A program made the translations under genes and the position numbers. Under the pieces are notes generated by a model. That model searched no databases. It was not told the DNA's origin and saw only the letters and a list, made by a program, of their open reading frames with translations. 64,000 nt of DNA, from contig NZ_CP051680.1 of NCBI RefSeq assembly GCF_012849095.1, positions 7,560,001 to 7,624,000 of the forward strand, written 5' to 3'. The DNA is from Cohnella herbarum. GTDB taxonomy: Bacteria > Bacillota > Bacilli > Paenibacillales > Paenibacillaceae. Shown piece after piece: positions 1-64,000 of this stretch. Each line of letters begins with the position of its first letter. The stretch's first letter is position 1.

Positions 1-606
1 GTCCTTAATAAACCGTTCAAATCCAGCTATTTCTTAAGAACGGCGTTCTATCTCCCGCTAGTCGTCTCGCTTGTCGTCGTGTCGGTTACCTGGTCGAATC
101 TCCTTCAGTATGACGGGGTATTCAACGAACTTCTTCTCAGGCTCGGGGCGGAGAAATACATTCAGGATTGGCTGGGTACGACTTCGTCGGCGCTGACCTC
201 GATCATTCTGATCCAGCTATGGTATGGAACGGGATACGGGGCAGTCATTTATTTAGCGGGATTGCAGTCGATTCCCCAGGAAGTCTATGAATCCGCGCAG
301 CTCGACGGAGCTCAGGGATGGAAGAAATTCAGGTTCGTTACGTTCCCGTTATTGATGCCGTCGTTTACGATTTGCACGTTTCTCGGAATGGTCGGCGCTC
401 TTAAGTTTTTCGAGATGCCTTACATCATGACGAACGGAGGGCCCGGCGATGCTACATCTACCTTAGCGCTCGTGATCTATAACTATGCGTTCAAGAACAA
501 TACTTTCGGTTATGCGACGGCTGCCGGAATTCTATTCATGATCGCGATTTCCGTGGTGACGGCGTTGCAGCTCAAATTAACGAGAAGCAAGGAGGTTGAA
601 TATTAA
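1..606 (+). CDS. CUT1 sugar ABC transporter permease (MalF/UgpA-like), 5' end outside window
   Basis: Open from the first base, so the start lies upstream. The visible 201 codons hold the last membrane segments of a binding-protein-dependent permease. The EAA loop that docks on the ATPase reads SAQLDGAQGWKKFRFVTFPL (about codons 98-117), followed by the typical MTNGGPGDATSTL motif of CUT1 MalF-type permeases. The stop codon overlaps the ATG of the next permease (TAATG), showing translational coupling. It would form one half of the membrane channel for a sugar or oligosaccharide; the substrate cannot be told. The matching binding-protein gene is presumably upstream of the window. Confidence 0.93.
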   Translation, partial: VLNKPFKSSYFLRTAFYLPLVVSLVVVSVTWSNLLQYDGVFNELLLRLGAEKYIQDWLGTTSSALTSIILIQLWYGTGYGAVIYLAGLQSIPQEVYESAQLDGAQGWKKFRFVTFPLLMPSFTICTFLGMVGALKFFEMPYIMTNGGPGDATSTLALVIYNYAFKNNTFGYATAAGILFMIAISVVTALQLKLTRSKEVEY

Positions 607-1451
607 TGCGCTCCTCTTCCGTTAGCAGCCTCCGAGATAAAATATTCGATCGAATGCTCGAAGCGTTCATGGTCGTTCTATCATTACTTGTTCTCTACCC
701 GTGCTACTACATTTTCGAAGCAAGCATTAAGCTTCCGAAGGAGTTCTACGAGCCGCTTAAATTCCCAAGCCGAATTTATTGGGGGAATTTCGAGAACGTG
801 TTCGCCAAAGTGCAGGTTGGGCGGGCATTGTTAAATACGCTGCTCATCTGCGGCGGAACGCTGGCCTTGCTCATTATCGTCGCATCGATGGCGGGGTATA
901 CGATTTCCCGCAACAAGCATAAGCTATTCCAATTTCTGTTCGTTTTATTTCTGGCGGGAATGATCATTCCCTTCCAGACGAGCATGGTGCCTATCTATAA
1001 ATTGGCGCAATCGCTTCACTTGATGAATACGAGAACGCTTCTGATCCTGCTGTACACGGCGGGAACGATTCCTTTTGCAACGATGATCTACGTAGGTTTC
1101 ACCAAAGGAATTCCCAGAGAGCTCGAGGAAGCGGCCAGCATCGATGGCTACGGTCCTTTGCGGATGTATTGGCTGATTATATTCCCGTTGCTTCTACCGG
1201 CCACCGGTACGCTGATCGTCACGACCGTTTTCGGATTCTGGAACGATTTCATAGGTCCGCTTCTGTACTTGACGGATAAGAGCAAGTTAACGCTGATTAC
1301 GCAAATCTTTCAATTCAAGGCTGAGAGATCCAGCGATTGGGGCGGGATTTTCGCGTTATGTTCGCTGGCGACGTTGCCGCTCATTCTGTTATTCGTTATC
1401 ACGCAGAAGTATATGATCAAAGGTTTGACGGCCGGAGCGATTAAGGGCTGA
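606..1451 (+). CDS. CUT1 sugar ABC transporter permease (MalG-like)
   Basis: 281 residues, the normal length for a MalG-type permease. About six hydrophobic segments are visible, beginning near residue 17. The EAA loop ELEEAASIDGYGPLRMYWLI (near residues 177-196) is intact, and the C-terminus KYMIKGLTAGAIKG is the classic end of this family. Translation is coupled to the upstream permease by a one-base overlap. It pairs with that protein to form the transmembrane pore. The ATPase (MsmX-type) is not in this operon, as is usual in Paenibacillaceae where one shared ATPase serves many CUT1 systems (family knowledge). Confidence 0.94.
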   Translation: MRSSSVSSLRDKIFDRMLEAFMVVLSLLVLYPCYYIFEASIKLPKEFYEPLKFPSRIYWGNFENVFAKVQVGRALLNTLLICGGTLALLIIVASMAGYTISRNKHKLFQFLFVLFLAGMIIPFQTSMVPIYKLAQSLHLMNTRTLLILLYTAGTIPFATMIYVGFTKGIPRELEEAASIDGYGPLRMYWLIIFPLLLPATGTLIVTTVFGFWNDFIGPLLYLTDKSKLTLITQIFQFKAERSSDWGGIFALCSLATLPLILLFVITQKYMIKGLTAGAIKG

Positions 1452-1538
1452 TCGCGATTAACCTGCCATTGAACTCCCTCTGTGCTATTCTGAAATCATT
1501 GCGACAAACAATGAAGAAGAAGCCGGAGGAATAAACCG

Positions 1539-2486
1539 ATGGGTGAACATATGATCAAGAAAATCGACTTTATGAATTTAGCGCCTTACGTAAGATATAT
1601 ACACGAACACATTCCGGAAAACGAGCCGCAGAGCAGATTGTACCGCCTCCCTCCGAGGGCTATTTACGATTACGAGATCATTTACGTCACCAAAGGCGGC
1701 TGTCTCTACAATATCCAGGGAGTAGAGTACTTGCTCAGACCCGGCGATATTCATTTCATGAGGCCGCATGTGCTGCATCATTGTTATGATCCGGACGGGA
1801 ATACGTTTCATTATTATGCCGTGCATTTCGACCTTGCCTATATGGGGGAGCCTTTCGATTTCGATCCCGTCGTCTATACGGACGTGGATTATCCGAATTT
1901 GGATCATGTTCCCGTAGACGAGAAGCTTGTGGACAGGCCGGTATTCGAGTTGGCCGAAATCGATTTTCCGTATGTTATCCACTCGCCGGAATACCATGTC
2001 TATTTGCCCTTATTCCGCGAGATGCTGAACGTTTTCCAGACTAAGCCGTACGGATATCATTTGATTATGCGTTCTCTTATGCTGCGTATCCTCCATCAGA
2101 TGGTCAAGGATATGTCGACGGACGAAGGCGTCAAGAAGAGCCATCCTCAAGGGGAAAAAGCGATCGAGGCGATTCACTACATGTATAAACATCTTCATGA
2201 GGATATCAATATCAACGACATTGCCCAATCGTTGTTTCTATCTCCGAATTATTTCCGTACGCTGTTTAAGCAAGCGACGGGGAAGTCGCCGCTGGAGTAC
2301 TTGACGATGCTGCGATTGGAGAAAGCGAAAACCCTGATGGCGGAAGGCAAATATACGATTAATGAAATTTCCAGTCTGGTCGGTTATCAAGACCGGCATC
2401 ATTTCAGTAAAGTATTTAAGAAAGTCGAAGGCTTATCGCCCAAAAATTATTTGAATTCGCTTCCGCATCTCTCGGAAGACGAGTAA
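1539..2486 (+). CDS. AraC family transcriptional regulator with cupin sensor domain
   Basis: 315 residues. The N-terminal half resembles an AraC-type cupin (VTKGGCLYNIQGVEYLLRPG, near residues 51-70), a probable sugar-sensing domain. The C-terminal 100 residues carry the two helix-turn-helix motifs: DININDIAQSLFLSPNYFRT and the end motif EISSLVGYQDRHHFSKVFKK, followed by the conserved G-x-SP-x-x-Y. The start is supported by GCCGGAGG 10 bases upstream of the ATG. A second in-frame ATG lies five codons on. It sits between the transporter genes and a glycoside-hydrolase-like gene in the same direction, so it likely controls this locus. Confidence 0.92.
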   Translation: MGEHMIKKIDFMNLAPYVRYIHEHIPENEPQSRLYRLPPRAIYDYEIIYVTKGGCLYNIQGVEYLLRPGDIHFMRPHVLHHCYDPDGNTFHYYAVHFDLAYMGEPFDFDPVVYTDVDYPNLDHVPVDEKLVDRPVFELAEIDFPYVIHSPEYHVYLPLFREMLNVFQTKPYGYHLIMRSLMLRILHQMVKDMSTDEGVKKSHPQGEKAIEAIHYMYKHLHEDININDIAQSLFLSPNYFRTLFKQATGKSPLEYLTMLRLEKAKTLMAEGKYTINEISSLVGYQDRHHFSKVFKKVEGLSPKNYLNSLPHLSEDE

Positions 2487-2527
2487 CGAAGCCAGCCAGG
2501 CAACGTAACATCAAGGAGGAACCTACT

Positions 2528-3663
2528 TTGTCTAACCCTTATGAAGTCGCCGTTTATTATTTTCCCAATTATCATATCGATCCCCGCAACGAAGAGTGGC
2601 ACGGAGAAGGGTGGACGGAGTGGAATCTGGTTCAAGCCGCGACGCCGCGGTTTCCCGGTCACCAACAACCGAAAGTCCCTCTGTGGGGCTATTTGGATGA
2701 ATCGGACCCTCTCGTATCGGAGAAGCAAATCGCGGCTGCCGCTGATCACGGAGTGACATCGTTTATCTACGATTGGTATTGGTACGACGGCAAACCGTTC
2801 CTGCAAAGGGCGCTTGAATCGGGCTTTATGCAAGCCTCGAACAACGACAGGCTGAAATTCTCGCTCATGTGGGCGAACCACGATTGGGTCAACATTTTTC
2901 CGCTGAAACGTTCGACGGACGTTACCTTGTTGACTAAAGGGCCTACGCCAAGAGAGTCGTTCGACAAAGCGACGGAATACATCATTCATAACTATTTCAA
3001 TCACCCATCATACTGGCGCGTCGATGGCAAATTATACTTTTCGTTATATGAGCTTGGTAGCTTGATTAAGGGTTTAGGAGGCGTAGAGCAGACGAGGGAT
3101 GCGCTGGAGGCATTCCGAATCCGGGTGAGAGAAGCGGGCTTAGGGGAGCTTAATCTTAACGCGGTCGTCTGGGGCATTCAAATCCTTCCGACGGAAACGA
3201 AGGTTCACGACCCTAAGCGTATGGTGGAAGCTCTTGGCTTCGATTCCGTGACCTCGTACGTCTGGATTCATCATACCCCGCTTGAGGGTATCCCACTGTC
3301 TCCTACCCGGAATACGCCCGTAAATCGATCGATTACTGGGACGTTCTTCAAGGGGAGCACAGCTTGCCTTATTATCCGAACGTCTCGGTGGGTTGGGATT
3401 CAACGCCTCGGACGGTGCAATCGGACACGCATGCGAATATCGGTTATCCGTTTACTCCCGTTCTTGTGGACAATACGCCGGAGCAATTCAAGGAAGCATT
3501 GATCGCGGTGAGGGATTATTTGGACCGGGGGCAGTTGAGCACCCCCATAGTTACCGTGAATTCATGGAACGAGTGGACGGAAGGCAGTTATCTCGAGCCG
3601 GATACGGTTAACGGGCTGGGTTATTTAGAAGCGATCAAAGAAGTGTTCGGAATTCGGAAATAG
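2528..3663 (+). pseudogene. GH99-like / WbsX-type protein, frameshifted near 3285-3290
   Basis: The first part starts AVYYFPNYHIDPRNEEWHGE (glycoside hydrolase family 99-like, WbsX group) and runs in frame 2 to about TPLEG at 3289. The family-like C-terminus (YPTVSYPEYARKSIDYWDVL ... VTVNSWNEWTEGSYLEPD) continues in frame 1 from 3289 to the stop at 3663. Restoring one G in the GGG run at 3286-3288 gives one continuous protein of about 378 residues, near normal family length. The uncorrected first frame reads on into unrelated sequence to 3502. Either a real one-base loss or a sequencing error. Good ribosome site (AAGGAGG) before a TTG start at 2528. GH99-like proteins act on polysaccharides; substrate unknown. 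Confidence 0.85.
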
Positions 3664-3680
3664 CAAGCGGTCGGATGCAG

Positions 3681-3707
3681 GTCCTGAGCCAAGGTTCAGG
3701 GCCTTTT
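3681..3707 (+). terminator. probable intrinsic terminator after the GH99-like gene
   Basis: CCTGAGCC / GGTTCAGG stem with a very short loop, followed by GCCTTTTC. Only four Ts, so a weak to moderate terminator. Confidence 0.5.
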
Positions 3708-3816
3708 CAAGGCATTATTCGGGAATTCCAGGAGGCTCTAAATTCAACCCGTTCACATTTCCCCCTTGATCAAGCGCGTATCTTTCGATACAATTCAAGC
3801 AACTGGAGGCGATAAA

Positions 3817-4299
3817 ATGAAGCCGGAAAAGTGTGTCGGGTCCCATCATCCGAAATGGTTTGGATTAGCGCTGCAAGCGCTTGTCATTTTATCGAAAGAT
3901 AATATCCAAACTTGCCCAAGCGCGGAATTAGCCGTTTATTTGCAATCCGAAGCGACGTTGCTTAGACGAATTCTAGCTACTCTGGTAAGAGGCGGAATTC
4001 TGGAAACTCGCGAAGGACGGGATGGCGGATACCGGTTGAAAAGAGATCCCGATTCGATTACGCTGGCGGAAGTATACACCGTTCTTCAAGTGAGCGATCC
4101 TTTGTGTCTCGGAATTAAGGAAACGACGGGCACGCATACGTTCGGTATGGAGATGAAGACGATTTTCAGCGAGATTACGACCGAAATGGATCGTTCCTTG
4201 CTCGAAGTGCTTGGTCGTTATACGGTCGGACAAATCTCGGACCGCGCTCAAAACTTAACGGGAAGTTCGCTTGCCGAGATCGGAAATATTAGCAGTTGA
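3817..4299 (+). CDS. Rrf2 family transcriptional regulator
   Basis: 160 residues from the ATG at 3817, chosen because CTGGAGGCG lies at the right distance; an upstream in-frame start at 3766 has no ribosome site. The N-terminal winged helix (LALQALVILSKDN, SAELAVYLQSEATLLRRILA) and wing motif GGILETREGRDGGYRLKRD are typical of Rrf2 proteins. The three-cysteine cluster of the Fe-S members (IscR type) is not seen; the cysteines present (C6, one in TCPSAE, one in DPLCLGI) are not in that arrangement. It therefore resembles the YwnA-like branch. It stands directly upstream of a nitroreductase gene, whose leader holds four ACTGTG repeats, so it probably regulates that gene and itself. Confidence 0.88.
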   Translation: MKPEKCVGSHHPKWFGLALQALVILSKDNIQTCPSAELAVYLQSEATLLRRILATLVRGGILETREGRDGGYRLKRDPDSITLAEVYTVLQVSDPLCLGIKETTGTHTFGMEMKTIFSEITTEMDRSLLEVLGRYTVGQISDRAQNLTGSSLAEIGNISS

Positions 4300-4321
4300 C
4301 TTTTGATTTTGTCGGATCTAT

Positions 4322-4531
4322 ACTGTGCAATATAAGTAACAGTTAAACGACTTTTTTATTTGCAGGATACTGTGCCAACTTTTGAATAGTTGACTGTGCT
4401 GAAATTAACACAGAATAATGCGGGAATTCTATTCATGAGCTTAGTTCATGGAGAAGCGTATTGGTAAGCGATTCGAACCGGACAGACTGGTATTCGCCTC
4501 ACGCATGCATGTTAACATTTTGTTAACTGTG
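4322..4531 (+). promoter_or_regulatory. cluster of ACTGTG operator-like sites upstream of the nitroreductase gene
   Basis: ACTGTG occurs at 4322, 4369, 4393 and 4526. Two copies are halves of inverted repeats: ACTGT (4322) with ACAGT 12 bases later, and CTGTG (4394) with CACAG (4409-4413). The fourth is embedded in GTTAAC-ATTTT-GTTAAC. The site cluster fills the 275-base gap between the Rrf2 gene and the nitroreductase. Likely target of the Rrf2 protein; inference only. Confidence 0.5.
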
Positions 4532-4574
4532 TATATTTTTACTCAGTTTTATCATTCGAATGGAGGAATCATTT

Positions 4575-5225
4575 ATGACAACGACAACCGAAGTACAAAG
4601 CCCGACATTTTCCGAAGTGGTCCATGGACGTCGTTCGGTAAGGAGTTACGATCCGTCTTTCAAGATTTCCAAAGAAGACATGACGGAATTGCTCGCGGAA
4701 GCGGTACGCGCTCCTTCCTCTTCCAACGTCCAGCCTTGGCGTTTTCTCGTCATCGACTCTCAGCCGTTGAAAGAAAAGCTGCTCCCGATCGCGAATAACC
4801 AGCAACAGATCGTAGAAGCATCCGCGGTCATTGCGGTGCTTGGGGATCTGGAAGGTTACAAGCTTATCGAAACGACTTTTAATCGCGCCTATGAAGCGGG
4901 CTACATGCCCGAAGCGACGAAGGATGCGTTTATCGCCAACTCGACGAAAATGTACTCCTCGCTGCCGCCGGAAGTCGCGCGCAGAATCATTTATACGGAC
5001 GGCGGCCTTGTCTCGATGCAGCTGATGCTGTCGGCCAAAGCAAGAGGCTACGATACGGTACCGATGGGCGGCTATAACGCGGAGAAATTCGTCGAGGCGT
5101 TCGGGATCGGCGAGCGGTACATTCCGATCATGCTGATCGCGGTCGGTAAAGCCGCCAAAGAAGGGCATCCTTCCGTGCGGCTAACGGTTGACGAAGTGGC
5201 CAGATGGAATGAATTCACTCTGTAA
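4575..5225 (+). CDS. nitroreductase family protein (FMN-dependent NAD(P)H oxidoreductase)
   Basis: 216 residues from the ATG at 4575 (TGGAGGAATC six bases upstream; an in-frame ATG at 4560 overlaps that ribosome site and is less likely). The N-terminal FMN-binding signature reads GRRSVRSYDPSFKISKEDMT then AVRAPSSSNVQPWRFLVIDS. The C-terminal AKARGYDTVPMGGYNAEKF is also typical. It is a soluble flavoenzyme that reduces quinones or nitro compounds with NAD(P)H. Alone in its transcript: the Rrf2 gene is upstream and a strong terminator follows. Physiological substrate cannot be told; an oxidative or electrophile-stress role would fit the regulator. Confidence 0.92.
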   Translation: MTTTTEVQSPTFSEVVHGRRSVRSYDPSFKISKEDMTELLAEAVRAPSSSNVQPWRFLVIDSQPLKEKLLPIANNQQQIVEASAVIAVLGDLEGYKLIETTFNRAYEAGYMPEATKDAFIANSTKMYSSLPPEVARRIIYTDGGLVSMQLMLSAKARGYDTVPMGGYNAEKFVEAFGIGERYIPIMLIAVGKAAKEGHPSVRLTVDEVARWNEFTL

Positions 5226-5232
5226 CAAAACC

Positions 5233-5284
5233 AAAAAGGATCTTCTATCCCACCGGCTCGGCGGGGAGAAGATCCTTTTTTTTC
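5233..5284 (+). terminator. strong intrinsic terminator after the nitroreductase
   Basis: AAAAAGGATCTTCT pairs with AGAAGATCCTTTTT (a 14-base stem) and a T-run follows. The symmetry means it could also serve the minus-strand cmpA-like gene ending at 5326. Confidence 0.9.
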
Positions 5285-5325
5285 TGATTCGGAATTTATA
5301 AGCTTGCAGGCCGGCGTACGAATTA

Positions 5326-5466
5326 TCAAGGGTTCATCCCAACATTATCCTTGGATCTATCGGGTTTGGCGCGGTAGTAGAACCAACAATCGTTCAACAG
5401 ACGAATTTGCCGGCGGTCTTTTTTCTGAAAAGCGGACATTAATTGGTTGCAGAGCCACTGAGGCAT
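5326..5466 (-). CDS. cmpA: CmpA-like cortex morphogenetic protein (46 aa)
   Basis: The ATG at 5466 on the minus strand follows GGGAGGAGGACG at good spacing. The peptide begins MPQWLCNQLMSAFQKKDRRQ and continues IRLLNDCWFYYR, which matches the 37-residue B. subtilis CmpA pattern as I remember it (MPxWLxNQxxxAFxxKDxxQIRLLNxCWxxYR). CmpA is a small sporulation protein that helps the ClpXP-dependent quality control of SpoIVA during spore envelope assembly. The C-terminus here is about nine residues longer. In B. subtilis cmpA lies beside the sprT-like gene ydcK; here sprT is close by, divergently, separated by one extra gene. Identification rests on memory of the family motif plus synteny. Confidence 0.85.
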   Translation of the reverse strand: MPQWLCNQLMSAFQKKDRRQIRLLNDCWFYYRAKPDRSKDNVGMNP

Positions 5467-5550
5467 CGAAATCGTCCTCCTCCCATCACATGCTGTATGA
5501 ATAGCATATGGGGCTAGGCGGATGACCGTGCAGGTCCGATGACGCAACGA

Positions 5551-5907
5551 TTACAACATTTCCTCATCTTCGTACCACTGTTCTAATTGAGCTTGCAACG
5601 CGCGTATTTCCGTCAATAACGAGACAAGCGGATAAGAACCCTCCCGGATCGACGCGAAGGTTTGCTCGAGTTCATTGACGTATTGCAAGCCGCCGATCGG
5701 ACAACGTTTCTCGTCGAGTAAATCCAACGCGCGGAATTCGGCGATCGCTTTAGGCAGCTTCGGCACGTTGTCGGCGGTTAATTTGGTCAATTCTTTATGA
5801 AGGCGTAGATTCAATGCGCTTAATTGGTAAGCATGGGAAGCGGGCATCTCCACGAACTGGAGCTCTCCATCTTCTTGCTGCAATAGAACGTATGACATTT
5901 CAGGCAT
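5551..5907 (-). CDS. conserved-looking hypothetical protein (118 aa)
   Basis: I do not recognise a family. The start at 5907 is chosen for the GAGGGGAG site about 10 bases upstream; an earlier in-frame ATG at 5931 lacks one. The product is acidic, soluble, with no signal peptide or membrane segment, and mostly predicted-helical in character: LSALNLRLHKELTKLTADNV, then EFRALDLLDEKRCPIGGLQY, ending in a Glu/Asp-rich tail (QWYEDEEML). It lies between the cmpA-like gene (same strand, downstream) and sprT (divergent), so it may be cotranscribed with cmpA and have a role near sporulation, but that is only neighbourhood inference. Confidence 0.7.
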   Translation of the reverse strand: MPEMSYVLLQQEDGELQFVEMPASHAYQLSALNLRLHKELTKLTADNVPKLPKAIAEFRALDLLDEKRCPIGGLQYVNELEQTFASIREGSYPLVSLLTEIRALQAQLEQWYEDEEML

Positions 5908-5937
5908 ATGACGCGGTCTCCCCTCAACCATTTCTAC

Positions 5938-5968
5938 TTGACAGTGTAGCCCAATCGGAGTCTACAAT
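5938..5968 (+). promoter_or_regulatory. possible sigma-A promoter for sprT
   Basis: TTGACA (5938-5943) and TACAAT (5963-5968) are both near consensus but the 19-base spacer is long. It overlaps the 5' region of the minus-strand gene starting at 5907. Confidence 0.4.
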
Positions 5969-6023
5969 TCAAGTAGGTCAAGCCGATAAAAGGCGTTACG
6001 TTGAAGTTCAGGAGGATTGGAAA

Positions 6024-6524
6024 ATGGAAGATCAGGAACTGCAACGATGGATTGAACGGGTGTCTCTCGAATTTTTTGGGCGGCCGTTCTTGCATCGCGC
6101 ATCGTTCAATTCTCGGTTGCGAACGACGGGCGGCCGTTATTTTACGAAGAGCCACAATATCGAGATCAGTCCTCATCAGTTAGCGATTCATGGCGTCGAA
6201 GAAACGGAAGCCATTATTAAACACGAGTTATGTCATTATCATCTTCATCTTCAGCGCAAAGGATTCCAGCATCGGGATCAGGATTTCAAGCGATTGCTCG
6301 TCGAGGTAGGCGCTACGAGGCACTGCCGTCCCCTCCCCGGAGCGGCCAGAAGCCTCCCCGTGAAGTATTTGCTCGTATGCGGCGCTTGCGGGATGAACTA
6401 TCCTCGCAAACGGCGTACGGACCCGCGCAAGTACGCTTGCGGACGTTGCGGAGGGCGGCTTATGCTATTGCAGGTGCAACAGCCTCAGCCGGCGCTCGAC
6501 GCACGGAAACGGGTATCCGATTAG
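6024..6524 (+). CDS. sprT: SprT-like zinc metalloprotease-fold protein
   Basis: 166 residues from the ATG at 6024, with AGGAGG nine bases upstream. The core is the zinc motif HELCHYHLH (HExxH, near residue 66) of SprT/Spartan-like proteins. The C-terminal zinc ribbon has two CxxC knuckles, VCGACG and ACGRCG (near residues 122-147), as in bacterial SprT (YdcK). Length agrees with the family. Bacterial SprT is a soluble protein of unclear role; eukaryotic relatives cleave DNA-protein crosslinks. It converges tail-to-tail with the MFS gene, with a four-base overlap of the coding ends. Confidence 0.9.
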   Translation: MEDQELQRWIERVSLEFFGRPFLHRASFNSRLRTTGGRYFTKSHNIEISPHQLAIHGVEETEAIIKHELCHYHLHLQRKGFQHRDQDFKRLLVEVGATRHCRPLPGAARSLPVKYLLVCGACGMNYPRKRRTDPRKYACGRCGGRLMLLQVQQPQPALDARKRVSD

Positions 6525-7966
6525 ATCGTGGAATTCGCCGATTTCGTTTGCGGTTTCGCGATCGGTTTCGCGGGATCGGGTTTGTTCGGTTTATTCGGTT
6601 TGTTCCTGACGAAAATCGCGATTCCGAGGAAAGCGATGGTCATCATGAGAGCCCCGGTACCCAGGCTCGGAACGATATGATCGGCGAAATCCTGCGGCGA
6701 CCGAATAGCGGCGCCCGATTGGAAGATCAAACCGCTGATCGCGATGCCGAACACTCCGCCTAACTCGCGAGTGGCGTTACCCATTCCGCTCGCTTCACCC
6801 GCGGCGTCTTCCGGGACGGAAGAGATCAATCCATGGGAGAGCGGAGTGAAGCTGAGTCCCATTCCGGTACCCGCCAGCATCATTGGAGCCAGAAGATAGA
6901 CGAACGGGAAATCGAATCCTTGGGATTGGATGATCAGCGCGAACCACGCCAGCGCCGCCGCTTGGAACAGAAGTCCGAAGAGCAATACGGTTCTATTCCC
7001 GAATCGGCTAATGGCAAGCCCTGCCAACGGAGCGGCGATCATCGTCATCGTCGTCCAAGCCATTTCCTTGATTCCCGCGCCGAGCGGGGTGTTGCCTTGC
7101 GCTTGTTGGAGGAACAAGGTTAGCAGGAAGATGGCGCCGAAAACGCCGGCGTTCATCCAGAAACCCGCGAACGTATAGAAGGTATACGCTTTGCTGCGGA
7201 ATAGATCGAAGCGCACGAACGGGTTTGCGCGTGTTCTTTCCCAGAAATAGAATAGAACAAGAAGCAAGGCTCCAAGACCGATTGAACCATACACGATCGG
7301 CGTTCCCCATCCTTCGGAATTTCCCCGTTCCAAGCCGAATATAATCCCGAATAGACCGGCGGTCAACAGCAACACGCCTAACGGGTCGAGTGGTTTGCGG
7401 ACTCCTTTGGACTCCTCAAGCCATTTCAACCCAAGCACGAAAGCGATAATCCCGACAGGAACGTTCACGTAGAAAATGACTTGCCACGGAGCGCCCTCCA
7501 TAATTAATCCTCCGACGAGCGGTCCGATGCTCAGGCCAAGCCCGGAGATTCCCGACCATAATCCGATGGCCGCGGCTCGTTTCTCGGGAGGAAAAGCCTT
7601 GTTGACCAGGGTCAAGCTTAGCGGAACGATCGCGGCCCCTCCGACGCCTTGCAGGGCTCTGGAAAGAATCAATCCGATCGAACTGTCGCTGAGACCCGAG
7701 AGCAGGGAGCCGAGGGTAAAGATGACTACGCCGCCCAAGAACACTTTTTTTCTGCCGATCGAATCTCCAAGCACGCTAAACGGGATAAGCAGCACGGCGA
7801 AGGCGAGCGTGTAGGCGTTCATGAACCATTCCAGATCTGAAAGCGTAGCGCCAAGGTCCTTCTGAATCGAGGGAAGCGCGACTCCAAGTACCAAATTATC
7901 GAGCATTGCCATGAATAAGGCGATGCAGGTGACGAATAATAGTCGTACGCGGGCGGGGGTGAACAT
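6521..7966 (-). CDS. MFS drug efflux transporter, DHA2 (EmrB/QacA-like) family
   Basis: 481 residues with about 14 hydrophobic segments, typical of DHA2 proton-driven multidrug exporters. The motif-A loop between TM2 and TM3 reads GDSIGRKKVFLGG (near residue 67). The TM5 motif-C-like segment is GISGLGLSIGPLVGGLIM. The start ATG at 7966 follows a GGAGAG site. The C-terminal tail has a short Asn-Lys-Pro-rich repeat (RNKPNKPNKPDPAKP). A perfect inverted repeat lies just upstream and recurs before the TetR gene, so this pump is almost certainly repressed by that TetR protein. Substrate unknown. Confidence 0.93.
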   Translation of the reverse strand: MFTPARVRLLFVTCIALFMAMLDNLVLGVALPSIQKDLGATLSDLEWFMNAYTLAFAVLLIPFSVLGDSIGRKKVFLGGVVIFTLGSLLSGLSDSSIGLILSRALQGVGGAAIVPLSLTLVNKAFPPEKRAAAIGLWSGISGLGLSIGPLVGGLIMEGAPWQVIFYVNVPVGIIAFVLGLKWLEESKGVRKPLDPLGVLLLTAGLFGIIFGLERGNSEGWGTPIVYGSIGLGALLLVLFYFWERTRANPFVRFDLFRSKAYTFYTFAGFWMNAGVFGAIFLLTLFLQQAQGNTPLGAGIKEMAWTTMTMIAAPLAGLAISRFGNRTVLLFGLLFQAAALAWFALIIQSQGFDFPFVYLLAPMMLAGTGMGLSFTPLSHGLISSVPEDAAGEASGMGNATRELGGVFGIAISGLIFQSGAAIRSPQDFADHIVPSLGTGALMMTIAFLGIAIFVRNKPNKPNKPDPAKPIAKPQTKSANSTI

Positions 7967-7989
7967 GGTTTATCTCTCCTCTATATAAC

Positions 7990-8009
7990 TTTATTTATCA
8001 ATAAATAAA
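7990..8009. promoter_or_regulatory. TetR operator copy 1 (upstream of MFS gene)
   Basis: Perfect inverted repeat TTTATTTAT-CA-ATAAATAAA, directly before the MFS ribosome site. The same sequence with one internal change recurs at 8667-8685. Confidence 0.8.
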
Positions 8010-8032
8010 TTAAAGCCAACACTCAACCACGA

Positions 8033-8560
8033 TTACTCGTGGTCGCACCAGGGGGATAGCTTCGGCATCTCAAGTACCTCCGATAGCGTAATGATTAAAC
8101 CGGCGGAAATAAAAGAGCTGGCTTCGTGACCGGGATTCGGAACTTGAGCTTTCTCGAACCGTGCTGAGATATTGTCGTAGATCAAGGAGTATTTTTCCTT
8201 GGCGAAACTTCTGATCGACGGCTCTGGAGTCGTGAAGCATTGCATCAGCAGCAACATCTCGTTTCTGTGGGTTTCCAGCAAGAGGTGGAACGCTTGACCC
8301 ATCTGATCGCTTAGGTGCTCAGGCGGCGCTTGCACGACCGAGAAGGCGTTCACCATTCTTTCGTAAGCCCGTTCCAATACGGCGAGGTAGAGCTGCTCCT
8401 TCGATTTGAAGAAATGAAATACGTAAGGCTGCGTTACGCCAACGTCTTCGGCTACGTGAGCCGTCGTTGTTTTGTAGTAGCCCTGAGAGGCGAATAAGGC
8501 TGCCGCGCTGTTCATGATCTGATCTTTCCGGCTTGCTGCGACTTCCTCTTTAGGACTCAT
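8033..8560 (-). CDS. TetR/AcrR family transcriptional repressor
   Basis: 175 residues from the ATG at 8560, chosen for AAAGGAG 11 bases upstream; longer in-frame starts lack a ribosome site. The N-terminal helix-turn-helix reads AAALFASQGYYKTTTAHVAE then GVTQPYVFHFFKSKEQLYLA, diagnostic of TetR proteins. The C-terminal ligand domain is variable. It is cotranscribed in the same direction as, and upstream of, the MFS pump gene (66-base gap). Matching palindromes before both genes point to auto-repression and control of the pump. Confidence 0.93.
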   Translation of the reverse strand: MSPKEEVAASRKDQIMNSAAALFASQGYYKTTTAHVAEDVGVTQPYVFHFFKSKEQLYLAVLERAYERMVNAFSVVQAPPEHLSDQMGQAFHLLLETHRNEMLLLMQCFTTPEPSIRSFAKEKYSLIYDNISARFEKAQVPNPGHEASSFISAGLIITLSEVLEMPKLSPWCDHE

Positions 8561-8666
8561 CTTAGTTTCTTCTCCTTTCATTATGGACTCGCAGGTCTTC
8601 AAGTACCGCTGAATTCCGGTTCTCTGCAACCGACGACGGATGTGTTGTGTTGTTTGCGTGATTTGA

Positions 8667-8685
8667 TTTATTAATCAATAAATAA
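8667..8685. promoter_or_regulatory. TetR operator copy 2 (upstream of tetR gene)
   Basis: TTTATTAAT-CA-ATAAATAA, the same 20-base palindrome as at 7990 with one internal change. It lies about 107 bases before the tetR start codon. Confidence 0.75.
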
Positions 8686-8743
8686 CATACGGAAAAGGGT
8701 GAAGTCAATGGTTTTCAACCAAATTATTGCAGATAAGTCAGGC

Positions 8744-8783
8744 GAAAATGGTTATTCGAAAAAAACGAAAAAAACCATTTTCA
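8744..8783. other. hairpin upstream of the first tRNA promoter
   Basis: GAAAATGGTT and AACCATTTTC form a 10-base stem around an A-rich loop. It separates the tetR promoter region from the tRNA operon; possibly a terminator-like insulator. Confidence 0.4.
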
Positions 8784-8788
8784 AATGC

Positions 8789-8817
8789 TTGACTTCATTT
8801 GCGAACCATGATAAATT
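8789..8817 (+). promoter_or_regulatory. sigma-A promoter for the tRNA-Asn/tRNA-Ser operon
   Basis: TTGACT (8789-8794), 17-base spacer, TAAATT (8812-8817). It ends about 29 bases before the tRNA-Asn gene. Confidence 0.65.
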
Positions 8818-8845
8818 ATTACTTGTCGCTTTTGAAAAACAATTT

Positions 8846-8921
8846 TCCCTGATAGCTCAGTTGGTAGAGCACTCGACTGTTAATCGAGTTGTCACAGGTT
8901 CGAGTCCTGTTCGGGGAGCCA
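8846..8921 (+). tRNA. tRNA-Asn (GTT)
   Basis: Acceptor TCCCTGA pairs with TCGGGGA. D-loop AGCTCAGTTGGTAGAGC, anticodon GTT at 8879-8881, T-loop GGTTCGAGTCC; CCA is encoded. Confidence 0.97.
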
Positions 8922-8922
8922 T

Positions 8923-9013
8923 GGGGAGATACCCAAGTGGCTATAAGGGGCTCCTCTGCTAAGGGAGTAGACGTGTCATGCGTGCGAGGGTTCGAATCCC
9001 TCTCTCCCCGCCA
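8923..9013 (+). tRNA. tRNA-Ser (GCT)
   Basis: Acceptor GGGGAGA pairs with TCTCCCC. Anticodon GCT at 8958-8960, a long variable arm as in class II tRNAs, T-loop GGTTCGAATCC, encoded CCA. One base after tRNA-Asn, so cotranscribed. Confidence 0.96.
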
Positions 9014-9040
9014 CCCATGTTCATTCAATAAGACGACTTG

Positions 9041-9077
9041 AAAGAGTCCACGGCTTAATGCCGGAGGGCTCTTTTTG
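9041..9077 (+). terminator. intrinsic terminator after tRNA-Asn/Ser
   Basis: AAAGAGTCC pairs with GGGCTCTTT (GT tolerated), inner CGGC/GCCG stem, then Ts. Confidence 0.8.
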
Positions 9078-9085
9078 ATTTTAAT

Positions 9086-9268
9086 CGCCAACCGCCAACC
9101 GCCAACCGCCAACCGCCAACCGCCAACCGCCAACCGCCAACCGCCAACCGCCAACCGCCAACCGCCAACCGCCAACCGCCAACCGCCAACCGCCAACCGC
9201 CAACCGCCAACCGCCAACCGCCAACCGCCAACCGCCAACCGCCAACCGCCAACCGCCAACCGCCAACC
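9086..9268. repeat. heptanucleotide tandem array, GCCAACC x about 26
   Basis: Perfect repeats of a 7-base unit for about 183 bases. Because 7 is not a multiple of 3, all frames are read in turn and long artefactual open frames (for example AVGGWRL repeats) appear on both strands. There is no ribosome site, so it is not treated as coding. Confidence 0.95.
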
Positions 9269-9292
9269 AACATCACCCTTTATCCGTCATCA

Positions 9293-9482
9293 ATAACGGA
9301 ATTCTCTTCCACTATGACACTCTCTTTCTAGCGCGATGTATTGTTTAACGGAACGAATTTCCGTTATTCTCTCAGGAGGTACAACAATATAATGCATTTT
9401 CGAATAATAACGGAAAAGCCTTCCGCTAACACATGAAAAAACGGACCCTACAATGCATATAACGGATCGGAATTCCGCTATC
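9293..9482. repeat. cluster of small REP-like hairpins built on ATAACGGAA
   Basis: A half-site ATAACGGAATTC lies near 9294. TAACGGAA-CGAAT-TTCCGTTA is a perfect stem-loop at 9346-9366. Two related imperfect ones are near 9407-9431 and 9459-9481. Four related units fall in under 200 bases. Confidence 0.6.
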
Positions 9483-9968
9483 GATACACAAACACAACAA
9501 CTTCGACTTCTAATGACAAAGGAGAAATATTGCGACAGTTTGAGAGGTGTTAAGACGACATCGCTGAGCTGGGAGCTGCGCACGGCGCGAAGCGGCGATA
9601 AATGTTCGACTAGGTTGTAAGAGAGAGTGGGGACACGGATTTGCGATTAAGGCGATACGAAGGTGTTATTTGATAGGTACATGAGAGTACGGAGGGAATA
9701 GGGTGATGCAGTAACGTTATTCCGGCAGAAGAGTGTAAAATTCGATGACTGGGCTAACAATAAGGTGATGCCAGGGTGTTATGCGCTGTGTGACGCGAGG
9801 ATAAGGCAGCCATAAGATGATGGCTTAACGTTATTTCTGCAAGCCTTCGACACTGTTCATTTTCAATATCGCATCGAATTATGGGTGACCGAATCCACAC
9901 CGATTGTGCCCAATATCTGAAGAATAACTCGTCTCAAAACTTGTCCGAAAAAAATGCCGAAAAAATGC
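9483..9968. other. non-coding stretch with degenerate repeats
   Basis: No convincing gene. An approximate repeat is visible: AGGGTGATGCAGTAACGTTATT near 9700 and a similar GATGATGGCTTAACGTTATT near 9818, with further GGTGATG fragments between them. It may be decayed repeat material. Confidence 0.4.
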
Positions 9969-9997
9969 TTGCACTCGCCATCCGATTCGGATATAAT
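9969..9997 (+). promoter_or_regulatory. sigma-A promoter for tRNA-Glu/Lys/Leu
   Basis: TTGCAC, 17-base spacer, TATAAT (ending at about 9997), some 55 bases before tRNA-Glu. Confidence 0.75.
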
Positions 9998-10052
9998 CAT
10001 ATTTGTCGTCTGAAACGGGTAACGCGAAATTACGAAATCGCAGACCGGAAAT

Positions 10053-10127
10053 GGCCCCTTGGTCAAGCGGTTAAGACACCTCCCTTTCACGGAGGTAACA
10101 GGGGTTCGAATCCCCTAGGGGTCACCA
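10053..10127 (+). tRNA. tRNA-Glu (TTC)
   Basis: Acceptor GGCCCCT pairs with AGGGGTC (one G-T). Anticodon TTC at 10086-10088; T-loop GGTTCGAATCC; CCA encoded. Confidence 0.96.
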
Positions 10128-10130
10128 TGC

Positions 10131-10206
10131 GAGCCATTAGCTCAGTTGGTAGAGCACCTGACTTTTAATCAGGGTGTCGAAGGTTCGAGTCCTTCATGGC
10201 TCACCA
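10131..10206 (+). tRNA. tRNA-Lys (TTT)
   Basis: Acceptor GAGCCAT pairs with ATGGCTC. Anticodon stem CCTGA/TCAGG with TTT at 10164-10166; CCA encoded. Four bases after tRNA-Glu. Confidence 0.97.
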
Positions 10207-10257
10207 TTTATTTGCTCCGTAAGGCGTAAGCCGAATCGGGCGACAATTCAATAGTAT

Positions 10258-10343
10258 GCGGTCGTGGCGGAATGGCAGACGCACCAGCTTGAGGGGCTGG
10301 CGGGAGCAATCTCGTGGAGGTTCGAGTCCTCTCGACCGCACCA
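10258..10343 (+). tRNA. tRNA-Leu (GAG)
   Basis: Acceptor GCGGTCG pairs with CGACCGC. Anticodon stem CCAGC/GCTGG with GAG at 10291-10293, long variable arm, encoded CCA. Confidence 0.95.
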
Positions 10344-10358
10344 TACTTAATAAGTTCG

Positions 10359-10386
10359 AATCCCTGGTTGCCCGGGGATTTTTTTA
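10359..10386 (+). terminator. intrinsic terminator after tRNA-Leu
   Basis: AATCCCTGG / CCGGGGATT stem followed by seven Ts. Confidence 0.8.
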
Positions 10387-10509
10387 TTGTTCTTTTTCGG
10401 TATCGGAAAATAACGAGGGGTTCTTGCTTGGGCGGATATTAGATATTGCTACCAACTTCCTCTCCATACGTATTGTAGAGAAAAACGACGAGAGGTGGAC
10501 GGGTGAGTG

Positions 10510-11034
10510 ATGGCGAAAAGTAAAATAAAGACGACTATTCTAGCATTGCTTCTTCTGCTTCTCCTTGCGGCATGCGGCAATGCGGCCCCGACGGTGGAAG
10601 AAGCGCGAAGCGAATTGGAAACGGCGCTCGGCGAAATGAGAGATTGGGCAGGCCGGCAAGTGGACTCTTTGGACGGAGTGAACGAACGCGTCGCGGCATC
10701 AACCAAAGATATCGTTTCCTTATTCGGAGAATTGGACTATAAGCTGTCGTTCCGCGAAAATGGCATCGGGTTCACCAATTCGAACGGAGTCGAGGGAGTC
10801 GTCGGGATTCAAGGCAACCGGCTTGTGCTCGATGTAACGTACCCGGGCGGCAATGCAGAAGCCGTACACGCGGTTAACCGAGTCTTGACCGTGTTCTCCG
10901 GTAATAGCTGGGCAGAGGATCGGCTAACGGCGATTACGAACGGGAACGAGCCTCAAACGGTTCAACTGGATAACGGTTGGATCGAGACGGATGGGGAACT
11001 CGTCTATGTACACTTGGAAAACGCCATATTCTAA
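10510..11034 (+). CDS. hypothetical lipoprotein
   Basis: 174 residues. The N-terminus is a lipoprotein signal: basic MAKSKIK, a leucine-rich core and the lipobox LAAC with the lipidated Cys near residue 21. The rest is a secreted domain, probably anchored on the outer face of the membrane. I do not recognise the fold: an acidic helical region (EEARSELETALGEMRDWAGR) is followed by beta-rich sequence. A GTG one codon upstream of the ATG is an alternative start; GAGAGGTGG precedes both. It stands alone between the tRNA operon and a terminator. Confidence 0.8.
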   Translation: MAKSKIKTTILALLLLLLLAACGNAAPTVEEARSELETALGEMRDWAGRQVDSLDGVNERVAASTKDIVSLFGELDYKLSFRENGIGFTNSNGVEGVVGIQGNRLVLDVTYPGGNAEAVHAVNRVLTVFSGNSWAEDRLTAITNGNEPQTVQLDNGWIETDGELVYVHLENAIF

Positions 11035-11046
11035 ATAAGCGCACGC

Positions 11047-11093
11047 AACGATCTTTTCTCGGGATTGCACCGGGGAAGGATCGTTTTTTGCTT
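11047..11093 (+). terminator. intrinsic terminator after the lipoprotein gene
   Basis: AACGATCTTTTC pairs with GGAAGGATCGTT, then six Ts. Confidence 0.8.
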
Positions 11094-11118
11094 CAATAGG
11101 TTAGGTTTTTAGGAGTAG

Positions 11119-12087
11119 ATGGAAAAGGAAGAATCGTCCTCATTGTCGAAAAGAAAGGTAGAAGTAAGAGTCAACCTAGAGGGGCGGCGCGGGGTTATGA
11201 CGAAGAAACTGCATTACCTCGATCCTTCCGAGACGCTGGAGGACTTGCAGGAGTTTTATTTTCCGCCGTACATTACTTTAGCCCACATGTTCCACGCGCC
11301 GGAGGAGTGGTCGCTGAAACCGAGGGTCTTAAAGCAATATCAGCTTCAATACGTGGTGGAAGGTTATGCGGAGTACGTCATTGGCGGAATCCGGTATCAT
11401 ACGTCCAAGGGGGATTTGCTGTTCCAAGGCCCGGGAGAGGCGCATTACGTGAATACCGTTCCGGGGAAGCCGTATGTGTGCGTTTCGATTGTTTTTCATT
11501 TCGGGAGCGCGGAATTTCCGTTGCAGGATCTACTCGCGTTCGGCAGATCGGAAGCGGAGACTCCCCACGACATGGGGAATTATTCGGATCACTCGCTGGA
11601 AAATCGCCTATCGGAGCTCGTTCATTATTATCGTCAGCCGGGAACGTTGGCTAAGGTGAGATGTCAGCAGCTGCTCATGGGAATATTGCTCGCTTTATCC
11701 GAGGCGCGCCGCTCCAACGAGGCTGCTTCGGCGGTCAAAGAGTCTTCAGGAAGCGCCAAGCTCGTGCTCATCCGCAACTACATCGACAGTCGCCTGAGAA
11801 GCGGTTTCCGACATGAAGAATTAGAGCGACTGACCGGTTGGAGCCGTAATTACGTTATTACTCAGTTTAAGCAAGCCTTCGGCATGTCGCCGCTTCAATA
11901 TTTGGTATGGATACGGCTGGAGAAGGCGAAGGGTCTGGCTCTCCAATCGGGGATGTCGTTTAGCGAGATCGCATCGGAAGTGGGGTATTCGGATATTCAC
12001 GCGTTCGGGAAAATGTTCAAGCGGAAGACGGGGATGAACTTGAGCCAATTCGTCGCGACTTTGTATCGGGACACGCCTGACAGATAA
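11119..12087 (+). CDS. AraC family transcriptional regulator
   Basis: 322 residues. An N-terminal cupin-like sensor (YQLQYVVEGYAEYVIGGIRY, then HTSKGDLLFQGPGEAH near residues 94-109) precedes the two C-terminal helix-turn-helix motifs: HEELERLTGWSRNYVITQFK and FSEIASEVGYSDIHAFGKMF. The start is not certain. The ATG at 11119 has AGGAG only three bases upstream, while a start at 11197 (MTKKLHYLD) gives a more typical AraC N-terminus but has a weak, distant GAGGGG. No transporter or enzyme lies beside it, so its target is unknown. Confidence 0.88.
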   Translation: MEKEESSSLSKRKVEVRVNLEGRRGVMTKKLHYLDPSETLEDLQEFYFPPYITLAHMFHAPEEWSLKPRVLKQYQLQYVVEGYAEYVIGGIRYHTSKGDLLFQGPGEAHYVNTVPGKPYVCVSIVFHFGSAEFPLQDLLAFGRSEAETPHDMGNYSDHSLENRLSELVHYYRQPGTLAKVRCQQLLMGILLALSEARRSNEAASAVKESSGSAKLVLIRNYIDSRLRSGFRHEELERLTGWSRNYVITQFKQAFGMSPLQYLVWIRLEKAKGLALQSGMSFSEIASEVGYSDIHAFGKMFKRKTGMNLSQFVATLYRDTPDR

Positions 12088-12226
12088 GCGATCCGGTCCT
12101 CTATTCGTCCTCGCATTTACGGTGTAATTGGATCCGTAACGTATGAGAGGATTCTAATCTTTGGGAAGCAGGATTTACCGCATTTTTTTTGAATTTATAT
12201 TACATAATGTAATTTAATATCTATTT

Positions 12227-12349
12227 ATGCCGAATTCTCGATTGGAGAAACGGGAGAACCAAGTTGGGTGAATTAATCCTGCTGTCAAGGGATTATAGGG
12301 AACCTTCAACCGAACCCTTAAGCTAACCTCGTAGGCACCGAAGGAGAGT
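12227..12349 (+). ncRNA. c-di-AMP riboswitch (ydaO/yuaA class)
   Basis: Conserved blocks occur in family order: GCCGAATTCTC, GGGAGAACCAAG, GGGTGAATT, AACCGAACCC, then the hallmark TTAAGCTAACCTCGTAGGC and GAAGGAGAG. It lies directly upstream of an NlpC/P60 cell-wall hydrolase gene. This class commonly controls wall hydrolases and turns expression off when c-di-AMP is high (family knowledge). The last block (GAAGGAGAG) overlaps the ribosome site of the hydrolase, which would allow control at translation as well. Confidence 0.88.
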
Positions 12350-12356
12350 AGCAACA

Positions 12357-12863
12357 TTGAAGAAGTTTGTCTTATCGTTGTTTAGCTTCGTCTTGGTTAT
12401 TGCTTTTAGCGGGGGAAGCGTTTTCGCATCGCAGAACGATTTGAACAAAGCAATAGATGAAGTCGTAGGAACTCCTTACAAATGGGGGGGAACGACGACT
12501 AGCGGATTCGATTGCTCGGGATTTATTTTGTACATTTTTAATCAATATGAGACGAAGCTGCCTAGAACGTCTAGTTCCCAATCCAAAATCGGAGAGAAAG
12601 TCGAGAAAGACGATCTTCGTCTTGGGGACCTCGTATTTTTCAACACGAGCGGCAAAGGGGTTTCTCATGCGGGAATATATGTAGGCGACGGACAATTCGC
12701 CCACTCGTCGAGCAGCAAAGGCGTGCGGATTAGTAAGTTGTCGGATAAATACTACGCTAAGAGATATGTAACGGCTAGAAGAGTCGTCTCCGGCGAGAAC
12801 TACGCGGATATGATCAATGAGGGTCACGAGAGCGAAGATGATTCTCAAGTGTTGGAAGAGTAG
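12357..12863 (+). CDS. secreted NlpC/P60 family peptidoglycan endopeptidase
   Basis: 168 residues. The start is a TTG at 12357, eight bases after AAGGAGA. A cleavable signal peptide covers about residues 1-25 (FVLSLFSFVLVIAF ... SVFAS). The catalytic domain follows at once: GTPYKWGGTTTSGFDCSGF contains the nucleophile Cys, HAGIYVG the catalytic His, and FAHSSSSKGV the third polar residue region. There is no SH3 or LysM binding domain, so it is a minimal enzyme. It cleaves gamma-D-Glu-diaminopimelate-type stem-peptide bonds (family knowledge). The upstream c-di-AMP riboswitch links it to turgor and wall homeostasis. The C-terminus is acidic (EGHESEDDSQVLEE). Confidence 0.93.
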   Translation: MKKFVLSLFSFVLVIAFSGGSVFASQNDLNKAIDEVVGTPYKWGGTTTSGFDCSGFILYIFNQYETKLPRTSSSQSKIGEKVEKDDLRLGDLVFFNTSGKGVSHAGIYVGDGQFAHSSSSKGVRISKLSDKYYAKRYVTARRVVSGENYADMINEGHESEDDSQVLEE

Positions 12864-12899
12864 GCTGCGCGAGCGAAGTGATAAAACAATAATCACCCA

Positions 12900-12941
12900 A
12901 CCACCCAATCCCCAGCAGAAGGGGATTGGGTGGTTTTTTTG
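12900..12941 (+). terminator. strong intrinsic terminator after the NlpC/P60 gene
   Basis: ACCACCCAATCCCC pairs with GGGGATTGGGTGGT, then seven Ts. Confidence 0.93.
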
Positions 12942-13123
12942 GTTTTTAAATTATTGGCGACAACTCGAGAAAAAGATAGTTCTATCGCGATGTATTTCGT
13001 AACATCACCTAATTGGATTGAGAAAGGGAAATATTTACGCTGATATAGCAAGCTACCTTAAAAGGGGAAGGAGAAGAACGAGGAAGGAAAGCAAGCGAAA
13101 ACCAAATTCGAGGAGGAAGGATT

Positions 13124-15538
13124 ATGAGAAAAAAGCCTTTCGTTCAATTGCTTGCCTTAGCATTGCTATTCGTTGCAATCTTCCCGGCCGGCGGAGCAAC
13201 GGTATCGGCGGATGAACCGCTGAACGTCTTCGTATTACCCATTCAAGGACAGACGGAGGTTTCCATTGAGAACGTACAGACCAAGTACCCTGATGTCGCA
13301 TGGAGCACTTTGGATCGGCTCTATATTCCAGCCGGTAAATACAGGTATATCACGATCCGGAATTTGCCGCAGCGAAGCGCCAGTGATCCGTTAGTCATCA
13401 CAAATTACGGAGGGCAGGTCCTCATTAACGAACAGGAGAGGCCGATGAATCAACGCCATGGTTATTCGCTGTGGCTTAGCGGTGGATCGAATTGGGTTCT
13501 GACCGGAGAATACGATCCGGTTCAACAGACGGGGCATCCGAGTTACGTTGGACATAAGAACGGAGGATACGGGGACTCGGAGGGCAGATATGGGATCGAA
13601 GTGACTCACACGAGGGATAGCGCCCTCAAGGTCGACAGCGCAACCGGCTTCGAGCTCTCGTATGTAGAGGTCGGGCATGCCGGATTTGCCGGACTCTTGA
13701 TTAAGTCCGATAATCAGCCGCTTGCTAATATGGATGACGTTAAAATCCATGATCTGTACATTCACGATAACGAATCGGAAGGCGCGTATATCGGCAATAC
13801 GAGCAAGGACTCGAACGCGCAGCACAAGTTTACGAATCTCCAATTCTATAATAACCGGATCGTCCGTTCCGGCACGGAAGGGCTGCAGCTTAGTCATTTA
13901 GGCGACGGGGCGGAAATCCATCACAACGTTATCCTGTTCAGCGCCCTCGACTGGAAGGATCCTTTCCAAATCTGGCAGGACGGAGCGTTCCAACTAACGG
14001 CCAGGGATGGCGATATCGACATCCATCATAATATCGTGATCGGAAGCGGCGGCGACCTGTTCAACGTGCATTTCCTTGCTAGGACGGCATCGCCCGGAAG
14101 CGAAATTCCCGCCCAAGGAGAAGTCTACGTTCACGATAACTACTTCTCTCATAGCAGAAGCTTTTTCTCCTATCTTAATAATCCAACTCCCCAGCAGAAT
14201 ACGACTTCCGGTTTACGGCTCGAGAATAACTTCATTAGCGGAATCCAGTTCCAGGCTAATGAAGTGAAGCTGACGGAGACGGATACGAATAAGTTGATCA
14301 ACGCTCTCGCGCCGTCAAATCCGATCTCCATCAACGACAACGTGTACGAGGGAACCCGGACATTCATCGGCCCGTTGAACGCAGCTAACGGAGATCTGAA
14401 CAACTATCACGCTTCAGGCAACGCGAACGCCGACGTCACCGACGTAGAATTCAGGGATCCGACCTTCTCTTCCGACTTCGATTACTCCTTGTTGGAGAGA
14501 TGGACCTATAAATCTACCGCTTATAATGCCTTATATAATTTAACGCCGCCGAACGAGATCGCGATCACCTATAATGCCGGCGATTACGTCGTTCATGAGG
14601 GGAAAATGTATCAAAGTATCCAGACCCATGTCGCAACGGAAGCCAATGCGCCCGGTAACGCCTCGTATTGGACGGCGGTGCCTTGGATGACGGACGACTT
14701 GCGGCTGGCTTCGAGTTCGCCCCACCAGGGATTGGGCCTTCTTCCCGACGGCGGTGCTTCCGGAGACGTGATACCGCCTTCGGCCATCTCCGATCTGGCG
14801 GTAGCCTCCATCCAGAGCACGTCGCTTCGGCTGTCTTGGACGGTGCCCGGAGACGACGGCAACACGGGCGACGCGAAATATTACGATATACGCTACAGCG
14901 AATCTCCGATTACCGGAGAAGGCGACTGGGCAGCCGCTACCCGTTTGGGTTCCGAACCGATACCTACTGCCGCGGGCACCACCCAGACGATGCTGGTCAA
15001 GCAGTTGTCCCAGACGACAACGTATTATTTCGCCATGAAAGCCGCGGACGAGAGCGAGAATAAGTCGTCGCTATCGAACGCGGTCTCGGCGACGACGAAG
15101 TCGCCTAGCTCGTGGCTGGATCTTACCTCATCCACAGTGACGAACGAATCCGGTTACGGCAACGCGAACCTGTTGGCAGACGAACAATCGCTTGTCGGAG
15201 ATCCCCGGGGCGGAACCGGGGGAGCGCCGGTTACCTACTGGGATCCGGGCTACCAAGCCGGTCGTACTCCCGCGTTCGCGTATATCGATCTTGGCCAAGT
15301 CTACGATATCGATCGAATCTACCTCCGCGATTATCAGAACCAGGGTAATTTTACCGTTTATGCCGGTAGCCCGGGCGGCACGTGGACGCCTCTGTTCACC
15401 GACCCCTGCGCGACGTACCAGACCTGGAACGAGCATATCGTGGAGAACGTTCAGACTCGGTATTTACGCTTCCAGAAAACGACCAACTCCGCCAACGTGT
15501 CGGAGATCGCCGTGTATACGTTCGGACCGGTGAAATAG
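13124..15538 (+). CDS. secreted right-handed beta-helix protein with FN3 and F5/8-type C-terminal domains
   Basis: 804 residues, start supported by AGGAGGAAGG. Signal peptide about 1-28. Residues about 60-420 form a parallel beta-helix with pectate-lyase-like turns (VKIHDLYIHDNESEGAYIGN, LQFYNNRIVRSGTEGLQLSH, GEVYVHDNYFSHS). Residues about 480-520 look like a CBM5/12-type chitin-binding-like module (YNAGDYVVHEGKMYQSIQTH ... ASYWTAV) placed inside the end of the helix, because a typical helix ending (DLRLASSSPHQGLG) comes after it. An FN3 domain (about 545-650) and a discoidin/F5-8C carbohydrate-binding domain (about 660-803) follow. Probably a secreted polysaccharide-degrading or -binding protein; catalytic residues cannot be assigned. 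It is alone, with a terminator after it. Confidence 0.88.
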   Translation: MRKKPFVQLLALALLFVAIFPAGGATVSADEPLNVFVLPIQGQTEVSIENVQTKYPDVAWSTLDRLYIPAGKYRYITIRNLPQRSASDPLVITNYGGQVLINEQERPMNQRHGYSLWLSGGSNWVLTGEYDPVQQTGHPSYVGHKNGGYGDSEGRYGIEVTHTRDSALKVDSATGFELSYVEVGHAGFAGLLIKSDNQPLANMDDVKIHDLYIHDNESEGAYIGNTSKDSNAQHKFTNLQFYNNRIVRSGTEGLQLSHLGDGAEIHHNVILFSALDWKDPFQIWQDGAFQLTARDGDIDIHHNIVIGSGGDLFNVHFLARTASPGSEIPAQGEVYVHDNYFSHSRSFFSYLNNPTPQQNTTSGLRLENNFISGIQFQANEVKLTETDTNKLINALAPSNPISINDNVYEGTRTFIGPLNAANGDLNNYHASGNANADVTDVEFRDPTFSSDFDYSLLERWTYKSTAYNALYNLTPPNEIAITYNAGDYVVHEGKMYQSIQTHVATEANAPGNASYWTAVPWMTDDLRLASSSPHQGLGLLPDGGASGDVIPPSAISDLAVASIQSTSLRLSWTVPGDDGNTGDAKYYDIRYSESPITGEGDWAAATRLGSEPIPTAAGTTQTMLVKQLSQTTTYYFAMKAADESENKSSLSNAVSATTKSPSSWLDLTSSTVTNESGYGNANLLADEQSLVGDPRGGTGGAPVTYWDPGYQAGRTPAFAYIDLGQVYDIDRIYLRDYQNQGNFTVYAGSPGGTWTPLFTDPCATYQTWNEHIVENVQTRYLRFQKTTNSANVSEIAVYTFGPVK

Positions 15539-15545
15539 TGTAGCA

Positions 15546-15586
15546 GGAGAAGGCGCTTTTCCCGCGAAAGCGCCTCCTCCTTTTTA
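15546..15586 (+). terminator. intrinsic terminator after the beta-helix gene
   Basis: GGAGAAGGCGCTTTTC / GAAAGCGCCTCCTCC stem with a short loop, followed by five Ts. Confidence 0.85.
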
Positions 15587-15621
15587 AGGACGATTTCCAT
15601 GTATTTCGGTTCATCCCCTCA

Positions 15622-15651
15622 TTGTAGCTATGAAAGCGCTGCATCTATAAT
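15622..15651 (+). promoter_or_regulatory. promoter with cre-like site inside the spacer
   Basis: TTGTAG (15622-15627), 18-base spacer, TATAAT (15646-15651). The spacer contains TGAAAGCGCTGCA (15631-15643). Its left side and centre match the CcpA cre consensus (TGWAARCGYTWNCA) but its right end does not. It precedes the LplBC-like operon. Catabolite repression is inference. Confidence 0.5.
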
Positions 15652-15684
15652 GGAATTATTCGGTAAGAAAAAGGAGAGACGGGA

Positions 15685-16656
15685 ATGGGTTCATCTGCTA
15701 CCGGCATTCGGCCATCCTCCGTAAGAAAAGCGCTGAATCCTGCTTCCGAGCGGCGACGAAGAGCTTCCTATTGGAAAAGGAATGCCCCCTTTTACTTGTT
15801 GCTCGTACCCGGCGTGTTGTATTTTCTCGTATTCCGGTACGTTCCGCTTCTCGGTAGCGTCATCGCTTTCCAGGACTACAACATATATGAAGGGTTCTGG
15901 CGCAGCGAGTGGGTGGGATTCAAATGGTTCGAGCAGTTTTTCGCGTTCGCCCACTTCCGCAGGCTGCTGTGGAACACGCTGGCCATCAGCTTCCTCCAAC
16001 TGCTGTTCGCTTTCCCCGCGCCGATCATGCTGGCAATTCTACTCAACGAACTTCGCAACATGGCCATGCGGCGCTTCATTCAGACGGTCGTGTACATTCC
16101 GCACTTTCTTTCCTGGGTCATCGTCGGCGGTTTCGGCTACATGCTTCTCTCTCCTCAGGTCGGATTGATCAATCACCTGATTCGGGCTATCGGCTTCGAT
16201 CCTGTCTTCTTTCTTCAAGAACCCGGCTGGTTCCGTCCCATCATCGTAACGTCGGCTATATGGAAGGAGATGGGGTGGAACGCCATCATCTTCCTGGCGG
16301 CTATCGCGGGAATAAGCCCCACGCTGTACGAGGCCTCCCGAATCGACGGAGCGGGGCGATGGAGGCAATTGCTCCATGTTACGGTTCCGGGCATCATGCC
16401 TGCGATCATGATCCTGTTTTTGCTGAAAATCGGTCAAATCCTGGACGTCGGTTTCGAGCAAATCTACGTCTTTCTCAACCCGGTCACCTACTCGGTCGGG
16501 GATATCATCGACACGTATGCTTACCGCGAAGGCGTTCTTAAGGGACAGTACGGCATGACGACCGCTATCGGACTGTTTAAGTCGATCGTCGGCTTCGCGC
16601 TTTTGATTATCGCCAACCGCGTTAGCCGCTTGACGACCGGCGAACGACTGATATAG
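15685..16656 (+). CDS. ABC transporter permease, LplB-type (CUT1)
   Basis: 323 residues, start ATG preceded by AAGGAGAG. After a basic cytoplasmic tail (RRRASYWKRNAPFYLLLVPG) about six membrane segments follow, with the LplB-type motif VAFQDYNIYEGF-like stretch (VIAFQDYNIYEG near 58-69). The EAA loop reads LYEASRIDGAGRWRQLLHVT (near residues 213-232). LplB/YtcP proteins import oligosaccharides, often uronate-containing or plant-wall-derived, together with a large lipoprotein binding protein. It is the first gene of a five-gene unit: two permeases, binding protein, sensor kinase and response regulator. Confidence 0.94.
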   Translation: MGSSATGIRPSSVRKALNPASERRRRASYWKRNAPFYLLLVPGVLYFLVFRYVPLLGSVIAFQDYNIYEGFWRSEWVGFKWFEQFFAFAHFRRLLWNTLAISFLQLLFAFPAPIMLAILLNELRNMAMRRFIQTVVYIPHFLSWVIVGGFGYMLLSPQVGLINHLIRAIGFDPVFFLQEPGWFRPIIVTSAIWKEMGWNAIIFLAAIAGISPTLYEASRIDGAGRWRQLLHVTVPGIMPAIMILFLLKIGQILDVGFEQIYVFLNPVTYSVGDIIDTYAYREGVLKGQYGMTTAIGLFKSIVGFALLIIANRVSRLTTGERLI

Positions 16657-16670
16657 GAGGGATTTTGCAG

Positions 16671-17549
16671 ATGAGCTACCGTCCATCGTTCGCCGAACGA
16701 ACTTTCGATACCGTCAACCTTTTCCTGCTGCTCGCCGCTTGCGCGACGGTTCTGCTTCCGTTTCTTTTTATCTTGGCAAGCTCGCTTAGCGAACCGGGAG
16801 CGATTATCCGGGGAGAAGTAACCTTCTGGCCGCGAGGCTTCACGCTTGAATATTACCGCACCGCGCTGAACAACGAGATGTTCTGGCGCGCGTTCGGGGT
16901 GACGTTGTTCATCGTTGGAGCGGGTACGGCGTTGAATATGGGGATGACGGTCATCACCGCCTATCCTCTTTCCAAGCAGGGGCTGAGAGGCAAGCACGTT
17001 CTGCTCATGATGATCGTGTTCACGATCATTTTTCATGCCCCCATGATCCCGTTGTATTTGGTCGTCAAATCCTTCGGCTTACTCAATACGGTATGGTCGA
17101 TGATCGTTCCTCTGGCGCTGAACGCTTTTTACTTGCTGATTTGCCTGACCTTTTTCCGCGGCTTGCCGGAAGAATTGTTCGAAGCGGCTCGCGTGGACGG
17201 GATGAGCGAGTATGCCATCCTATGGAAAATCGCGCTCCCGCTATCCAAGCCGATCGTCATGACGCTATCGCTCTTCTACGCGGTCGATCATTGGAACAAT
17301 TACTTCGTCGCTTTGCTATATATCAACGACTACGAGTTAAGGCCTTTGCAATTGTACTTGTTTAATCTGATCGCTCAATTCAACATGAACGAGACGCTCT
17401 CTAACGCGATCGAAGCTAATACGATGTTATCCCCGCAAGGGTTGCAGATGGCCACCATTCTCGTGGCGACCGTGCCGATCCTGCTCGTATATCCCTTCAT
17501 CCAGAAGCATTTCGTGAAAGGGGCCCTGATCGGCTCGCTCAAAGAATGA
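16671..17549 (+). CDS. ABC transporter permease, LplC/YtcP-type (CUT1)
   Basis: 292 residues from the ATG at 16671, which lies nine bases after GGAGG. The N-terminus SYRPSFAERTFDTVNLFLLL and the segment LLPFLFILASSLSEPGAIIR are typical of YtcP/LplC proteins. The EAA loop is ELFEAARVDGMSEYAILWKI (near residue 170), and the end motif FIQKHFVKGALIGSLKE is diagnostic. It forms the second half of the importer channel with the 15685 product. The first gene's stop is only 14 bases before this start. Confidence 0.95.
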   Translation: MSYRPSFAERTFDTVNLFLLLAACATVLLPFLFILASSLSEPGAIIRGEVTFWPRGFTLEYYRTALNNEMFWRAFGVTLFIVGAGTALNMGMTVITAYPLSKQGLRGKHVLLMMIVFTIIFHAPMIPLYLVVKSFGLLNTVWSMIVPLALNAFYLLICLTFFRGLPEELFEAARVDGMSEYAILWKIALPLSKPIVMTLSLFYAVDHWNNYFVALLYINDYELRPLQLYLFNLIAQFNMNETLSNAIEANTMLSPQGLQMATILVATVPILLVYPFIQKHFVKGALIGSLKE

Positions 17550-17638
17550 GGGCGGCTTCGCGCCATCCTCAATCGGCTTTAACGACGGTTACAACCGTTC
17601 TATTCAACTATTCTAGACTATTCAAGGAGGTTCGGGGA

Positions 17639-19207
17639 ATGAAGAGAGATGTTAAGCTGTTCGTAGCGCTGTTTGCGCTGACGACGCTCGTTCTATCCGG
17701 TTGCGGCAACGAGAAGGCGAACTCGGGAAACGAATCAAGTCCGGCGGTAAGTTCGCAAGCGCAAGAAAGCGGAAGCCCGGAAGGCAACGGGGAAGTTTCC
17801 GCGGAACCGGAGACCGGATCCAAGCCGGCAGAGATTCGATTGTTCGTCTCGGATCAAGGGCTGCCGCCTCTCGATAAGGCGGACGCGAATATCGCTTATC
17901 TAGAGCAGGCTACGAACACGGATCTAAACATGGTTTACTTGCCGCACGCGCAGTACGAGGATCAACTCAGGCTGAAATTCGCCTCGGGGGACTTTCCGGA
18001 CGTTTATCAATCGTGGTCCGGTCCGGACTCGGACTTGATCAAAGCCGGCAAAATTCTCGAATTGAACGATCTGATCGACCAATTCGGTCCGAACCTGAAG
18101 AAGTTCATCCCGCAAGCGGCTTGGGACGCGGTCTCGGTTAACGGCAGAATTCTCGCCATCCCGCAGCCGTCAGATCAATCGAACAGCGTCATTTACATGC
18201 GCAAGGATTGGCTGGATAAGCTGGGTCTGCAAGTGCCGACGACGTCGGAAGAACTGCTCGACGTCCTGCGCGCGTTCCGCGACAAAGATCCTAACGGGAA
18301 CGGCAAGCCGGATGAAATTCCGTTCTCGATGCGCGAGAAGCTGACTTGGGGAGACAACATTTTCGGCATGTGGGGCGTTAACAACTCTTGGACCGAGGTG
18401 TATGATGGAAAGGAAGTCGTTTTGCAGAATATTCAGCCGAACATGAAGGAAGCGCTTGCATTTATTCGTACGATGGTCGAGGAAAAAGTGATAGATTCCG
18501 AGTTTCTGACCAACTCCAAGTCGGTATGGGAACAGAAGATCAAATCGGGTCTCGTCGGCTCTTGGTCTCACGTTCAAGCGCTGGCATGGCAGTGGCAGGC
18601 GGACTTGAACGCGACCATTCCAGGCGAGCAGACCGACGTGGTCGCTATTCCGACGCCGCGCGGGACGGGTTACGTTGGCCCGCTCGGTAGTCGCTGGAGC
18701 CCGGTCGGCAAGACATATATCTTCATGAAGGACGCCAAATCTCCCGAAGCGATAGTCAAATATTTCGATTGGCTCATGAGCGAAGAAGGACAGCTGTTCA
18801 CGGATCTCGGACGGGAAGGTGACGCCTACAAGATGGAAGGCGGCAAACCGGTCGTCGATACCGAGAAGATCAAGGGACTGAACACGTTCACCTCGATTTT
18901 CAAGGTGCATGGAACGAACGAAGCCGTCGAGGAAGCGAAGCTGAACGATCCTGCGGCTTATGCGAAACTGAAGGCGGCCCGGGAGATCGGCTCCAAGGAA
19001 GGCTTCGTCAATGAAGCGGTAGGCATGCCTGCGGCGAAGAGCGATTATAACCTGACGACCATGTTCTTGGAAGCCGCCAGCAAAATAGTGCTCGGCCAAG
19101 CGCCGATCGACTCCTTCGACGGGTTCGTCAAGCAATGGCGGGCGCAGGGCGGCGATCAATTGATCAAGGAACGTACCGATTGGTATAACGCGAACCGGAA
19201 GAAATAG
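17639..19207 (+). CDS. lipoprotein solute-binding protein, LplA-type
   Basis: 522 residues from the ATG at 17639 (AAGGAGG nine bases upstream; longer in-frame readings from 17546 have no ribosome site). Signal and lipobox LSGC with lipidated Cys near residue 21, then a Ser/Gly/Glu-rich tether. The domain begins IRLFVSDQGLPPLDK and contains KDWLDKLGLQVPTTSEELLD, the typical motif of LplA/YtcQ-type large binding proteins. It captures the oligosaccharide outside the membrane and passes it to the two permeases encoded upstream. A perfect 13-base-pair hairpin follows the stop codon. Confidence 0.94.
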   Translation: MKRDVKLFVALFALTTLVLSGCGNEKANSGNESSPAVSSQAQESGSPEGNGEVSAEPETGSKPAEIRLFVSDQGLPPLDKADANIAYLEQATNTDLNMVYLPHAQYEDQLRLKFASGDFPDVYQSWSGPDSDLIKAGKILELNDLIDQFGPNLKKFIPQAAWDAVSVNGRILAIPQPSDQSNSVIYMRKDWLDKLGLQVPTTSEELLDVLRAFRDKDPNGNGKPDEIPFSMREKLTWGDNIFGMWGVNNSWTEVYDGKEVVLQNIQPNMKEALAFIRTMVEEKVIDSEFLTNSKSVWEQKIKSGLVGSWSHVQALAWQWQADLNATIPGEQTDVVAIPTPRGTGYVGPLGSRWSPVGKTYIFMKDAKSPEAIVKYFDWLMSEEGQLFTDLGREGDAYKMEGGKPVVDTEKIKGLNTFTSIFKVHGTNEAVEEAKLNDPAAYAKLKAAREIGSKEGFVNEAVGMPAAKSDYNLTTMFLEAASKIVLGQAPIDSFDGFVKQWRAQGGDQLIKERTDWYNANRKK

Positions 19208-19220
19208 CATTGATATCCAT

Positions 19221-19266
19221 CCGGACTTTCGGAACGATCTGTAGAAGGTTACGTCCGAAAGTCCGG
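19221..19266 (+). other. perfect 13-bp hairpin between binding-protein and kinase genes
   Basis: CCGGACTTTCGGA pairs exactly with TCCGAAAGTCCGG around a 20-base loop. There is no T-run, so mRNA stabilisation or partial attenuation is more likely than full termination. It would allow high binding-protein and low regulator expression. Confidence 0.7.
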
Positions 19267-19289
19267 TATTCGGGAGCGAGGGTCCGCCG

Positions 19290-21101
19290 ATGCTTCGTAA
19301 AATCAGATCTTCCCTGAAATGGAAACTGATCAGCCTGATCGTCTCGATCATCGTTGCGATGATGGTGCTGGTCGGGCTGTTCAGTTACTACGATACGTCG
19401 CGGACGATTCGACGGGATGTCGAGCATTTCAGCGCTCAGGTTCTCCGGCAGGCCAATCTGAATTTGAATCGTCAGTACCAAGAGTACGAGCAGGGTTTTC
19501 TCGTGCTCGGGACTAGCTACGAATTCAATCAATGGCTCCAGGCCCCCCTGTCCGACCGATTCGCTCTGATTTCGGGCTACCAGTCGATTGAACGAAACTA
19601 TATGCGCGCTTTTCTCGTTCGTCATCCGGAAATTTTGTCCGTCTCGCTCTTGTCGGACAAGGGCGGCGAATTCACGTACGCGCTCGATGCCGGAGTGTCG
19701 AAGGACTATTCGTTCGCCCGGGAGCCATGGCTGAAGGAACTGACGCAGGGAGGCGCTATCTATAAGCGGGTGAGCGAATCGAATGCATACGTGGATGCGA
19801 TGGGTAGCCCGAACCCGATGCTCTTGTTCACCTTGGCGGGCCGTTTCGGCAAACCCGAAGCGAAAGGGTATTTGAAGATGGACATCGCTTTCGCACCCGC
19901 CCAAGCGATTCTTAACGAGATGGAACTGGGAAAGGGCGGGCAAGGCTTTATCGCGGGCCCGGATGGCATCATTCTCGTCCATCAGGATGCCGGACAGGTA
20001 GGGACGAGGCTGGACGGCGATCTCGCGGAACATTTTCGGGAGTCAAGCGGGTCTTTTTATCGAAAAAATGCGAAGCAACTCGTCGTGTTCGAGACGATTC
20101 CGTATACGAACTGGAAGACGGTGGCCATCGTATCCAATCGCGACGTGGCTGGAAGCATCGACCGGGTCCGAGTCGTGACGGTCGCGGTGACTTCCCTCGG
20201 GCTCCTTGTTGCGGTAGTGCTGATCGCCTGGGTCACGACCTCCGTGACGAGGCGGTTGTCGCAGCTAAGAAAACATATGAAACAGACTCGAACGGGCAAT
20301 TTCCTTAGCCGAATCGACGAGCGAGGCTCTGATGAAGTAGCCGATCTGGGCCGCGCGTTCAATCGAATGATGGAGGAACTCGACGAATCGGTGGCTCAGC
20401 TGACGACGACGCGGCTGATGCAGCAGAAGGCCGTTCTATCGGCGATGCAGTCCCAGATCCATTCCCATTTTCTCTATAACGCCCTGGAATCGATCAATTC
20501 GATGGCTCATCTCGCCGGGCATGCCGATATCGAGAAAACGGCTATCTCGCTCTCCCGAATGCTACGCTACACGTCGAATTACCGCGATACGCTCGTCCGG
20601 ACGGATGACGAGATCGCCCATGTTTCCCATTACATGTACATCTGCCGGATTCGCTACGGGGAGAACGTCTCGTTCGAGACGGATATTCCGGACGATTGCC
20701 GCGCCGCGCCGTGCTTAAAGGCGGTCTTTCAGCCGATCGCGGAGAACGCAGTCAAGCACGGCATCGAATCGACGGGCGAGCCTACGCGTCTTGCGGTGAC
20801 GATCCGCCTGGAAGGGGACTTGATTCTCGCGTCGTTCGAGGATAATGGAACCGGGTACGATGCCGTACGACTAAGGAGCTTCCATGCTCGGCTCGAAGCC
20901 GGCTCAGGAGCGCTCGCTCCGGAATCGACTTCTTTGAACGGTAACGTAGGCTTGCTGAACACCCATTATCGGCTTCGCACGTATTATCAGCGGAGCGACG
21001 TCGGAGTCACTCTTCAGCCGGGCGGCCGTCTTGGCGGAGTTCAGGTCATCGTTCGCTATCCGGCCGGAAACAGGGAAATCGAGGAGGGGGCCGCACTATG
21101 A
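19290..21101 (+). CDS. YesM-type sensor histidine kinase
   Basis: 603 residues. TM1 near residues 12-35, then an extracellular sensor region of Cache type up to TM2 near 295-315 (VTVAVTSLGLLVAVVLIAWV). A HAMP domain follows (RLSQLRKHMKQTRTGNFLSR), then the His_kinase motif HSHFLYNALESINSMAHLAG (phospho-acceptor His near residue 393) and an HATPase domain with the N-box PIAENAVKHGIES and GNVGLLN. Such kinases sense sugars or their transporter. Its stop overlaps the start of the response regulator by four bases, so the two are coupled. Confidence 0.95.
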   Translation: MLRKIRSSLKWKLISLIVSIIVAMMVLVGLFSYYDTSRTIRRDVEHFSAQVLRQANLNLNRQYQEYEQGFLVLGTSYEFNQWLQAPLSDRFALISGYQSIERNYMRAFLVRHPEILSVSLLSDKGGEFTYALDAGVSKDYSFAREPWLKELTQGGAIYKRVSESNAYVDAMGSPNPMLLFTLAGRFGKPEAKGYLKMDIAFAPAQAILNEMELGKGGQGFIAGPDGIILVHQDAGQVGTRLDGDLAEHFRESSGSFYRKNAKQLVVFETIPYTNWKTVAIVSNRDVAGSIDRVRVVTVAVTSLGLLVAVVLIAWVTTSVTRRLSQLRKHMKQTRTGNFLSRIDERGSDEVADLGRAFNRMMEELDESVAQLTTTRLMQQKAVLSAMQSQIHSHFLYNALESINSMAHLAGHADIEKTAISLSRMLRYTSNYRDTLVRTDDEIAHVSHYMYICRIRYGENVSFETDIPDDCRAAPCLKAVFQPIAENAVKHGIESTGEPTRLAVTIRLEGDLILASFEDNGTGYDAVRLRSFHARLEAGSGALAPESTSLNGNVGLLNTHYRLRTYYQRSDVGVTLQPGGRLGGVQVIVRYPAGNREIEEGAAL

Positions 21102-22186
21102 TTCGGGTATTGCTTGTCGATGACGAACCGCTCATCCGAACCAGCTTGACCAGCAAAGTCGAAAGCCAGAGCGAGGAAACGGTCGTATCCGGCACCGCGG
21201 CCAACGGCGCCAAGGCGCTTGAATGGCTGGCCGAGCATTACGCGGATCTCTGCGTAACGGACGTCAAAATGCCGGTCATGGACGGTTTGGAGCTGATCGG
21301 TCGAATGAAAGCGGAGTACCCGTGGATGTCCGCGGTGGTCGTCTCCAGCTACGACGAATTCGAATACGCCAAGACGAGCTTAAGATTGGGCGCCGTGGAT
21401 TACATCGTGAAACCGGTCGATCAGGAGCAATTGAACGGGGTGCTGTCGAGGGTGGCGGGAGAGATTGCGGAGAAGCGGCGGGCGGAAGCCGCCATGCTTC
21501 TCGTGCGTCATCTACCTCATCATCAAGAGTTGTTGCAGAGATGGGTGCGTCAGATCCGCACCGTGCAGTTGGAGACGATGCCTCTCTTGGTCGTCGATAC
21601 GCTGGACGCTTTGGAAAGCTTGATCGGGGATAGGTTTTATTTGCTTAACTCGCTTTCAATGGCATGGCTGGGCTTGGTCGTGGAGGAACTGAGCAAAGAA
21701 AAGCTCGTCATCGAGCTGCGGGAAGGCAAGGATCTGGGGCTTGGGGACAAGACCATCCCGTTGGGCAAGGTGCGTTCTTACTTCCGGTTGTGCGCGGTCA
21801 GGCGTCTCGAGGAGGGATCGAATCGCATCTTCGAAGTGACCGGAGCTCTGTTGGATCACCCTTCGCGGCGCGCGGTCAAGGAGGTCAAAGCTTTCATCGG
21901 CGCCAACTACGGGGAGAAACTGAATTTGCAGGAATTGGCGGACAGGGTGGCGATTAGCCGGAACTATTTCGCTCAGTTGTTCAAGCAAGAAACGGGTACG
22001 ACGATATGGAACTATCTAGTTCAGATCCGGATGGGCAAGGCCCGGGAGCTTCTTCTGGGAATGGATAAGAAGGTGTACGAAATCGCGAGCGAGGTTGGTT
22101 ACGACAATAGCGTCCACTTCTCTCAGCTATTCAAGGAGTATTACGGCCTTACGCCCGCCGAATACAAGAAAAGGATGGAGAGATGA
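21098..22186 (+). CDS. YesN-type response regulator with AraC output domain
   Basis: 362 residues. The receiver domain begins MIRVLLVDDEPLIRTSLTSK; the acidic pocket is DDE at 9-11 and the phospho-acceptor Asp lies in LCVTDVKMPVMDG (near residue 55). The conserved Lys is in YIVKPVDQ. The C-terminal AraC domain (NLQELADRVAISRNYFAQLF, then IASEVGYDNSVHFSQLFKEY) binds DNA. At 362 residues it is shorter than the other YesN protein in the window (542), lacking most of the middle linker. It most likely activates the transporter operon of which it is the last gene. Confidence 0.95.
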   Translation: MIRVLLVDDEPLIRTSLTSKVESQSEETVVSGTAANGAKALEWLAEHYADLCVTDVKMPVMDGLELIGRMKAEYPWMSAVVVSSYDEFEYAKTSLRLGAVDYIVKPVDQEQLNGVLSRVAGEIAEKRRAEAAMLLVRHLPHHQELLQRWVRQIRTVQLETMPLLVVDTLDALESLIGDRFYLLNSLSMAWLGLVVEELSKEKLVIELREGKDLGLGDKTIPLGKVRSYFRLCAVRRLEEGSNRIFEVTGALLDHPSRRAVKEVKAFIGANYGEKLNLQELADRVAISRNYFAQLFKQETGTTIWNYLVQIRMGKARELLLGMDKKVYEIASEVGYDNSVHFSQLFKEYYGLTPAEYKKRMER

Positions 22187-22307
22187 GAGGCGGGTGAGGG
22201 GAAAGTTACCCGATAGAAGAATGCAACGGACGTTCGTCTCGCCGGAAGAGGACAAAAGGACGTTTTTGCATCGGATTGCGAATACGTACTTTCGAACAGT
22301 CTAGAAA

Positions 22308-22347
22308 ACGGCGACAGCCTCCGCATTTTGGCAGGTTGTCGCCTTTC
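22308..22347. terminator. bidirectional intrinsic terminator
   Basis: AAAACGGCGACAGCCT pairs with AGGTTGTCGCCTTT around CCGCATTTTGGC. A/T-rich on both sides, between the convergent regulator and LysM genes. Confidence 0.8.
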
Positions 22348-22367
22348 TTGAAGGAAACAAATCCATT

Positions 22368-22772
22368 CTACGACTTCTGTTGCTGCATCATAGGCTGTCC
22401 TTGCTGCGTCGTAACCGGCATTTCGCTATAGCTCTTCTGGCAGACCATGTTTGAAATACGAGGGATCGATACGATTTCCCCGGCATTCAGTTGGTTCGGA
22501 TTGGCAATGTGCGGGTTTGCTTCCTCAACTATGGCATAAGGCATGTTGTATTTGTGGCAAACGGAAGCCAACGTATCGCCCGGTTGAGCTTTGTGCTGCG
22601 CGAATAACATGTCATCCGATTTCCCATCTCTGAAGAACGGGAAGAAGAACGGGGAAAAGCCGAAAAACGGATACAAGAAACGATTAGGGAAAAAAGGGTG
22701 GGGAAAAGGACGGAAGAAGGGGCGACCGAATCCTCCACCGAAACCGCCGCCAGGGAAAAATCCACGATCCAT
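22368..22772 (-). CDS. LysM-domain protein with Phe/Gly/Pro-rich N-terminus, probable spore coat protein
   Basis: 134 residues, start ATG at 22772 with GGAGG six bases upstream. The N-terminal 48 residues are extremely rich in F, G and P (GGGFGGGFGRPFFRPFPHPF and similar). One LysM domain follows at about 57-105 (HKAQPGDTLASVCHKYNMPY ... NQLNAGEIVSIP). The tail is Gln/Met-rich (TTQQGQPMMQQQKS). There is no signal peptide, as for forespore-surface coat proteins such as SafA that use LysM to bind cortex. It is next to, and in the same direction as, the tgl gene. The Gln- and Lys-containing tail would suit a transglutaminase substrate; this is inference. Confidence 0.8.
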   Translation of the reverse strand: MDRGFFPGGGFGGGFGRPFFRPFPHPFFPNRFLYPFFGFSPFFFPFFRDGKSDDMLFAQHKAQPGDTLASVCHKYNMPYAIVEEANPHIANPNQLNAGEIVSIPRISNMVCQKSYSEMPVTTQQGQPMMQQQKS

Positions 22773-22875
22773 AATGTAACCTCCGCATAAATGATAGTCA
22801 TTCGTCTATGCAGAGTATCGATTTGGTCATGGAATGGTGACACTTCCTCCTAAAAATAGGCTCATGTCATGGCTA

Positions 22876-23667
22876 TTATACCGGGGATATGAAATAACGT
22901 AAGCCTATCCGGGCAGAGATAAAAGACCTTCTATTAGACGCATACTGCGAAAGATAGACATAACCCGGTTGAGTAACGGTTTCGGTGAGGTATGCGGTTT
23001 GGCTGCTACCCGGACGACGATTGTTGTTTAAGCCGTTGATAATCGTTTGCGAGGGAGCGATGCCGAAAGGGTGCCCATAATACAGATCATCCCCGATCTT
23101 AATCACGTTCTCGCCGCGCCATACCGGCGTATCCGGTGAAAAATCGGGATTGTTGAAGTAGAGCAGGTCGCCGGGGTAAGACTCTTCGATATCCGTGTGC
23201 ACGGAAAGCCGCAAATTCTTGTTCGTGTGCCAGTCATATAGAAGCAAACCGGCGAAGAGGCGATTGAAATCCGTTTCCCGGATAGAATCGAGCACGCCTT
23301 GATAGACTGCAATGACCGCGGCGGTAGCGCATTCGGTTGCATATTTGTCGCCATTCGCGAATATATCCCGGATTCCCGCGGCGGGCGACCTATCGTCTCT
23401 GATCAAAAATCCGCCTAGATCCGTTAAAGTCCACATATCCTCGTTACATTTGGCCTTATCGAAGTCTGCAAATCTTAAACCGCTCTGACTTAAGGCAATG
23501 GCTTCGGCCACGATTGCGGCCCTCAGAGTCATTTCGAACCTCAATTGTTGAACGGTTTCGTAATCGTAGGTAACCGTACTGTTCTTTTTCTGCTCATAAA
23601 TTTTGATCTCCGCGGGAGACCACGAAGTCGTATCGATAGGTCTCTGGACGCCGGAAATAGTGATCAT
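22876..23667 (-). CDS. tgl: spore coat protein-glutamine gamma-glutamyltransferase (transglutaminase)
   Basis: 263 residues from the ATG at 23667, which aligns with the B. subtilis Tgl start (MIxxSG); an ATG two codons upstream is also possible. Recognisable Tgl blocks are GIRDIFANGDKYATECATAA, with the catalytic Cys in ATECATA, LLYDWHTNKNL, and GDLLYFNNPDF ... VWRGENVIKIGDDLYYGHPF. Length is near the B. subtilis enzyme (245). Tgl forms epsilon-(gamma-glutamyl)lysine crosslinks between coat proteins such as GerQ and SafA during spore maturation. The downstream LysM protein on the same strand is a plausible partner. Expression would be expected in the mother cell late in sporulation. Confidence 0.93.
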   Translation of the reverse strand: MITISGVQRPIDTTSWSPAEIKIYEQKKNSTVTYDYETVQQLRFEMTLRAAIVAEAIALSQSGLRFADFDKAKCNEDMWTLTDLGGFLIRDDRSPAAGIRDIFANGDKYATECATAAVIAVYQGVLDSIRETDFNRLFAGLLLYDWHTNKNLRLSVHTDIEESYPGDLLYFNNPDFSPDTPVWRGENVIKIGDDLYYGHPFGIAPSQTIINGLNNNRRPGSSQTAYLTETVTQPGYVYLSQYASNRRSFISARIGLRYFISPV

Positions 23668-23810
23668 AGACATCTTTCCCCTTTCTTTAGTAACCAAAAT
23701 GAATTCGCCGTGCAACAGTTCTCCCTCGCGCTTATGCGGGGTATTTTTTTGTTCGCTACTGTGATTTCGGACACATCATTATTACTCTGAGCCAAATACA
23801 GTCGCCGCGG

Positions 23811-23823
23811 AAGCGCTTATAAT
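23811..23823 (+). promoter_or_regulatory. possible promoter / partial cre-like site before the mocD-like gene
   Basis: GGAAGCGCTTATAAT: a TATAAT -10 box at 23818-23823 overlaps a CGGAAGCGCTTATA element that matches only the core of a cre site. No clear -35 is seen. Confidence 0.35.
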
Positions 23824-23873
23824 TTAGCCATACGCTCCCGATATGCATATGCGAACAAGGAGGAGAAGGAATA

Positions 23874-24980
23874 ATGAGCACCTCGCAAACGAAGCGGGAT
23901 TATAGTCTCACGGGACCGGAAAATAGAAGGGCGCAGGAACGGGGACTCGCTGCCGCCGAATGGTACGAGACTCCGATTCCTCGCAAACGGTTGAAAGAAC
24001 TCATGAAGCGAAAGGACGGCCCGGCTATTAGGGACACGATCGTTTGGCTGGTTCTGCTGACCGGAGCAGGCATAGCGGCTTATCGATCTTGGGGTACCTG
24101 GTGGGCGGTTCCGGCATTTTTCGTCTATGGCCTATTATATGCATCGCCCGGAGATTCGCGCTGGCATGAATGCGGTCACGGAACGGCGTTCAAGACGTCT
24201 TGGATGAACGAAGTCGTCTACCAATTCTCTTCGTTCCTCGTTCTTCGTCCGGCAACGCCTTGGCGTTGGAGCCATGCCCGGCATCATACGGATACTTACG
24301 TTGTCGGAAGAGATCCGGAGATTCATCAACCGCGTCCTCCGGTGTGGCGGATTATTATTATGCAATTCGCTCACTTATACGGCGGGCCTCGGGATATTAA
24401 GAGGATGTTCATGCATGCTTTCGGCGTCATCGACAAGGAAGAGAAAGAGTTCATTCCGGAAACCGAGTATCGCAAGACATTCTGGGAATCCCGCGCTTAC
24501 GTCGTTATTTTCGCCATAGTTATCGCGGCTTGCTTGTACACGTCCAGCATCTTGCCGGCCATGTTCATCGTTCTTCCGTCCTTCTACGGGGCTTGCTTGA
24601 TGGTCGTGTTCGGAATGATCCAGCATCTCGGCCTTCATGAGGACGTACTCGATCATCGGCTGAATACGCGAACCGTTTATATGAATCCGGTATTCCGTTT
24701 TCTCTATTGGAACATGAACTATCATATCGAGCATCATATGTTTCCGATGGTTCCCTATCATGCGTTGGCGGCTTTGCATGAAGAAATGAAGGGGGATTGC
24801 CCCAAACCGAACCGCAGCACCTGGGAAGCGTTCTCCGAAGTTATTCGGGCTCTTCTGAAGCAACGAAAAGATCGTGATTATACGATACGTAGAGAACTGC
24901 CACCGACCGCGCAACCCTATCAATATGGTCCTTCTGAGGTATCGAGGGTTCGCGGCGGAACGGAAACGACGACAGCTTAA
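23874..24980 (+). CDS. membrane fatty-acid-desaturase/hydroxylase family protein, MocD-like
   Basis: 368 residues with three histidine boxes of the di-iron desaturase/hydroxylase superfamily: HECGHGT (near 101), HARHHTDT (near 137) and HIEHHMF (near 285). Hydrophobic segments lie around residues 53-95 and 210-250. AAGGAGGAGAAGG precedes the ATG. The next gene, 16 bases on, encodes a MocE-like Rieske ferredoxin. This pairing is known from rhizopine catabolism (MocDE), where the oxygenase demethylates 3-O-methyl-scyllo-inosamine. Related pairs also occur in genomes that do not degrade rhizopine, so the true substrate is open. No MocF-type reductase is next to it. Confidence 0.88.
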   Translation: MSTSQTKRDYSLTGPENRRAQERGLAAAEWYETPIPRKRLKELMKRKDGPAIRDTIVWLVLLTGAGIAAYRSWGTWWAVPAFFVYGLLYASPGDSRWHECGHGTAFKTSWMNEVVYQFSSFLVLRPATPWRWSHARHHTDTYVVGRDPEIHQPRPPVWRIIIMQFAHLYGGPRDIKRMFMHAFGVIDKEEKEFIPETEYRKTFWESRAYVVIFAIVIAACLYTSSILPAMFIVLPSFYGACLMVVFGMIQHLGLHEDVLDHRLNTRTVYMNPVFRFLYWNMNYHIEHHMFPMVPYHALAALHEEMKGDCPKPNRSTWEAFSEVIRALLKQRKDRDYTIRRELPPTAQPYQYGPSEVSRVRGGTETTTA

Positions 24981-24996
24981 AGGAGTGGAACAACAC

Positions 24997-25320
24997 ATGG
25001 CTCAAGACGAGAATTGGTTGGAAGCTTGCGCGGCCGACGATATCGATGAAGAGGACGTCATACGTTTCGATTACGAGGATCGCTCGTTCGCGATTTACCG
25101 TTCGGAAGATAGCGAGTATTTCGCGACCGACGGGCATTGCACGCATGAAAAAGTACATCTGGCAAACGGTTTCGTCATGGGAAAGATCATTGAGTGTCCC
25201 AAGCACAACGGTCGGTTCGACTATACGACGGGCGCGGTGAAGAAAGCCCCGGCTTGCGTTGATCTTAAAACTTATCCCGTGAAAGTGGAGGCGGGCAAGG
25301 TATACATCCGGATCGGTTAG
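24997..25320 (+). CDS. Rieske-type [2Fe-2S] ferredoxin, MocE-like
   Basis: 107 residues from the ATG at 24997 (AAAGGAGTGG upstream). The cluster ligands are visible as C-T-H (DGHCTHEKVHL, near residue 47) and C-x-x-H (IIECPKHNGRFDY, near residue 68), the CxH...CxxH pattern of Rieske ferredoxins. The rest has the short beta-sandwich of this family (FAIYRSEDSEYFATD). It would carry electrons to the upstream di-iron oxygenase. The partner reductase must come from elsewhere. Confidence 0.93.
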   Translation: MAQDENWLEACAADDIDEEDVIRFDYEDRSFAIYRSEDSEYFATDGHCTHEKVHLANGFVMGKIIECPKHNGRFDYTTGAVKKAPACVDLKTYPVKVEAGKVYIRIG

Positions 25321-25340
25321 AGGAGGGAGTCGAGGTTCAG

Positions 25341-25532
25341 ATGAAGTTCTCGAAGTTCGCCGGCACGTCGGATTCCGTCTCGCGTCTCGGCTTCGGAGCG
25401 ATGGGACTGGGAGGAACCTTGGGCGATTCCACCGAGGCGGCTGATAAAGAATCGCTGCCGGACGACGTATTCGAAGAGCTGTTTCGTTATCATCGCTGGG
25501 TGAGGAATTTCTATGACACGAAGTTCTGGTGA
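25341..25532 (+). pseudogene. remnant of an aldo/keto reductase gene with internal deletion
   Basis: The first 34 codons read FAGTSDSVSRLGFGAMGLGG, the usual AKR N-terminus. From about residue 35 the text jumps to a stretch resembling an AKR C-terminus (SLPDDVFEELFRYHRWVRNF). About 250 residues of the TIM barrel, including the catalytic Tyr and Lys, are missing, but the frame stays open and a GAGG ribosome site remains. It is probably non-functional. The next gene starts inside its last codons. The C-terminal assignment is from memory of the family. Confidence 0.6.
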
Positions 25533-26520
25533 TGGGAGCGAGGATATATTGGGAGACAATCGGGGCAATATCCGGATCGAAAAGTCCGTCTATCGAACGT
25601 TCCCTTCTTACGAGATGGAATCGGGGCTTGTTAGGCTAACGGTCGTTCCCGGGCTCGGCGGTAAAATCGTGTCGTTGCTGTATAAGCCTACGGGCAAAGA
25701 ATGGTTGATCGATTCCGGGTCTAGGAAGTTGGCCGCAGTTCCGTATGGATCGAATTTTATCCAAGCGGACGTAAGCGGCTGGGACGAATGCTTTCCGACG
25801 ATCGTCGCATGCGAGTATCCGGAGGAAGGCGAGTACTTCGGACGAAAGTTACCCGATCATGGCGAGCTTTGGTCCGTTCCGTGGGAGATCGATCCGGTCG
25901 ATGGGAGATTAGCGGGACGCGTGGACGGCATCGCGCTGCCTTACCGGTTCTCGAGAGATCTAGCGTTCTCGAACGAGTCTACGTTACGGATGAGTTATTC
26001 CGTCGAGAATACCGGAGACGAGGCTTTGACCGTTTTCTGGACGGCTCATCCGCTGTTTGCGGCGACGGAGCATACGAGGATCGTTTTGCCGGAAGGTTTG
26101 GATGAGCTTCTGTGCGTCGACGGCGGTAAAGTTCTGGAAAAAGGAAAACGCTATTCTTGGCCGCATGGGGACGGAGGTTTGACGCGACCGCTGGACCGGA
26201 TCGGGCCGCGGACGGCGCTTGATTCGCGTAAATTTTACGCGGAGCAAGCACTGACTCAAGGCTTAGCTGTACTTAGAGAGAACGATACGGGGGAGTACGT
26301 CGAAATGGCGTGGTCCAAGGAGCAGCTTCCTTACTTCGGCTTCTGGATCGACGAAGGAGAGCACACCGGCTATTCGGTGTGCGCGTTAGAGCCGTGCAAC
26401 GGCTATTACGACAGCCTGACGGAGGCGGTCAAACAAGGTAAACATCTCCGCATCGCTCCTGGCGAGATAGCGGGCTGGAATTTGGACGTGCGGTTCGGGA
26501 ACGATAGACGCGCTGAATAA
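25513..26520 (+). CDS. galactose-mutarotase-like (aldose 1-epimerase superfamily) protein
   Basis: 335 residues of all-beta character. Superfamily-like features are VVPGLGGKIVSLLYKPTGKE near the N-terminus, GWDECFPTIV, DHGELWSVPW and the late ALEPCNGYYDS, which occupy the positions of catalytic and substrate-contact residues in this fold. It lacks a signal peptide. The ATG at 25513 follows GGTGAGGA and overlaps the aldo/keto reductase remnant by 20 bases. It may act on sugars or be a non-enzymatic sugar binder; family members such as this often accompany oxidoreductases. A terminator follows. Confidence 0.8.
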   Translation: MTRSSGDGSEDILGDNRGNIRIEKSVYRTFPSYEMESGLVRLTVVPGLGGKIVSLLYKPTGKEWLIDSGSRKLAAVPYGSNFIQADVSGWDECFPTIVACEYPEEGEYFGRKLPDHGELWSVPWEIDPVDGRLAGRVDGIALPYRFSRDLAFSNESTLRMSYSVENTGDEALTVFWTAHPLFAATEHTRIVLPEGLDELLCVDGGKVLEKGKRYSWPHGDGGLTRPLDRIGPRTALDSRKFYAEQALTQGLAVLRENDTGEYVEMAWSKEQLPYFGFWIDEGEHTGYSVCALEPCNGYYDSLTEAVKQGKHLRIAPGEIAGWNLDVRFGNDRRAE

Positions 26521-26575
26521 TTAAGATTACCTGTACCGCTTGCCGAGATATTTCTACCGGACCTATGGCAATCTT

Positions 26576-26612
26576 AAAGACCCTGATCGCTCTCAAGCGG
26601 GCAGGGTCTTTG
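26576..26612. terminator. bidirectional intrinsic terminator
   Basis: AAAGACCCTG / CAGGGTCTTT stem between convergent genes. Confidence 0.8.
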
Positions 26613-26647
26613 TCGTGGCTAGACTACGAGGTATACGATTTGCCCCT

Positions 26648-28030
26648 TTATCTTCTCGCGCACTCCAGAACTAACCTTTCGTATACGTCGACAATGGAAG
26701 AAGGGGGCTCAAGGCCAAGCCAAAACATGCTCATTTCTTCCTCGAGAGCATTTCGGACGGTGTCGTCGAACAACTCGTTAATGAAGTAGTCGTTGTCGAT
26801 TTGATGATTGGCAATATTCAAAGCCTGCAAATAAGAACTCTCTTTCGCATGCAGGTTAATCGATTCCTTAACGGAAAGGAACAGCGTTTGCTCGGTCAAT
26901 CGACTTTGCGTAGCGTCTTCCAGCGCGGAACGGATAAACGATACCGCCGACTGCACGTTTTGGCTAGAAGCAGGAACCATAAAGGCATTTGCGAGAAGCA
27001 ATGACGAGCAATCATTGTCGAACGGCAACGGAATGACTTGCGGGATAAAATCCATGTCGTCGTTTTGCCAGTTGGCCATTTCGAATGTCGTTGTCAGAAC
27101 CATAGCCGATTTCCCGTGGATGAACGGGGTTCTCGGCCACACCATATCGGGAAACGTAGTGGCGATTCGTTTGCGGAAAAACAGGTCCTGAATGACCGAC
27201 AGGGTGCGGGAAAGGACTTGCGTACGACTGGCGTGATCGCCCGGCGCAAACCCGTTCATTACGGCCATAGCCAGCCATCGATTAACGACGGGATGCATGG
27301 AAAAACCGAATTGCGTCGTGATGCCGTCCTGCACGAGAGTCAGTTGCTCGGCTGCCGCGACGAATTCGTCGAAGCTCCAGCGGGCGTTCGGAACTGGTAT
27401 ACCATGCTGTTCGAACAACCGAGGATTGCATGCAAAAAATACGGAAGAAAAGGTAAAAGGAGCAGCTAACATCTTACCGTCGCTTCCGAAGTGATTCAAC
27501 AGCTTAGGATAGATGGAATCGGTGAGATCGGATAAGAACGGAGCTATGTCGACGAAATCGGTCGAGCCGCTCCATTCCGAGAACTTCATGTCGGGCACAA
27601 GGACAAGATCGGCAATCAAGCCCATTTCGTTGCTTGAATGGAAGGACTCCCAGAATTTATCGACAGGGAGACCGAGAACCTGGACTTCGATATGCGGATG
27701 CTTTTTATTAAAGGCCTCAATGAAAATGGGCAAACCGCGCTCAAGAAAGAAAGCGGGGGACGGCGTCAGAATCCGCAGCGTTTGCGGCTCGGATTTCTCG
27801 ATTAACAGATCTTCCGGAACCATCGTGCCGAGGCCGACGCGCTTGATGATCAGTCCGTCGCTCTGCAGCAAGGAAAGAGCGTGGCGAACCGATTTGCGGC
27901 TAATCCCATAGTGGTTGCTTAATTCGTTCTCGGGCAATAAGTATTCTCCCGGCTTAATAAGTCCGGTGCAGATTTGCTCCTTCAGGTTTTTGTACAATTT
28001 GGTGTAAAGAAATTCGTTTTCTCTACGCAT
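26648..28030 (-). CDS. GntR winged-helix regulator fused to an ABC solute-binding-protein domain
   Basis: 460 residues from the ATG at 28030, which has AGGAGGG at good spacing; the longer reading from 28102 has no ribosome site. Residues about 1-75 are a GntR winged helix (LYKNLKEQICTGLIKPGEYL, LSNHYGISRKSVRHALSLLQ, SDGLIIKRVGLGTMV). Residues about 85-460 are a type 1 extracellular solute-binding domain (IFIEAFNKKHPHIEVQVLGL, ANAFMVPASSQNVQSAVSFI), but there is no signal peptide, so it works in the cytoplasm. The usual FadR/UTRA effector domains are replaced. It is divergent from a CUT1 operon that starts with its own binding protein and probably represses it until it binds the imported sugar. 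Confidence 0.9.
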   Translation of the reverse strand: MRRENEFLYTKLYKNLKEQICTGLIKPGEYLLPENELSNHYGISRKSVRHALSLLQSDGLIIKRVGLGTMVPEDLLIEKSEPQTLRILTPSPAFFLERGLPIFIEAFNKKHPHIEVQVLGLPVDKFWESFHSSNEMGLIADLVLVPDMKFSEWSGSTDFVDIAPFLSDLTDSIYPKLLNHFGSDGKMLAAPFTFSSVFFACNPRLFEQHGIPVPNARWSFDEFVAAAEQLTLVQDGITTQFGFSMHPVVNRWLAMAVMNGFAPGDHASRTQVLSRTLSVIQDLFFRKRIATTFPDMVWPRTPFIHGKSAMVLTTTFEMANWQNDDMDFIPQVIPLPFDNDCSSLLLANAFMVPASSQNVQSAVSFIRSALEDATQSRLTEQTLFLSVKESINLHAKESSYLQALNIANHQIDNDYFINELFDDTVRNALEEEMSMFWLGLEPPSSIVDVYERLVLECARR

Positions 28031-28123
28031 GAAGACCCTCCTATTCCTATAAGAAAAACAGGCAAATAAACCGATGCGTGGTTCCGGTCTCGGACAACGC
28101 AAGCCATATGCATGTTAGATTAA

Positions 28124-28263
28124 TTGACGAAATGTGAAATGAAGTATGAAAAATAGATTGACAGAGCTGAAAACGACCTCTAACATAAAGGGTACAGGTA
28201 CGGTACATATATCCTTTATAGCGTACTTGAATTATATCATATTTTTGACGAAATTTGAAAGAA
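28124..28263. promoter_or_regulatory. control region between the GntR-SBP gene and the sugar operon
   Basis: A + strand promoter is clear: TTGACA (28158-28163), 17 bases, TAACAT (28181-28186). Right after it come TAAAGG (28186-28191) and its complement CCTTTA (28213-28218), enclosing GTAC at 28192, 28198 and 28203; another GTAC lies at 28223. A direct repeat TTGACGAAATnTGAAA stands at 28124 and 28245. The arms and the GTAC series are the best operator candidates for the GntR-SBP protein. Confidence 0.55.
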
Positions 28264-28360
28264 GAATAAACTCTTTAGGAGGTACCGAACTGCTTTCGAG
28301 TTATCATTGGGCCGGTAGTCGTTGAATGTGTTCATACTACAACAATGGGGGTTTCAAGAA

Positions 28361-29725
28361 ATGCGTAAATTATCCATCATTTTAGCAACCGTTTTCATCT
28401 TCGGCATGCTAATGTCGGCTTGCGGGAAGAACGGCAACGATACGGGTTCTGCAACCAGCCAATCATCGGAAAGCGCGAAAGAGACAGGCAAAGTAAGCGA
28501 AATTCCGATCAAGCTTTGGATCTATCCGATGATGAACGGGATCAATGGCGACGGGACGGGCAATCCGGACGATTGGGCCAAAGAATACGCCCGCAAGTTT
28601 AAGGAGCAATATCCGCAAGCGAACATTTCCGTTGAACTGCTCGACTGGGCTGGCGGCACGGAGAAAATCGATGTAGGCGTCGCCGCCGGATCGCCGCCGG
28701 ATTTGGTTTACACCATCAATAACTTTGGCGGGGTTACGAAGTACGGCAAGATGGGCGTCTTGGAGCCGATAGACGAGTTCTTGACTCAAGCCGACTGGGA
28801 CGATTATTCGGATGCGGTGGAGGGCGCGATTAAGTACAAAGATCAAACTTACATGTGGCCTTGGCTGAAGATGGTATCTGCCGTTGCCGTGAATATGGAT
28901 TTATTCAAGGAACGAAATGCTACCGATCTGCTGCCGACAAGCAAGGAATTGCGGGACTGGAGCTTTGACGAGTTCCTTAAGGCGGCACAAGCTACGACAT
29001 TCAGCCGGAGCGGAGGAAACAAGCCCGATGTTTACGGTACTGTAGTGTGGGGCAAAGACGCACCGTTCTACATGTACTTAAACGGATTGACGAACGGCGG
29101 TAATATCGTGAACCCAGCTTTCGATCAAACCGCGATTACCGACAAGGCGTTCGCGGACGGCTTGCAATTCACGATAGATTTAGCTAATAAGCATAAAGTC
29201 GCTCCTCCGGGAGGAGCGGGGATCAGCGCAATGAACGCGAAGGAAATGTTTCTGAATCAGCAAATCGCGATGATGCCCGATGCTCCTTTCTTGCTCGAAG
29301 AAGTGAAGAAGGCTCCTAAGCCTTTTGAAATCGCATTTGTCGCTCCTCCTCATGGGGAAGGCCAAGAGACCGCGGCATGGAATAACGTAGGCGGCTTTAT
29401 CGTATTTAAGCAAAAAGAGGAAGAGAAGAAGAAGCTTGTCATGGAATTCGCGCGTTTTATTACGAACGCCGAAAACTCTAAAATCGTCAAGCAAATCGGA
29501 ACTTTCCCGGCACGAAATTCTTCAGGAAACCTCTACAGCGACGATCCGGTAATGACGTATTTCGACGCCTTGTCCAATTACGGAAACTCCGTGTTTTCAC
29601 GTGCGTTCGGTCTGGTGAGCGTGGGAGATTGGGAGAAAGAAATACAGGCGATTCTTACCGGCGGCAAGACGGTCGGCGAATCCCTCGATACGTTGGACAA
29701 GTTGATTATGGAAAAGCTGCAATAA
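28361..29725 (+). CDS. lipoprotein sugar-binding protein (CUT1, family 1)
   Basis: 454 residues from the ATG at 28361 (MRKLSIILATVFIFGMLMSA then Cys, a lipobox). A GGGGG site lies 10 bases upstream. Mature-domain motifs of sugar-binding proteins are visible: YARKFKEQYPQANISVELLD and AMNAKEMFLNQQIAMMPDAP. It is exported and membrane-anchored, and delivers a sugar to the two permeases downstream. A strong hairpin follows its stop codon. It is the lead gene of an operon that continues to 38739 and is controlled from the GntR-SBP intergenic region. Confidence 0.93.
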   Translation: MRKLSIILATVFIFGMLMSACGKNGNDTGSATSQSSESAKETGKVSEIPIKLWIYPMMNGINGDGTGNPDDWAKEYARKFKEQYPQANISVELLDWAGGTEKIDVGVAAGSPPDLVYTINNFGGVTKYGKMGVLEPIDEFLTQADWDDYSDAVEGAIKYKDQTYMWPWLKMVSAVAVNMDLFKERNATDLLPTSKELRDWSFDEFLKAAQATTFSRSGGNKPDVYGTVVWGKDAPFYMYLNGLTNGGNIVNPAFDQTAITDKAFADGLQFTIDLANKHKVAPPGGAGISAMNAKEMFLNQQIAMMPDAPFLLEEVKKAPKPFEIAFVAPPHGEGQETAAWNNVGGFIVFKQKEEEKKKLVMEFARFITNAENSKIVKQIGTFPARNSSGNLYSDDPVMTYFDALSNYGNSVFSRAFGLVSVGDWEKEIQAILTGGKTVGESLDTLDKLIMEKLQ

Positions 29726-29738
29726 CAGGGTTTCGAGA

Positions 29739-29780
29739 GCGCCTGACCGCTTAATGATTCTAAGCTAAGCGGCCAGGCGC
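29739..29780 (+). other. hairpin between binding-protein and permease genes
   Basis: GCGCCTGACCGCTTA pairs with TAAGCGGCCAGGCGC (one mismatch). There is no long T-run. Typical of stabilising stem-loops that keep binding-protein mRNA abundant. Confidence 0.7.
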
Positions 29781-29855
29781 GTCTTAAACCCGACGTAAAC
29801 GGATTGGATGATTTTGGAGTGAAATCGTCGAGAAGCAGTGATTGAGGTGAGACGC

Positions 29856-30725
29856 ATGTATCGTATACGAAAAGCACTTCCGGGTTATCTATTTTTATTG
29901 CCGGCTTGCCTCATGTTCGCCGGCTTCATGTTCCTGCCCATCTTCAAGGGGCTACAGCTTAGCTTCCAGAAGTGGACGTTAAACGGCTATGAATGGGTCG
30001 GCTTCAGCAATTACAATCAGGTGTTCGGCGATAGCTTCTTTTGGAAATCCTTATGGATTACCGCAGTTTTTACCGTCATAACGGTAGTTGCAGGACTGGT
30101 GTTGTCATTGATTGCGGCGTTCATGATAGATCCCTTTCAGCAACGGATGCAAGGCGTGTTTAAATCCGCGTTTTATTTGCCGAGCGTTGCGCCGATCGTC
30201 ATAGTGTCGATCATATGGCTTTGGTTATATCATCCCTCGTTCGGCTTGCTTAATTATCTGCTCGAATTCGTCGGGGTTTCCCCCGTATTGTGGCTGGGCG
30301 ATCCGAAAATCGCTTTGTTCTCGATTATTCTAATGACGGTGGCCGTTTCGCAGGGAGCGAACATCTTAATTCTCGTAACCTCGCTCGGCGGTATACCGAA
30401 GGATTACCAGGAAGCGGCGCGCATCGATGGAGCAAATCTATGGCAAGAAATGATCAAAATCAAGCTGCCGATGTTAAAGCCGACGCTTACGTATTTGATC
30501 GTTGTGAATACGGTCGGATCGTTTCAAGTGTTCGCTCCGATCTATATGCTTACCGCGGGCGGTCCTAACCGTTCAACGACGACGATCGGTTTTCTGATTT
30601 ACGAAAATGCGTTTAAGAAGTTTGATTTCGGCGTGGCTTCCGCGCAGGCGGTTATATTGCTGGTTATCGTTATGATCATTGCTATTTTCCAGTTCCGAAC
30701 AATGTCCGAAGATTTGGAATATTGA
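29856..30725 (+). CDS. CUT1 sugar ABC transporter permease (MalF/UgpA-like)
   Basis: 289 residues from the ATG at 29856 (GAGGTGAG upstream; a GTG six codons earlier is weaker). Six membrane segments are visible, the first at LPGYLFLLPACLMFAGFMFL. The EAA loop is DYQEAARIDGANLWQEMIKI (near residue 187), followed by the GGPNRSTTTIGFLIYENAF motif and the usual C-terminus RTMSEDLEY. Forms one half of the channel. Confidence 0.94.
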   Translation: MYRIRKALPGYLFLLPACLMFAGFMFLPIFKGLQLSFQKWTLNGYEWVGFSNYNQVFGDSFFWKSLWITAVFTVITVVAGLVLSLIAAFMIDPFQQRMQGVFKSAFYLPSVAPIVIVSIIWLWLYHPSFGLLNYLLEFVGVSPVLWLGDPKIALFSIILMTVAVSQGANILILVTSLGGIPKDYQEAARIDGANLWQEMIKIKLPMLKPTLTYLIVVNTVGSFQVFAPIYMLTAGGPNRSTTTIGFLIYENAFKKFDFGVASAQAVILLVIVMIIAIFQFRTMSEDLEY

Positions 30726-30765
30726 CGGCGACAACAGGTGCTATAGAGAAGGGGAGGGGTTAGTC

Positions 30766-31584
30766 ATCCTTCGCATTAAAGGGTATCAATGGGTAAGCTT
30801 TATCGTACTGAGCATAGCGGCGCTCGCATTGCTCTTTCCGTTTTACTGGATGGTGCTTCAGTCGTTTAAGCCGCCAACGTCGGCTATTCAAACCCCTCCG
30901 GATTTATCTTGGGGAGGATTTACGCTCGATAACTTCAAGAAGCTGATGGCCGGGAACATCTGGGTTTGGACGTCCAACAGCTTGATCGTGGCCATAAGCG
31001 GAATGTTAGGAAACGTCATTCTTTGTTCCATGGCCGGCTATGCCTTCGCCAAGAAGGAGTTTCCGGGCAAGCGCATTCTGTTCTGGGCTATCGTAAGCAT
31101 CATGATGACATCCACTCAGATCATCATGGTTCCCCTGTTCATGCAAATCAGAGATATGGGAGTTCTCAATACGTATTGGGCGCTCCTGCTACCGATACTC
31201 GTATCGCCTTTGGCGGTGTTCTTAACGAAGCAGTTTATGCAGACCATTCCCGAAGATTTGCTTGAAGCGGCGAGAATGGACGGATGTTCAGAATGGCGAA
31301 CGTACTGGAATATCATCGTTCCCGTTTCAATGCCGGTGCTGGCGATCGTAGGCATCTTCGGGTTCATTACGCAATGGAATGATTTCCTTTGGCCGCTTCT
31401 TGCGACGGAATCGCAGAATATGCGAACCCTGCAAGTCGGACTTGCCTCCATGCAATTGCAGAACGTTGATTATGGTCTTGTATTGGCAGGGGCAACGTGG
31501 ACGATGGCGCCTATCGTCATTTTGTTCGTTGCGTTTCAACGCTTTTTCGTAAAAGGGATCACGATCGGCGCGGTTAAAGGATAA
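30766..31584 (+). CDS. CUT1 sugar ABC transporter permease (MalG-like), apparently non-AUG start
   Basis: About 272 residues if it begins at the ATC codon at 30766, six bases after a strong AAGGGGAGGGG. No in-frame ATG, GTG or TTG lies near that site; the nearest is a TTG at 30679, inside the previous gene. ATC (rare) or a sequence error (ATG to ATC) are the options. The protein otherwise is a normal MalG type: first membrane segment WVSFIVLSIAALALLFPFYW, EAA loop DLLEAARMDGCSEWRTYWNI, terminal FFVKGITIGAVKG. It would complete the channel with the previous gene's product. Weak translation might reduce stoichiometry. Confidence 0.88.
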   Translation: MLRIKGYQWVSFIVLSIAALALLFPFYWMVLQSFKPPTSAIQTPPDLSWGGFTLDNFKKLMAGNIWVWTSNSLIVAISGMLGNVILCSMAGYAFAKKEFPGKRILFWAIVSIMMTSTQIIMVPLFMQIRDMGVLNTYWALLLPILVSPLAVFLTKQFMQTIPEDLLEAARMDGCSEWRTYWNIIVPVSMPVLAIVGIFGFITQWNDFLWPLLATESQNMRTLQVGLASMQLQNVDYGLVLAGATWTMAPIVILFVAFQRFFVKGITIGAVKG

Positions 31585-31598
31585 TGGGGGCATTGAAG

Positions 31599-32432
31599 AT
31601 GAGGGTGAAAACAGGCTATTACAAACAGTTTGACGCAGACGATCGGCTTGAATTCCCCGGTGAAGGCTACGCGGGGTGGTGCAAAGACGATTTGGAGTTG
31701 GATCTATCCCGTACGGCTATCGTTGTTATGCATGCATGGGATTCCGGATCGCGAGACCGATTTCCCGGCTGGTATAGAGCGGTTGAATTTTTACCTCGAG
31801 CCAACGCGATTGCCGAGCAGGAGCTGCCTAGGTTGTTAAGCGCAAGCCGGGAAGCAGGCATGACGGTGTTCCATGTGGTAGAGCCGATCGGAGATTATTA
31901 TAAGCAATATCCTGGGTACAAGCATGCGGTTGAACTCGCCGGGGAAGAGGATCCGAAGATCGAGCAAATCCCCGTCGATGAGTCTCATGCGAATCTTGAA
32001 GCTTTTCGGAAGGCGAATGCTTTCCCGGGGGCTCATAATATCGATGACATCAACGCCGGCTTTGCCCGTCTGGCTATTCCCGATTCGGTTAAACCGCTTG
32101 GGAATGAAGGCGTGGTTGCCACTTCGGGACAATTATTCGCCCTATGCCAAGAACAAGGAATTAACCATTTGATCTATACAGGATTTGCCCTTAATGCTTG
32201 TCTTCTGTTGAATCCCGGCGGAATGCATGATATGAAGCGGCATGGGCTGCTTTGTTCGGTAGTCCCGGAAGCGGTGACGGCAGTCGAAAATAAAGAAACG
32301 GCGCGAGGGGAAGAGGCTAAACGGTTATCCCTATGGAGCGTGTCTCTGTTCTTCGGTTTCGTGTATTCCCTTGAAGATCTCGTTTCGGCATTATCCGAAT
32401 CCAAGCTAGGGGCAGGACATTCCAATGATTGA
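31599..32432 (+). CDS. isochorismatase-like cysteine hydrolase
   Basis: 277 residues from the ATG at 31599, with GGGGG nine bases upstream; an ATG at 31584 overlapping the previous stop is also possible. The fold signature of cysteine hydrolases appears as TAIVVMHAWDSG (catalytic Asp near residue 48) and YTGFALNACLLL, in which the Cys near residue 200 is the expected nucleophile. A long insertion lies between them. The family hydrolyses amides or ureido compounds such as carbamoyl sarcosine, nicotinamide and biuret. Coupled to the amidohydrolase gene downstream by an eight-base overlap, which suggests a shared substrate pathway. Confidence 0.8.
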   Translation: MRVKTGYYKQFDADDRLEFPGEGYAGWCKDDLELDLSRTAIVVMHAWDSGSRDRFPGWYRAVEFLPRANAIAEQELPRLLSASREAGMTVFHVVEPIGDYYKQYPGYKHAVELAGEEDPKIEQIPVDESHANLEAFRKANAFPGAHNIDDINAGFARLAIPDSVKPLGNEGVVATSGQLFALCQEQGINHLIYTGFALNACLLLNPGGMHDMKRHGLLCSVVPEAVTAVENKETARGEEAKRLSLWSVSLFFGFVYSLEDLVSALSESKLGAGHSND

Positions 32433-33168
32433 CGCGCACATCCATCTCCAAGGCTCCGAATTGCATCATGAGACGTTAGAAGAAGGCGATCGTTTAGGAA
32501 TACGACTCTTTGTAGGGAGTTCGTTGAATTCCTTGAACCCCAGTCCGACATTCGAGGAGGTTCGCAAAGCGAACGATGACATGGTTAACGTCATCCGCAC
32601 CCATCGGGATCGGGTGGCCGGGTATTGCTACGTGAATCCTCGGCATGGCCAAGAAGCCTTGAAGGATTACCGCGGACGAATGGAAGACCAAGGGATGATC
32701 GGAATTAAGCTTTGGGTAGCTACGCTGTGCAATGATCCGCTCGTCTACCCTTTCGTCGAGCAAGCTATCGCTTATCGCGCGCCGATTCTGATCCATGCAT
32801 GGAGAAAATCCGTAGATCAGCTCCATTATGAGTCCACGGCCGTTCACGTGGCGGAATTGGCACGTCGATATCCCGAAGCCCGTCTCATTATGGCCCATCT
32901 AGGCGGCCAAGCCGAAACTGCAATCAATACAATCGCTAATTATCGTAATGTATACACGGATACATCGGGAACCCCGATCGGCGCGGGGGAAGTTGCGCTA
33001 GCCGTTAATCGGCTCGGGGCGGAAAGAGTCATCTTCGGTTCGGACCTGCCTTACGCCTGCCTTGCGAGCAACTTAGGTAAAGTTCTAGGAGCCCGGTTGT
33101 CGGAGCGGGAGTTCGAGCTCGTTACGGAAGGGAATATGGCGAAGCTTCTCGCCGAGGTGGCGAAATGA
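32425..33168 (+). CDS. metal-dependent amidohydrolase (amidohydrolase 2 family)
   Basis: 247 residues. The TIM-barrel metal ligands of amidohydrolase-2 proteins are all present: DAHIHLQG at the N-terminus (HxH), IGIKLWV, PILIHAWRKS, IMAHLGGQ and the late FGSDLPYAC (Asp). Soluble. Members hydrolyse lactones or decarboxylate or hydrolyse ring compounds. It overlaps the cysteine hydrolase by eight bases and its paralogue by four (ATGA), so the three are translated together. Together they suggest breakdown of an imported amide- or lactone-containing compound. Confidence 0.85.
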   Translation: MIDAHIHLQGSELHHETLEEGDRLGIRLFVGSSLNSLNPSPTFEEVRKANDDMVNVIRTHRDRVAGYCYVNPRHGQEALKDYRGRMEDQGMIGIKLWVATLCNDPLVYPFVEQAIAYRAPILIHAWRKSVDQLHYESTAVHVAELARRYPEARLIMAHLGGQAETAINTIANYRNVYTDTSGTPIGAGEVALAVNRLGAERVIFGSDLPYACLASNLGKVLGARLSEREFELVTEGNMAKLLAEVAK

Positions 33169-33968
33169 ACATTATGCTGGATAGGTTTACCCGTTATGGA
33201 GCCATAGACGTGCTTACTTTTATCGGTCAATGGCCAGATCGTCAAGCGCTTCGCGCCGAAGCGGGCGATTTAACGGATATGGCGGATCGATTAGGGTTAC
33301 GAGCGATGTGCGTAAGTCACTTATCCTCGGTGCTCGGGCATGACACCCGCACGGGCAATGAAGAGTTGTTCGCGGCAGCCGCACAGGATGTACGTTTGTG
33401 GCCGTTTCCGATCGTTAATCCGCTTGAAGCCGGATGGAAGGAAGAGTTGGATTGGGCGGTAAGCAGGGGGGCCAGGGGAATTCGACTCGTTCCCGGTTAT
33501 CATGGATACGGTTTGAATGAGAACGGACTACAAGAGCTTTTAAACGAGGTGCGTAAACATGGGCTTCCATTGCAAGTTTGCGCACGCTTGCAGGACGAAA
33601 GGCTACAGCATCGATTATTGCTCGTCGATGTCGTTGATCTTCACGAACTGGCGGAGTTGATCATGACTGCGGATGGTCATCCCTTGCTCATAAGCGGCTT
33701 ACGCGATCACGAGCGAGATTTAGTCATGCGAAACGTTACGTCTGACAGCAAGATACGCCAAGTGCTGTTCGACTTGTGGTTCTGTAACGGTCCGCTGGCC
33801 GTCATTGCATCGATATGTCGTGCCGGACTGGCTCAATCCTATGCGTATAGCTCTTGTACGCCGCTTCAGACCGCGGAGGCAACGGCACTGCAATTGTCCA
33901 GCAGCGATATCGGAGAAGAGGAACGCATCGACCTGATTTATGGCAATGCCATGCGTCTATTTAAATGA
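33165..33968 (+). CDS. amidohydrolase-2-like protein lacking metal ligands
   Basis: 267 residues. The layout parallels the preceding amidohydrolase: RYGAIDVLTFIGQWPDRQAL at the start, IRLVPGYHGYG where GIKLW stands in the paralogue, LPLQVCARLQD, HPLLISGLRD. At each place where a metal ligand is expected (HxH, mid-barrel His, late Asp) I see a different residue: AIDVL, QVCAR, ISGLR, WFCNG. It is therefore probably a non-catalytic partner or uses another mechanism. Coupled to its neighbours by a four-base overlap at its start. Weak family assignment, mainly by position and pattern. Confidence 0.65.
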   Translation: MNIMLDRFTRYGAIDVLTFIGQWPDRQALRAEAGDLTDMADRLGLRAMCVSHLSSVLGHDTRTGNEELFAAAAQDVRLWPFPIVNPLEAGWKEELDWAVSRGARGIRLVPGYHGYGLNENGLQELLNEVRKHGLPLQVCARLQDERLQHRLLLVDVVDLHELAELIMTADGHPLLISGLRDHERDLVMRNVTSDSKIRQVLFDLWFCNGPLAVIASICRAGLAQSYAYSSCTPLQTAEATALQLSSSDIGEEERIDLIYGNAMRLFK

Positions 33969-33979
33969 GAGGTTGGATG

Positions 33980-36900
33980 ATGAGTATGAGAATTCAATTG
34001 AAGAGGCTAGCCGTCTTTACGATGACGCTTGCGATTTGTTCATCTCTTTTCGATTCCGCAATTCCATCCGTTCACGCCCAGTACTACGATTTCTCTACTA
34101 AAACGACGTTCGATGCTTTGGATTACGGCTACAATCAAGGAAACGGAAATATGGAACCCAATGATGAAGGGGCCACGAGTCTTGCTTGGGTGGAGGGTCC
34201 TACTCTAGCTTCCTATATCTCTATGTATAAACAGCATTCCGATCTATCTTACTTGGATAAGTTCATTACCCAAGCCGACCAAGTCTTGGGCTTAAGAGAC
34301 AACGTTCGCGGGAAAATAGATTACCGAGGACTTTCGGAGCCGACTTGGGCGGCGGCTACGCGGTTTACCGCAGGAACAACCACGCTGATGGATGCCAATG
34401 GCATTCCTACCTTAGAGGTAAGAAGCGCGCTGCTATTTGATTCTTCGGAAAATCAGTTGAAAGTCTCCGCGGGTTCGCAACCGAACACGTTCAAGCTGGA
34501 AGCGTACACGCGGGCCGAGCAGGTCGCGGCTGGCGGTCTTCATACGGTCGCCTTGAACTCAACCGGAAGAGTATGGAGCGCGGGCAATAATTATTACGGA
34601 CAGTTGGCTTTCGGAACCGCAAACCAGAGTATTCCTTTTCCGGCGGACGGAGTCATCGATTATTACAATGTAATGGACGTGGCGAGCGCGGTTTCGGCAG
34701 GGGAATTTCATTCGTTGGTGCTGAAAACCAATGGCACGGTATGGGGGTGGGGGTACAATGCCTATGGACAGTTGGGAGACGGAACAACCGCCAATCGGTC
34801 ATCAGCGGTCGAGGTCGGCGGCCTGAAGGACGTTGTTGAAATCGCCTCCGGATATTATCACAATCTTGTTCGGAAATCGGACGGGACCGTGTGGAGCTGG
34901 GGCTACAATAATAGCGGTCAACTGGGCGACAGTTCTATTGCGAATCGTTCGATTCCCATACAGGTCAGCGGATTGAGCAATATTATCGCAATTGCCGCCG
35001 GAGGGTACCACAGTCTTGCTTTACAATCGGATGGCAAGGTTTGGGCTTGGGGTTCCAATCAGGCTGGACAATTGGGGGATGGCACGACGACGGACCGACT
35101 TACCCCCGTACAAGTAGGCGTTCTATCCGATGTAGTGGATATCTCAGGCGGACTTGGGCACAGCTTGGCAGTGAAGAGCGATGGTACGGCATGGGGCTGG
35201 GGTTCAAATTCAAACGGTCAGCTTGGGAATGGTACTTTAACTTCGACTTCTTCGCCTGTACAAGTTAGCTCTCTTAGCGGAGTAACGAATGTATCCGCCG
35301 GAGGGTATCACAGCTTGGCTCTTAAGTCGGATCAAACTGTATGGTCATGGGGTTCAAATGACGTAGGCCAACTCGGCGATGGGACAACTACCCAGAGGTT
35401 GACTGGCGTTCAAGTGGCCGGATTATACGCAAGCGCTATCGCTGCCGGAAAGCAGCATAATATTGCCATCAACACAGATCATCGGGCGGTATCTTGGGGA
35501 AAGAACGATTACGGGCAGCTCGGAAACAACAGTACCCTTAATATGGGAATTCCCGTTACGTTCAAGAATATGGAGAGGGCGGACACTTACGATAATTTGA
35601 CCATGGACCCCTCTAGTACGAATTATGCGCCCGCTAAGGTCAGGGCAGGGGCGTATTGCACGTTCGATGGGATGACCAACGGAATAACGGTCAAGGATTT
35701 ATCGTCTTCATCCGCTATTTCGGCTCGAAATCCCGTGAGCGCTTCAACAAGCTTCGTGCCCCTTAGGATGAGCTTCCCGGTTCATACGGGATTGCTGACT
35801 TATCCGATGGCCACGTTCGCCAACGTTGTTTATAGTACTCCTGCATTATCTAGCAATCTAGTGTACAAAGCGGCAGCGGATCGTTTCTTCCAAGCGGCTG
35901 TAGACGCAGCTTCAACGCATGACTATCAATGGGTTGAAGGCGCGAACAACGAAGGCTGGTACATATATCCCAAGGGTGCGCCGATGTTCGTGGACGGCTC
36001 CGAGAACCAATTCAACCACTATCTTAGCTTAGGCAAAACTTATGTGGAGCTTGCGCAAATTCCCGGGCCGCACCAAGCGGACGCATTGAACAAAGCTACC
36101 CGAATGGCGAATCGGTTTAAGAACGATCTGACGTGGGACGACAATAAGGACACGTATGTCTGGCATTATTACCCGACGAAGAGCGCGACTTATTCCGGTT
36201 GGGACGAACGGACTAGCGCGACAATCAATCATGAATATAGTGCATGCTGGCCGGCTGATCATGACGTGAACAAAATCCCTTATGCCGGGATTGAGGTTGA
36301 TTTTGCCGCTGCCGCATACGATGCCGGAATCGTGTTCGACGAGAAGGACATGCGGAGGTTTGCAAACACGTTTACGAGGAATGTGCTAACGTATGACGCA
36401 GTCGGAACGCCAAAGCTTTACTTTGCGGTGGACGGAATAGGAGCGATTGCACCGGGAATACAAGAAGTGTTCGCGACTCAATGGCTTAAAACCGCGCCAT
36501 GGGACGATAGAATTTTCCATATGTCTCGCAAGCTTTTCTCCTCACAATCGTTTGACCCTGCGATTTCTCCCTATTATACTCGTTCGGCGCACTTTAACGA
36601 GTTTGCGACGATCGCGGCGAATAAGGGAAGTATTTACACTTGGGGGAACAACATTTACGGCCAGCTTGGCGATGGTTCTACGACAGCGAGATCGACGCCA
36701 GGATTGCTTTCCGTGCAGGGAGCGACTCAGGTTTCGAACGGCGAGTTCCATAATCTCGAGCTGAATGCCGACGGCACAGTATCCGCTTGGGGGTATAATG
36801 CCTATGGTCAATTGGGAGACGGAACAACACTTAACCGTACGGCGCCGATTGATGTTCCGACATTAACGAACGTAATCTCGATTAAAGCGGGACATTATCA

Positions 36901-37681
36901 CAGCTTGGCGCTCAAATCCGATGGAACAGTGTGGGCATGGGGCTATAACAATAGCGGACAACTCGGGGACGGATCGATTGCAAATCGTGGCGCTCCCGTT
37001 CAGGTAGCGGGGTTAAGCAACATTGTTGCCATAGCCGCAGGCGGCTACCATAGCTTTGCCTTAAAGTCGGATGGGACGCTTTGGGCATGGGGGGCTAACA
37101 ACGCGGGTCAGCTCGGGGATCACGGTACCGTCAATCGATTAACTCCGGTTCAAGTTCCTGGTTTGTCCAATATCGAAGCTATTGATGCGAGCGTGGGCCA
37201 TAGCATTGCGTTAAAGAAGGACGGAACGGTATGGTCCTGGGGTTATAACAACAGCGGGCAACTTGGCGATGGAACGACGATCAACCGAAGCTCGCCCGTA
37301 CAGGTCATAGGAATCAATAAGGTTACGGCCATCGCTGCCGGCGGTTACCATAGCGTCGCGGTTAGAACGAATGGAACCGTGTTCGCTTGGGGAGCCAACG
37401 ACAAAGGGCAAATCGGAGATGGAACGTTGATCGGAAGGACCGTTCCGACGCAAGTCTTGAATCTGACCGATATGAAGACGGTAGGGGCAGGACTTTACCA
37501 TACTCTAGCAGCGAAATACAATGACGGCTCGGTATGGGCGTGGGGCGACAACGGTTATGGACAATTAGGAGACGGAACGACGACGAACCGGAGTACGCCA
37601 GTGGAAGTGGCAGGCGTAAGCCGAATCATGCGCGTAGATGGGGGAGCCTATTCTACGACTGTCTTCAGATTTACAAGATAA
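33980..37681 (+). CDS. large secreted protein with two seven-repeat RCC1 blocks around an alpha/alpha-toroid-like domain
   Basis: 1233 residues from the ATG at 33980 (AGAGG seven bases upstream; ATGs at 33977 and 33986 are alternatives, and an ATG at 33965 overlaps the previous stop). Signal peptide about 1-35 (ending VHAQYY). Residues about 40-180 look helical (YLDKFITQADQVLGLRDNVR). Residues about 185-530 hold seven RCC1 repeats (GTVWGWGYNAYGQLGDGT type). Residues about 540-870 are again toroid-like (FFQAAVDAASTHDYQWVEGA, ALNKATRMANRFKND). About 875-1233 hold seven more RCC1 repeats. The first propeller thus appears inserted into one helical domain. Probably binds or processes a polysaccharide outside the cell; no catalytic residue assigned. 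Confidence 0.85.
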   Translation: MSMRIQLKRLAVFTMTLAICSSLFDSAIPSVHAQYYDFSTKTTFDALDYGYNQGNGNMEPNDEGATSLAWVEGPTLASYISMYKQHSDLSYLDKFITQADQVLGLRDNVRGKIDYRGLSEPTWAAATRFTAGTTTLMDANGIPTLEVRSALLFDSSENQLKVSAGSQPNTFKLEAYTRAEQVAAGGLHTVALNSTGRVWSAGNNYYGQLAFGTANQSIPFPADGVIDYYNVMDVASAVSAGEFHSLVLKTNGTVWGWGYNAYGQLGDGTTANRSSAVEVGGLKDVVEIASGYYHNLVRKSDGTVWSWGYNNSGQLGDSSIANRSIPIQVSGLSNIIAIAAGGYHSLALQSDGKVWAWGSNQAGQLGDGTTTDRLTPVQVGVLSDVVDISGGLGHSLAVKSDGTAWGWGSNSNGQLGNGTLTSTSSPVQVSSLSGVTNVSAGGYHSLALKSDQTVWSWGSNDVGQLGDGTTTQRLTGVQVAGLYASAIAAGKQHNIAINTDHRAVSWGKNDYGQLGNNSTLNMGIPVTFKNMERADTYDNLTMDPSSTNYAPAKVRAGAYCTFDGMTNGITVKDLSSSSAISARNPVSASTSFVPLRMSFPVHTGLLTYPMATFANVVYSTPALSSNLVYKAAADRFFQAAVDAASTHDYQWVEGANNEGWYIYPKGAPMFVDGSENQFNHYLSLGKTYVELAQIPGPHQADALNKATRMANRFKNDLTWDDNKDTYVWHYYPTKSATYSGWDERTSATINHEYSACWPADHDVNKIPYAGIEVDFAAAAYDAGIVFDEKDMRRFANTFTRNVLTYDAVGTPKLYFAVDGIGAIAPGIQEVFATQWLKTAPWDDRIFHMSRKLFSSQSFDPAISPYYTRSAHFNEFATIAANKGSIYTWGNNIYGQLGDGSTTARSTPGLLSVQGATQVSNGEFHNLELNADGTVSAWGYNAYGQLGDGTTLNRTAPIDVPTLTNVISIKAGHYHSLALKSDGTVWAWGYNNSGQLGDGSIANRGAPVQVAGLSNIVAIAAGGYHSFALKSDGTLWAWGANNAGQLGDHGTVNRLTPVQVPGLSNIEAIDASVGHSIALKKDGTVWSWGYNNSGQLGDGTTINRSSPVQVIGINKVTAIAAGGYHSVAVRTNGTVFAWGANDKGQIGDGTLIGRTVPTQVLNLTDMKTVGAGLYHTLAAKYNDGSVWAWGDNGYGQLGDGTTTNRSTPVEVAGVSRIMRVDGGAYSTTVFRFTR

Positions 37682-37740
37682 AAGCAGCAATGAACAGTGC
37701 GGCCGCTCCTAGCAAAGGACGGACTGGAGGATTTGCGGAA

Positions 37741-38739
37741 ATGAGACGTGTTGCAGTAAGAGATGGAGTACCGATAGTAGAGGATTTCGAACCGGGAGAG
37801 CTGGGCGATTATGAAGTCAGAATTCGGACGGAATACTCGGCAATCAGCCCGGGAACGGAGTTAATGCATCTAAGAAATAAAGCCGGTTTTGTTCTTCCGG
37901 GATATAGCGGGGTAGGAATAGTCGAGGCGATAGGCAGCGCGGTGGAACATCTTCAGCCCGGACAGAGAGCTGCGGTGTACGGAGTGCCGACCCATAGTGA
38001 AATCATTATCGCGCCTAAACATCTTACCGTACCGGTCCCCAACTCCGTAGATCCGCGAGAGGCTGCATTCGCCGGATTGGGCACGATCGCGATTCATGCC
38101 TTGCGTCAAGCCGACGCGCATTTCGGTGAGAGTCTCCTCATCGTAGGGCTTGGCATCTTGGGGCAACTGGTTGCTCAAGTAGGATACGCTGCCTCGTCTA
38201 TCGTTCTTGCCACGGATAAGCTTGAGACCCGAAGGCGCGCAGCGAATCAGTGCATGCCAACTGCATATGTAGCTTCATCGGATCAGATGCTTGCAGAGCA
38301 ACTAAAGAAGCATACTGAGCGTGGTGAAGGGGTAGACTGCGTACTCCTCTGCGCCGGAGGCCGCAACGATACCTTGCTCGACCAAAGTATCGGCTGGTTA
38401 AGGGACCGCGGTCGAATCGTAATCGTGGGCGTGCCGAACCCGACCTTTAACCGGAATGCCCTTTTCTCCAAGGAAGTGGACATACGTATCTCCCGAGCGG
38501 GAGGGCCAGGCCGCTACGATGAAATATACGAGCAAAGCGGCGTAGATTATCCGCTTGGTTACGTACGTTGGACAGAAGGAAGAAACCTTGCGGCTTATAT
38601 CAGATTGCTGCAAGAGCAGCGGATTACGGTTAATCCAATGATTACGAGCGAATGGTCTTTAAGCGAGATCGGGGAAGCGTATCGTCGATGCTCGGAAGTC
38701 TCAGGGAACGAGCTTGGGGTACTTCTGAAGATAGGGTGA
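37741..38739 (+). CDS. medium-chain alcohol-dehydrogenase-like oxidoreductase
   Basis: 332 residues from the ATG at 37741, which has GGAGG 10 bases upstream; an in-frame ATG at 37690 lacks one. Motifs of the MDR superfamily are RTEYSAISPGTELMHLRN, PGYSGVGIVEAIG, and the Rossmann signature LLIVGLGILGQLVAQVGY (near 145-162). The catalytic-zinc Cys and the structural-zinc Cys lobe are not seen, so it may be zinc-independent. A dehydrogenase acting on a sugar-derived alcohol is likely. Last gene of the operon that starts at 28361; a terminator follows. Confidence 0.85.
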   Translation: MRRVAVRDGVPIVEDFEPGELGDYEVRIRTEYSAISPGTELMHLRNKAGFVLPGYSGVGIVEAIGSAVEHLQPGQRAAVYGVPTHSEIIIAPKHLTVPVPNSVDPREAAFAGLGTIAIHALRQADAHFGESLLIVGLGILGQLVAQVGYAASSIVLATDKLETRRRAANQCMPTAYVASSDQMLAEQLKKHTERGEGVDCVLLCAGGRNDTLLDQSIGWLRDRGRIVIVGVPNPTFNRNALFSKEVDIRISRAGGPGRYDEIYEQSGVDYPLGYVRWTEGRNLAAYIRLLQEQRITVNPMITSEWSLSEIGEAYRRCSEVSGNELGVLLKIG

Positions 38740-38757
38740 GCAAAAAAAATGGACAAT

Positions 38758-38813
38758 AAAACATCGGCTTTCTAGGACATGGTTTTCACGTCCCGGATAG
38801 CCGATGTTTCTTT
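38758..38813 (+). terminator. intrinsic terminator ending the 28.4-38.7 kb operon
   Basis: AAACATCGGCT / AGCCGATGTTT stem with CTTT after it. Confidence 0.75.
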
Positions 38814-38934
38814 GGTAGGTGTAGCTTTGTCCTCGGCGGAAGCGGAGGAATGCGGCCGGTTCGGATATCGCTTTGCTCGGAGTGTACTAGGCATCGGATA
38901 GATTGGACAGTTAGTCGCGAGGAGGAAGCTTGGA

Positions 38935-39108
38935 ATGGGACTATTATATAACATTTATTCAACGATGCTCGAACGGAATGAGCCGGATAAAATGGCGGAT
39001 GAAATGGATCATCGCGCCGAGAATACGGGGATTTCGCCATCGGAAGATGAGCTTTCCTTAATCGAACTACTAGTTAACCCTGTCGGTAGACGAGCGCAGG
39101 ATGAGTAG
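38935..39108 (+). CDS. small protein of unknown function (57 aa)
   Basis: An ATG at 38935 follows GAGGAGGAAGC at ideal spacing. The peptide starts MGLLYNIYSTMLERNEPDKM and continues ADEMDHRAENTGISPSEDEL, ending with a basic-acidic tail (GRRAQDE). It is acidic overall and has no signal or membrane segment. I do not recognise it. The ribosome site is the only strong evidence, but the 430-base gap holds no other gene. Confidence 0.55.
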   Translation: MGLLYNIYSTMLERNEPDKMADEMDHRAENTGISPSEDELSLIELLVNPVGRRAQDE

Positions 39109-39168
39109 ATGATTGGGAGATATGATAGAATGCAAGAATAAGAGAACAGGCCGGAGGCTGGGGCGAAA

Positions 39169-40752
39169 ATGCGGGATAGGCGAAGTTTCGTTATGATGAT
39201 TATTTTTCTAGTTATCGTTGCAGTTGTCGCAGCCGATCGCTCCGTCTATTCGGCAGTTCAACCGGCAATCCGAATTTCCGTCGATGCCATTGAGTTGCCG
39301 TTAAAGGTTAGACCCGTCGAGGAGAAGGGGGGTCTCTTGCTTGAGGCCAAGGAAACGTTCAAGGCTATGCGGATCCAATGGAAATACGAGAAAAAAACGA
39401 TCGTTATTCATTATCGGGGAATTGTATTTACGATGGAAATGAATCGGAATCGTGTAATGGCAGGACAACGCGAAGTGCGAATGGCCCAAGCTCCGGTTGC
39501 CAGGCAAGGTCGTATTTATATCCCCGCAGATCTCATCGGTATCGTTCTAGGCAAAGCAGTAGTTTACGATACAGATAATCGAATATTGAACGTAGGGCTA
39601 ACGGCAGAGGAACGAACCGTGATTCAGCGCGATTTATTTGAAGCCGCCAAAGCCGGCAACTCAGAGAAGATCGAAATGCTGCTAGAGAGAGGGGCAGATC
39701 CGAACGGCAAGTTAAGCGAGTACGGGGAGTCCACTCCGTTGCGAGAGGCGGTAGTTAACGATAAAACCGATGCCGTTCAGTCCCTATTGGTAAGCGGTGC
39801 AAAGACAGGATATCATGATACCGATTTGGCATTCGGTACGCTACTGACTCAGAACGCTCGAATGCTGAACCTGTTGCTCGATTCTGGACTGGACTCGAAT
39901 GCGAAGAACCATACGGGTACGCTGCTGGAGAGAGCATCGGGGTTCATCGATATAAGCAAGGATCCCGCGCAACCGAAGTTTCTATTTCCATCTGCGGATA
40001 TGGTGAATACCCTTATTGAACATGGCGCAAAGCCGCGTTTGGACAACTCGTTAATCAATGCGGTCGAAGCTCAAAACTATGAGATTATCCAGTCGTTGAT
40101 CCGAGCGGGAGCGAATCCGAATAAGGTCGGGATGGGCGGTAAAACGCCTTACGAGTTGAGCAAGGAAAGGCATATTAACCGATGGCTGACGATTCGGGAA
40201 GAGCCGCCCGCATTGCCTTCATTTAGCGTAACGGATGATTCGGGCAATACGATTGTAGATGGAAGCTTGATTTTGAGAGACGCGAATAATAAGGATTCTA
40301 TACCGAAGTCTATCATTTGGAGGGGAAACAAGGTCTATGCGGATTTGCCGGATGGGAAATATACCCTATTAAACGTCGGCGGAAACGGTCTCCATATGAT
40401 TTCTCCTTTGTCTTCATCGATCACGATTCAAGGCGGAAAAGCTGATCCCGATGTCGTCAAGCTCCCATCCCCCAACGTTAGCGGAACGTTGACGAGCGAA
40501 TCCATTCGAATCGACGGCGGTCGTTTCTTTATTGTCGATAAGTGGAACAAATGGTTCTATTTTGTCCCCGTAACCGGCGATCGCTTTACGCTATACGCTC
40601 CTGAGGGGCATTATCGAATCAGTTCGTACACTGGAACTGATCGAGTCGATTACGCGGTTGACGGAATCATCGCGATTAACGGCGAACCCGGCATACAGAA
40701 TATAATCGTGAACCTAAAGAAAGACGATGCTTCAAAAAACAAAACGAATTGA
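39169..40752 (+). CDS. exported protein with copper-amine-oxidase N-terminal (stalk) domain and ankyrin repeats
   Basis: 527 residues. Signal peptide or membrane anchor at about 1-28 (FVMMIIFLVIVAVVAADRSV). Residues about 38-145 resemble the copper amine oxidase N-terminal stalk domain seen in many Paenibacillus surface proteins (IYIPADLIGIVLGKAVVYDT). About 155-340 are four or five ankyrin repeats (DLFEAAKAGNSEKIEMLLER, GADPNGKLSEYGESTPLREA, LIRAGANPNKVGMGGKTPYE). The C-terminal 185 residues are beta-rich (YADLPDGKYTLLNVGGNGLH) and may be a carboxypeptidase-regulatory-like domain. Surface or periwall protein, likely for protein-protein contact. GGAGGCTGGGG precedes the ATG. Confidence 0.85.
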   Translation: MRDRRSFVMMIIFLVIVAVVAADRSVYSAVQPAIRISVDAIELPLKVRPVEEKGGLLLEAKETFKAMRIQWKYEKKTIVIHYRGIVFTMEMNRNRVMAGQREVRMAQAPVARQGRIYIPADLIGIVLGKAVVYDTDNRILNVGLTAEERTVIQRDLFEAAKAGNSEKIEMLLERGADPNGKLSEYGESTPLREAVVNDKTDAVQSLLVSGAKTGYHDTDLAFGTLLTQNARMLNLLLDSGLDSNAKNHTGTLLERASGFIDISKDPAQPKFLFPSADMVNTLIEHGAKPRLDNSLINAVEAQNYEIIQSLIRAGANPNKVGMGGKTPYELSKERHINRWLTIREEPPALPSFSVTDDSGNTIVDGSLILRDANNKDSIPKSIIWRGNKVYADLPDGKYTLLNVGGNGLHMISPLSSSITIQGGKADPDVVKLPSPNVSGTLTSESIRIDGGRFFIVDKWNKWFYFVPVTGDRFTLYAPEGHYRISSYTGTDRVDYAVDGIIAINGEPGIQNIIVNLKKDDASKNKTN

Positions 40753-40806
40753 CAAAAATCCTCTTGTCATCGTCGCCTATTCAAGGTAAAATCTAACATC
40801 AAACGG

Positions 40807-40926
40807 AAGGGTTTCTAGGGAGCCGGAAGCTAGGGCGAGTTCATCGCGTCAAGCTTGGCCGAACCGAGCGAAACCGGCTGCGGCTATGGCCGCATTTACA
40901 CCGAGAGGGATAAAAGACCTTCGGCA
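40807..40926 (+). ncRNA. ykkC-type riboswitch candidate (guanidine-I most likely)
   Basis: Conserved ykkC elements occur in order: CTAGGGAGCCGG, a hairpin (GAAGCT...AAGCTT), ACCGAGCGAAACC, a GC hairpin (GCGGCTATGGCCGC), and the hallmark ACACCGAGAGGGATAAAAG. The last part overlaps the ascending arm of a terminator, as expected for an ON switch. It precedes an ABC-2 exporter. Sub-type (guanidine, ppGpp or PRPP) cannot be settled by eye. Confidence 0.72.
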
Positions 40927-40969
40927 AGTTCCGCTACTCTGTGGCGGATCGGGCTGATGGTCTTTTTTG
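40912..40969 (+). terminator. terminator half of the ykkC-type switch
   Basis: AAAAGACC near 40913 pairs with GGTCTTTT near 40959 with an inner hairpin, then Ts. It shares bases with the riboswitch 3' end, so the two are mutually exclusive. Confidence 0.7.
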
Positions 40970-41007
40970 CTTTACCGTGGCAGAGGGAGAAAAGGGGGAG
41001 GATCGGC

Positions 41008-42015
41008 ATGTTGGCGTTGCAGACAAGAGGATTGGGGAAAACTTTTCGCGTGAAGAGGAAGGAAACGGGGCTGACCGGAAGCTTTCGATCGCTGTGGAAC
41101 CCCCGATGGGAGACGAAGGAAGCGGTTCGCGGGATCGATCTGAACGTTCACGAAGGGGAGACGGTCGCGTTTCTAGGCCCGAACGGAGCGGGCAAATCTA
41201 CGACGATCAAGATGCTGACCGGCATTCTTCACCCGACGTCCGGTGAAGCCGACGTATTAGGGTTTACGCCGTGGAAAGAAAGAGAGCGGCTGGCCTATCG
41301 CATCGGTACCGTGTTCGGGCAGAAATCCCAGCTCTGGTACCATCTGCCGCCCGTGGATACGTTCGAGTTAATCGGACGGATCTACGAGCTGAAGCGGGAC
41401 GATTACACGAAGAGACGGGATGACTTGATCGAACGCTTCGAGCTTGGACCTTATTTGCACACGCCGGTGCGCAAGCTGTCGCTGGGAGAACGGATGCGTT
41501 GCGAGATCGCGGCATCGATGTTGCACCGTCCCAAGCTGTTGTTCATGGATGAACCGACGATCGGCTTGGATGCCGTCGTCAAGCAGCGCATACGGGAATT
41601 GATCCGCGAACGGAACCGCAAGGAAGGAACGACCGTGTTCCTTACCTCGCATGATGCCGGAGACGTAGAGACGCTGTGCTCGCGGGCCGTCGTCATTCAT
41701 CATGGGGGCGTTCTGATCGATGAGCCCGTCGATAAGATGAAGCGGGAAGTGCTGAGCCGCAAGAACGTCACTCTGACATTGCCGAACGTGATCGATTATG
41801 AAGATCTGCCCGCGATCTGGGGCGGGCAATGGTTGCAAGAGGAAGGCGGCAAGTACCGCTTGACCGTGGATTTAAAACAAACGAACATCGAACGGGTAAT
41901 GGGCGAACTGATCGGCCGCGTCAGCTTCACCGACGTGAACGTCGAAGATCCGCCGCTCGAGGAAATCATCAAGCATATTTACGGCATGCGCGCGGAGAAG
42001 GAGGGGGCGGGATGA
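41008..42015 (+). CDS. ABC-2 type exporter ATP-binding protein
   Basis: 335 residues from the ATG at 41008 (GGGGGAGGATC upstream); the longer reading runs through the riboswitch and is rejected. Walker A is GPNGAGKSTTIKMLTG (near residue 61), the signature is KLSLGERMRCEIAASML, Walker B is LLFMDEPTIGLD, and the H-loop lies in FLTSHDAGDVETL. The N-terminus (FRVKRKETGLTGSFRSLWNP) is characteristic of the ABC-2 subgroup coupled to two DUF990/ABC2_membrane_6-type permeases. Coupled to the first permease by a four-base overlap. Confidence 0.94.
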   Translation: MLALQTRGLGKTFRVKRKETGLTGSFRSLWNPRWETKEAVRGIDLNVHEGETVAFLGPNGAGKSTTIKMLTGILHPTSGEADVLGFTPWKERERLAYRIGTVFGQKSQLWYHLPPVDTFELIGRIYELKRDDYTKRRDDLIERFELGPYLHTPVRKLSLGERMRCEIAASMLHRPKLLFMDEPTIGLDAVVKQRIRELIRERNRKEGTTVFLTSHDAGDVETLCSRAVVIHHGGVLIDEPVDKMKREVLSRKNVTLTLPNVIDYEDLPAIWGGQWLQEEGGKYRLTVDLKQTNIERVMGELIGRVSFTDVNVEDPPLEEIIKHIYGMRAEKEGAG

Positions 42016-42830
42016 GCGGAGAGAGTAGCCGCTGGACGTCAAGCTGGCGTAAAACGTCGGCGGTCGGCAGAATTACGTTCCGACACCAGTTCGCGTACAA
42101 AACCGATTTTCTGCTTCGTTGTTTTTTCTTGTTGTTTATTCTCTATGTTTTCATACAATTATGGTCCGCGGCTTACGATGGGAATTATACGAAGGAGATT
42201 GCCGGCTTTACCCTGAAGCATATGATTTGGTATTTGGTATTCACGGAGGCATTAACGCTGGCGGCGCCTCCGTTGTGTTCGCGGATCGAGGAGGAGGTCA
42301 AGAACGGCGACGTCGCGATTCGATTAATTCGCCCGCAGTCCTATGTCGCTTACCATTTCTCGGTCTATTTCTCCGAAGCCTTGCTTCGTTTCTTCGTCCA
42401 TCTGCTGGTCGGCAGCTCCATTGCTTGGACGTTCGTCGGCGCTCCGACATTCGGCTTTGGCTGGTTTGGACTATTGGCGCTAAGCGCGGGGGCATTGACG
42501 ATTACGTTCTTGCTGCTCATGTTGGTCGGGCTGTGCGCGTTCTGGGTGGAAGAGACGAGCGGTCTGTATTTCGTGCTGCAGAAGCTGCAATTCACGATCG
42601 GCGGCATGCTGCTGCCGATTGATCTGATGCCGGAATGGCTGCAGCGGATATGCGCTTGGCTTCCGTTTCAGGCGGCGTTATATTTTCCCGCGCGGATGGC
42701 CGTGCATTATGATCCAACGCTGCTCGCGCAACAACTCGGAATCCAGGTTGCCTGGATAATCGGTCTTGGGTTCGCGGTAGCTTGGCTGTATCGGAGAGGG
42801 GTGACGAAGCTACATGCAAACGGCGGCTAA
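42012..42830 (+). CDS. ABC-2 type exporter permease 1
   Basis: 272 residues from the ATG at 42012, which overlaps the previous stop. Six hydrophobic segments: KTDFLLRCFFLLFILYVFIQ, the middle FFVHLLVGSSIAWTFVG, and the end IIGLGFAVAWLYRRGVTKLH. The motif PQSYVAYHFSVYFSEALLRF is typical of this ABC-2 permease group. Two such permeases and one ATPase make the exporter. Substrate unknown; the ykkC-type switch upstream would suit export of guanidine-like or related compounds. Confidence 0.88.
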   Translation: MSGESSRWTSSWRKTSAVGRITFRHQFAYKTDFLLRCFFLLFILYVFIQLWSAAYDGNYTKEIAGFTLKHMIWYLVFTEALTLAAPPLCSRIEEEVKNGDVAIRLIRPQSYVAYHFSVYFSEALLRFFVHLLVGSSIAWTFVGAPTFGFGWFGLLALSAGALTITFLLLMLVGLCAFWVEETSGLYFVLQKLQFTIGGMLLPIDLMPEWLQRICAWLPFQAALYFPARMAVHYDPTLLAQQLGIQVAWIIGLGFAVAWLYRRGVTKLHANGG

Positions 42831-43617
42831 AATCGGAGCGAACGTGCGGTTCGCGTTAACTTGCTGGAAAGTGAATCTGGCGTCGGCGATGGAGTATCGG
42901 TTAAGCTTCTTCTTGCTGGCGGGAATGATGTTCGTCAACAATTTTATTTGGTTATTTTTCTGGAGTCTGTTCTTCGAACGTTTCCCGGTCGTGCAAGGCT
43001 GGGAGATGGAGGACGTCATGATGCTATGGGCATTAAGCGCGGGTGGATTCGGTTGGGCCGCGATGCTGTTCGGCAACTTTTCTAGAATCGCGGGAATCGT
43101 CGCTACGGGGCAGCTGGACGTGTATTTGTCGCAGCCGAAACCGGTGCTGCTCAGCGTGCTTGCCAGCCGAAGCTCAGTAACGGCGGCCGGGGATTTCCTA
43201 TTCGGAATTACGGTATTTCTTATCGCCGGGGATACGTCTTTGCGGGGCATTCTGCTATTCGCGCTCGGCCTTCTGATCAGCGGATTGCTGTTTATCGCCG
43301 TGATGGTGATTGCAGGCTGCTCGGCTTTCTATATCGGCCACGCCGAGGGGTTTACGCAGCAGTTGTTCAACAGCTTCATCGCGTTAACGACGTATCCTTC
43401 CGATATCTTTCGAGGGCTCGCTAAGCTGGCGCTCTTCTCGCTCGTGCCGGCCGGGTTCATCAGCTATTTGCCCATCGGGCTGTTGAAGGATTTCGATCCG
43501 GCCTTCGTGGCGGGGGCTACGGCAGTGGCGGCCGGACTTACGATAGCCGCGGCGTTGCTATTTCGTATCGGGTTGCGCAGATACTCTTCGGGCAACACGA
43601 TTGCGATGAGAAGTTAA
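42814..43617 (+). CDS. ABC-2 type exporter permease 2
   Basis: 267 residues; the start ATG overlaps the previous gene by 17 bases, a coupled arrangement. Six hydrophobic segments, for instance LSFFLLAGMMFVNNFIWLFF and RGILLFALGLLISGLLFIAV. TGQLDVYLSQPKPVLLSVLA parallels the PQSYVAYHF motif of permease 1, and the TTYPSDIFRGLAKLALFSLV motif is typical of ABC2_membrane_6 proteins. Partner of permease 1; last gene of the transcript. Confidence 0.9.
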   Translation: MQTAAKIGANVRFALTCWKVNLASAMEYRLSFFLLAGMMFVNNFIWLFFWSLFFERFPVVQGWEMEDVMMLWALSAGGFGWAAMLFGNFSRIAGIVATGQLDVYLSQPKPVLLSVLASRSSVTAAGDFLFGITVFLIAGDTSLRGILLFALGLLISGLLFIAVMVIAGCSAFYIGHAEGFTQQLFNSFIALTTYPSDIFRGLAKLALFSLVPAGFISYLPIGLLKDFDPAFVAGATAVAAGLTIAAALLFRIGLRRYSSGNTIAMRS

Positions 43618-43779
43618 AGCCAAAGGTTATCCGTTAGGCATTCTACTATGCGGATTAGGTTTTTTCTACGGGAATGATTGTACATCTTCCGGTTTGCCCT
43701 TATTCTAGTAAAGCATGAAAGCTTTCGGATGTTCGAACGCAAGTGCTCACTAGTCAGTCAGAAGGAAGGTTAGAACGAA

Positions 43780-44970
43780 TTGAATACTGGAAGTATGGCC
43801 GTCGGAGGCAAGGCGGCGGATCGATTCCCGTTAGCGTTGTTCTCGTTAACCGCTGGAGCGTTCGCGATCGGCATGACCGAATTCGTCATCATGGGGTTGT
43901 TGCCTAACGTCGCTTCGGATCTGAACGTCACGATACCGCAAGCGGGGCAACTGATTACGGGATACGCGCTAAGCGTTGCGATCGGAGCGCCGATCTTGGC
44001 CGTGGCCACGCATCGGATCCCGCAGAAGAAGCTGCTCTGCTTGTTGATGATCCTCTTTATTATCGGCAACGGGATTGCCGCGATCGCTCCGAACTATGCC
44101 ATCTTAATGGGGGCAAGACTGTTCACCGCCCTCGCTCATGGCACGTTCTTCGGGGTTGGCTCGATTCTCGCCGCGAACCTGGTCGCTCCCAATAGAAGGG
44201 CGGCCGCCGTCTCGGTCATGATGGCGGGACTAACGGTAGCGAATATTATCGGCGTGCCCTTCGGAACGTTCATCGGACAGCATATGGGCTGGAGAGCTTC
44301 GTTCGGTTCCGTCGTCCTGATGGGAATCGTTACGTTGATCGGAATCATCGCTTTAATTCCCGATATTCGCCAGCAAGAGAGTTCCAGCGCGATCAGGCAA
44401 ATTCGCGCCTTGCTTCAACCGAAGCTGTTGCTCGTTCTGCTTACCGGGGCGATCGGATGCAGCAGTCTGTTTACGGTATTTACGTACATCGCGCCGTTGC
44501 TCCAAGAGGTGACGGGCATTGCGGAATATAGCGTGACTTGGGTGTTGGTGTTGTTCGGAATCGGGGTAACGGTCGGCAACATCCTCGGCGGAAAACTCGC
44601 GGATTGGAAGCTGATGCCTACGCTAATCGCCGGATTCGCGTCATTGGCCGCGATTCTGGCGATACTGGCATTGGTCGACGAGCTTCCCATCGCCGCCGTC
44701 ATCACGATCTTCATCTGGGGAATCGCCGCGTTCGCCGTATTGCCGGGATTACAAGTCCGAATCATGACGTTAGCTAAGGACGCGCCGGCGCTGGCTTCCA
44801 CGTCCAATCACTCCGCGCTTAATTTCGGCAACGCGGGGGGAGCCTTCTTGGGCGGGATGGTGATCACGAATTCGGGTCTCGGCATGCTTCCATGGACGGG
44901 AGCGTTGCTGTCGCTGGTCGGCTGCGTGCTTGCCGCAGTCGTCTATATGTGGGATCGGAAAGTCGCTTAG
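43780..44970 (+). CDS. MFS exporter, DHA1 family (arabinose/purine efflux-like)
   Basis: 396 residues with 12 hydrophobic segments, beginning LALFSLTAGAFAIGMTEFVI, where the GMTEF motif marks the AraJ/YdhL/PbuE group. Loop 2-3 has HRIPQKKLLCLLM. The start is a TTG at 43780 after GGAAGG; an ATG at 43795 is an alternative with a weak site. It is a single gene with its own upstream region; no riboswitch like the one of pbuE is visible in the 160 bases before it. Substrate unknown. Confidence 0.9.
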   Translation: MNTGSMAVGGKAADRFPLALFSLTAGAFAIGMTEFVIMGLLPNVASDLNVTIPQAGQLITGYALSVAIGAPILAVATHRIPQKKLLCLLMILFIIGNGIAAIAPNYAILMGARLFTALAHGTFFGVGSILAANLVAPNRRAAAVSVMMAGLTVANIIGVPFGTFIGQHMGWRASFGSVVLMGIVTLIGIIALIPDIRQQESSSAIRQIRALLQPKLLLVLLTGAIGCSSLFTVFTYIAPLLQEVTGIAEYSVTWVLVLFGIGVTVGNILGGKLADWKLMPTLIAGFASLAAILAILALVDELPIAAVITIFIWGIAAFAVLPGLQVRIMTLAKDAPALASTSNHSALNFGNAGGAFLGGMVITNSGLGMLPWTGALLSLVGCVLAAVVYMWDRKVA

Positions 44971-45035
44971 CCGATCACTACGGCAACGATAGCTTTGCGT
45001 GATTATTGAAGAACCAATGTGATATCGGAAGTCCG

Positions 45036-45070
45036 AAATCCCCTGTCGCGCTTTTGCCGGCAGGGGATTT
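45036..45070. terminator. hairpin between convergent MFS and fdhD genes
   Basis: AAATCCCCTG / CAGGGGATTT perfect 10-base stem with a 15-base loop. T-runs are short on both strands, so termination is only likely. Confidence 0.6.
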
Positions 45071-45157
45071 GGCAAACGGTCATCATCGTATCCTTCAACG
45101 AATTCGCGGAAGAGAACGCCTTCCAACCGGCGGACACGAACCGACTCGTCGCTCCTC

Positions 45158-45949
45158 CTATTGGCGAATAATCCGCTCGGGGTGCGTGTAGACGTTCATC
45201 GAATTCGCGCGGATGAAGCCGACGCAGGTGAGGCCGAGGTCGACGCCCAGACGGAGCGCGAGATCGGTCGGAGCCGATTTGGAGAGCAGGATCGGGCAGC
45301 CGATCTTGGCGGCTTTCAGCACGACTTCGGAGGAGAGCCGTCCGCTGAAGGCGATGATGCGGCTTTTCGCCGGAACGCGGTGGCGGAGGCAATGGCCGAA
45401 CAACTTGTCGAGCGCGTTATGCCTGCCGATGTCCGTGCGGACGACCATGTCGCCCTCCTCGTCGAAGAGCGCCGCGTTATGGACGCCGCCCGTTTGATGG
45501 AAGCAGGCGGAGCCGGCTTGCATCCGCCCCATCAACTCGAAGCACCGCTCCGCCGCAATCGATGCTCCTCCGACGATCGTCTTGGCCGTCCGGGCGTCGT
45601 TGTGGTAGTAGAACTGGCGGCTCTTGCCGCAACAGGAGCCGATGATCCGCTTGGAATGGAGCTCCTTCGCGGTCGATTGCGGGCGATGCAAGTCGACGTA
45701 CGCGAATCCGCGATCCTCGTCGAGCGACATCCGTTTGATGTCGTCCATCGTGCGGATAACGCCCTCGGAAGCCAAGAATCCGACGACGAGATCGGTCAGA
45801 TCGCTAGGAGAGCATACGATCGTAGCGAATTCTTCCCCGTCTAGCCGGATCGTTAGCGGGAATTCGGCCGCGATGTCCTCGTCCGTATCAACGGATTGCT
45901 CGCCGCTGAATTTGATCGTTCGCCATTTTACGTTAAGCTGATGTTCCAT
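45158..45949 (-). CDS. fdhD: FdhD, sulfurtransferase for formate dehydrogenase maturation
   Basis: 263 residues. Family blocks: EFPLTIRLDGEEFATIVCSP, VGFLASEGVIRT, the Cys pair in RIIGSCCGKSRQF (sulfur-transferring), ACFHQTGGVHNAALFDEEGD, and RTDIGRHNALDKLFGHCL. FdhD moves sulfur from a cysteine desulfurase to the bis-molybdopterin cofactor of formate-dehydrogenase-like enzymes. AAGGAGGCG precedes the ATG. It lies 18 bases downstream of the FdhF/YdeP-type gene, in the same operon. Confidence 0.96.
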   Translation of the reverse strand: MEHQLNVKWRTIKFSGEQSVDTDEDIAAEFPLTIRLDGEEFATIVCSPSDLTDLVVGFLASEGVIRTMDDIKRMSLDEDRGFAYVDLHRPQSTAKELHSKRIIGSCCGKSRQFYYHNDARTAKTIVGGASIAAERCFELMGRMQAGSACFHQTGGVHNAALFDEEGDMVVRTDIGRHNALDKLFGHCLRHRVPAKSRIIAFSGRLSSEVVLKAAKIGCPILLSKSAPTDLALRLGVDLGLTCVGFIRANSMNVYTHPERIIRQ

Positions 45950-45967
45950 AGGATACGCCTCCTTTTC

Positions 45968-48322
45968 TCACCCCGGCAGATCAAGCTCCAACTCCTCGAT
46001 GCGCTTCTCGACATAACGGGTATCCTTCAACGCATGGTAAGTTTCCGCTTTCTCCACGACGACGGCAGCGTTATATTCCGGTATGCCCGCATGAGGTTCA
46101 TACACGCCTTTAGGCAACACCACGTTTCCTTCCGGCCAATAAAGCTCGATGTTACCCGCGGCAATATCTTCGAATTTCGCCCTTCCGTGGAAAACGCCAT
46201 AGCGATTGTAGGCGACAACGGCATCGCCCTCGCGGATGCCCAGCTTTCCGGCGTCTCCCGATTCGATCAGCACGTCGTAACGTTCTGCCCCGTTGAATGG
46301 GTCGGTCTCGCCGTACACCATCGAATTAAATTGCTTGCCGCGGCGGGTCGTCGCGTAGAACTGGCCTTCCGGCTTGCGGAGCTCGGGAAGCTCGATCGGG
46401 AGCAAACGGCCTTTGCCGTCCTTCGTCGGACAAACTCCTTCCTCGCACAGCCATGCGCCGCCCCATTGAAATACGTCTCCCTGCTTGGAGAGATGTTGAA
46501 TGCCGTCGTAATTAGGAGAAGCCTTGGCAATTTCCTCCCGGATATGCGCCGTGTTGTTGAACGCGATCGCTTGGCTATTCTCCGGTTTAACACGGGCGGC
46601 CAGCTCGGCATAGATGGCCCACTCCGGTCTCGCTTCGCCGATTCGCGGGCCGGCGATCTCCGGGGAGAAGTAAACCATTCGTTCCGTGGAAGTGGATGTT
46701 CCGCCGCCCGGCTGTTCATAGCGCGTCATGGCGGGAAGTACCCAAACCTCTTCCAGGGCATCTGCCAATGTCGAAGTGTTTAACACAATGTCTTGATGGA
46801 CGCGGAGTTCGACGTTTTCCAAGCAGCTTCGAACGAATTCCGGCTCAGGCATCGTCTCCAGAAAATTACCGCCCGACGTGTAGAACAGTTTCAGCTTGCG
46901 CTCGTGATCGTCGGGAAGCAAGGCGTTCTCAAGCGATACGCCGACGATATCCCCTTGCCATTTCGGAAGCTCGAACCCCCATAATTGTTCGATCCGCTCG
47001 ATGTCTTTGCCGTAAAACTCTCCGCCCGGCAAGCTGAACGGATCGGCCCCCATCTCGCCGGAGCCCTGAACTCCGCTATGTCCGCGGATCGGCATGACCC
47101 CGCAGTGTTCGCGTCCTAGGAAGCCTCGAAGCAACGCCAAATTCGCGACTTGCGAAATGTTGTCCGTTCCGAAGCGATGTTGCGTAAGTCCCATGCTCCA
47201 GACGAACACCCCGGACCGCGAGCTTGCAAGCAACCGGGCGAACTCCTCGATGCGATCGCGGGACAAGCCGGAGGAACGTTCCAACGTCTCCCAGTCCTGA
47301 CGGCCTACATGCGCTTGCAGATACTCGTACCCTACGGCGTGCGCGTTAACGAAATCATGGTCGATCGCGGAACCTGGCGCGACGGCCTCCATTTCAAACC
47401 ATGCCTTCATAATTCCGTTCATGAAGGCGATGTCCCCGCCGATATTGACCTGGTAGAAGTCGTCGGCGAGTTTAGTCCCGAACAGAGCGGATTCCGGAAT
47501 GGAAGGAATCCAATAGCCTTCCATCGCGGGTTCGCGGTAAGGATTGATGACGATGATTTTCGTCCCTTTGCGTTTGGCCGCGTACATGTATTTCGTGGAC
47601 ACCGGCTGATTGTTGGCGGCTACGCTGCCCCAGAACACAAGAACGTCGGTACCGATCCAATCCTTGTAATTGCAACTCGAAGCGCCGATTCCGAGCGAGC
47701 GTTTAAGCGCGGTCTTGGAAGGGGAGTGGCAAATTCGCGATGCGTTATCGATATTGTTCGTTCCGATATAACGGGCCGCTTTCGCCGCGGCGTAATAAGA
47801 TTCGTTCGTAATGCCTCGGGCAGTAAGATAGAAAGCGAGCTGCTTCGGATCGATGCCCCGGATTTTCGACGCGATTCGGTCAAGCGCCTCATCCCAAGTC
47901 GCTCGCCGGAACGAACAATCTCCTTTGCCCCGAACCATAGGATAGGGTATCCGTCCTAGATCCCGAAGCCGGGTGCTGTCCATCTTGCGCAGTTCGTCAA
48001 TATCCGAATGCAGCACTTCCGATTTGATCGCGGGCATCGTGTTCAGCCGCAACACGTTCAACCTCGTCGTGCACAGATGCGGCCCCGTCAGCGTCTGGTC
48101 GTACAAACCGGAGACGCCGAGCGCGCATCCGTCGCACACTCCCTGCGTCAAAATCCGATAAGCATAAGGCAGATTATCTCGATTGGTCCACATCACTTTC
48201 ATCGTATCGCGAATATGTTTCGGCTTGATCTTGCCGAGTCCGAACGGCACTTTGCTTACCCATAACTTCGAATCGGGCCGTCCGGGCAGCTTGATTCTGC
48301 CGGAATGTTTCGTTGTTCCCAT
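45968..48322 (-). CDS. FdhF/YdeP-family molybdopterin oxidoreductase
   Basis: 784 residues from the ATG at 48322 (CGGAGGAATCC upstream; a longer reading to 48400 runs through a terminator-like hairpin and is rejected). Molybdopterin features: GVCDGCALGVSGLYD near the N-terminus, RGKGDCSFRRATWDEALDRI, ASRICHSPSKTALKRSLG (candidate metal-ligand Cys), GSVAANNQPVSTKYM, and a C-terminal Molydop_binding domain (ESGDAGKLGIREGDAVVAYN). Only one CxxC is seen, not a full N-terminal [4Fe-4S] Cys set. No membrane or Tat signal, so cytoplasmic. Reaction in vivo unknown; formate oxidation is only one option for this group. Confidence 0.92.
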   Translation of the reverse strand: MGTTKHSGRIKLPGRPDSKLWVSKVPFGLGKIKPKHIRDTMKVMWTNRDNLPYAYRILTQGVCDGCALGVSGLYDQTLTGPHLCTTRLNVLRLNTMPAIKSEVLHSDIDELRKMDSTRLRDLGRIPYPMVRGKGDCSFRRATWDEALDRIASKIRGIDPKQLAFYLTARGITNESYYAAAKAARYIGTNNIDNASRICHSPSKTALKRSLGIGASSCNYKDWIGTDVLVFWGSVAANNQPVSTKYMYAAKRKGTKIIVINPYREPAMEGYWIPSIPESALFGTKLADDFYQVNIGGDIAFMNGIMKAWFEMEAVAPGSAIDHDFVNAHAVGYEYLQAHVGRQDWETLERSSGLSRDRIEEFARLLASSRSGVFVWSMGLTQHRFGTDNISQVANLALLRGFLGREHCGVMPIRGHSGVQGSGEMGADPFSLPGGEFYGKDIERIEQLWGFELPKWQGDIVGVSLENALLPDDHERKLKLFYTSGGNFLETMPEPEFVRSCLENVELRVHQDIVLNTSTLADALEEVWVLPAMTRYEQPGGGTSTSTERMVYFSPEIAGPRIGEARPEWAIYAELAARVKPENSQAIAFNNTAHIREEIAKASPNYDGIQHLSKQGDVFQWGGAWLCEEGVCPTKDGKGRLLPIELPELRKPEGQFYATTRRGKQFNSMVYGETDPFNGAERYDVLIESGDAGKLGIREGDAVVAYNRYGVFHGRAKFEDIAAGNIELYWPEGNVVLPKGVYEPHAGIPEYNAAVVVEKAETYHALKDTRYVEKRIEELELDLPG

Positions 48323-48358
48323 GTGGATTCCTCCGTTTACATTCGCATCGAAAAATAA

Positions 48359-48415
48359 AAAAACCGCCAAGTCTATGAGTCTTCGCGTAGAAGAGTTCAA
48401 GTCTTGCGGTTAGTC
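48359..48415 (-). terminator. terminator-like hairpin in the leader of the FdhF/YdeP gene
   Basis: On the minus strand AACCGCAAG pairs with CTTGGCGGTT and seven Ts follow, with an inner CTTC/GAAG hairpin. It lies about 37 bases before the start codon. It may end the DUF2294 transcript or act as a leader attenuator. Confidence 0.6.
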
Positions 48416-48516
48416 CCTTGCAGGTGCGCTGCCGGGTTCCAATCCAATTATGCCATAAGCGTAGTTTTGTGCCATTCTCCGGCTGACAAATTGCTTGCAC
48501 TCTTATTTTAGAGCGC

Positions 48517-48879
48517 CTAGGCGGAGCCGAACTTGCTTTGCAAATCCGAGTCGAACACGAAGATCGACATTCCGAAGTCTTTGTCCACGTCGATATCGAG
48601 ATACAGATCGAGAAATTTCGCGCCTAACAGCGCTTCCATTTCAACGGGCGGGTGTTTACGGTAAATTTCTTTTACCCACAAAGTACGTGCATCGCGAACC
48701 ATGCTTTTCCCGTCTTGCGCGGAAACCATGAATTTCTCGACTGAAGACAGGTTGCCTTCCATCTCGCAGATTGCCCAGTTTTTGCAGAACGTCGTGACGA
48801 TCCGGCTAGGCCCTTTGCCCATGTGCCGTTTCCGGTAGGCTTTGACAAGATTGCTGAATTCGGCTTCGTATCGGTTCAT
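48517..48879 (-). CDS. DUF2294 domain protein
   Basis: 120 residues. Recognisable DUF2294 blocks: FSNLVKAYRKRHMGKGPSRI, GNLSSVEKFMVSAQDGKSMV, RDARTLWVKEIYR and FLDLYLDIDVDKDFGMSIFV. Small soluble protein without known function. It is the first gene on the minus strand before the FdhF/YdeP-type oxidoreductase, an association I recall from other Bacilli. GAGGGACAGCG precedes the ATG. Confidence 0.85.
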   Translation of the reverse strand: MNRYEAEFSNLVKAYRKRHMGKGPSRIVTTFCKNWAICEMEGNLSSVEKFMVSAQDGKSMVRDARTLWVKEIYRKHPPVEMEALLGAKFLDLYLDIDVDKDFGMSIFVFDSDLQSKFGSA

Positions 48880-49117
48880 CGCTGTCCCTCGTTAAACCTC
48901 AGGGCCGGTGGCAGGAACGCTGCTCCGTGGCAAGAGGCGTTGATAAGATCATCTTAACAATAGAACGTATATATCGGCAATCCTTTGTTCTAAAAAACAA
49001 GGCTTGCTTTCCGAATACGGGCTGCTTTATCCTTGCTATACTGAATGGTTCTTCACCCGAATGCTAATGGAAGCGCATTCATTGGTGTGCGAGCTGCATC
49101 TAATGAAACGGTTGAAG
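48880..49117. other. intergenic region before the 51-bp array
   Basis: No gene seen. Holds the upstream control region of the DUF2294 operon. From 49118 the sequence matches the 51-bp repeat continued at 50573. Confidence 0.5.
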
Positions 49118-49163
49118 GACGAGCGAAATAGCGGTTCTGAGCACCGTTGATCGGCCGAAAATC
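49118..49163. repeat. left-hand copy of 51-bp tandem array A
   Basis: GAGCGAAATAGCGGTTCTGAGCACC and following bases equal units of the array at 50573-51003. It is cut off by the IS element at 49164 exactly after the CGAAAATC target site. Confidence 0.9.
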
Positions 49164-50572
49164 GATGATGTAAAGTAGTCTGTGTACCAACATTTGGAGC
49201 CTTAACAGGCAACAAAAAAGTAGGGTATCCTCGGGATTACGACATCACCAAGAAGGAGCCCTACTCGATGACTACTATATCCGAAAATGCGTACGACAAT
49301 CTACTTGAAAATGCTGTAAAAAAGCTGTTGCAGGAGAAGCTAGAACTGCTCATGCGTGAAGAAATTAAGAACTACATGCTTAACGAGCAACAGGATCAGC
49401 GAAACAGTCGTAATGGTCACTACAAGCGTACGTTCCAAACCCGTTACGGAACCATAAACGAACTCCAAGTTCCTCGCGACCGTAAAGGCACTTTTCAAAC
49501 GCGTTTGTTCCAACCCTACCAACGTAGGGAAGGCTGGTTGGAAGAGGCCATCATTCATATGTACAAAGGCGGAATGAGCACACGCGAAGTTGCCAAGTTC
49601 ATCGAGAGCATGTTCGGTACTCAGTACTCTCCGACCACCATCAGTAACATTACACAGACGGTTATGGAAGACATCGAACAGTGGCAGAAGCGCCCGTTAG
49701 AGAAACGCTACTCCGTTATCTATTTGGACGGGCTCTATGTTAAGCTCAAACGTAATACAGTCAGTAGCGAGGCTGTTTACTTGGTCATGGGTATCGACGA
49801 GAAAGGGATACGTCAAATTCTAGGATTTTACGTCGGTGGCCAAGAGAGTTCTAACGTTTGGAAAGAGGTCTTAATTGACTTAAAGAACCGCGGAGCAACC
49901 GAAGTGCTAGTTGGCGTTTTTGACGGGCTACCTGGACTTGAGGAAGCTTTTCGAGCAGTGTATCCTCAGGCCGATGTGCAGCATTGTATCGTCCATAAAG
50001 TGAGAAGTACCTTTCCAAAAATTCGAGTCAACGATAAAACCGAGTTTCTCGAAGATTTGAAGGGTGTATACACGGCATTTGATGGCGATGTAGCTTTGGC
50101 GGTCTTCGATGGGTTCAAAGCCAAATGGAGCAAGCAATATCCGAAGGAAGTGAAGTCGTGGGAGGAACAACTCCCGACATTACTGACCTTCTACAAGTTC
50201 CCAGCACTCACACGACCTGCGATTTACACTTCGAACCCCATTGAACGGACGAACAAAGAGTTACGCAAGCGCCTGAAGCCAATGAATAGTCTAACTAACA
50301 TTGAAGCAGCAGAGAAAATCATCTACCTCCAATCCCTAGACTACAATGAGAAATGGTGCGGAAGAGCAATTCGAGGCTTTGTAGACCCGGACACCAAAGC
50401 AGCATTTGAGAAGATGTACACTGAGAAATATTCAAGACAAAAGACTTAAAGCTGTAGCTCCCGCGCCTTCGCTTGAGCTACGCGCCTCAAGTCACACGAC
50501 CTTAAACAAATTGATTTTTTCTATCCATCGTCCCGATGGAAAAACCTACTACACAGACTACTTGACGCTACC
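49164..50572 (+). mobile_element. IS256-family insertion sequence, complete (1409 bp)
   Basis: Ends share the inverted repeat AAGTAGTCTGTGTA, left at 49173-49186 and inverted near the right end. The flanks are a perfect 8-bp direct repeat CGAAAATC (49156-49163 and 50573-50580), as expected of IS256 elements. Removing the element plus one target copy (1417 bases) restores an exact 51-base period in the host array (49139 to 50607 is 1468 = 51 + 1417). This confirms the borders. It carries one transposase gene and no passenger. Confidence 0.93.
49268..50449 (+). CDS. IS256-family transposase (MULE-like DDE)
   Basis: 393 residues, full length for the family, no frameshift. N-terminal helical region with RNSRNGHYKRTFQTRYGTIN, then the catalytic domain: Asp in VIYLDGLYVKLK, Asp in VGVFDGLPGLEEAF, the conserved CIVHKVRSTF, and Glu in NPIERTNKELRKRLKPMN. 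AAGGAGC lies before the ATG. Intact and probably active, or only recently inserted, because the target duplication is still perfect. Confidence 0.96.
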   Translation: MTTISENAYDNLLENAVKKLLQEKLELLMREEIKNYMLNEQQDQRNSRNGHYKRTFQTRYGTINELQVPRDRKGTFQTRLFQPYQRREGWLEEAIIHMYKGGMSTREVAKFIESMFGTQYSPTTISNITQTVMEDIEQWQKRPLEKRYSVIYLDGLYVKLKRNTVSSEAVYLVMGIDEKGIRQILGFYVGGQESSNVWKEVLIDLKNRGATEVLVGVFDGLPGLEEAFRAVYPQADVQHCIVHKVRSTFPKIRVNDKTEFLEDLKGVYTAFDGDVALAVFDGFKAKWSKQYPKEVKSWEEQLPTLLTFYKFPALTRPAIYTSNPIERTNKELRKRLKPMNSLTNIEAAEKIIYLQSLDYNEKWCGRAIRGFVDPDTKAAFEKMYTEKYSRQKT

Positions 50573-51003
50573 CGAAAATCGGGTGGCGGAACGAAATAGC
50601 GGGTCTGAGCACCGTTGATCGGCCGAAAATCGGGTGGCGGAGCGAAATAGCGGTTCTGAGCACCGTTGATTGACCGGAAATCGGGTGGTGGAGCGAAATA
50701 GCGGGTCTGAGCACCGTTGATCAGCCGAAAATCGGGTGGCGGAGCGAAATAACGGGTCTGAGCACCGTTGATTGACCGGAAATCGGGTGGCGGAGCAAAA
50801 TAGCGGGTCTGAGCACCGTTGATTGACCGGAAATCGGGTGGTGGAGCGAAATAGCGTGTCTGAGCACCGTTGATCGGCCGGAAATCGGGTGGCGGAGCGA
50901 AATAGCGTGTCTGAGCACCGTTGATTGACCGGAAATCGGGTGGCGGAGCGAAATAGCGGTTCTGAGCACCGTTGATCGGCCGAAAATCGGGTGGCGGAGC
51001 GAA
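50573..51003. repeat. 51-bp tandem array A (8 copies here, 9 with the left copy)
   Basis: Unit: CGAAAATCGGGTGGCGGAGC, then GAAATAGCGGGTCTGAGCAC, then CGTTGATCGGC (51 bases). GAGCACCG recurs at 50607, 50658, 50709, 50760, 50811, 50862, 50913 and 50964. Small stem CCGA-AAA-TCGG per unit. Variants alternate (TTGATCGGCC/TTGATTGACC; GCGG/GTGG). Open frames of 17-residue repeats on the minus strand are by-products of the period being a multiple of three; there is no ribosome site. Confidence 0.95.
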
Positions 51004-51150
51004 AGTGTGCTACAAGCCGTTGGTTAGATTTCGAGAAAAAGCGCGATGCAAGCCGCTGAGTGCGGACTAATTGGTTGGATAGAGTGCCATATAGCGGCAA
51101 AAGTGAGAGAATATCCTGCTACATGCTGCATGAGAAAGAGGAGGAAAACC

Positions 51151-52974
51151 GTGTTCGGTCATTGGAACCGCATGTCCCGCTCGTTCTTCGGGCGATTGCA
51201 GTGGAAGCTTTTCGTCTTTTTCCTGATTCTGACCGTCATTCCGGCGATCTTGATCGGATATGTTCTATACAACAACGCTTATAAAGCCATTGAAGAGAAA
51301 ACCGGACTTTATTCGGAGCAGATCATGGTTCAGTCGGCTGGGCGGCTAGACGCTTTGCTTACGGGAATCGAGGATATTAGCCTCCAAATGGTGTCCGCGG
51401 TCGATATTCAGCAGCTCATCAAGGAAATATCCGAGAATGACGACGTCGCTACGGAAGCTAAGTCGGCCGCCAAACTGAAGATGAAGCTAGGTCAAATCCT
51501 AAGCTCGAAGCGCGAGATCGTGGGAGCGCAGGTTCTGATGGCGGAAAAGGATTTGGCGATAACGTCGGGAGAAACGATGGTGTCCGCCGATTACAAGTTG
51601 TCGAATGAATATACGCAGGCGATGAGCAGACCCGAACCGGTATATTGGAGGGGAACGATTCGCAATCAAAGTCCCTCGATGCTGTACGAGTATTTAACGA
51701 CGCTCACGCGCAAAATCTACGATCCTTCCAGCGGCATGGTGATGGGAACTCTCGTGCTGGGAACGAAAGAGTTCGCGCTAGCGGATACGTTCTCCTACAT
51801 CGATCTAGGTCCTAACGGGTTCGTTTTTATTATGGACAAGGAAGGCAAGGTCGTCTCCCATCTGAGCAAGAAGAAGCTGACGAAACCGGCGGAATATTCG
51901 TTCGTCCCGCAGATCGTCCATTCCGGCGAAGGCGACAACCGTATATTCTCCTCGGATTTGGACGGGCAGAAATTCATGATCACGTACGCCAAGTCGACTG
52001 CGACCGGATGGTATGTCGTCAGCGCAATCCCGTATTCGTATCTGATGGAAAGGATCGTCTCCGTAGGGAAGTTCGCTATCCAACTGGACGTTGTCCTGTT
52101 CTTATTGGCGATTCTGATCTCCTTGTTAATCTCCATCAGCATCTCGAGACCGGTGCAAAGACTCGTCGCGGCGATGGGCAAGGTCGAAGGCGGAGATCTG
52201 AAAGTATTCGTCAATCTGAAGAGCAACAATGAGATCGGAGTGCTCGGCAATAGCTTCAATCGGATGCTCAAACGGATCAACCAGTTGATCGATAGAGTCT
52301 ACGAGGCGGAGATTTTGCAGAAAGACGCCGAAATCAAGGCGCTGCAATCGCAGATCAATCCCCACTTTCTGTACAATACGTTATCCGTTATCGACAGCAT
52401 CGCGACGGTGAAGCAGGAGAAAGAGATTAGCGCCATCACTCAAATGCTAGCGGATATATTCCGATACAGCACGAACGGCAACGACGTGGCCACGATCGAG
52501 GAAGAAGTCGGTCAATTGCAGCGCTACTTGCATATTCAGAAGACCAGGTACGGAGAAGATTTGCGTTGGCAATTTATCATCGACCCGAACGTCCGCGAAT
52601 GCAAGATCGTGAAGCTATTGCTTCAACCCATCGTGGAAAACTCCGTCATACACGGCATCCGCAAAGCCGGTACGATCAAAGTCATCATTCTGCCAAGCGG
52701 GGACAATCTATCGATCGCGGTGGAAGATAACGGTTCCGGGATGACGGAAGAGGAGCTGACGGCGTTAATCGAAAGGTTGGAAACATCGTCAAACCGTCTT
52801 CGCAGCAAAACCGACGGGGGCTCGCACATCGGGCTCGCGAACGTTTGTCACCGAATTAAGAGCTTCTACGGAGAAGCGTTCGGGTTAACGATCGTAAGCT
52901 CGGAGGGATTAGGGACGAAGGTGACGATCACGATTCCTATCGTGCGAGAGGCAGAGCAAAACGATGAACGATGA
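51151..52974 (+). CDS. YesM-type sensor histidine kinase
   Basis: 607 residues from a GTG at 51151, which sits six bases after AAGAGGAGG; the longer reading extends toward the repeat array and is rejected. TM1 about 17-38 (FVFFLILTVIPAILIGYVLY), extracellular dCache-type sensor, TM2 near 310-330 (IQLDVVLFLLAILISLLISI), HAMP, then HFLYNTLSVIDSIATV with the phospho-acceptor His (near 406) and an HATPase (LLQPIVENSVIHGIRKAG, IGLANVCHR). Its cognate response regulator at 53397 is separated by a terminator and a convergent small gene. Likely senses a sugar or the binding protein encoded at 55204. Confidence 0.95.
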   Translation: MFGHWNRMSRSFFGRLQWKLFVFFLILTVIPAILIGYVLYNNAYKAIEEKTGLYSEQIMVQSAGRLDALLTGIEDISLQMVSAVDIQQLIKEISENDDVATEAKSAAKLKMKLGQILSSKREIVGAQVLMAEKDLAITSGETMVSADYKLSNEYTQAMSRPEPVYWRGTIRNQSPSMLYEYLTTLTRKIYDPSSGMVMGTLVLGTKEFALADTFSYIDLGPNGFVFIMDKEGKVVSHLSKKKLTKPAEYSFVPQIVHSGEGDNRIFSSDLDGQKFMITYAKSTATGWYVVSAIPYSYLMERIVSVGKFAIQLDVVLFLLAILISLLISISISRPVQRLVAAMGKVEGGDLKVFVNLKSNNEIGVLGNSFNRMLKRINQLIDRVYEAEILQKDAEIKALQSQINPHFLYNTLSVIDSIATVKQEKEISAITQMLADIFRYSTNGNDVATIEEEVGQLQRYLHIQKTRYGEDLRWQFIIDPNVRECKIVKLLLQPIVENSVIHGIRKAGTIKVIILPSGDNLSIAVEDNGSGMTEEELTALIERLETSSNRLRSKTDGGSHIGLANVCHRIKSFYGEAFGLTIVSSEGLGTKVTITIPIVREAEQNDER

Positions 52975-53004
52975 TTTGTCGTAAAGATCGCATTTTGCGC
53001 AATA

Positions 53005-53031
53005 AAAAAGCTCTCATCTAAGAGAGCTTTG
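53005..53031. terminator. intrinsic terminator after the sensor kinase gene
   Basis: AAAGCTCTC / GAGAGCTTT stem flanked by A/T; can serve the kinase and, in reverse, the zinc-ribbon gene. Confidence 0.75.
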
Positions 53032-53065
53032 ACGGGACGATCCTAACTCTTAGGGGAGAAGGGGA

Positions 53066-53266
53066 CTAACCTTCAGAATCAGGTTTCGACATAAACCATG
53101 AGATATGAGTACACCTTTCACAGATCAGGATGGCTGCATCTTTATTCGCCCAATCAAGTCCAAACAATGACATCCCGGTAGTGTTTAACTTTTTGTAATC
53201 AAGCTTAAAAGTATCATTCCGGCAGCAGGGGCAGGAAATTGGTGCTCCATTAGCACTGTATCTCAT
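53066..53266 (-). CDS. small zinc-ribbon protein (66 aa)
   Basis: Start ATG at 53266 with GAGGAG nine bases upstream; three earlier codons in frame have no site. Two Cys pairs, CPCC (near 12) and CERC (near 49), form a likely zinc ribbon (ISCPCCRNDTFKLDYKKL ... ILICERCTHISWFMSK). No DNA-binding or catalytic motif otherwise. It lies antisense between the kinase and response regulator genes, separating what is usually one operon. Function unknown. Confidence 0.8.
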   Translation of the reverse strand: MRYSANGAPISCPCCRNDTFKLDYKKLNTTGMSLFGLDWANKDAAILICERCTHISWFMSKPDSEG

Positions 53267-53396
53267 GGGTAACAACTCCTCATATCTAGTGGCGGTGGCT
53301 ACTCGGAAGAAGATATGCTATTAAGTTTATCACAAGTCATTGCACAGTTCGATAATATTGCCTAACATCCGTTAAAGAGAGAGGGGTTTTCTTACT

Positions 53397-55025
53397 ATGC
53401 TATTAAACGTGATGATCGTGGACGATGAAGCGCCCATACGCAGCGGGATTAAAATGAAGGTCGATTGGGAAGAGCTCGGCATGCAGGTCGCCGCGGAAGC
53501 GAGCGACGGAGCCGAGGCGCTGGAGTTGATCGAGAGGGGGGATATCGATCTGGTCATTACGGATATTACGATGCCCGTCATGGACGGGTTGAACCTGATC
53601 CGGAAAGCGACGGAAATCAACGACAACGTTAAATTCATTATCATAAGCGGCTACAGCGAGTTCGAATACGCGCGTACGGCGATGAAATACGGGATATCGG
53701 AATATTTGCTCAAGCCTTTGAAAGAAGCGGAGATGAGGGCGTCCCTCCTTGCCGTCAAAGAAGAAATACTAGCTTCCGAGCCTGCATGGCTGAAGGAACG
53801 GGAGAAAAGGGAGAAGCTTAAGATCAAGGAGGAATCCTTGCTTCATTGGCTATCGGACAAGAGCTCCAAGCACGTTCCGGCCGACGTCGTGCAAGAGTGG
53901 AAGCAGGAGCTTGAAGCGAATCGTTTCCTCATCGGAGTGATCAAGACGGAAGCATTGGATTCATCCGCGGACGATCCCGAGAGAATCCGCAATATCGTCC
54001 TCTATCACGAGATAGAAACGGCATGCAGCGAGCACTTGGATCATCTGGGAGACGGCTACGTCATCAAGAACATTCGGCCCGATCATGAATTCATCCTGCT
54101 GCTCCATCCCGATCCCGCGAACGGCAAAGACAAAATCGTACGAGCGTTAACCCCATTCGCGGAAAAGCTGGAGAAGAGGCTCGGCATCCGGGTTACGATC
54201 GGAATCGGCGAGGCTTACGATCAGGCGCATGCGATCAAAGCTTCTTACCGCGAAGCGGTATACGCCGTGAAGGAAAGGCTATTGCTCGGAACGGGCAAAG
54301 CGATCGACTATTCGCGAATCCCGGTTAAGAGCGATAAACCGAATTTCAACGCGGAGACGAAACTTCTGACGCGATTTCTGAAGGAAAAGAAGTGGGATAA
54401 GGCCAAAGAGCACATCGATTATTTGTTTACGAACGTCGTCCGCAAGAAACAGATTACCAACCACACCCATGTTCACGAGCTGTTTTTCGAGGTTTATTTT
54501 ATGATCAAACAGTTCTCCCAAGAAGAAGCCGCCGTTCATTCCGATTACGCGGTTGCGGGTTCGGTTGCGGATATCACGGATATCGTAACGGGATTCAGTC
54601 ATATGGATCAGATGGTGGATTGGCTGTATCTGTACATGGAGAGCGCTTGCCAACATCTGATCGGGGGACAAGACGCTACGGGCAAAGAAATCGTATATCG
54701 CGTCCAAGCTTATATTAAAGAGTTCTGCAGCTCGGATTTAACGTTGAACATGGTGTCCGAGAAGTATCATATCAATCCGATTTATTTCAGCAGAATTTTC
54801 AAAACCTACACCGGAGAAAGCTTCAACAACTATATTACGAGAATCAGGATGGAGGAAGCGAAACATTTGCTGGAGACGACTTCTTTGAGACAGCAGGAAA
54901 TATCGGAGATCGTCGGTTACGAGGATCCGAAATATTTCAGCAAGGTGTTCAAGAAATTTTTCGGCATCAGCCCGAGCCAATATACCGAAAATCGGTCACC
55001 TGAAATGACTTCGGGTAAGCCGTAA
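53397..55025 (+). CDS. YesN-type response regulator with AraC output domain
   Basis: 542 residues, full YesN length. Receiver: LLNVMIVDDEAPIRSGIKMK, phospho-acceptor Asp in LVITDITMPVMDG (near 55), Lys in YLLKPLKE. A long middle region (about 135-430) holds a GGDEF-like degenerate linker (GIGEAYDQAHAIKASYREAV). The AraC C-terminus reads YHINPIYFSRIFKTYTGESF and ISEIVGYEDPKYFSKVFKKF. It should control the ABC operon that begins 178 bases downstream. AGAGAGAGG lies before the ATG. Confidence 0.95.
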   Translation: MLLNVMIVDDEAPIRSGIKMKVDWEELGMQVAAEASDGAEALELIERGDIDLVITDITMPVMDGLNLIRKATEINDNVKFIIISGYSEFEYARTAMKYGISEYLLKPLKEAEMRASLLAVKEEILASEPAWLKEREKREKLKIKEESLLHWLSDKSSKHVPADVVQEWKQELEANRFLIGVIKTEALDSSADDPERIRNIVLYHEIETACSEHLDHLGDGYVIKNIRPDHEFILLLHPDPANGKDKIVRALTPFAEKLEKRLGIRVTIGIGEAYDQAHAIKASYREAVYAVKERLLLGTGKAIDYSRIPVKSDKPNFNAETKLLTRFLKEKKWDKAKEHIDYLFTNVVRKKQITNHTHVHELFFEVYFMIKQFSQEEAAVHSDYAVAGSVADITDIVTGFSHMDQMVDWLYLYMESACQHLIGGQDATGKEIVYRVQAYIKEFCSSDLTLNMVSEKYHINPIYFSRIFKTYTGESFNNYITRIRMEEAKHLLETTSLRQQEISEIVGYEDPKYFSKVFKKFFGISPSQYTENRSPEMTSGKP

Positions 55026-55203
55026 GGAAAATGAAAGGTATAATTTTTGCACTCGTTTAGTTGATTCTGTGAGTCTGCGCAAGTAACCATCCATGATAAC
55101 CTAAGTCTCAGACAGCGGCCCATACCTCCAAGAGCAATGACACAGTTCGGGATGCTGCGGACAATGGAATCATGGATTTTCTATGACAAAGGGAGGCTTT
55201 TCA

Positions 55204-56295
55204 ATGAAAAGAAGTTTATCCATCGTACTGTGCATCATGCTTTCATTGGTTCTGATTTTGGCGGCCTGCGGTAAAAACAACGAAAGCAAGCCGGCCTCGG
55301 GCAGCAGCGCAAGCGACTCTCAAGAGAAATCCAAAGAGATTAAACCGATCGTCGTCGGGGTGAGCAACGGATATATCGGCAACGGTTGGAGAACGCAAAT
55401 GACGGAAGCGATCGAGACGCTCGCGGAAGAATACAAACAAAAGGGTTGGATCGAGAAGATTACTATCCAGCACGCCGGAGTCGACGTGAACAACCAAATC
55501 GCGCAAATCCGCAACATGATCAACGCCAAAGTCGATTTGTTGCTTATCGATGCCAATTCTGAAACCGCTCTCAATCCGGTAATCGAAGAAGCGGTCAAGA
55601 AAGGGATTACCGTCATTACGTTCGACCAACCGGTAACGACCAAGAAATCGCTCAACGTCGTCATCGACCAGCAGCAGTTCGGAAGAAACCTTGCCGAGTG
55701 GTTCGTGAACGAATTGGGCGGCAAAGGCGATATCGTCATCGTAAGCGGCTTGCCTGGCCATCCGGCGAACGTTAACCGCTTGATCGGGATGAAAGAAGTG
55801 CTGGCGAAACATCCGGACATCAAAGTGCTGACCGAAGTTAACGGAAACTGGGACGAAGCGAACGCGCAGCAAGTGACTTCCAACCTGATCGCTTCCTATC
55901 CGAAAATCGACGGCGTGCTTACCCAAGACGGTATGGCGCTTGGCGTAGTGAACGCGTTCCAAGCGGCGAATAAGAAACTTCCCGTCATTACCGGCGAGAA
56001 CAACGTCGCTTTCCTTAAGAAGTGGAAGGAATTGAAGGACAGCGAAGGATTCAACACCTATGGACTGAATAACCCTCCGGGAATCGGCGCGACCGCGCTC
56101 GGAATCGGCGTCAGAATGCTTCAAGGCAAGGAAAACAAACTGCCTATGACGGATAACACTTACATCTATCCGATCGGCACGCACATCAAGAACGACAACC
56201 TCGAAGCCGAGCTGGGCAAAGTATCCGACAAGCCGGATACGTACACGCTTGACGAGAAGCTGTCCGAAGAGCAGTTGAATTCTTTTTTTGAATAA
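55204..56295 (+). CDS. lipoprotein periplasmic-binding-protein (type I, RbsB-like)
   Basis: 363 residues from the ATG at 55204 (AAAGGGAGGC upstream). Lipobox LILAAC near residue 22 with a Ser/Lys-rich tether. Type I fold: IVVGVSNGYIGNGWRTQMTE, IRNMINAKVDLLLIDANSET, ITVITFDQPV and DGVLTQDGMALGVVNAFQAA are the usual RbsB/XylF-like positions. Captures a monosaccharide or polyol. It is followed by a hairpin and then the ATPase gene. Confidence 0.95.
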   Translation: MKRSLSIVLCIMLSLVLILAACGKNNESKPASGSSASDSQEKSKEIKPIVVGVSNGYIGNGWRTQMTEAIETLAEEYKQKGWIEKITIQHAGVDVNNQIAQIRNMINAKVDLLLIDANSETALNPVIEEAVKKGITVITFDQPVTTKKSLNVVIDQQQFGRNLAEWFVNELGGKGDIVIVSGLPGHPANVNRLIGMKEVLAKHPDIKVLTEVNGNWDEANAQQVTSNLIASYPKIDGVLTQDGMALGVVNAFQAANKKLPVITGENNVAFLKKWKELKDSEGFNTYGLNNPPGIGATALGIGVRMLQGKENKLPMTDNTYIYPIGTHIKNDNLEAELGKVSDKPDTYTLDEKLSEEQLNSFFE

Positions 56296-56321
56296 TGTCA
56301 TACCGATAGGATCGAAACAAC

Positions 56322-56353
56322 GGAAGAGGGAGTACTCGGTATTCCCTCTTTCG
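56322..56353 (+). other. hairpin between binding-protein and ATPase genes
   Basis: GAAGAGGGA and TCCCTCTTTC form a 9-base stem with no T-run. This is the third hairpin in the window directly after a binding-protein gene. Confidence 0.6.
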
Positions 56354-56370
56354 ACAAGAGGAGACTGGCC

Positions 56371-57882
56371 ATGCAATTACTCGAAGCGAAATCGTTGCGC
56401 AAATCCTACGGCGGGGTCATGGCACTTCGCGACGGAAATCTGATCTGCAAGCAAGGCAAAGTATGCGGACTCCTCGGGGCTAACGGTTCCGGGAAGTCGA
56501 CTTTCTCTAAAATGATCTCGGGAGTCGTAAAGCCGGATGGCGGAGAAATTTGGTTCAACGGCGAGCGACTCAGCGTTGCGAACCCGCAAGAAGCCAAGAA
56601 ACACGGTATCATTATGGTTCATCAGCATCTGAGTCTCGTTCCCGAGCTGGCGATCTGGGAAAATATGACGCTAGGCTCGGAGCCGGAAGGCCGAATGGGC
56701 TTTATGAACGATCATCAGTCGCAGCGGATCGCGCAGACGTACCTGTCGAAATTCGCGCCCGAGCTGTCCATTCATGAGAAGGTGAAGGATCTTTCGCTCG
56801 CGCAAAAACAATTCGTGGAAATCGCCAAAGCCATTTCCCAGAAACCTAAGCTGCTCATCCTCGACGAGCCGACGGCTCCCTTGGAGCAATCCGAAGTAGA
56901 GAAGCTGTTCGCGGTCATTCGGGAATTAAAGGCTCTTCATACGTCGATCATCTTTATCTCCCATCGGTTGTGGGAAATCAAAAGCATTTGCGATTACGTC
57001 GTTGTTTTCCGGAACGGGGAAACCGTCGGAGCCATCGATTTCGAAACCGAGGCAAAGGACGAGAACCTTATCGTCTCGATGATATCGGGCAAGGAGCATG
57101 AGCATGCGAAGGACAACGCCCCGAGAAACGCCAAACAGACGGAAACGATGCTCGAAGTCCGGGAGCTCGCGCTCCGCAAATCCAAGGATCGGGTGAGCTT
57201 TGATATAAAGAAAGGCGAGATCGTCGGACTCGGAGGGCTACAAGGACAAGGGCAGGAGCAATTGCTGCTCGTACTGTCCGGATTAATTCAGCCTGAAGGC
57301 GGGCAGATCGCCTTGAACGGGAAGAAGCTGAAGCTGCGGCATCCTAAACACGCCGTGAGGGAAGGGATGGTTCTCGTTCCGGGAGACCGGCATAAGGAAG
57401 GGTTATTCCTGCAACACGACGTCCTGCTAAATCTGATTTATCCGCAATTCGCGACGAAGAAAACGAAGTTTTTCCTGAATATGAAGAAGTTGAAGGCCGA
57501 AGCGGACGAGGTCATTCGCCAAGTGAATATCGTTCCGAACGATCCGGGCAAAGTGGTGCAATTCTTAAGCGGAGGCAATCAACAGAAGGTTGTCGTAGGG
57601 AAGTGGCTGCCTCTATCTCCTAAAGTGCTGTTGCTCAGCGATCCGGCTAAGGGAGTCGACGTCGGCGCCAAGAAGGAACTGTACGATACCGTAAGGAAGC
57701 TGGCCGATCAAGGAACTTCCGTGCTGCTATACGCAAGCGATCATGAAGAGCTGATGAATATTTGCGATCGGGTATTTATCCTATTCGAAGACCAGATCGT
57801 GGAACAACTGTTGCCTTCCGATTACAGCGAACAACGTTTCGTGTCCGCATCCCTGCGATCCGCGAAGAGCGCAGTAAACTAG
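56371..57882 (+). CDS. sugar ABC transporter ATP-binding protein (RbsA/MglA-type, two ATPase domains)
   Basis: 503 residues with two nucleotide-binding domains. The first has Walker A GANGSGKSTFSKM (near 34), signature DLSLAQKQFVEIAKA, Walker B LLILDEPTAPL. The second is degenerate as usual in CUT2: GLGGLQGQGQEQLLLVLSG in place of Walker A, signature FLSGGNQQKVVVGKWL, Walker B-like VLLLSDPAKGVDVGAKKE. Walker B of the second domain reads LLSDP rather than LLLDEP. Energises the permeases encoded next. Confidence 0.95.
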   Translation: MQLLEAKSLRKSYGGVMALRDGNLICKQGKVCGLLGANGSGKSTFSKMISGVVKPDGGEIWFNGERLSVANPQEAKKHGIIMVHQHLSLVPELAIWENMTLGSEPEGRMGFMNDHQSQRIAQTYLSKFAPELSIHEKVKDLSLAQKQFVEIAKAISQKPKLLILDEPTAPLEQSEVEKLFAVIRELKALHTSIIFISHRLWEIKSICDYVVVFRNGETVGAIDFETEAKDENLIVSMISGKEHEHAKDNAPRNAKQTETMLEVRELALRKSKDRVSFDIKKGEIVGLGGLQGQGQEQLLLVLSGLIQPEGGQIALNGKKLKLRHPKHAVREGMVLVPGDRHKEGLFLQHDVLLNLIYPQFATKKTKFFLNMKKLKAEADEVIRQVNIVPNDPGKVVQFLSGGNQQKVVVGKWLPLSPKVLLLSDPAKGVDVGAKKELYDTVRKLADQGTSVLLYASDHEELMNICDRVFILFEDQIVEQLLPSDYSEQRFVSASLRSAKSAVN

Positions 57883-57909
57883 TTTATCTCAAATGTGGGG
57901 TGAGTCGAA

Positions 57910-58884
57910 TTGAATGGGCATAACCGCTTGCATAAGCTTCAACATCATAGCTTATTCCCGATCGTTATCATTTTTCTGATCGTCGTCGGGGTGAACGCCG
58001 CCTTGCAACCGGGGTTTTTCACCTATGACGTCTTCCAATCCAATCTGTCCAGCTTTACCCCGCTCGTGCTCGCAAGCATGGCCCAAGCGGTCGTCGTTCT
58101 GGTCGGCGGAATCGATCTGTCCATCGGGATGGCGATTACGTTGTCGACGGTCATCATGGCCGCGACGATGAACGACTCTCCCTCCAGCGTCTTTATCGGA
58201 CTCGGACTCGCTATCGTCGCTACGTTCGCGGTCGGAGCGCTTAACGGGATTACGGTCGGTTACTTAAAGCTGCCGCCGATTATATCCACTTTCGCCGTAT
58301 CCTCGGTGTGTTACGGAGCGGCGCTGCTGATCATGCCTCAGCCGGGCGGGTATATCCCTTCGTTTTTTTACGAGACTTATCAAACGAGCATTGCATCGAT
58401 TTTACCGATTTCGTTATTGATCATTATCGTTGGCCTTGCGATCTGGGGACTTATCTCGCGAAGAAAAATCTACCGTTATATTTACGCCGTCGGAGGCAGC
58501 GAATCTGCCGCTTACGCGAACGGAATCAATACGAAGAAGGTGAAGCTGTATGCCTTCTTGATTAGCTGCGTTTTCATCGTTCTGACCGCGTTGGTCGTCG
58601 TTTCGCAGACCGCGACCGGCGATGCTAATATCGGCCGGGCGTATACGCTGAATTCGATAGCCGCCGTCGTTATCGGAGGAATCAGCCTTCAAGGCGGGAA
58701 AGGCAATCTGATCGGAGCGGTTCTAGGGGCTTTGATACTCGGGTTTATATCCAACATTATTTTTTTCGCGAACCTTTCCTCCTTTTACCAAGATTTGATT
58801 AAAGGCTTGATTATCATATTCGCGCTGACGCTGTCTATTCTTCCGACGCTTCGGAAGAAGGCGCTTGCCCAATCGGGAGGTTGA
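57910..58884 (+). CDS. sugar ABC transporter permease (RbsC-type) 1
   Basis: 324 residues from a TTG start at 57910 preceded by GGGGTGAG. Eight or more hydrophobic segments; CUT2 motifs include VLVGGIDLSIGMAITLSTVI (near 59-78), AYANGINTKKVKLYAFLISC and NSIAAVVIGGISLQGGKGNL. It overlaps the second permease region (GGGAGG of that gene lies in its last codons). Two distinct RbsC-like permeases here suggest a heterodimeric channel. Confidence 0.94.
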   Translation: MNGHNRLHKLQHHSLFPIVIIFLIVVGVNAALQPGFFTYDVFQSNLSSFTPLVLASMAQAVVVLVGGIDLSIGMAITLSTVIMAATMNDSPSSVFIGLGLAIVATFAVGALNGITVGYLKLPPIISTFAVSSVCYGAALLIMPQPGGYIPSFFYETYQTSIASILPISLLIIIVGLAIWGLISRRKIYRYIYAVGGSESAAYANGINTKKVKLYAFLISCVFIVLTALVVVSQTATGDANIGRAYTLNSIAAVVIGGISLQGGKGNLIGAVLGALILGFISNIIFFANLSSFYQDLIKGLIIIFALTLSILPTLRKKALAQSGG

Positions 58885-58886
58885 CC

Positions 58887-59885
58887 ATGAGCACGAGCCA
58901 ATTACGAACGAACGAGGCGCGCACGGCGGGTTTGACGTTGAGGAAGGTCAAGAGCCTAGGCAATCATAAGGTTCTGATCGCATATCTGCTTGCCCTATTG
59001 ATTTTCGTGGCGGGACAGATCATCTCTCCCGGTTTCGGCGAATTTTCTAATATAATGAATGTACTGAACATATCCGCGCTGCTGGGGTTTATCGCATTGG
59101 CGCAGATGTTGGTCGTGATGTCCGGCGGAGAAGGGATAGATCTATCCGTCGGCGCGATGGCGTCGCTAGGCGCCGTCATGTCTTCGCAGATCATCGGCGG
59201 TTTGGACGGAAACCTTCCTTTGGCCGTTATCGTCGTGTTGCTGATTGGATTTCTGATCGGCTGCGTCAGCGGGCTGGGAATTTCCTATTTCAAAGTTCCT
59301 CCTCTGGTCATGACGCTGGCGATGGCAAGCGTAATCCAGGGAGGAGCGCTCGTCTATACGAACGGACAACCGAAGGGGATGGCTTCTCCTTTACTGAAGG
59401 AACTTGGAACGGGCAGGACCGCGGGGATTCCCCATTTGGTTCTGTTGTGGATCGTGATCGCGGTGATCGTCGCCGTCTTCCTTCTCCGCACGAAATGGGG
59501 CAAAGTGCTGTACGGATTGGGTACCAATCAACTGACGACCGAGCTGTCCGGAGTGAGAACGAAGGTCGTGCGTACCGTCGTGTACGGAGCAAGCGGGGCG
59601 ATATCGGCGATCGGCGGCATGTTGCTGCTTAGCTATACGGGTACTGCTTTTCTCGATATCGGCGCGACGTATATGTTGCCGACGGTCATCGCGGTCGTGA
59701 TCGGAGGAATTTCCTTGGCGGGCGGATTGGGAAGTTATAACGGAACCGTTGCCGGGGCGATTTTGTTAACATCGTTGAGCAGCATTCTGATCACGATGAA
59801 CATTACCGAAGGCGGTCGGCAGATCGTTTACGGAGTTATATTGTTGCTCCTTCTTATTGCTTATGGTAGGCAGAAGATGAATTGA
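58887..59885 (+). CDS. sugar ABC transporter permease (RbsC-type) 2
   Basis: 332 residues from the ATG at 58887, with GGGAGG six bases upstream; a TTG at 58881 is the alternative. Motifs parallel permease 1: VVMSGGEGIDLSVGAMASLG and PTVIAVVIGGISLAGGLGSY. An extra basic N-terminus precedes TM1. The pair with permease 1 forms the channel of the monosaccharide importer. Confidence 0.94.
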   Translation: MSTSQLRTNEARTAGLTLRKVKSLGNHKVLIAYLLALLIFVAGQIISPGFGEFSNIMNVLNISALLGFIALAQMLVVMSGGEGIDLSVGAMASLGAVMSSQIIGGLDGNLPLAVIVVLLIGFLIGCVSGLGISYFKVPPLVMTLAMASVIQGGALVYTNGQPKGMASPLLKELGTGRTAGIPHLVLLWIVIAVIVAVFLLRTKWGKVLYGLGTNQLTTELSGVRTKVVRTVVYGASGAISAIGGMLLLSYTGTAFLDIGATYMLPTVIAVVIGGISLAGGLGSYNGTVAGAILLTSLSSILITMNITEGGRQIVYGVILLLLLIAYGRQKMN

Positions 59886-59909
59886 CGGTTAGCTGGACTG
59901 CGAATTAAG

Positions 59910-59950
59910 AGAAGAAGATAAGAAGCTAAGAAGCTAAGAAGGCAAGAAGA
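59910..59950 (+). repeat. purine-rich simple repeat AAGAAGCT
   Basis: AAGAAG-AT, AAGAAGCT, AAGAAGCT, AAGAAGGC, AAGAAGAC form about five imperfect 8-base repeats in the leader of the mutarotase gene. Confidence 0.7.
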
Positions 59951-59975
59951 CAGGGAAGGGAAAGGTGTTGGGAAA

Positions 59976-60953
59976 ATGAGCCGATATGCAGCTAGTTGGG
60001 AGACGCAGGATGGGTTCGAGGTGATTTCGTTGACTGATGCGAGTAGCGATTCCGTTGCGGAGATTGTTCCCGGTGTCGGGAACAATCTGTATCGTTTCGA
60101 GAGCCGGGGACGGCAGGTACTTGTTCCGCCGGCAAGCATGTACGCGTTGAGGAACGAGAACAACGCGACTTTCATGTACGGTACGCCGATCCTGTTTCCG
60201 CCGAATCGGGTAATGGACGGGAGGATCGATTTTCGCGGCAGGGAATATCGGTTGCCGTTGAACGAGCCTCCGAATCGTCATCTTCATGGCGAGATATGCA
60301 GCAGGGCTTGGGAAGTTGTCGAAGCGGGCGCATCAGATGAGCAAGGCGCGTTCGTGACTAGCAGGTTTAGTTATGCTTCATATCCGGAACTGATGGCATA
60401 TTTCCCCCATCCGCTGACGTTTACGGTGACCGTTCGACTATGCGACGGGCGGTTGGAGATGAGCGGTACGATCGTGAACGAGGGAGAGGACGAAGCTCCG
60501 TTCGCTTTCGGGTTGCATCCTTATTTCTCTGTGCCGTACGGTAGCGGAGAAGAGATCGAACTGCAGGTTCCGGCGGTAGCGGAGTGGCCGGTGACGAACG
60601 AAGCTTTCGTTACGGATAGGCCATCGGTTACGGATCTCAGCCGGGCTCTGAACGAGGGCGTTTCCATTGCCGATTATCCCGTGAACGGATGCTCTTTGTT
60701 ATCGCTAGCCGGAGGGGATAGCACCTGCCGCATGGTGGTGAAAGACCGGAATTATACGATAGCCTATCGATTCGGACCGGAGTTTCCCTACGTCGTCCTG
60801 TTTCGGCCGGATTGGGCGGCGGCGTATTCGTTGGAACCGTATACGTATGTGACGGATGCTTTTAATCTTCCATACGAGCACGAACTGACGGGCGCTCGGG
60901 GCATAGGCGCAGGCGAGACTTTCCGTTTTAGCACGGGTATGTGGGTGGAGTAG
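59976..60953 (+). CDS. aldose 1-epimerase (galactose-mutarotase-like)
   Basis: 325 residues. Aldose 1-epimerase blocks: FMYGTPILFPPNRVMDGRID, NRHLHGEICSRAWEV (His near residue 104), FAFGLHPYFSVPYG (catalytic-type His near 173) and the late SLEPYTYVTDAFN (Glu). Interconverts sugar anomers, which fits the monosaccharide importer genes directly upstream. The ribosome site is weak (GGGAAAGG). No signal peptide. Confidence 0.9.
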   Translation: MSRYAASWETQDGFEVISLTDASSDSVAEIVPGVGNNLYRFESRGRQVLVPPASMYALRNENNATFMYGTPILFPPNRVMDGRIDFRGREYRLPLNEPPNRHLHGEICSRAWEVVEAGASDEQGAFVTSRFSYASYPELMAYFPHPLTFTVTVRLCDGRLEMSGTIVNEGEDEAPFAFGLHPYFSVPYGSGEEIELQVPAVAEWPVTNEAFVTDRPSVTDLSRALNEGVSIADYPVNGCSLLSLAGGDSTCRMVVKDRNYTIAYRFGPEFPYVVLFRPDWAAAYSLEPYTYVTDAFNLPYEHELTGARGIGAGETFRFSTGMWVE

Positions 60954-60963
60954 GAGAGGCTCG

Positions 60964-61402
60964 CCATTGTCGCGTTTTGCGACAATGAGCGTGAGCGAGA
61001 GAGAGAAGGGCCCACCATTGTCGCGTTTTGCGACAATGAGCGAGAGCGAGAGAGAGAAGGGCCCGCCATTGTCGCGTTTTGCGACAATGAGCGAGAGCGA
61101 GAGAGAGAAGGGCCTGTCATTGTCGCGTTTTGCGACAATGAGCATGAGCGAGAGTGTGAAAGGCCCGTCATTGTCGCATTTCGCGACAATGAGCGAGAGC
61201 GAGAGAGTGGAGGGCCCGCCATTGTCGCATTTTGCGACAATGAGCGTGAGCGAGAGAGAGAAGGGCCCGCCATTGTCGCGTTTTGCGACAATGAGCGTGA
61301 GCGAGAGAGAGAAGGGCCCGCCATTGTCGCGTTTTGCGACAATGAGCGAGAGCGAGAGCGAGAGAGTGAAGGGCCCGTCATTGTCGCGTTTTGCGACAAT
61401 GA
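60964..61402. repeat. 51-bp tandem hairpin array B (9 copies)
   Basis: Each unit carries the perfect stem-loop CATTGTCGC-GTTTT-GCGACAATG, then GAGCGAGAGCGAGAGAGAGA and AGGGCCCGC. Hairpins start at 60965, 61016, 61067, 61118, 61169, 61220, 61271, 61322 and 61379; all steps are 51 except the last (57, one extra AGCGAG). Stem changes are few (GTCGCATTT/TTTCGCGAC variants). Long repetitive open frames on both strands have no ribosome site and are not called as genes. Confidence 0.95.
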
Positions 61403-61420
61403 GCACTTTGACCAGAAATG

Positions 61421-61466
61421 AAAAGTGTTGATCTAGGATAAATCCTCCTGGACCAACACTTTTTCT
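61421..61466 (+). terminator. intrinsic terminator downstream of array B
   Basis: AAAAGTGTTG pairs with CCAACACTTTTT, inner AGGAT/ATCCT stem; closes the sugar operon transcript. Confidence 0.8.
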
Positions 61467-61502
61467 TTTGACCATAGGTTTCATCAAGCGTCGCCCTTGC
61501 GC

Positions 61503-62190
61503 CTATAGTCGGTTTTTCCGACTATAGGCGCGGGATCAGCGAGTTAGTGTGTCTCATAGTCGGTTTTTCCGACTATAGGCGCGGAGTCAGCGAGTTAGTG
61601 TGTCTCATAGTCGGTTTTTCCGACTATAAGCGCGGGATCAGCGAATTAGTGTGGCTCATAGTCGGTTTTTCCGACTATAGGCGCGGAGTCAGCGAGTTAG
61701 TGTGGCTCATAGTCGGTTTTTCCGACTATAGGGATCAGCGAGTTAGTGTGGCTCATAGTCGGTTTTTCCGACGATAGGCGCGGAGTCAGCGAGTTAGTGT
61801 GGCTCATAGTCGGTTTTTCCGACTATAGGCGCGGGATCAGCAAGATAGTGTGTCTCATAGTCGGTTTTTCCGACTATAGGCGCTGGATTGGCGAGTTAGT
61901 GTGGCTCATAGTCGGTTTTTCCGACTATAGGCGCGGAGTCAGCGAGTTAGTGTGTCTCATAGTCGGTTTTTCCGACTATAGGTGCGGGATCAGCGAGCAA
62001 GTGTGGCTCATAGTCGGATTTTCCGACTATAAGCGCAAGATTTGCGAGTTAGTGTGTCTCATAGTCGGATTTTCCGACTTTAAGCGCAAGATTTGCGAGT
62101 TAGTGTGGCTCATAGTCGGTTTTTTCGACTATAAGCGCTGGATTGGCGAGTTAGTGTGGCTCATAGTCGGTTTTTCCGACTATAAGCGAG
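61503..62190. repeat. 51-bp tandem hairpin array C (14 copies)
   Basis: Each unit carries ATAGTCGG-TTTTT-CCGACTAT, then AGGCGCGGAGTCAGCGAGTT and AGTGTGGCTC. Copies step by 51 bases (61555, 61606, 61657, 61708, 61754, 61805, 61856, 61907, 61958, 62009, 62060, 62111, 62162), except one of 46 at 61708-61754. The loop and stem are mostly kept; single stem changes at 61754, 62060 and 62111 are not compensated. Confidence 0.95.
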
Positions 62191-62356
62191 AGAGCGGGGG
62201 AGTTAGTATGGTTATCCATCAGCAACCGTCAAAAGTAAGCGCTTCAACAGGTATAAAAAACACTCCTAAGAAGTTGATTTTATGGGTCGGATTAGAGGTC
62301 GCGGAATTTTATGATGAATACATAACAACGGCTTGGCTGAAGAGGAGGAACAACGA

Positions 62357-63460
62357 TTGAGCGCAATTGACTTGAACTTGAACATCGAACCGGTAATGCC
62401 TAAGCGCAAAGATTACCGGATCGGCTGCATCGGTTCCGGATTCATCATGCGGGATTGCCACTTGGTCGCATACAAGGATGCGGGCTTTAATCCCGTTGCG
62501 ATTGCGTCGCGTACTTACGCGAACGCGAAGGCGGTTGCCGAACTGCGGGGAATCCCGAAGGTACACGAGAAGTGGGAACAGTTGGTCCAAGATCCCGAGA
62601 TCGAGATTCTCGACATCGCGGTTCCCCCGGATCGTCAACTCGAAGTCGTGAGGTTGGCCGTCAAGCAGCCGCATATCAAAGGCATTCTGTGTCAGAAGCC
62701 GCTGGCTATGAACTCGCAGGAAGCGCGGGAGATCGTCGAGCTCTGCGAAGCCGCGGGCATTAAAATCGGAGTCAACTCGAATATGCGCTACGATCAATCG
62801 ATCCGGGCGCTCAAAACGGTGCTCGATCGCGGTTATCTCGGAGAACCCGTGCTGGCGACGATCGAAATGCGGGCGATCCCGCATTGGCAGGATTTCCTTC
62901 ATCAATACGAGAGAATCGAAATTCTAAACATGGGTATCCACCATATCGACGCGTTCCGATACCTGTTCGGCGATCCGGAGAAAGTTACGGCGGTCGCGCG
63001 CAAGGATCCGAGAACGAAATTCAAGCACATCGACGGGATTTCCCAATATACGTTCCAATACGGCAACGAACTCATGGCTACGAGTCTGGATGACGTCTGG
63101 GCTTGGCCGGGAGAAGGCGCCGAGAAGGACATCTATATCAAATGGAGAGTCGTCGGACTGGACGGAATGGCCCAAGGGACGATCGGATGGCCTCATCCGG
63201 AAAGAACGCCGAGCACGCTCGAATTCACGACGAAGCAGTCTCCGAACCAATGGTTCCGGCCGAAGTGGGATACGGTGTGGTTTCCGGATGCTTTCCAAGG
63301 GACGATGGCGCAGTTGCTTCGCGCGGTGGAGACGGACAGCGAGCCGGAAATCGGCGGCAGGGATAACCTGAATACGATGGCCGCCGTAGACGCTTGTTAC
63401 AAATCCATTGCCGAAAGCCGGACGATATCCTTCAGCGAAGTTACGCAATCCAACTTATAG
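62357..63460 (+). CDS. Gfo/Idh/MocA-family oxidoreductase
   Basis: 367 residues. The start is a TTG at 62357 (SAIDLNLNIEP) preceded by GAGGAGG. Rossmann NAD(P) motif RIGCIGSGFIMRDCHLVAYK (near 23-42). The conserved EKP motif reads QKPLAMNSQEA, keeping the Lys, and NMGIHHIDAFRYLFG has the catalytic H-I-D type. Dehydrogenase of sugars or inositols, cytoplasmic, likely acting on the substrate imported by the ABC system at 55-60 kb. The 1.4-kb repeat region separates it from that operon. Confidence 0.92.
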   Translation: MSAIDLNLNIEPVMPKRKDYRIGCIGSGFIMRDCHLVAYKDAGFNPVAIASRTYANAKAVAELRGIPKVHEKWEQLVQDPEIEILDIAVPPDRQLEVVRLAVKQPHIKGILCQKPLAMNSQEAREIVELCEAAGIKIGVNSNMRYDQSIRALKTVLDRGYLGEPVLATIEMRAIPHWQDFLHQYERIEILNMGIHHIDAFRYLFGDPEKVTAVARKDPRTKFKHIDGISQYTFQYGNELMATSLDDVWAWPGEGAEKDIYIKWRVVGLDGMAQGTIGWPHPERTPSTLEFTTKQSPNQWFRPKWDTVWFPDAFQGTMAQLLRAVETDSEPEIGGRDNLNTMAAVDACYKSIAESRTISFSEVTQSNL

Positions 63461-63552
63461 TGCGAGTTCAAAAAGTTATGTTTTCAGCACCGAGAAGGTT
63501 GGAAGATCCGGCCTTTTATAGACTAAAACCATTTTAAGGGAGGAAATTGCTC

Positions 63553-64000
63553 ATGATCTCAGTAGGTATTTTTAACGGATATTATCCTTACTCGCTAGCG
63601 GAATCGATTTCCAGAATCAAAAAAGACGGATTTAACTGCGTTCAATTGGACCTTGCTTTCAAAGATATGGACGTTTCCCCGGATAACCTGACGCGCGACA
63701 AAGCGCACATGATCCGCGATGCGTTTCGTGACGCGAATTTACCTATCGTCTGTATTTCCGGTTACACGAATATCATTCATCCGGATGCTAAGAAACGCGA
63801 ACAGAACGTAAACGGGCTTAAAAACCTGCTAAAATACGCTCGCGATCTGGGGAGTCCTTATGTCATCAGCGAAACGGGTACTTACAACACGGATAGCGAC
63901 TGGGTATGGGATCCGAAAAACGGCACGGAGGAAGCTTACGAGGAAATCTGCAAGCAGCTCGAAGACCTTGCCAAATTCGCCTATGATCACGGCTCCGTGT
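63553..64000 (+). CDS. sugar phosphate isomerase/epimerase-like protein (TIM barrel), 3' end outside window
   Basis: Starts ATG at 63553 after AGGGAGG and remains open to the window end (149 codons visible). Text reads SVGIFNGYYPYSLAESISRI, FNCVQLDLAFKDMDVSPDNL, NLPIVCISGYTNIIHPDAKK and LGSPYVISETGTYNTDSDWV, the alternating strand-helix pattern of xylose-isomerase-like TIM barrels. Metal ligands are only partly visible. Adjacent to, and same strand as, the Gfo/Idh/MocA dehydrogenase, a frequent pairing in sugar and inositol breakdown. Confidence 0.85.
   Translation, partial: MISVGIFNGYYPYSLAESISRIKKDGFNCVQLDLAFKDMDVSPDNLTRDKAHMIRDAFRDANLPIVCISGYTNIIHPDAKKREQNVNGLKNLLKYARDLGSPYVISETGTYNTDSDWVWDPKNGTEEAYEEICKQLEDLAKFAYDHGSV

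Follow-up and report, generated by a model that had tools for sequence, protein, structure and literature searches.

Layout of the window

The window, a 64,000-nucleotide stretch of the Cohnella herbarum chromosome, contains three tandem arrays of period 51 (A, B, and C), whose description in an earlier note was confirmed by Tandem Repeats Finder (Table 1). All three lie between genes according to the ORF calls, as had also been described, and coding repeats were rejected on these grounds; open frames run across the arrays because 51 is a multiple of 3. Array A had been given as a single span (49118-51003), and while the array is present, this span consists of one unit, an IS256-family element, and then the remaining array. 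The transposase ORF of the element matched NF033543 (E=1.6e-114) and also PF00872, and a 9-bp duplication, CCGAAAATC, was read from the sequence. Copies that are ~99% identical also split two further A-like arrays (L029 and L031).

The small inverted repeats previously noticed in the units are real in B, with the dyad ATTGTCGC-GTTTT-GCGACAAT, and in C, with the dyad ATAGTCGG-TTTTT-CCGACTAT. In the family frame, the one proposed for A (CCGA/TCGG) falls instead in the spacer, the family dyad of A being degenerate, and shuffled sequences fold at least as well as the doubled A unit (z +1.1 and +1.6). Orthologues of the aldose 1-epimerase-like gene at L123 and L124 are not accompanied by array B, and the Gfo/Idh/MocA oxidoreductase gene has relatives in Cohnella and Paenibacillus. 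Arrays were found to be absent at orthologous sites in relatives: B and C are missing from the syntenic locus in C. mopanensis, where the difference is a replacement and not a clean insertion, and at another site two species have period-51 arrays that differ from each other and this genome has none.

Table 1. Positions of arrays A, B, and C and of adjoining features in the window
Feature	Position	Strand	Remarks
Single unit of array A	49118..49164	-	Severed by IS256 insertion; BLAST 95% identity to array over 44 bases
IS256-family insertion sequence within array A	49165..50571 (ends approximate)	+	Transposase ORF 49268-50449
Array A	50572..51004	-	8.5 copies, period 51, 91% matches (Tandem Repeats Finder); degenerate 21-bp dyad
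Aldose 1-epimerase-like gene	59976..60953	+	PF01263; stop 5 bp upstream of array B
Array B	60958..61404	+	8.6 copies, period 51, 91% matches (Tandem Repeats Finder)
Candidate terminator-like hairpin and T run, between B and C	61421..61470	+	By direct reading
Array C	61505..62188	+	13.5 copies, period 51, 89% matches (Tandem Repeats Finder)
Gfo/Idh/MocA oxidoreductase gene	62333..63460	+	PF01408; 3' of array C

Period and distribution of the arrays

Systematic sampling of 1.84 Mb from four genomes that carry such arrays gave 25 non-coding arrays, 19 with a period of 51 and 21 with one of 50 to 52; the sample is biased to array-bearing genomes since G001, G005, and G032 all have B-like arrays. 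The survey supports, genome-wide, the earlier claim of a fixed length beyond chance. Scattered periods elsewhere in this genome, raised beforehand as a possible objection, were checked in a 1.2-Mb sample, where 8 of 10 non-coding arrays were at 51 and the others at 50 and 58. The survey covered periods of 20 to 160 and TRF scores of at least 100, excluding shorter, longer, and weaker arrays such as a 191-bp array in L022. In this genome, five arrays whose ORF has at least 187 aa outside the array were counted as coding, as was one array each in G001, G005, and G032. Four arrays were retained as non-coding: L047:16479 (minus-strand ORF with 188 aa outside the array, yet flanked by plus-strand genes), L025 (112 aa), L257 (127 aa), and L258, a 27-bp array (54 aa). 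In G010, which contributes none of the 25 arrays, the 41-bp array L229 was assigned to neither group. No arrays near period 51 occurred in 19 Paenibacillus loci (398 kb).

B-like arrays were present in 7 of 37 Cohnella genomes, and A-like and B-like arrays were missing from many of the Cohnella genomes searched; A, B, and C belong to a class present in part of the genus. Array A groups with 27 others (28 of 67 arrays compared, many of them retrieved for resemblance to A). C-type dyads were read as the terminal units of three B-type arrays elsewhere in this genome (L297, L298, and L300), and B and C appear to form one family. For sequence comparison, 77 units restricted to consensus lengths of 50 to 53 were used, the lengths of which are consequently no evidence on the spread of periods. 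Single-linkage clustering at 29/51 united 50 of the 77 arrays, a cut that equals the 99.9% null point per pair and was not relied on.

A palindromic unit plan common to dissimilar arrays

The unit plan common to the arrays comprises a 21-bp dyad, mostly with TWA-type ends, and a spacer of ~30 bp. Sixteen dissimilar cluster representatives gave 92 dyad pairs compared with 55.8 +/- 4.7 in 25 shuffles (maximum 65), the frame being picked with a pairing bonus that was equally given to the shuffles, which preserve single-base composition only; when the bonus was dropped, the best frame shared by the representatives had only 37 pairs and was not the dyad frame. Among 524 units, mutations per column averaged 24 in stems, 52 in loops, and 62 in spacers, making stems 2.6-fold less variable than spacers. 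Within arrays, altered stem pairs were mostly broken (195 cells), only 5 had changed to another Watson-Crick pair, and 2940 were unchanged. Tested singly, only 33 of 80 arrays exceeded the 95% shuffle point for a dyad, and in some arrays (L044:5934, L025, and L245) the period is present with the dyad slight or absent, so that the dyad cannot account for the period. Between families, it is the palindrome itself, more than its letters, that is retained. The description of A, B, and C as unrelated is not supported, as their units have the dyad plan in common, B and C resemble one family, and A falls in the 28-array group. That their sequences differ was borne out for A, which in the dyad frame agrees with B at 9 of 51 positions and with C at 13, and less so for B and C, which agree with each other at 25.

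Doubled consensus units of 73 arrays folded with a mean z of ~ -1.4 on both strands, and 53% had z < -2 on one strand, which is supportive but not decisive. Hairpin-capable units would also suit an element acting at the RNA level, as a terminator or an mRNA-protecting hairpin array, and 23 of 75 arrays lie between convergent genes compared with 7 between divergent genes (in 4 of these 7 the neighbor is an IS gene interrupting an array). Such an RNA role is nonetheless quite unlikely, given that mean folding is alike on both strands and that there is no strand preference, units running in the same direction as genes in 20 cases and opposite in 25; stem mismatches were 44 G-T and 36 A-C. A strand-specific RNA hairpin was rejected on the mismatches and the absent strand preference. 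Known RNA families were likewise rejected, as a search of 48500-64000 against Rfam with E up to 1 gave no match.

The intergenic palindromes are closer to the 3' ends of genes than to 5' ends (medians 91 vs 172 bp), as might be expected of REP/BIME-type palindromes mobilized by a Y1 (RAYT) transposase. REP/BIME are likewise small palindromic repeats that are at times arrayed (PMC3733652); the arrays described here are long, homogenized, of fixed period, and without a Y1 transposase. Y1_Tnp (PF01797) had no match in this genome, whereas 5 of 14 control genomes were positive, making this origin extremely improbable; it is refuted for this genome unless the transposase was lost.

Arrays as transposon cargo and landing sites

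Two array families sit in MITE-like elements with terminal inverted repeats, some with target duplications. The first end type, CAGGGCAATCGCTTACGAAAT, had 19 matches in this genome, which resolve into 15 separate elements; 8 of these have an array of period 51. It had zero matches in three relatives, and no full-length IS parent was found for these ends. L284, of this type, has a clear duplication around GGTAAGCCA, the boundary of which is ambiguous. The second end type, GTTACTACTTAGGTCTC, had 15 matches in this genome and 15 in C. cholangitidis, compared with 1 and 2 (this genome) and 0 and 1 (C. cholangitidis) for reversed-pattern controls. Eight of these matches in this genome and 3 in C. 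cholangitidis coincided with IS66 transposase genes, L308 among the loci concerned, so that the ends match full-length IS66 in the same genomes. C. cholangitidis has 12 further matches, 9 of which flank five arrays of period 52; 3 of its 8 non-autonomous loci (L315-L317) show no array; in this genome, 4 of 7 non-autonomous loci contain a period-51 array. Target duplications of 8 bp are perfect at L271 and L273 and match at 7 of 8 positions at L268 (C. cholangitidis), and near duplications also occur at L280 (=L043), L313, L307, and L314; no clear duplication is present at L263 or L310 nor, by eye, at L033, L037, or L039. On the strength of these features, with one genome per species compared, the array class looks mobile. 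Within 400 bp of A, B, and C, neither end type had a match with <6 mismatches, and no ends were seen by eye at the B-like arrays L297-L304. The connection to transposons was absent from the earlier note.

In all 5 cases read, IS66-type insertions in arrays adjoin dyad positions 7 to 14-15, as seen on both sides at L307 and L314 and on a single side at L305, L311, and L312. Four of the 5 insertions fall in one array family.

Origin of the arrays and of their period

We favor, as probable, the reading that A, B, and C are mobile minisatellites of part of the genus Cohnella, carried as MITE cargo and then subject to local growth, divergence, and IS66 targeting. Units or short arrays would reach further intergenic sites inside non-autonomous transposons, whose core they form and which are presumably moved in trans by DDE transposases, with IS66 the likely mover for one family; by the same route, we infer, A, B, and C themselves arrived. 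On site, arrays may expand and contract by slippage or unequal crossing-over, which would homogenize each array and let separate arrays diverge. The dyads would in turn be targets of IS66-type elements, with the result that arrays nest within arrays. Among the earlier suggestions, a rapidly evolving repeat class fits best.

Plain common descent, whereby one ancestral 51-bp unit dispersed early and diverged by substitution with its length inherited and nothing holding it, is possible but less likely than not. Consistent with it are the common dyad plan, intermediates between B and C, A-like matches of 67-95% identity within this genome, and, in the 16 dissimilar representatives, a total column information of 14.8 bits compared with 12.3 +/- 0.3 (above all 25 shuffles) and a spacer information of 8.08 compared with 7.08 +/- 0.48 (shuffle maximum 7.98). 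However, at the within-array ratio of ~24 substitutions per indel, in which the unit finder probably undercounts indels, near-saturated families would be expected, by estimate rather than by fit, to lie several indels apart. Because length is kept better than this within-array rate predicts, a size-constrained process may also be at work.

One such process would be a spacing-constrained lattice, in which dyads at 51-bp steps serve as sites for a DNA-structuring protein, or as cruciforms, ~five helical turns apart, selection holding the spacing while the letters drift. The period is held though 16 hand-picked family representatives average 33% identity, unit indels do occur (40 distinct vs 963 substitutions), and stems are conserved inside arrays. 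By reading, elements L284 and L294 have dyads ~51, 62, and 51 apart with spacers that are not repeated, but the two are probably related copies and hence not independent. Length variants within arrays (38, 46, 48, 49, 54, and 57) differ from one-turn steps and do not support the helical phasing put forward earlier, and non-tandem dyad spacings are few (21 pairs in this genome, partly from loci added for their dyads) and include 38 and 65. As the arms differ among families, no single sequence-reading protein fits, and we regard the lattice as rather unlikely. Similarly doubtful is a size-locked class in Cohnella, whose palindromic units of near-free sequence would be kept at 51-52 bp steps by a structural need of the DNA (a hairpin or cruciform lattice with a putative bound factor), whatever the transposon family or letters.

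Relation to known repeats

A fixed 51-bp class or Cohnella repeats were not found in the literature searched, a scope mostly outside subscription journals. The closest likeness to mobile minisatellites of the kind favored here is to the BrickBuilt and 464/PgRS MITEs of Porphyromonas gingivalis, which are minisatellites within MITEs with tandem units of 23 and 41 nt, ends matching IS5-family elements, and ~10-20 copies, BrickBuilt being always intergenic (PMC4596501). The Cohnella elements similarly combine a minisatellite in a MITE, intergenic position, the ends of a full-length IS in the same genome, and ~10-20 copies, and differ in periods of 51-52 across many sequences, two end types (one IS66), and, for most units, a 21-bp dyad. 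New relative to this precedent are the constant period over many sequences and the two transposon end types. Four genomes of one genus hold one unit length in most sampled non-coding tandem arrays, in families sharing little sequence and tied to transposons as both cargo and landing site, offering a natural test of what sets minisatellite unit length in bacteria. The arrays also account for some intergenic DNA that is species-specific in these genomes.

Mycobacterial MIRU-VNTR minisatellites are dispersed intergenic tandem units of roughly 50-100 bp; the trait stressed for the Cohnella arrays is the spread of many dissimilar sequences at one period. CRISPR, too, has regularly spaced palindromic units, but in A, B, and C the spacers are not unique, and whole units recur together with their spacers at 89-91% matches.

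The period-51 arrays may best be accounted for as palindrome-based mobile minisatellites, which DDE transposons would both carry and target and which would be homogenised one locus at a time. Precedent for such arrays exists in BrickBuilt and PgRS of P. gingivalis (PMC4596501), so the Cohnella arrays would be a variant rather than the first of their kind.

Period-51 Arrays Occur in Part of Cohnella

The window covers positions 7560001-7624000 of contig C1 in an 8.52-Mb genome (G000). According to TRF, all three arrays of the window (A, B, and C) have a period of 51. We surveyed 1.84 Mb in systematic 20-kb stretches (60 of this genome, 17 of G001, 5 of C. cholangitidis, and 10 of G032) for non-coding arrays with units of 20 to 160 bp and a score of at least 100. 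Across these four genomes, 19 of 25 arrays had period 51 (8 of 10 in this genome alone), the remaining six having periods of 50, 52, 27, 46, 58, and 114 (one each). In a further genome, G010, seven stretches lacked any clear non-coding array; the 19 Paenibacillus loci sampled yielded one 32-bp and one 112-bp array and none near 51. Among 80 loci from named organisms (score of at least 90), arrays of period 51 to 52 occurred in three of seven Cohnella loci and nowhere else. B-like arrays were found in 7 of 37 genus genomes and A-like matches likewise in 7 of 37, some of them single and weak. A search of 198 genomes across the order, with few candidates scored in each, gave B-like matches in two, both Cohnella. 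The class is therefore not genus-wide.

Units Share a 21-bp Dyad

Consensus units of 67 arrays, many picked for resemblance to A or B, were clustered at a cut of 31/51 matches (best of 3000 shuffled comparisons, 30), giving an A-like group (n = 28), a B-like group (n = 14), small groups, and singletons. Gap-free alignment of 77 units revealed a common odd-centred dyad of 21 bp, its ends mostly TAR...YTA or ATW...WAT, and a spacer of ~30 bp in which a T run was frequent. Across 16 representatives of dissimilar clusters, dyad pairs numbered 92, compared with 55.8 ± 4.7 (maximum 65) in 25 shuffled sets, and spacer information showed a small excess (8.08 bits versus 7.08 ± 0.48 shuffled, maximum 7.98). 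Without a pairing bonus, the common frame of these representatives reached 15.1 bits versus 12.6 ± 0.3 in shuffles; this best frame differs from the dyad frame and contains only 37 pairs. Tested singly, 33 of 80 arrays exceeded the 95% shuffle point for the dyad and 21 the 99% point, same-family arrays not being independent.

Within arrays, mean mutations per column were 24 in the stem, 52 in the loop, and 62 in the spacer. Stem-pair cells were unchanged in 2940 cases, broken in 195, and converted to another Watson-Crick pair in 5; stems are thus maintained inside arrays through purification. Compensation is visible between families and not within them.

Unit Length Is Retained

Dyad-to-dyad steps of up to 60 bp measured exactly 51 in 423 of 474 cases and 52 in 40, and deviating steps were not whole helical turns. 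In 70 period-51 arrays we counted 40 distinct indels, probably an undercount, versus 963 distinct substitutions. Sixteen hand-picked family representatives average 33% identity in the common frame, so at this ratio each family should by our estimate have gained several indels; the arrays nevertheless stay at 51 to 52 bp. Common descent supplies the starting point of the period; the absence of length drift suggests some constraint, the boldest form of which, a dyad lattice, is hypothetical. In two elements, L284 and L294, dyads read from the sequence follow one another at intervals of ~51, 62, and 51 bp, and the spacers between them are unrelated; the two are probably related to each other, and such elements are few.

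Transposon Ends Flank Some Arrays, and Arrays Are Landing Sites

Comparison of array flanks revealed terminal inverted repeats of two types. The first, CAGGGCAATCGCTTACGAAAT, matched 19 times in this genome, where the reversed-pattern control gave 1 and 0, and had no match in three relatives. These matches represent 15 elements, eight of which contain a period-51 array; a duplication of ~9 bp was clear at L284, near (8/9) at L280, and unclear or absent at three others read. Longer elements (L287, L290, and L295) combine a CAGGGCAATCGCTTACGAAA-type end with 21-bp dyads ~50 bp apart; no autonomous parent of the CAGGGCAATCGCTTACGAAA-type end was found.

The second type, GTTACTACTTAGGTCTC, is the end of IS66, and matches lay at IS66 transposase genes (once a fragment) in 8 of 15 cases in this genome and in 3 of 15 cases in C. 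cholangitidis. Nine of the 12 other C. cholangitidis matches flank five period-52 arrays, with 8-bp duplications that were perfect at L271 and L273 and 7/8 at L268; L263 had no duplication and L265 lacked one end. Ten IS66-type loci were read here, seven non-autonomous plus L305, L308, and L309. Four of the seven hold an array (L306, L310, L313, and L314), and four are located within or next to a different 51-bp array (L307, L311, L312, and L314). Five of the ten sit in arrays (L305, L307, L311, L312, and L314), four of these in one array family, and all five abut the same dyad position, visible on both sides at L307 and L314 and on one side at L305, L311, and L312; the duplicated 8 to 9 bp would therefore be the dyad centre. 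Neither end type was present around A, B, or C out to a distance of 400 bp.

IS256 copies border four arrays (A, L009, L029, and L031), in three of which they read as occupying about the same spacer place, and other arrays are split by IS3-like and IS4-like elements. Arrays serve as landing sites for IS elements. A-like arrays interrupted or bordered by these three IS types were seen at L009, L029, L030, L031, L036, and in the window.

By simple ORF calls, 75 arrays lay between codirectional (45), convergent (23), or divergent (7) genes, and four of the seven divergent cases adjoin IS genes splitting an array. Unit and gene direction were unrelated (20 same, 25 opposite). Median distance from the array was 91 bp to 3' gene ends and 172 bp to 5' ends.

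Arrays A, B, and C and Their Neighbourhood

The gene cluster around the three arrays has its closest copies in C. mopanensis and C. cholangitidis. B and C lie one on each side of a terminator-like hairpin, between an epimerase-like and an oxidoreductase gene. Both probably belong to a single family, because dyads of the C type, as read from the bases, terminate the B-type arrays L297, L298, and L300. At this locus C. mopanensis has the same neighbouring genes but lacks an array. In an intergenic slot ~6 kb to the right, C. mopanensis has 24.5 copies of one 51-bp unit and C. cholangitidis has 9.7 copies of a different one; this genome has no array there.

The dyad of array A is degenerate. Two relatives carry, by eye, an AraC-like gene upstream of the histidine kinase; the matching place here lacks it and is occupied by array A and its IS. 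A further family, with TAGACCGCT...AGCGG-type dyads, directly adjoins A-like or B-like arrays, forming composite arrays.

Coordinates of arrays and associated features
Feature	Sequence	Positions	Remark
Array A, cut-off single unit	Window	49118-49164	Followed by IS256-family element
IS256-family element splitting array A	Window	49165-50571	
Array A, remainder	Window	50572-51004	
Array B	Window	60958-61404	
Array C	Window	61505-62188	
TAGACCGCT...AGCGG-type family	L297	68-286	
TAGACCGCT...AGCGG-type family	L036	2982-3203	
TAGACCGCT...AGCGG-type family	Window	51005-51080	
AraC-like gene	L123	~320-1270	
AraC-like gene	L124	1-900	
Place matching AraC-like gene	Window	48880-51150	
Heptamer array	Window	9086-9268	CGCCAAC
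Heptamer array	L038	11871-12000	GCAAACC

Two perfect heptamer arrays were also seen, one in the window (26 copies, 100%) and one in locus L038, where at least 18.6 copies run up to the end of the sequence examined.
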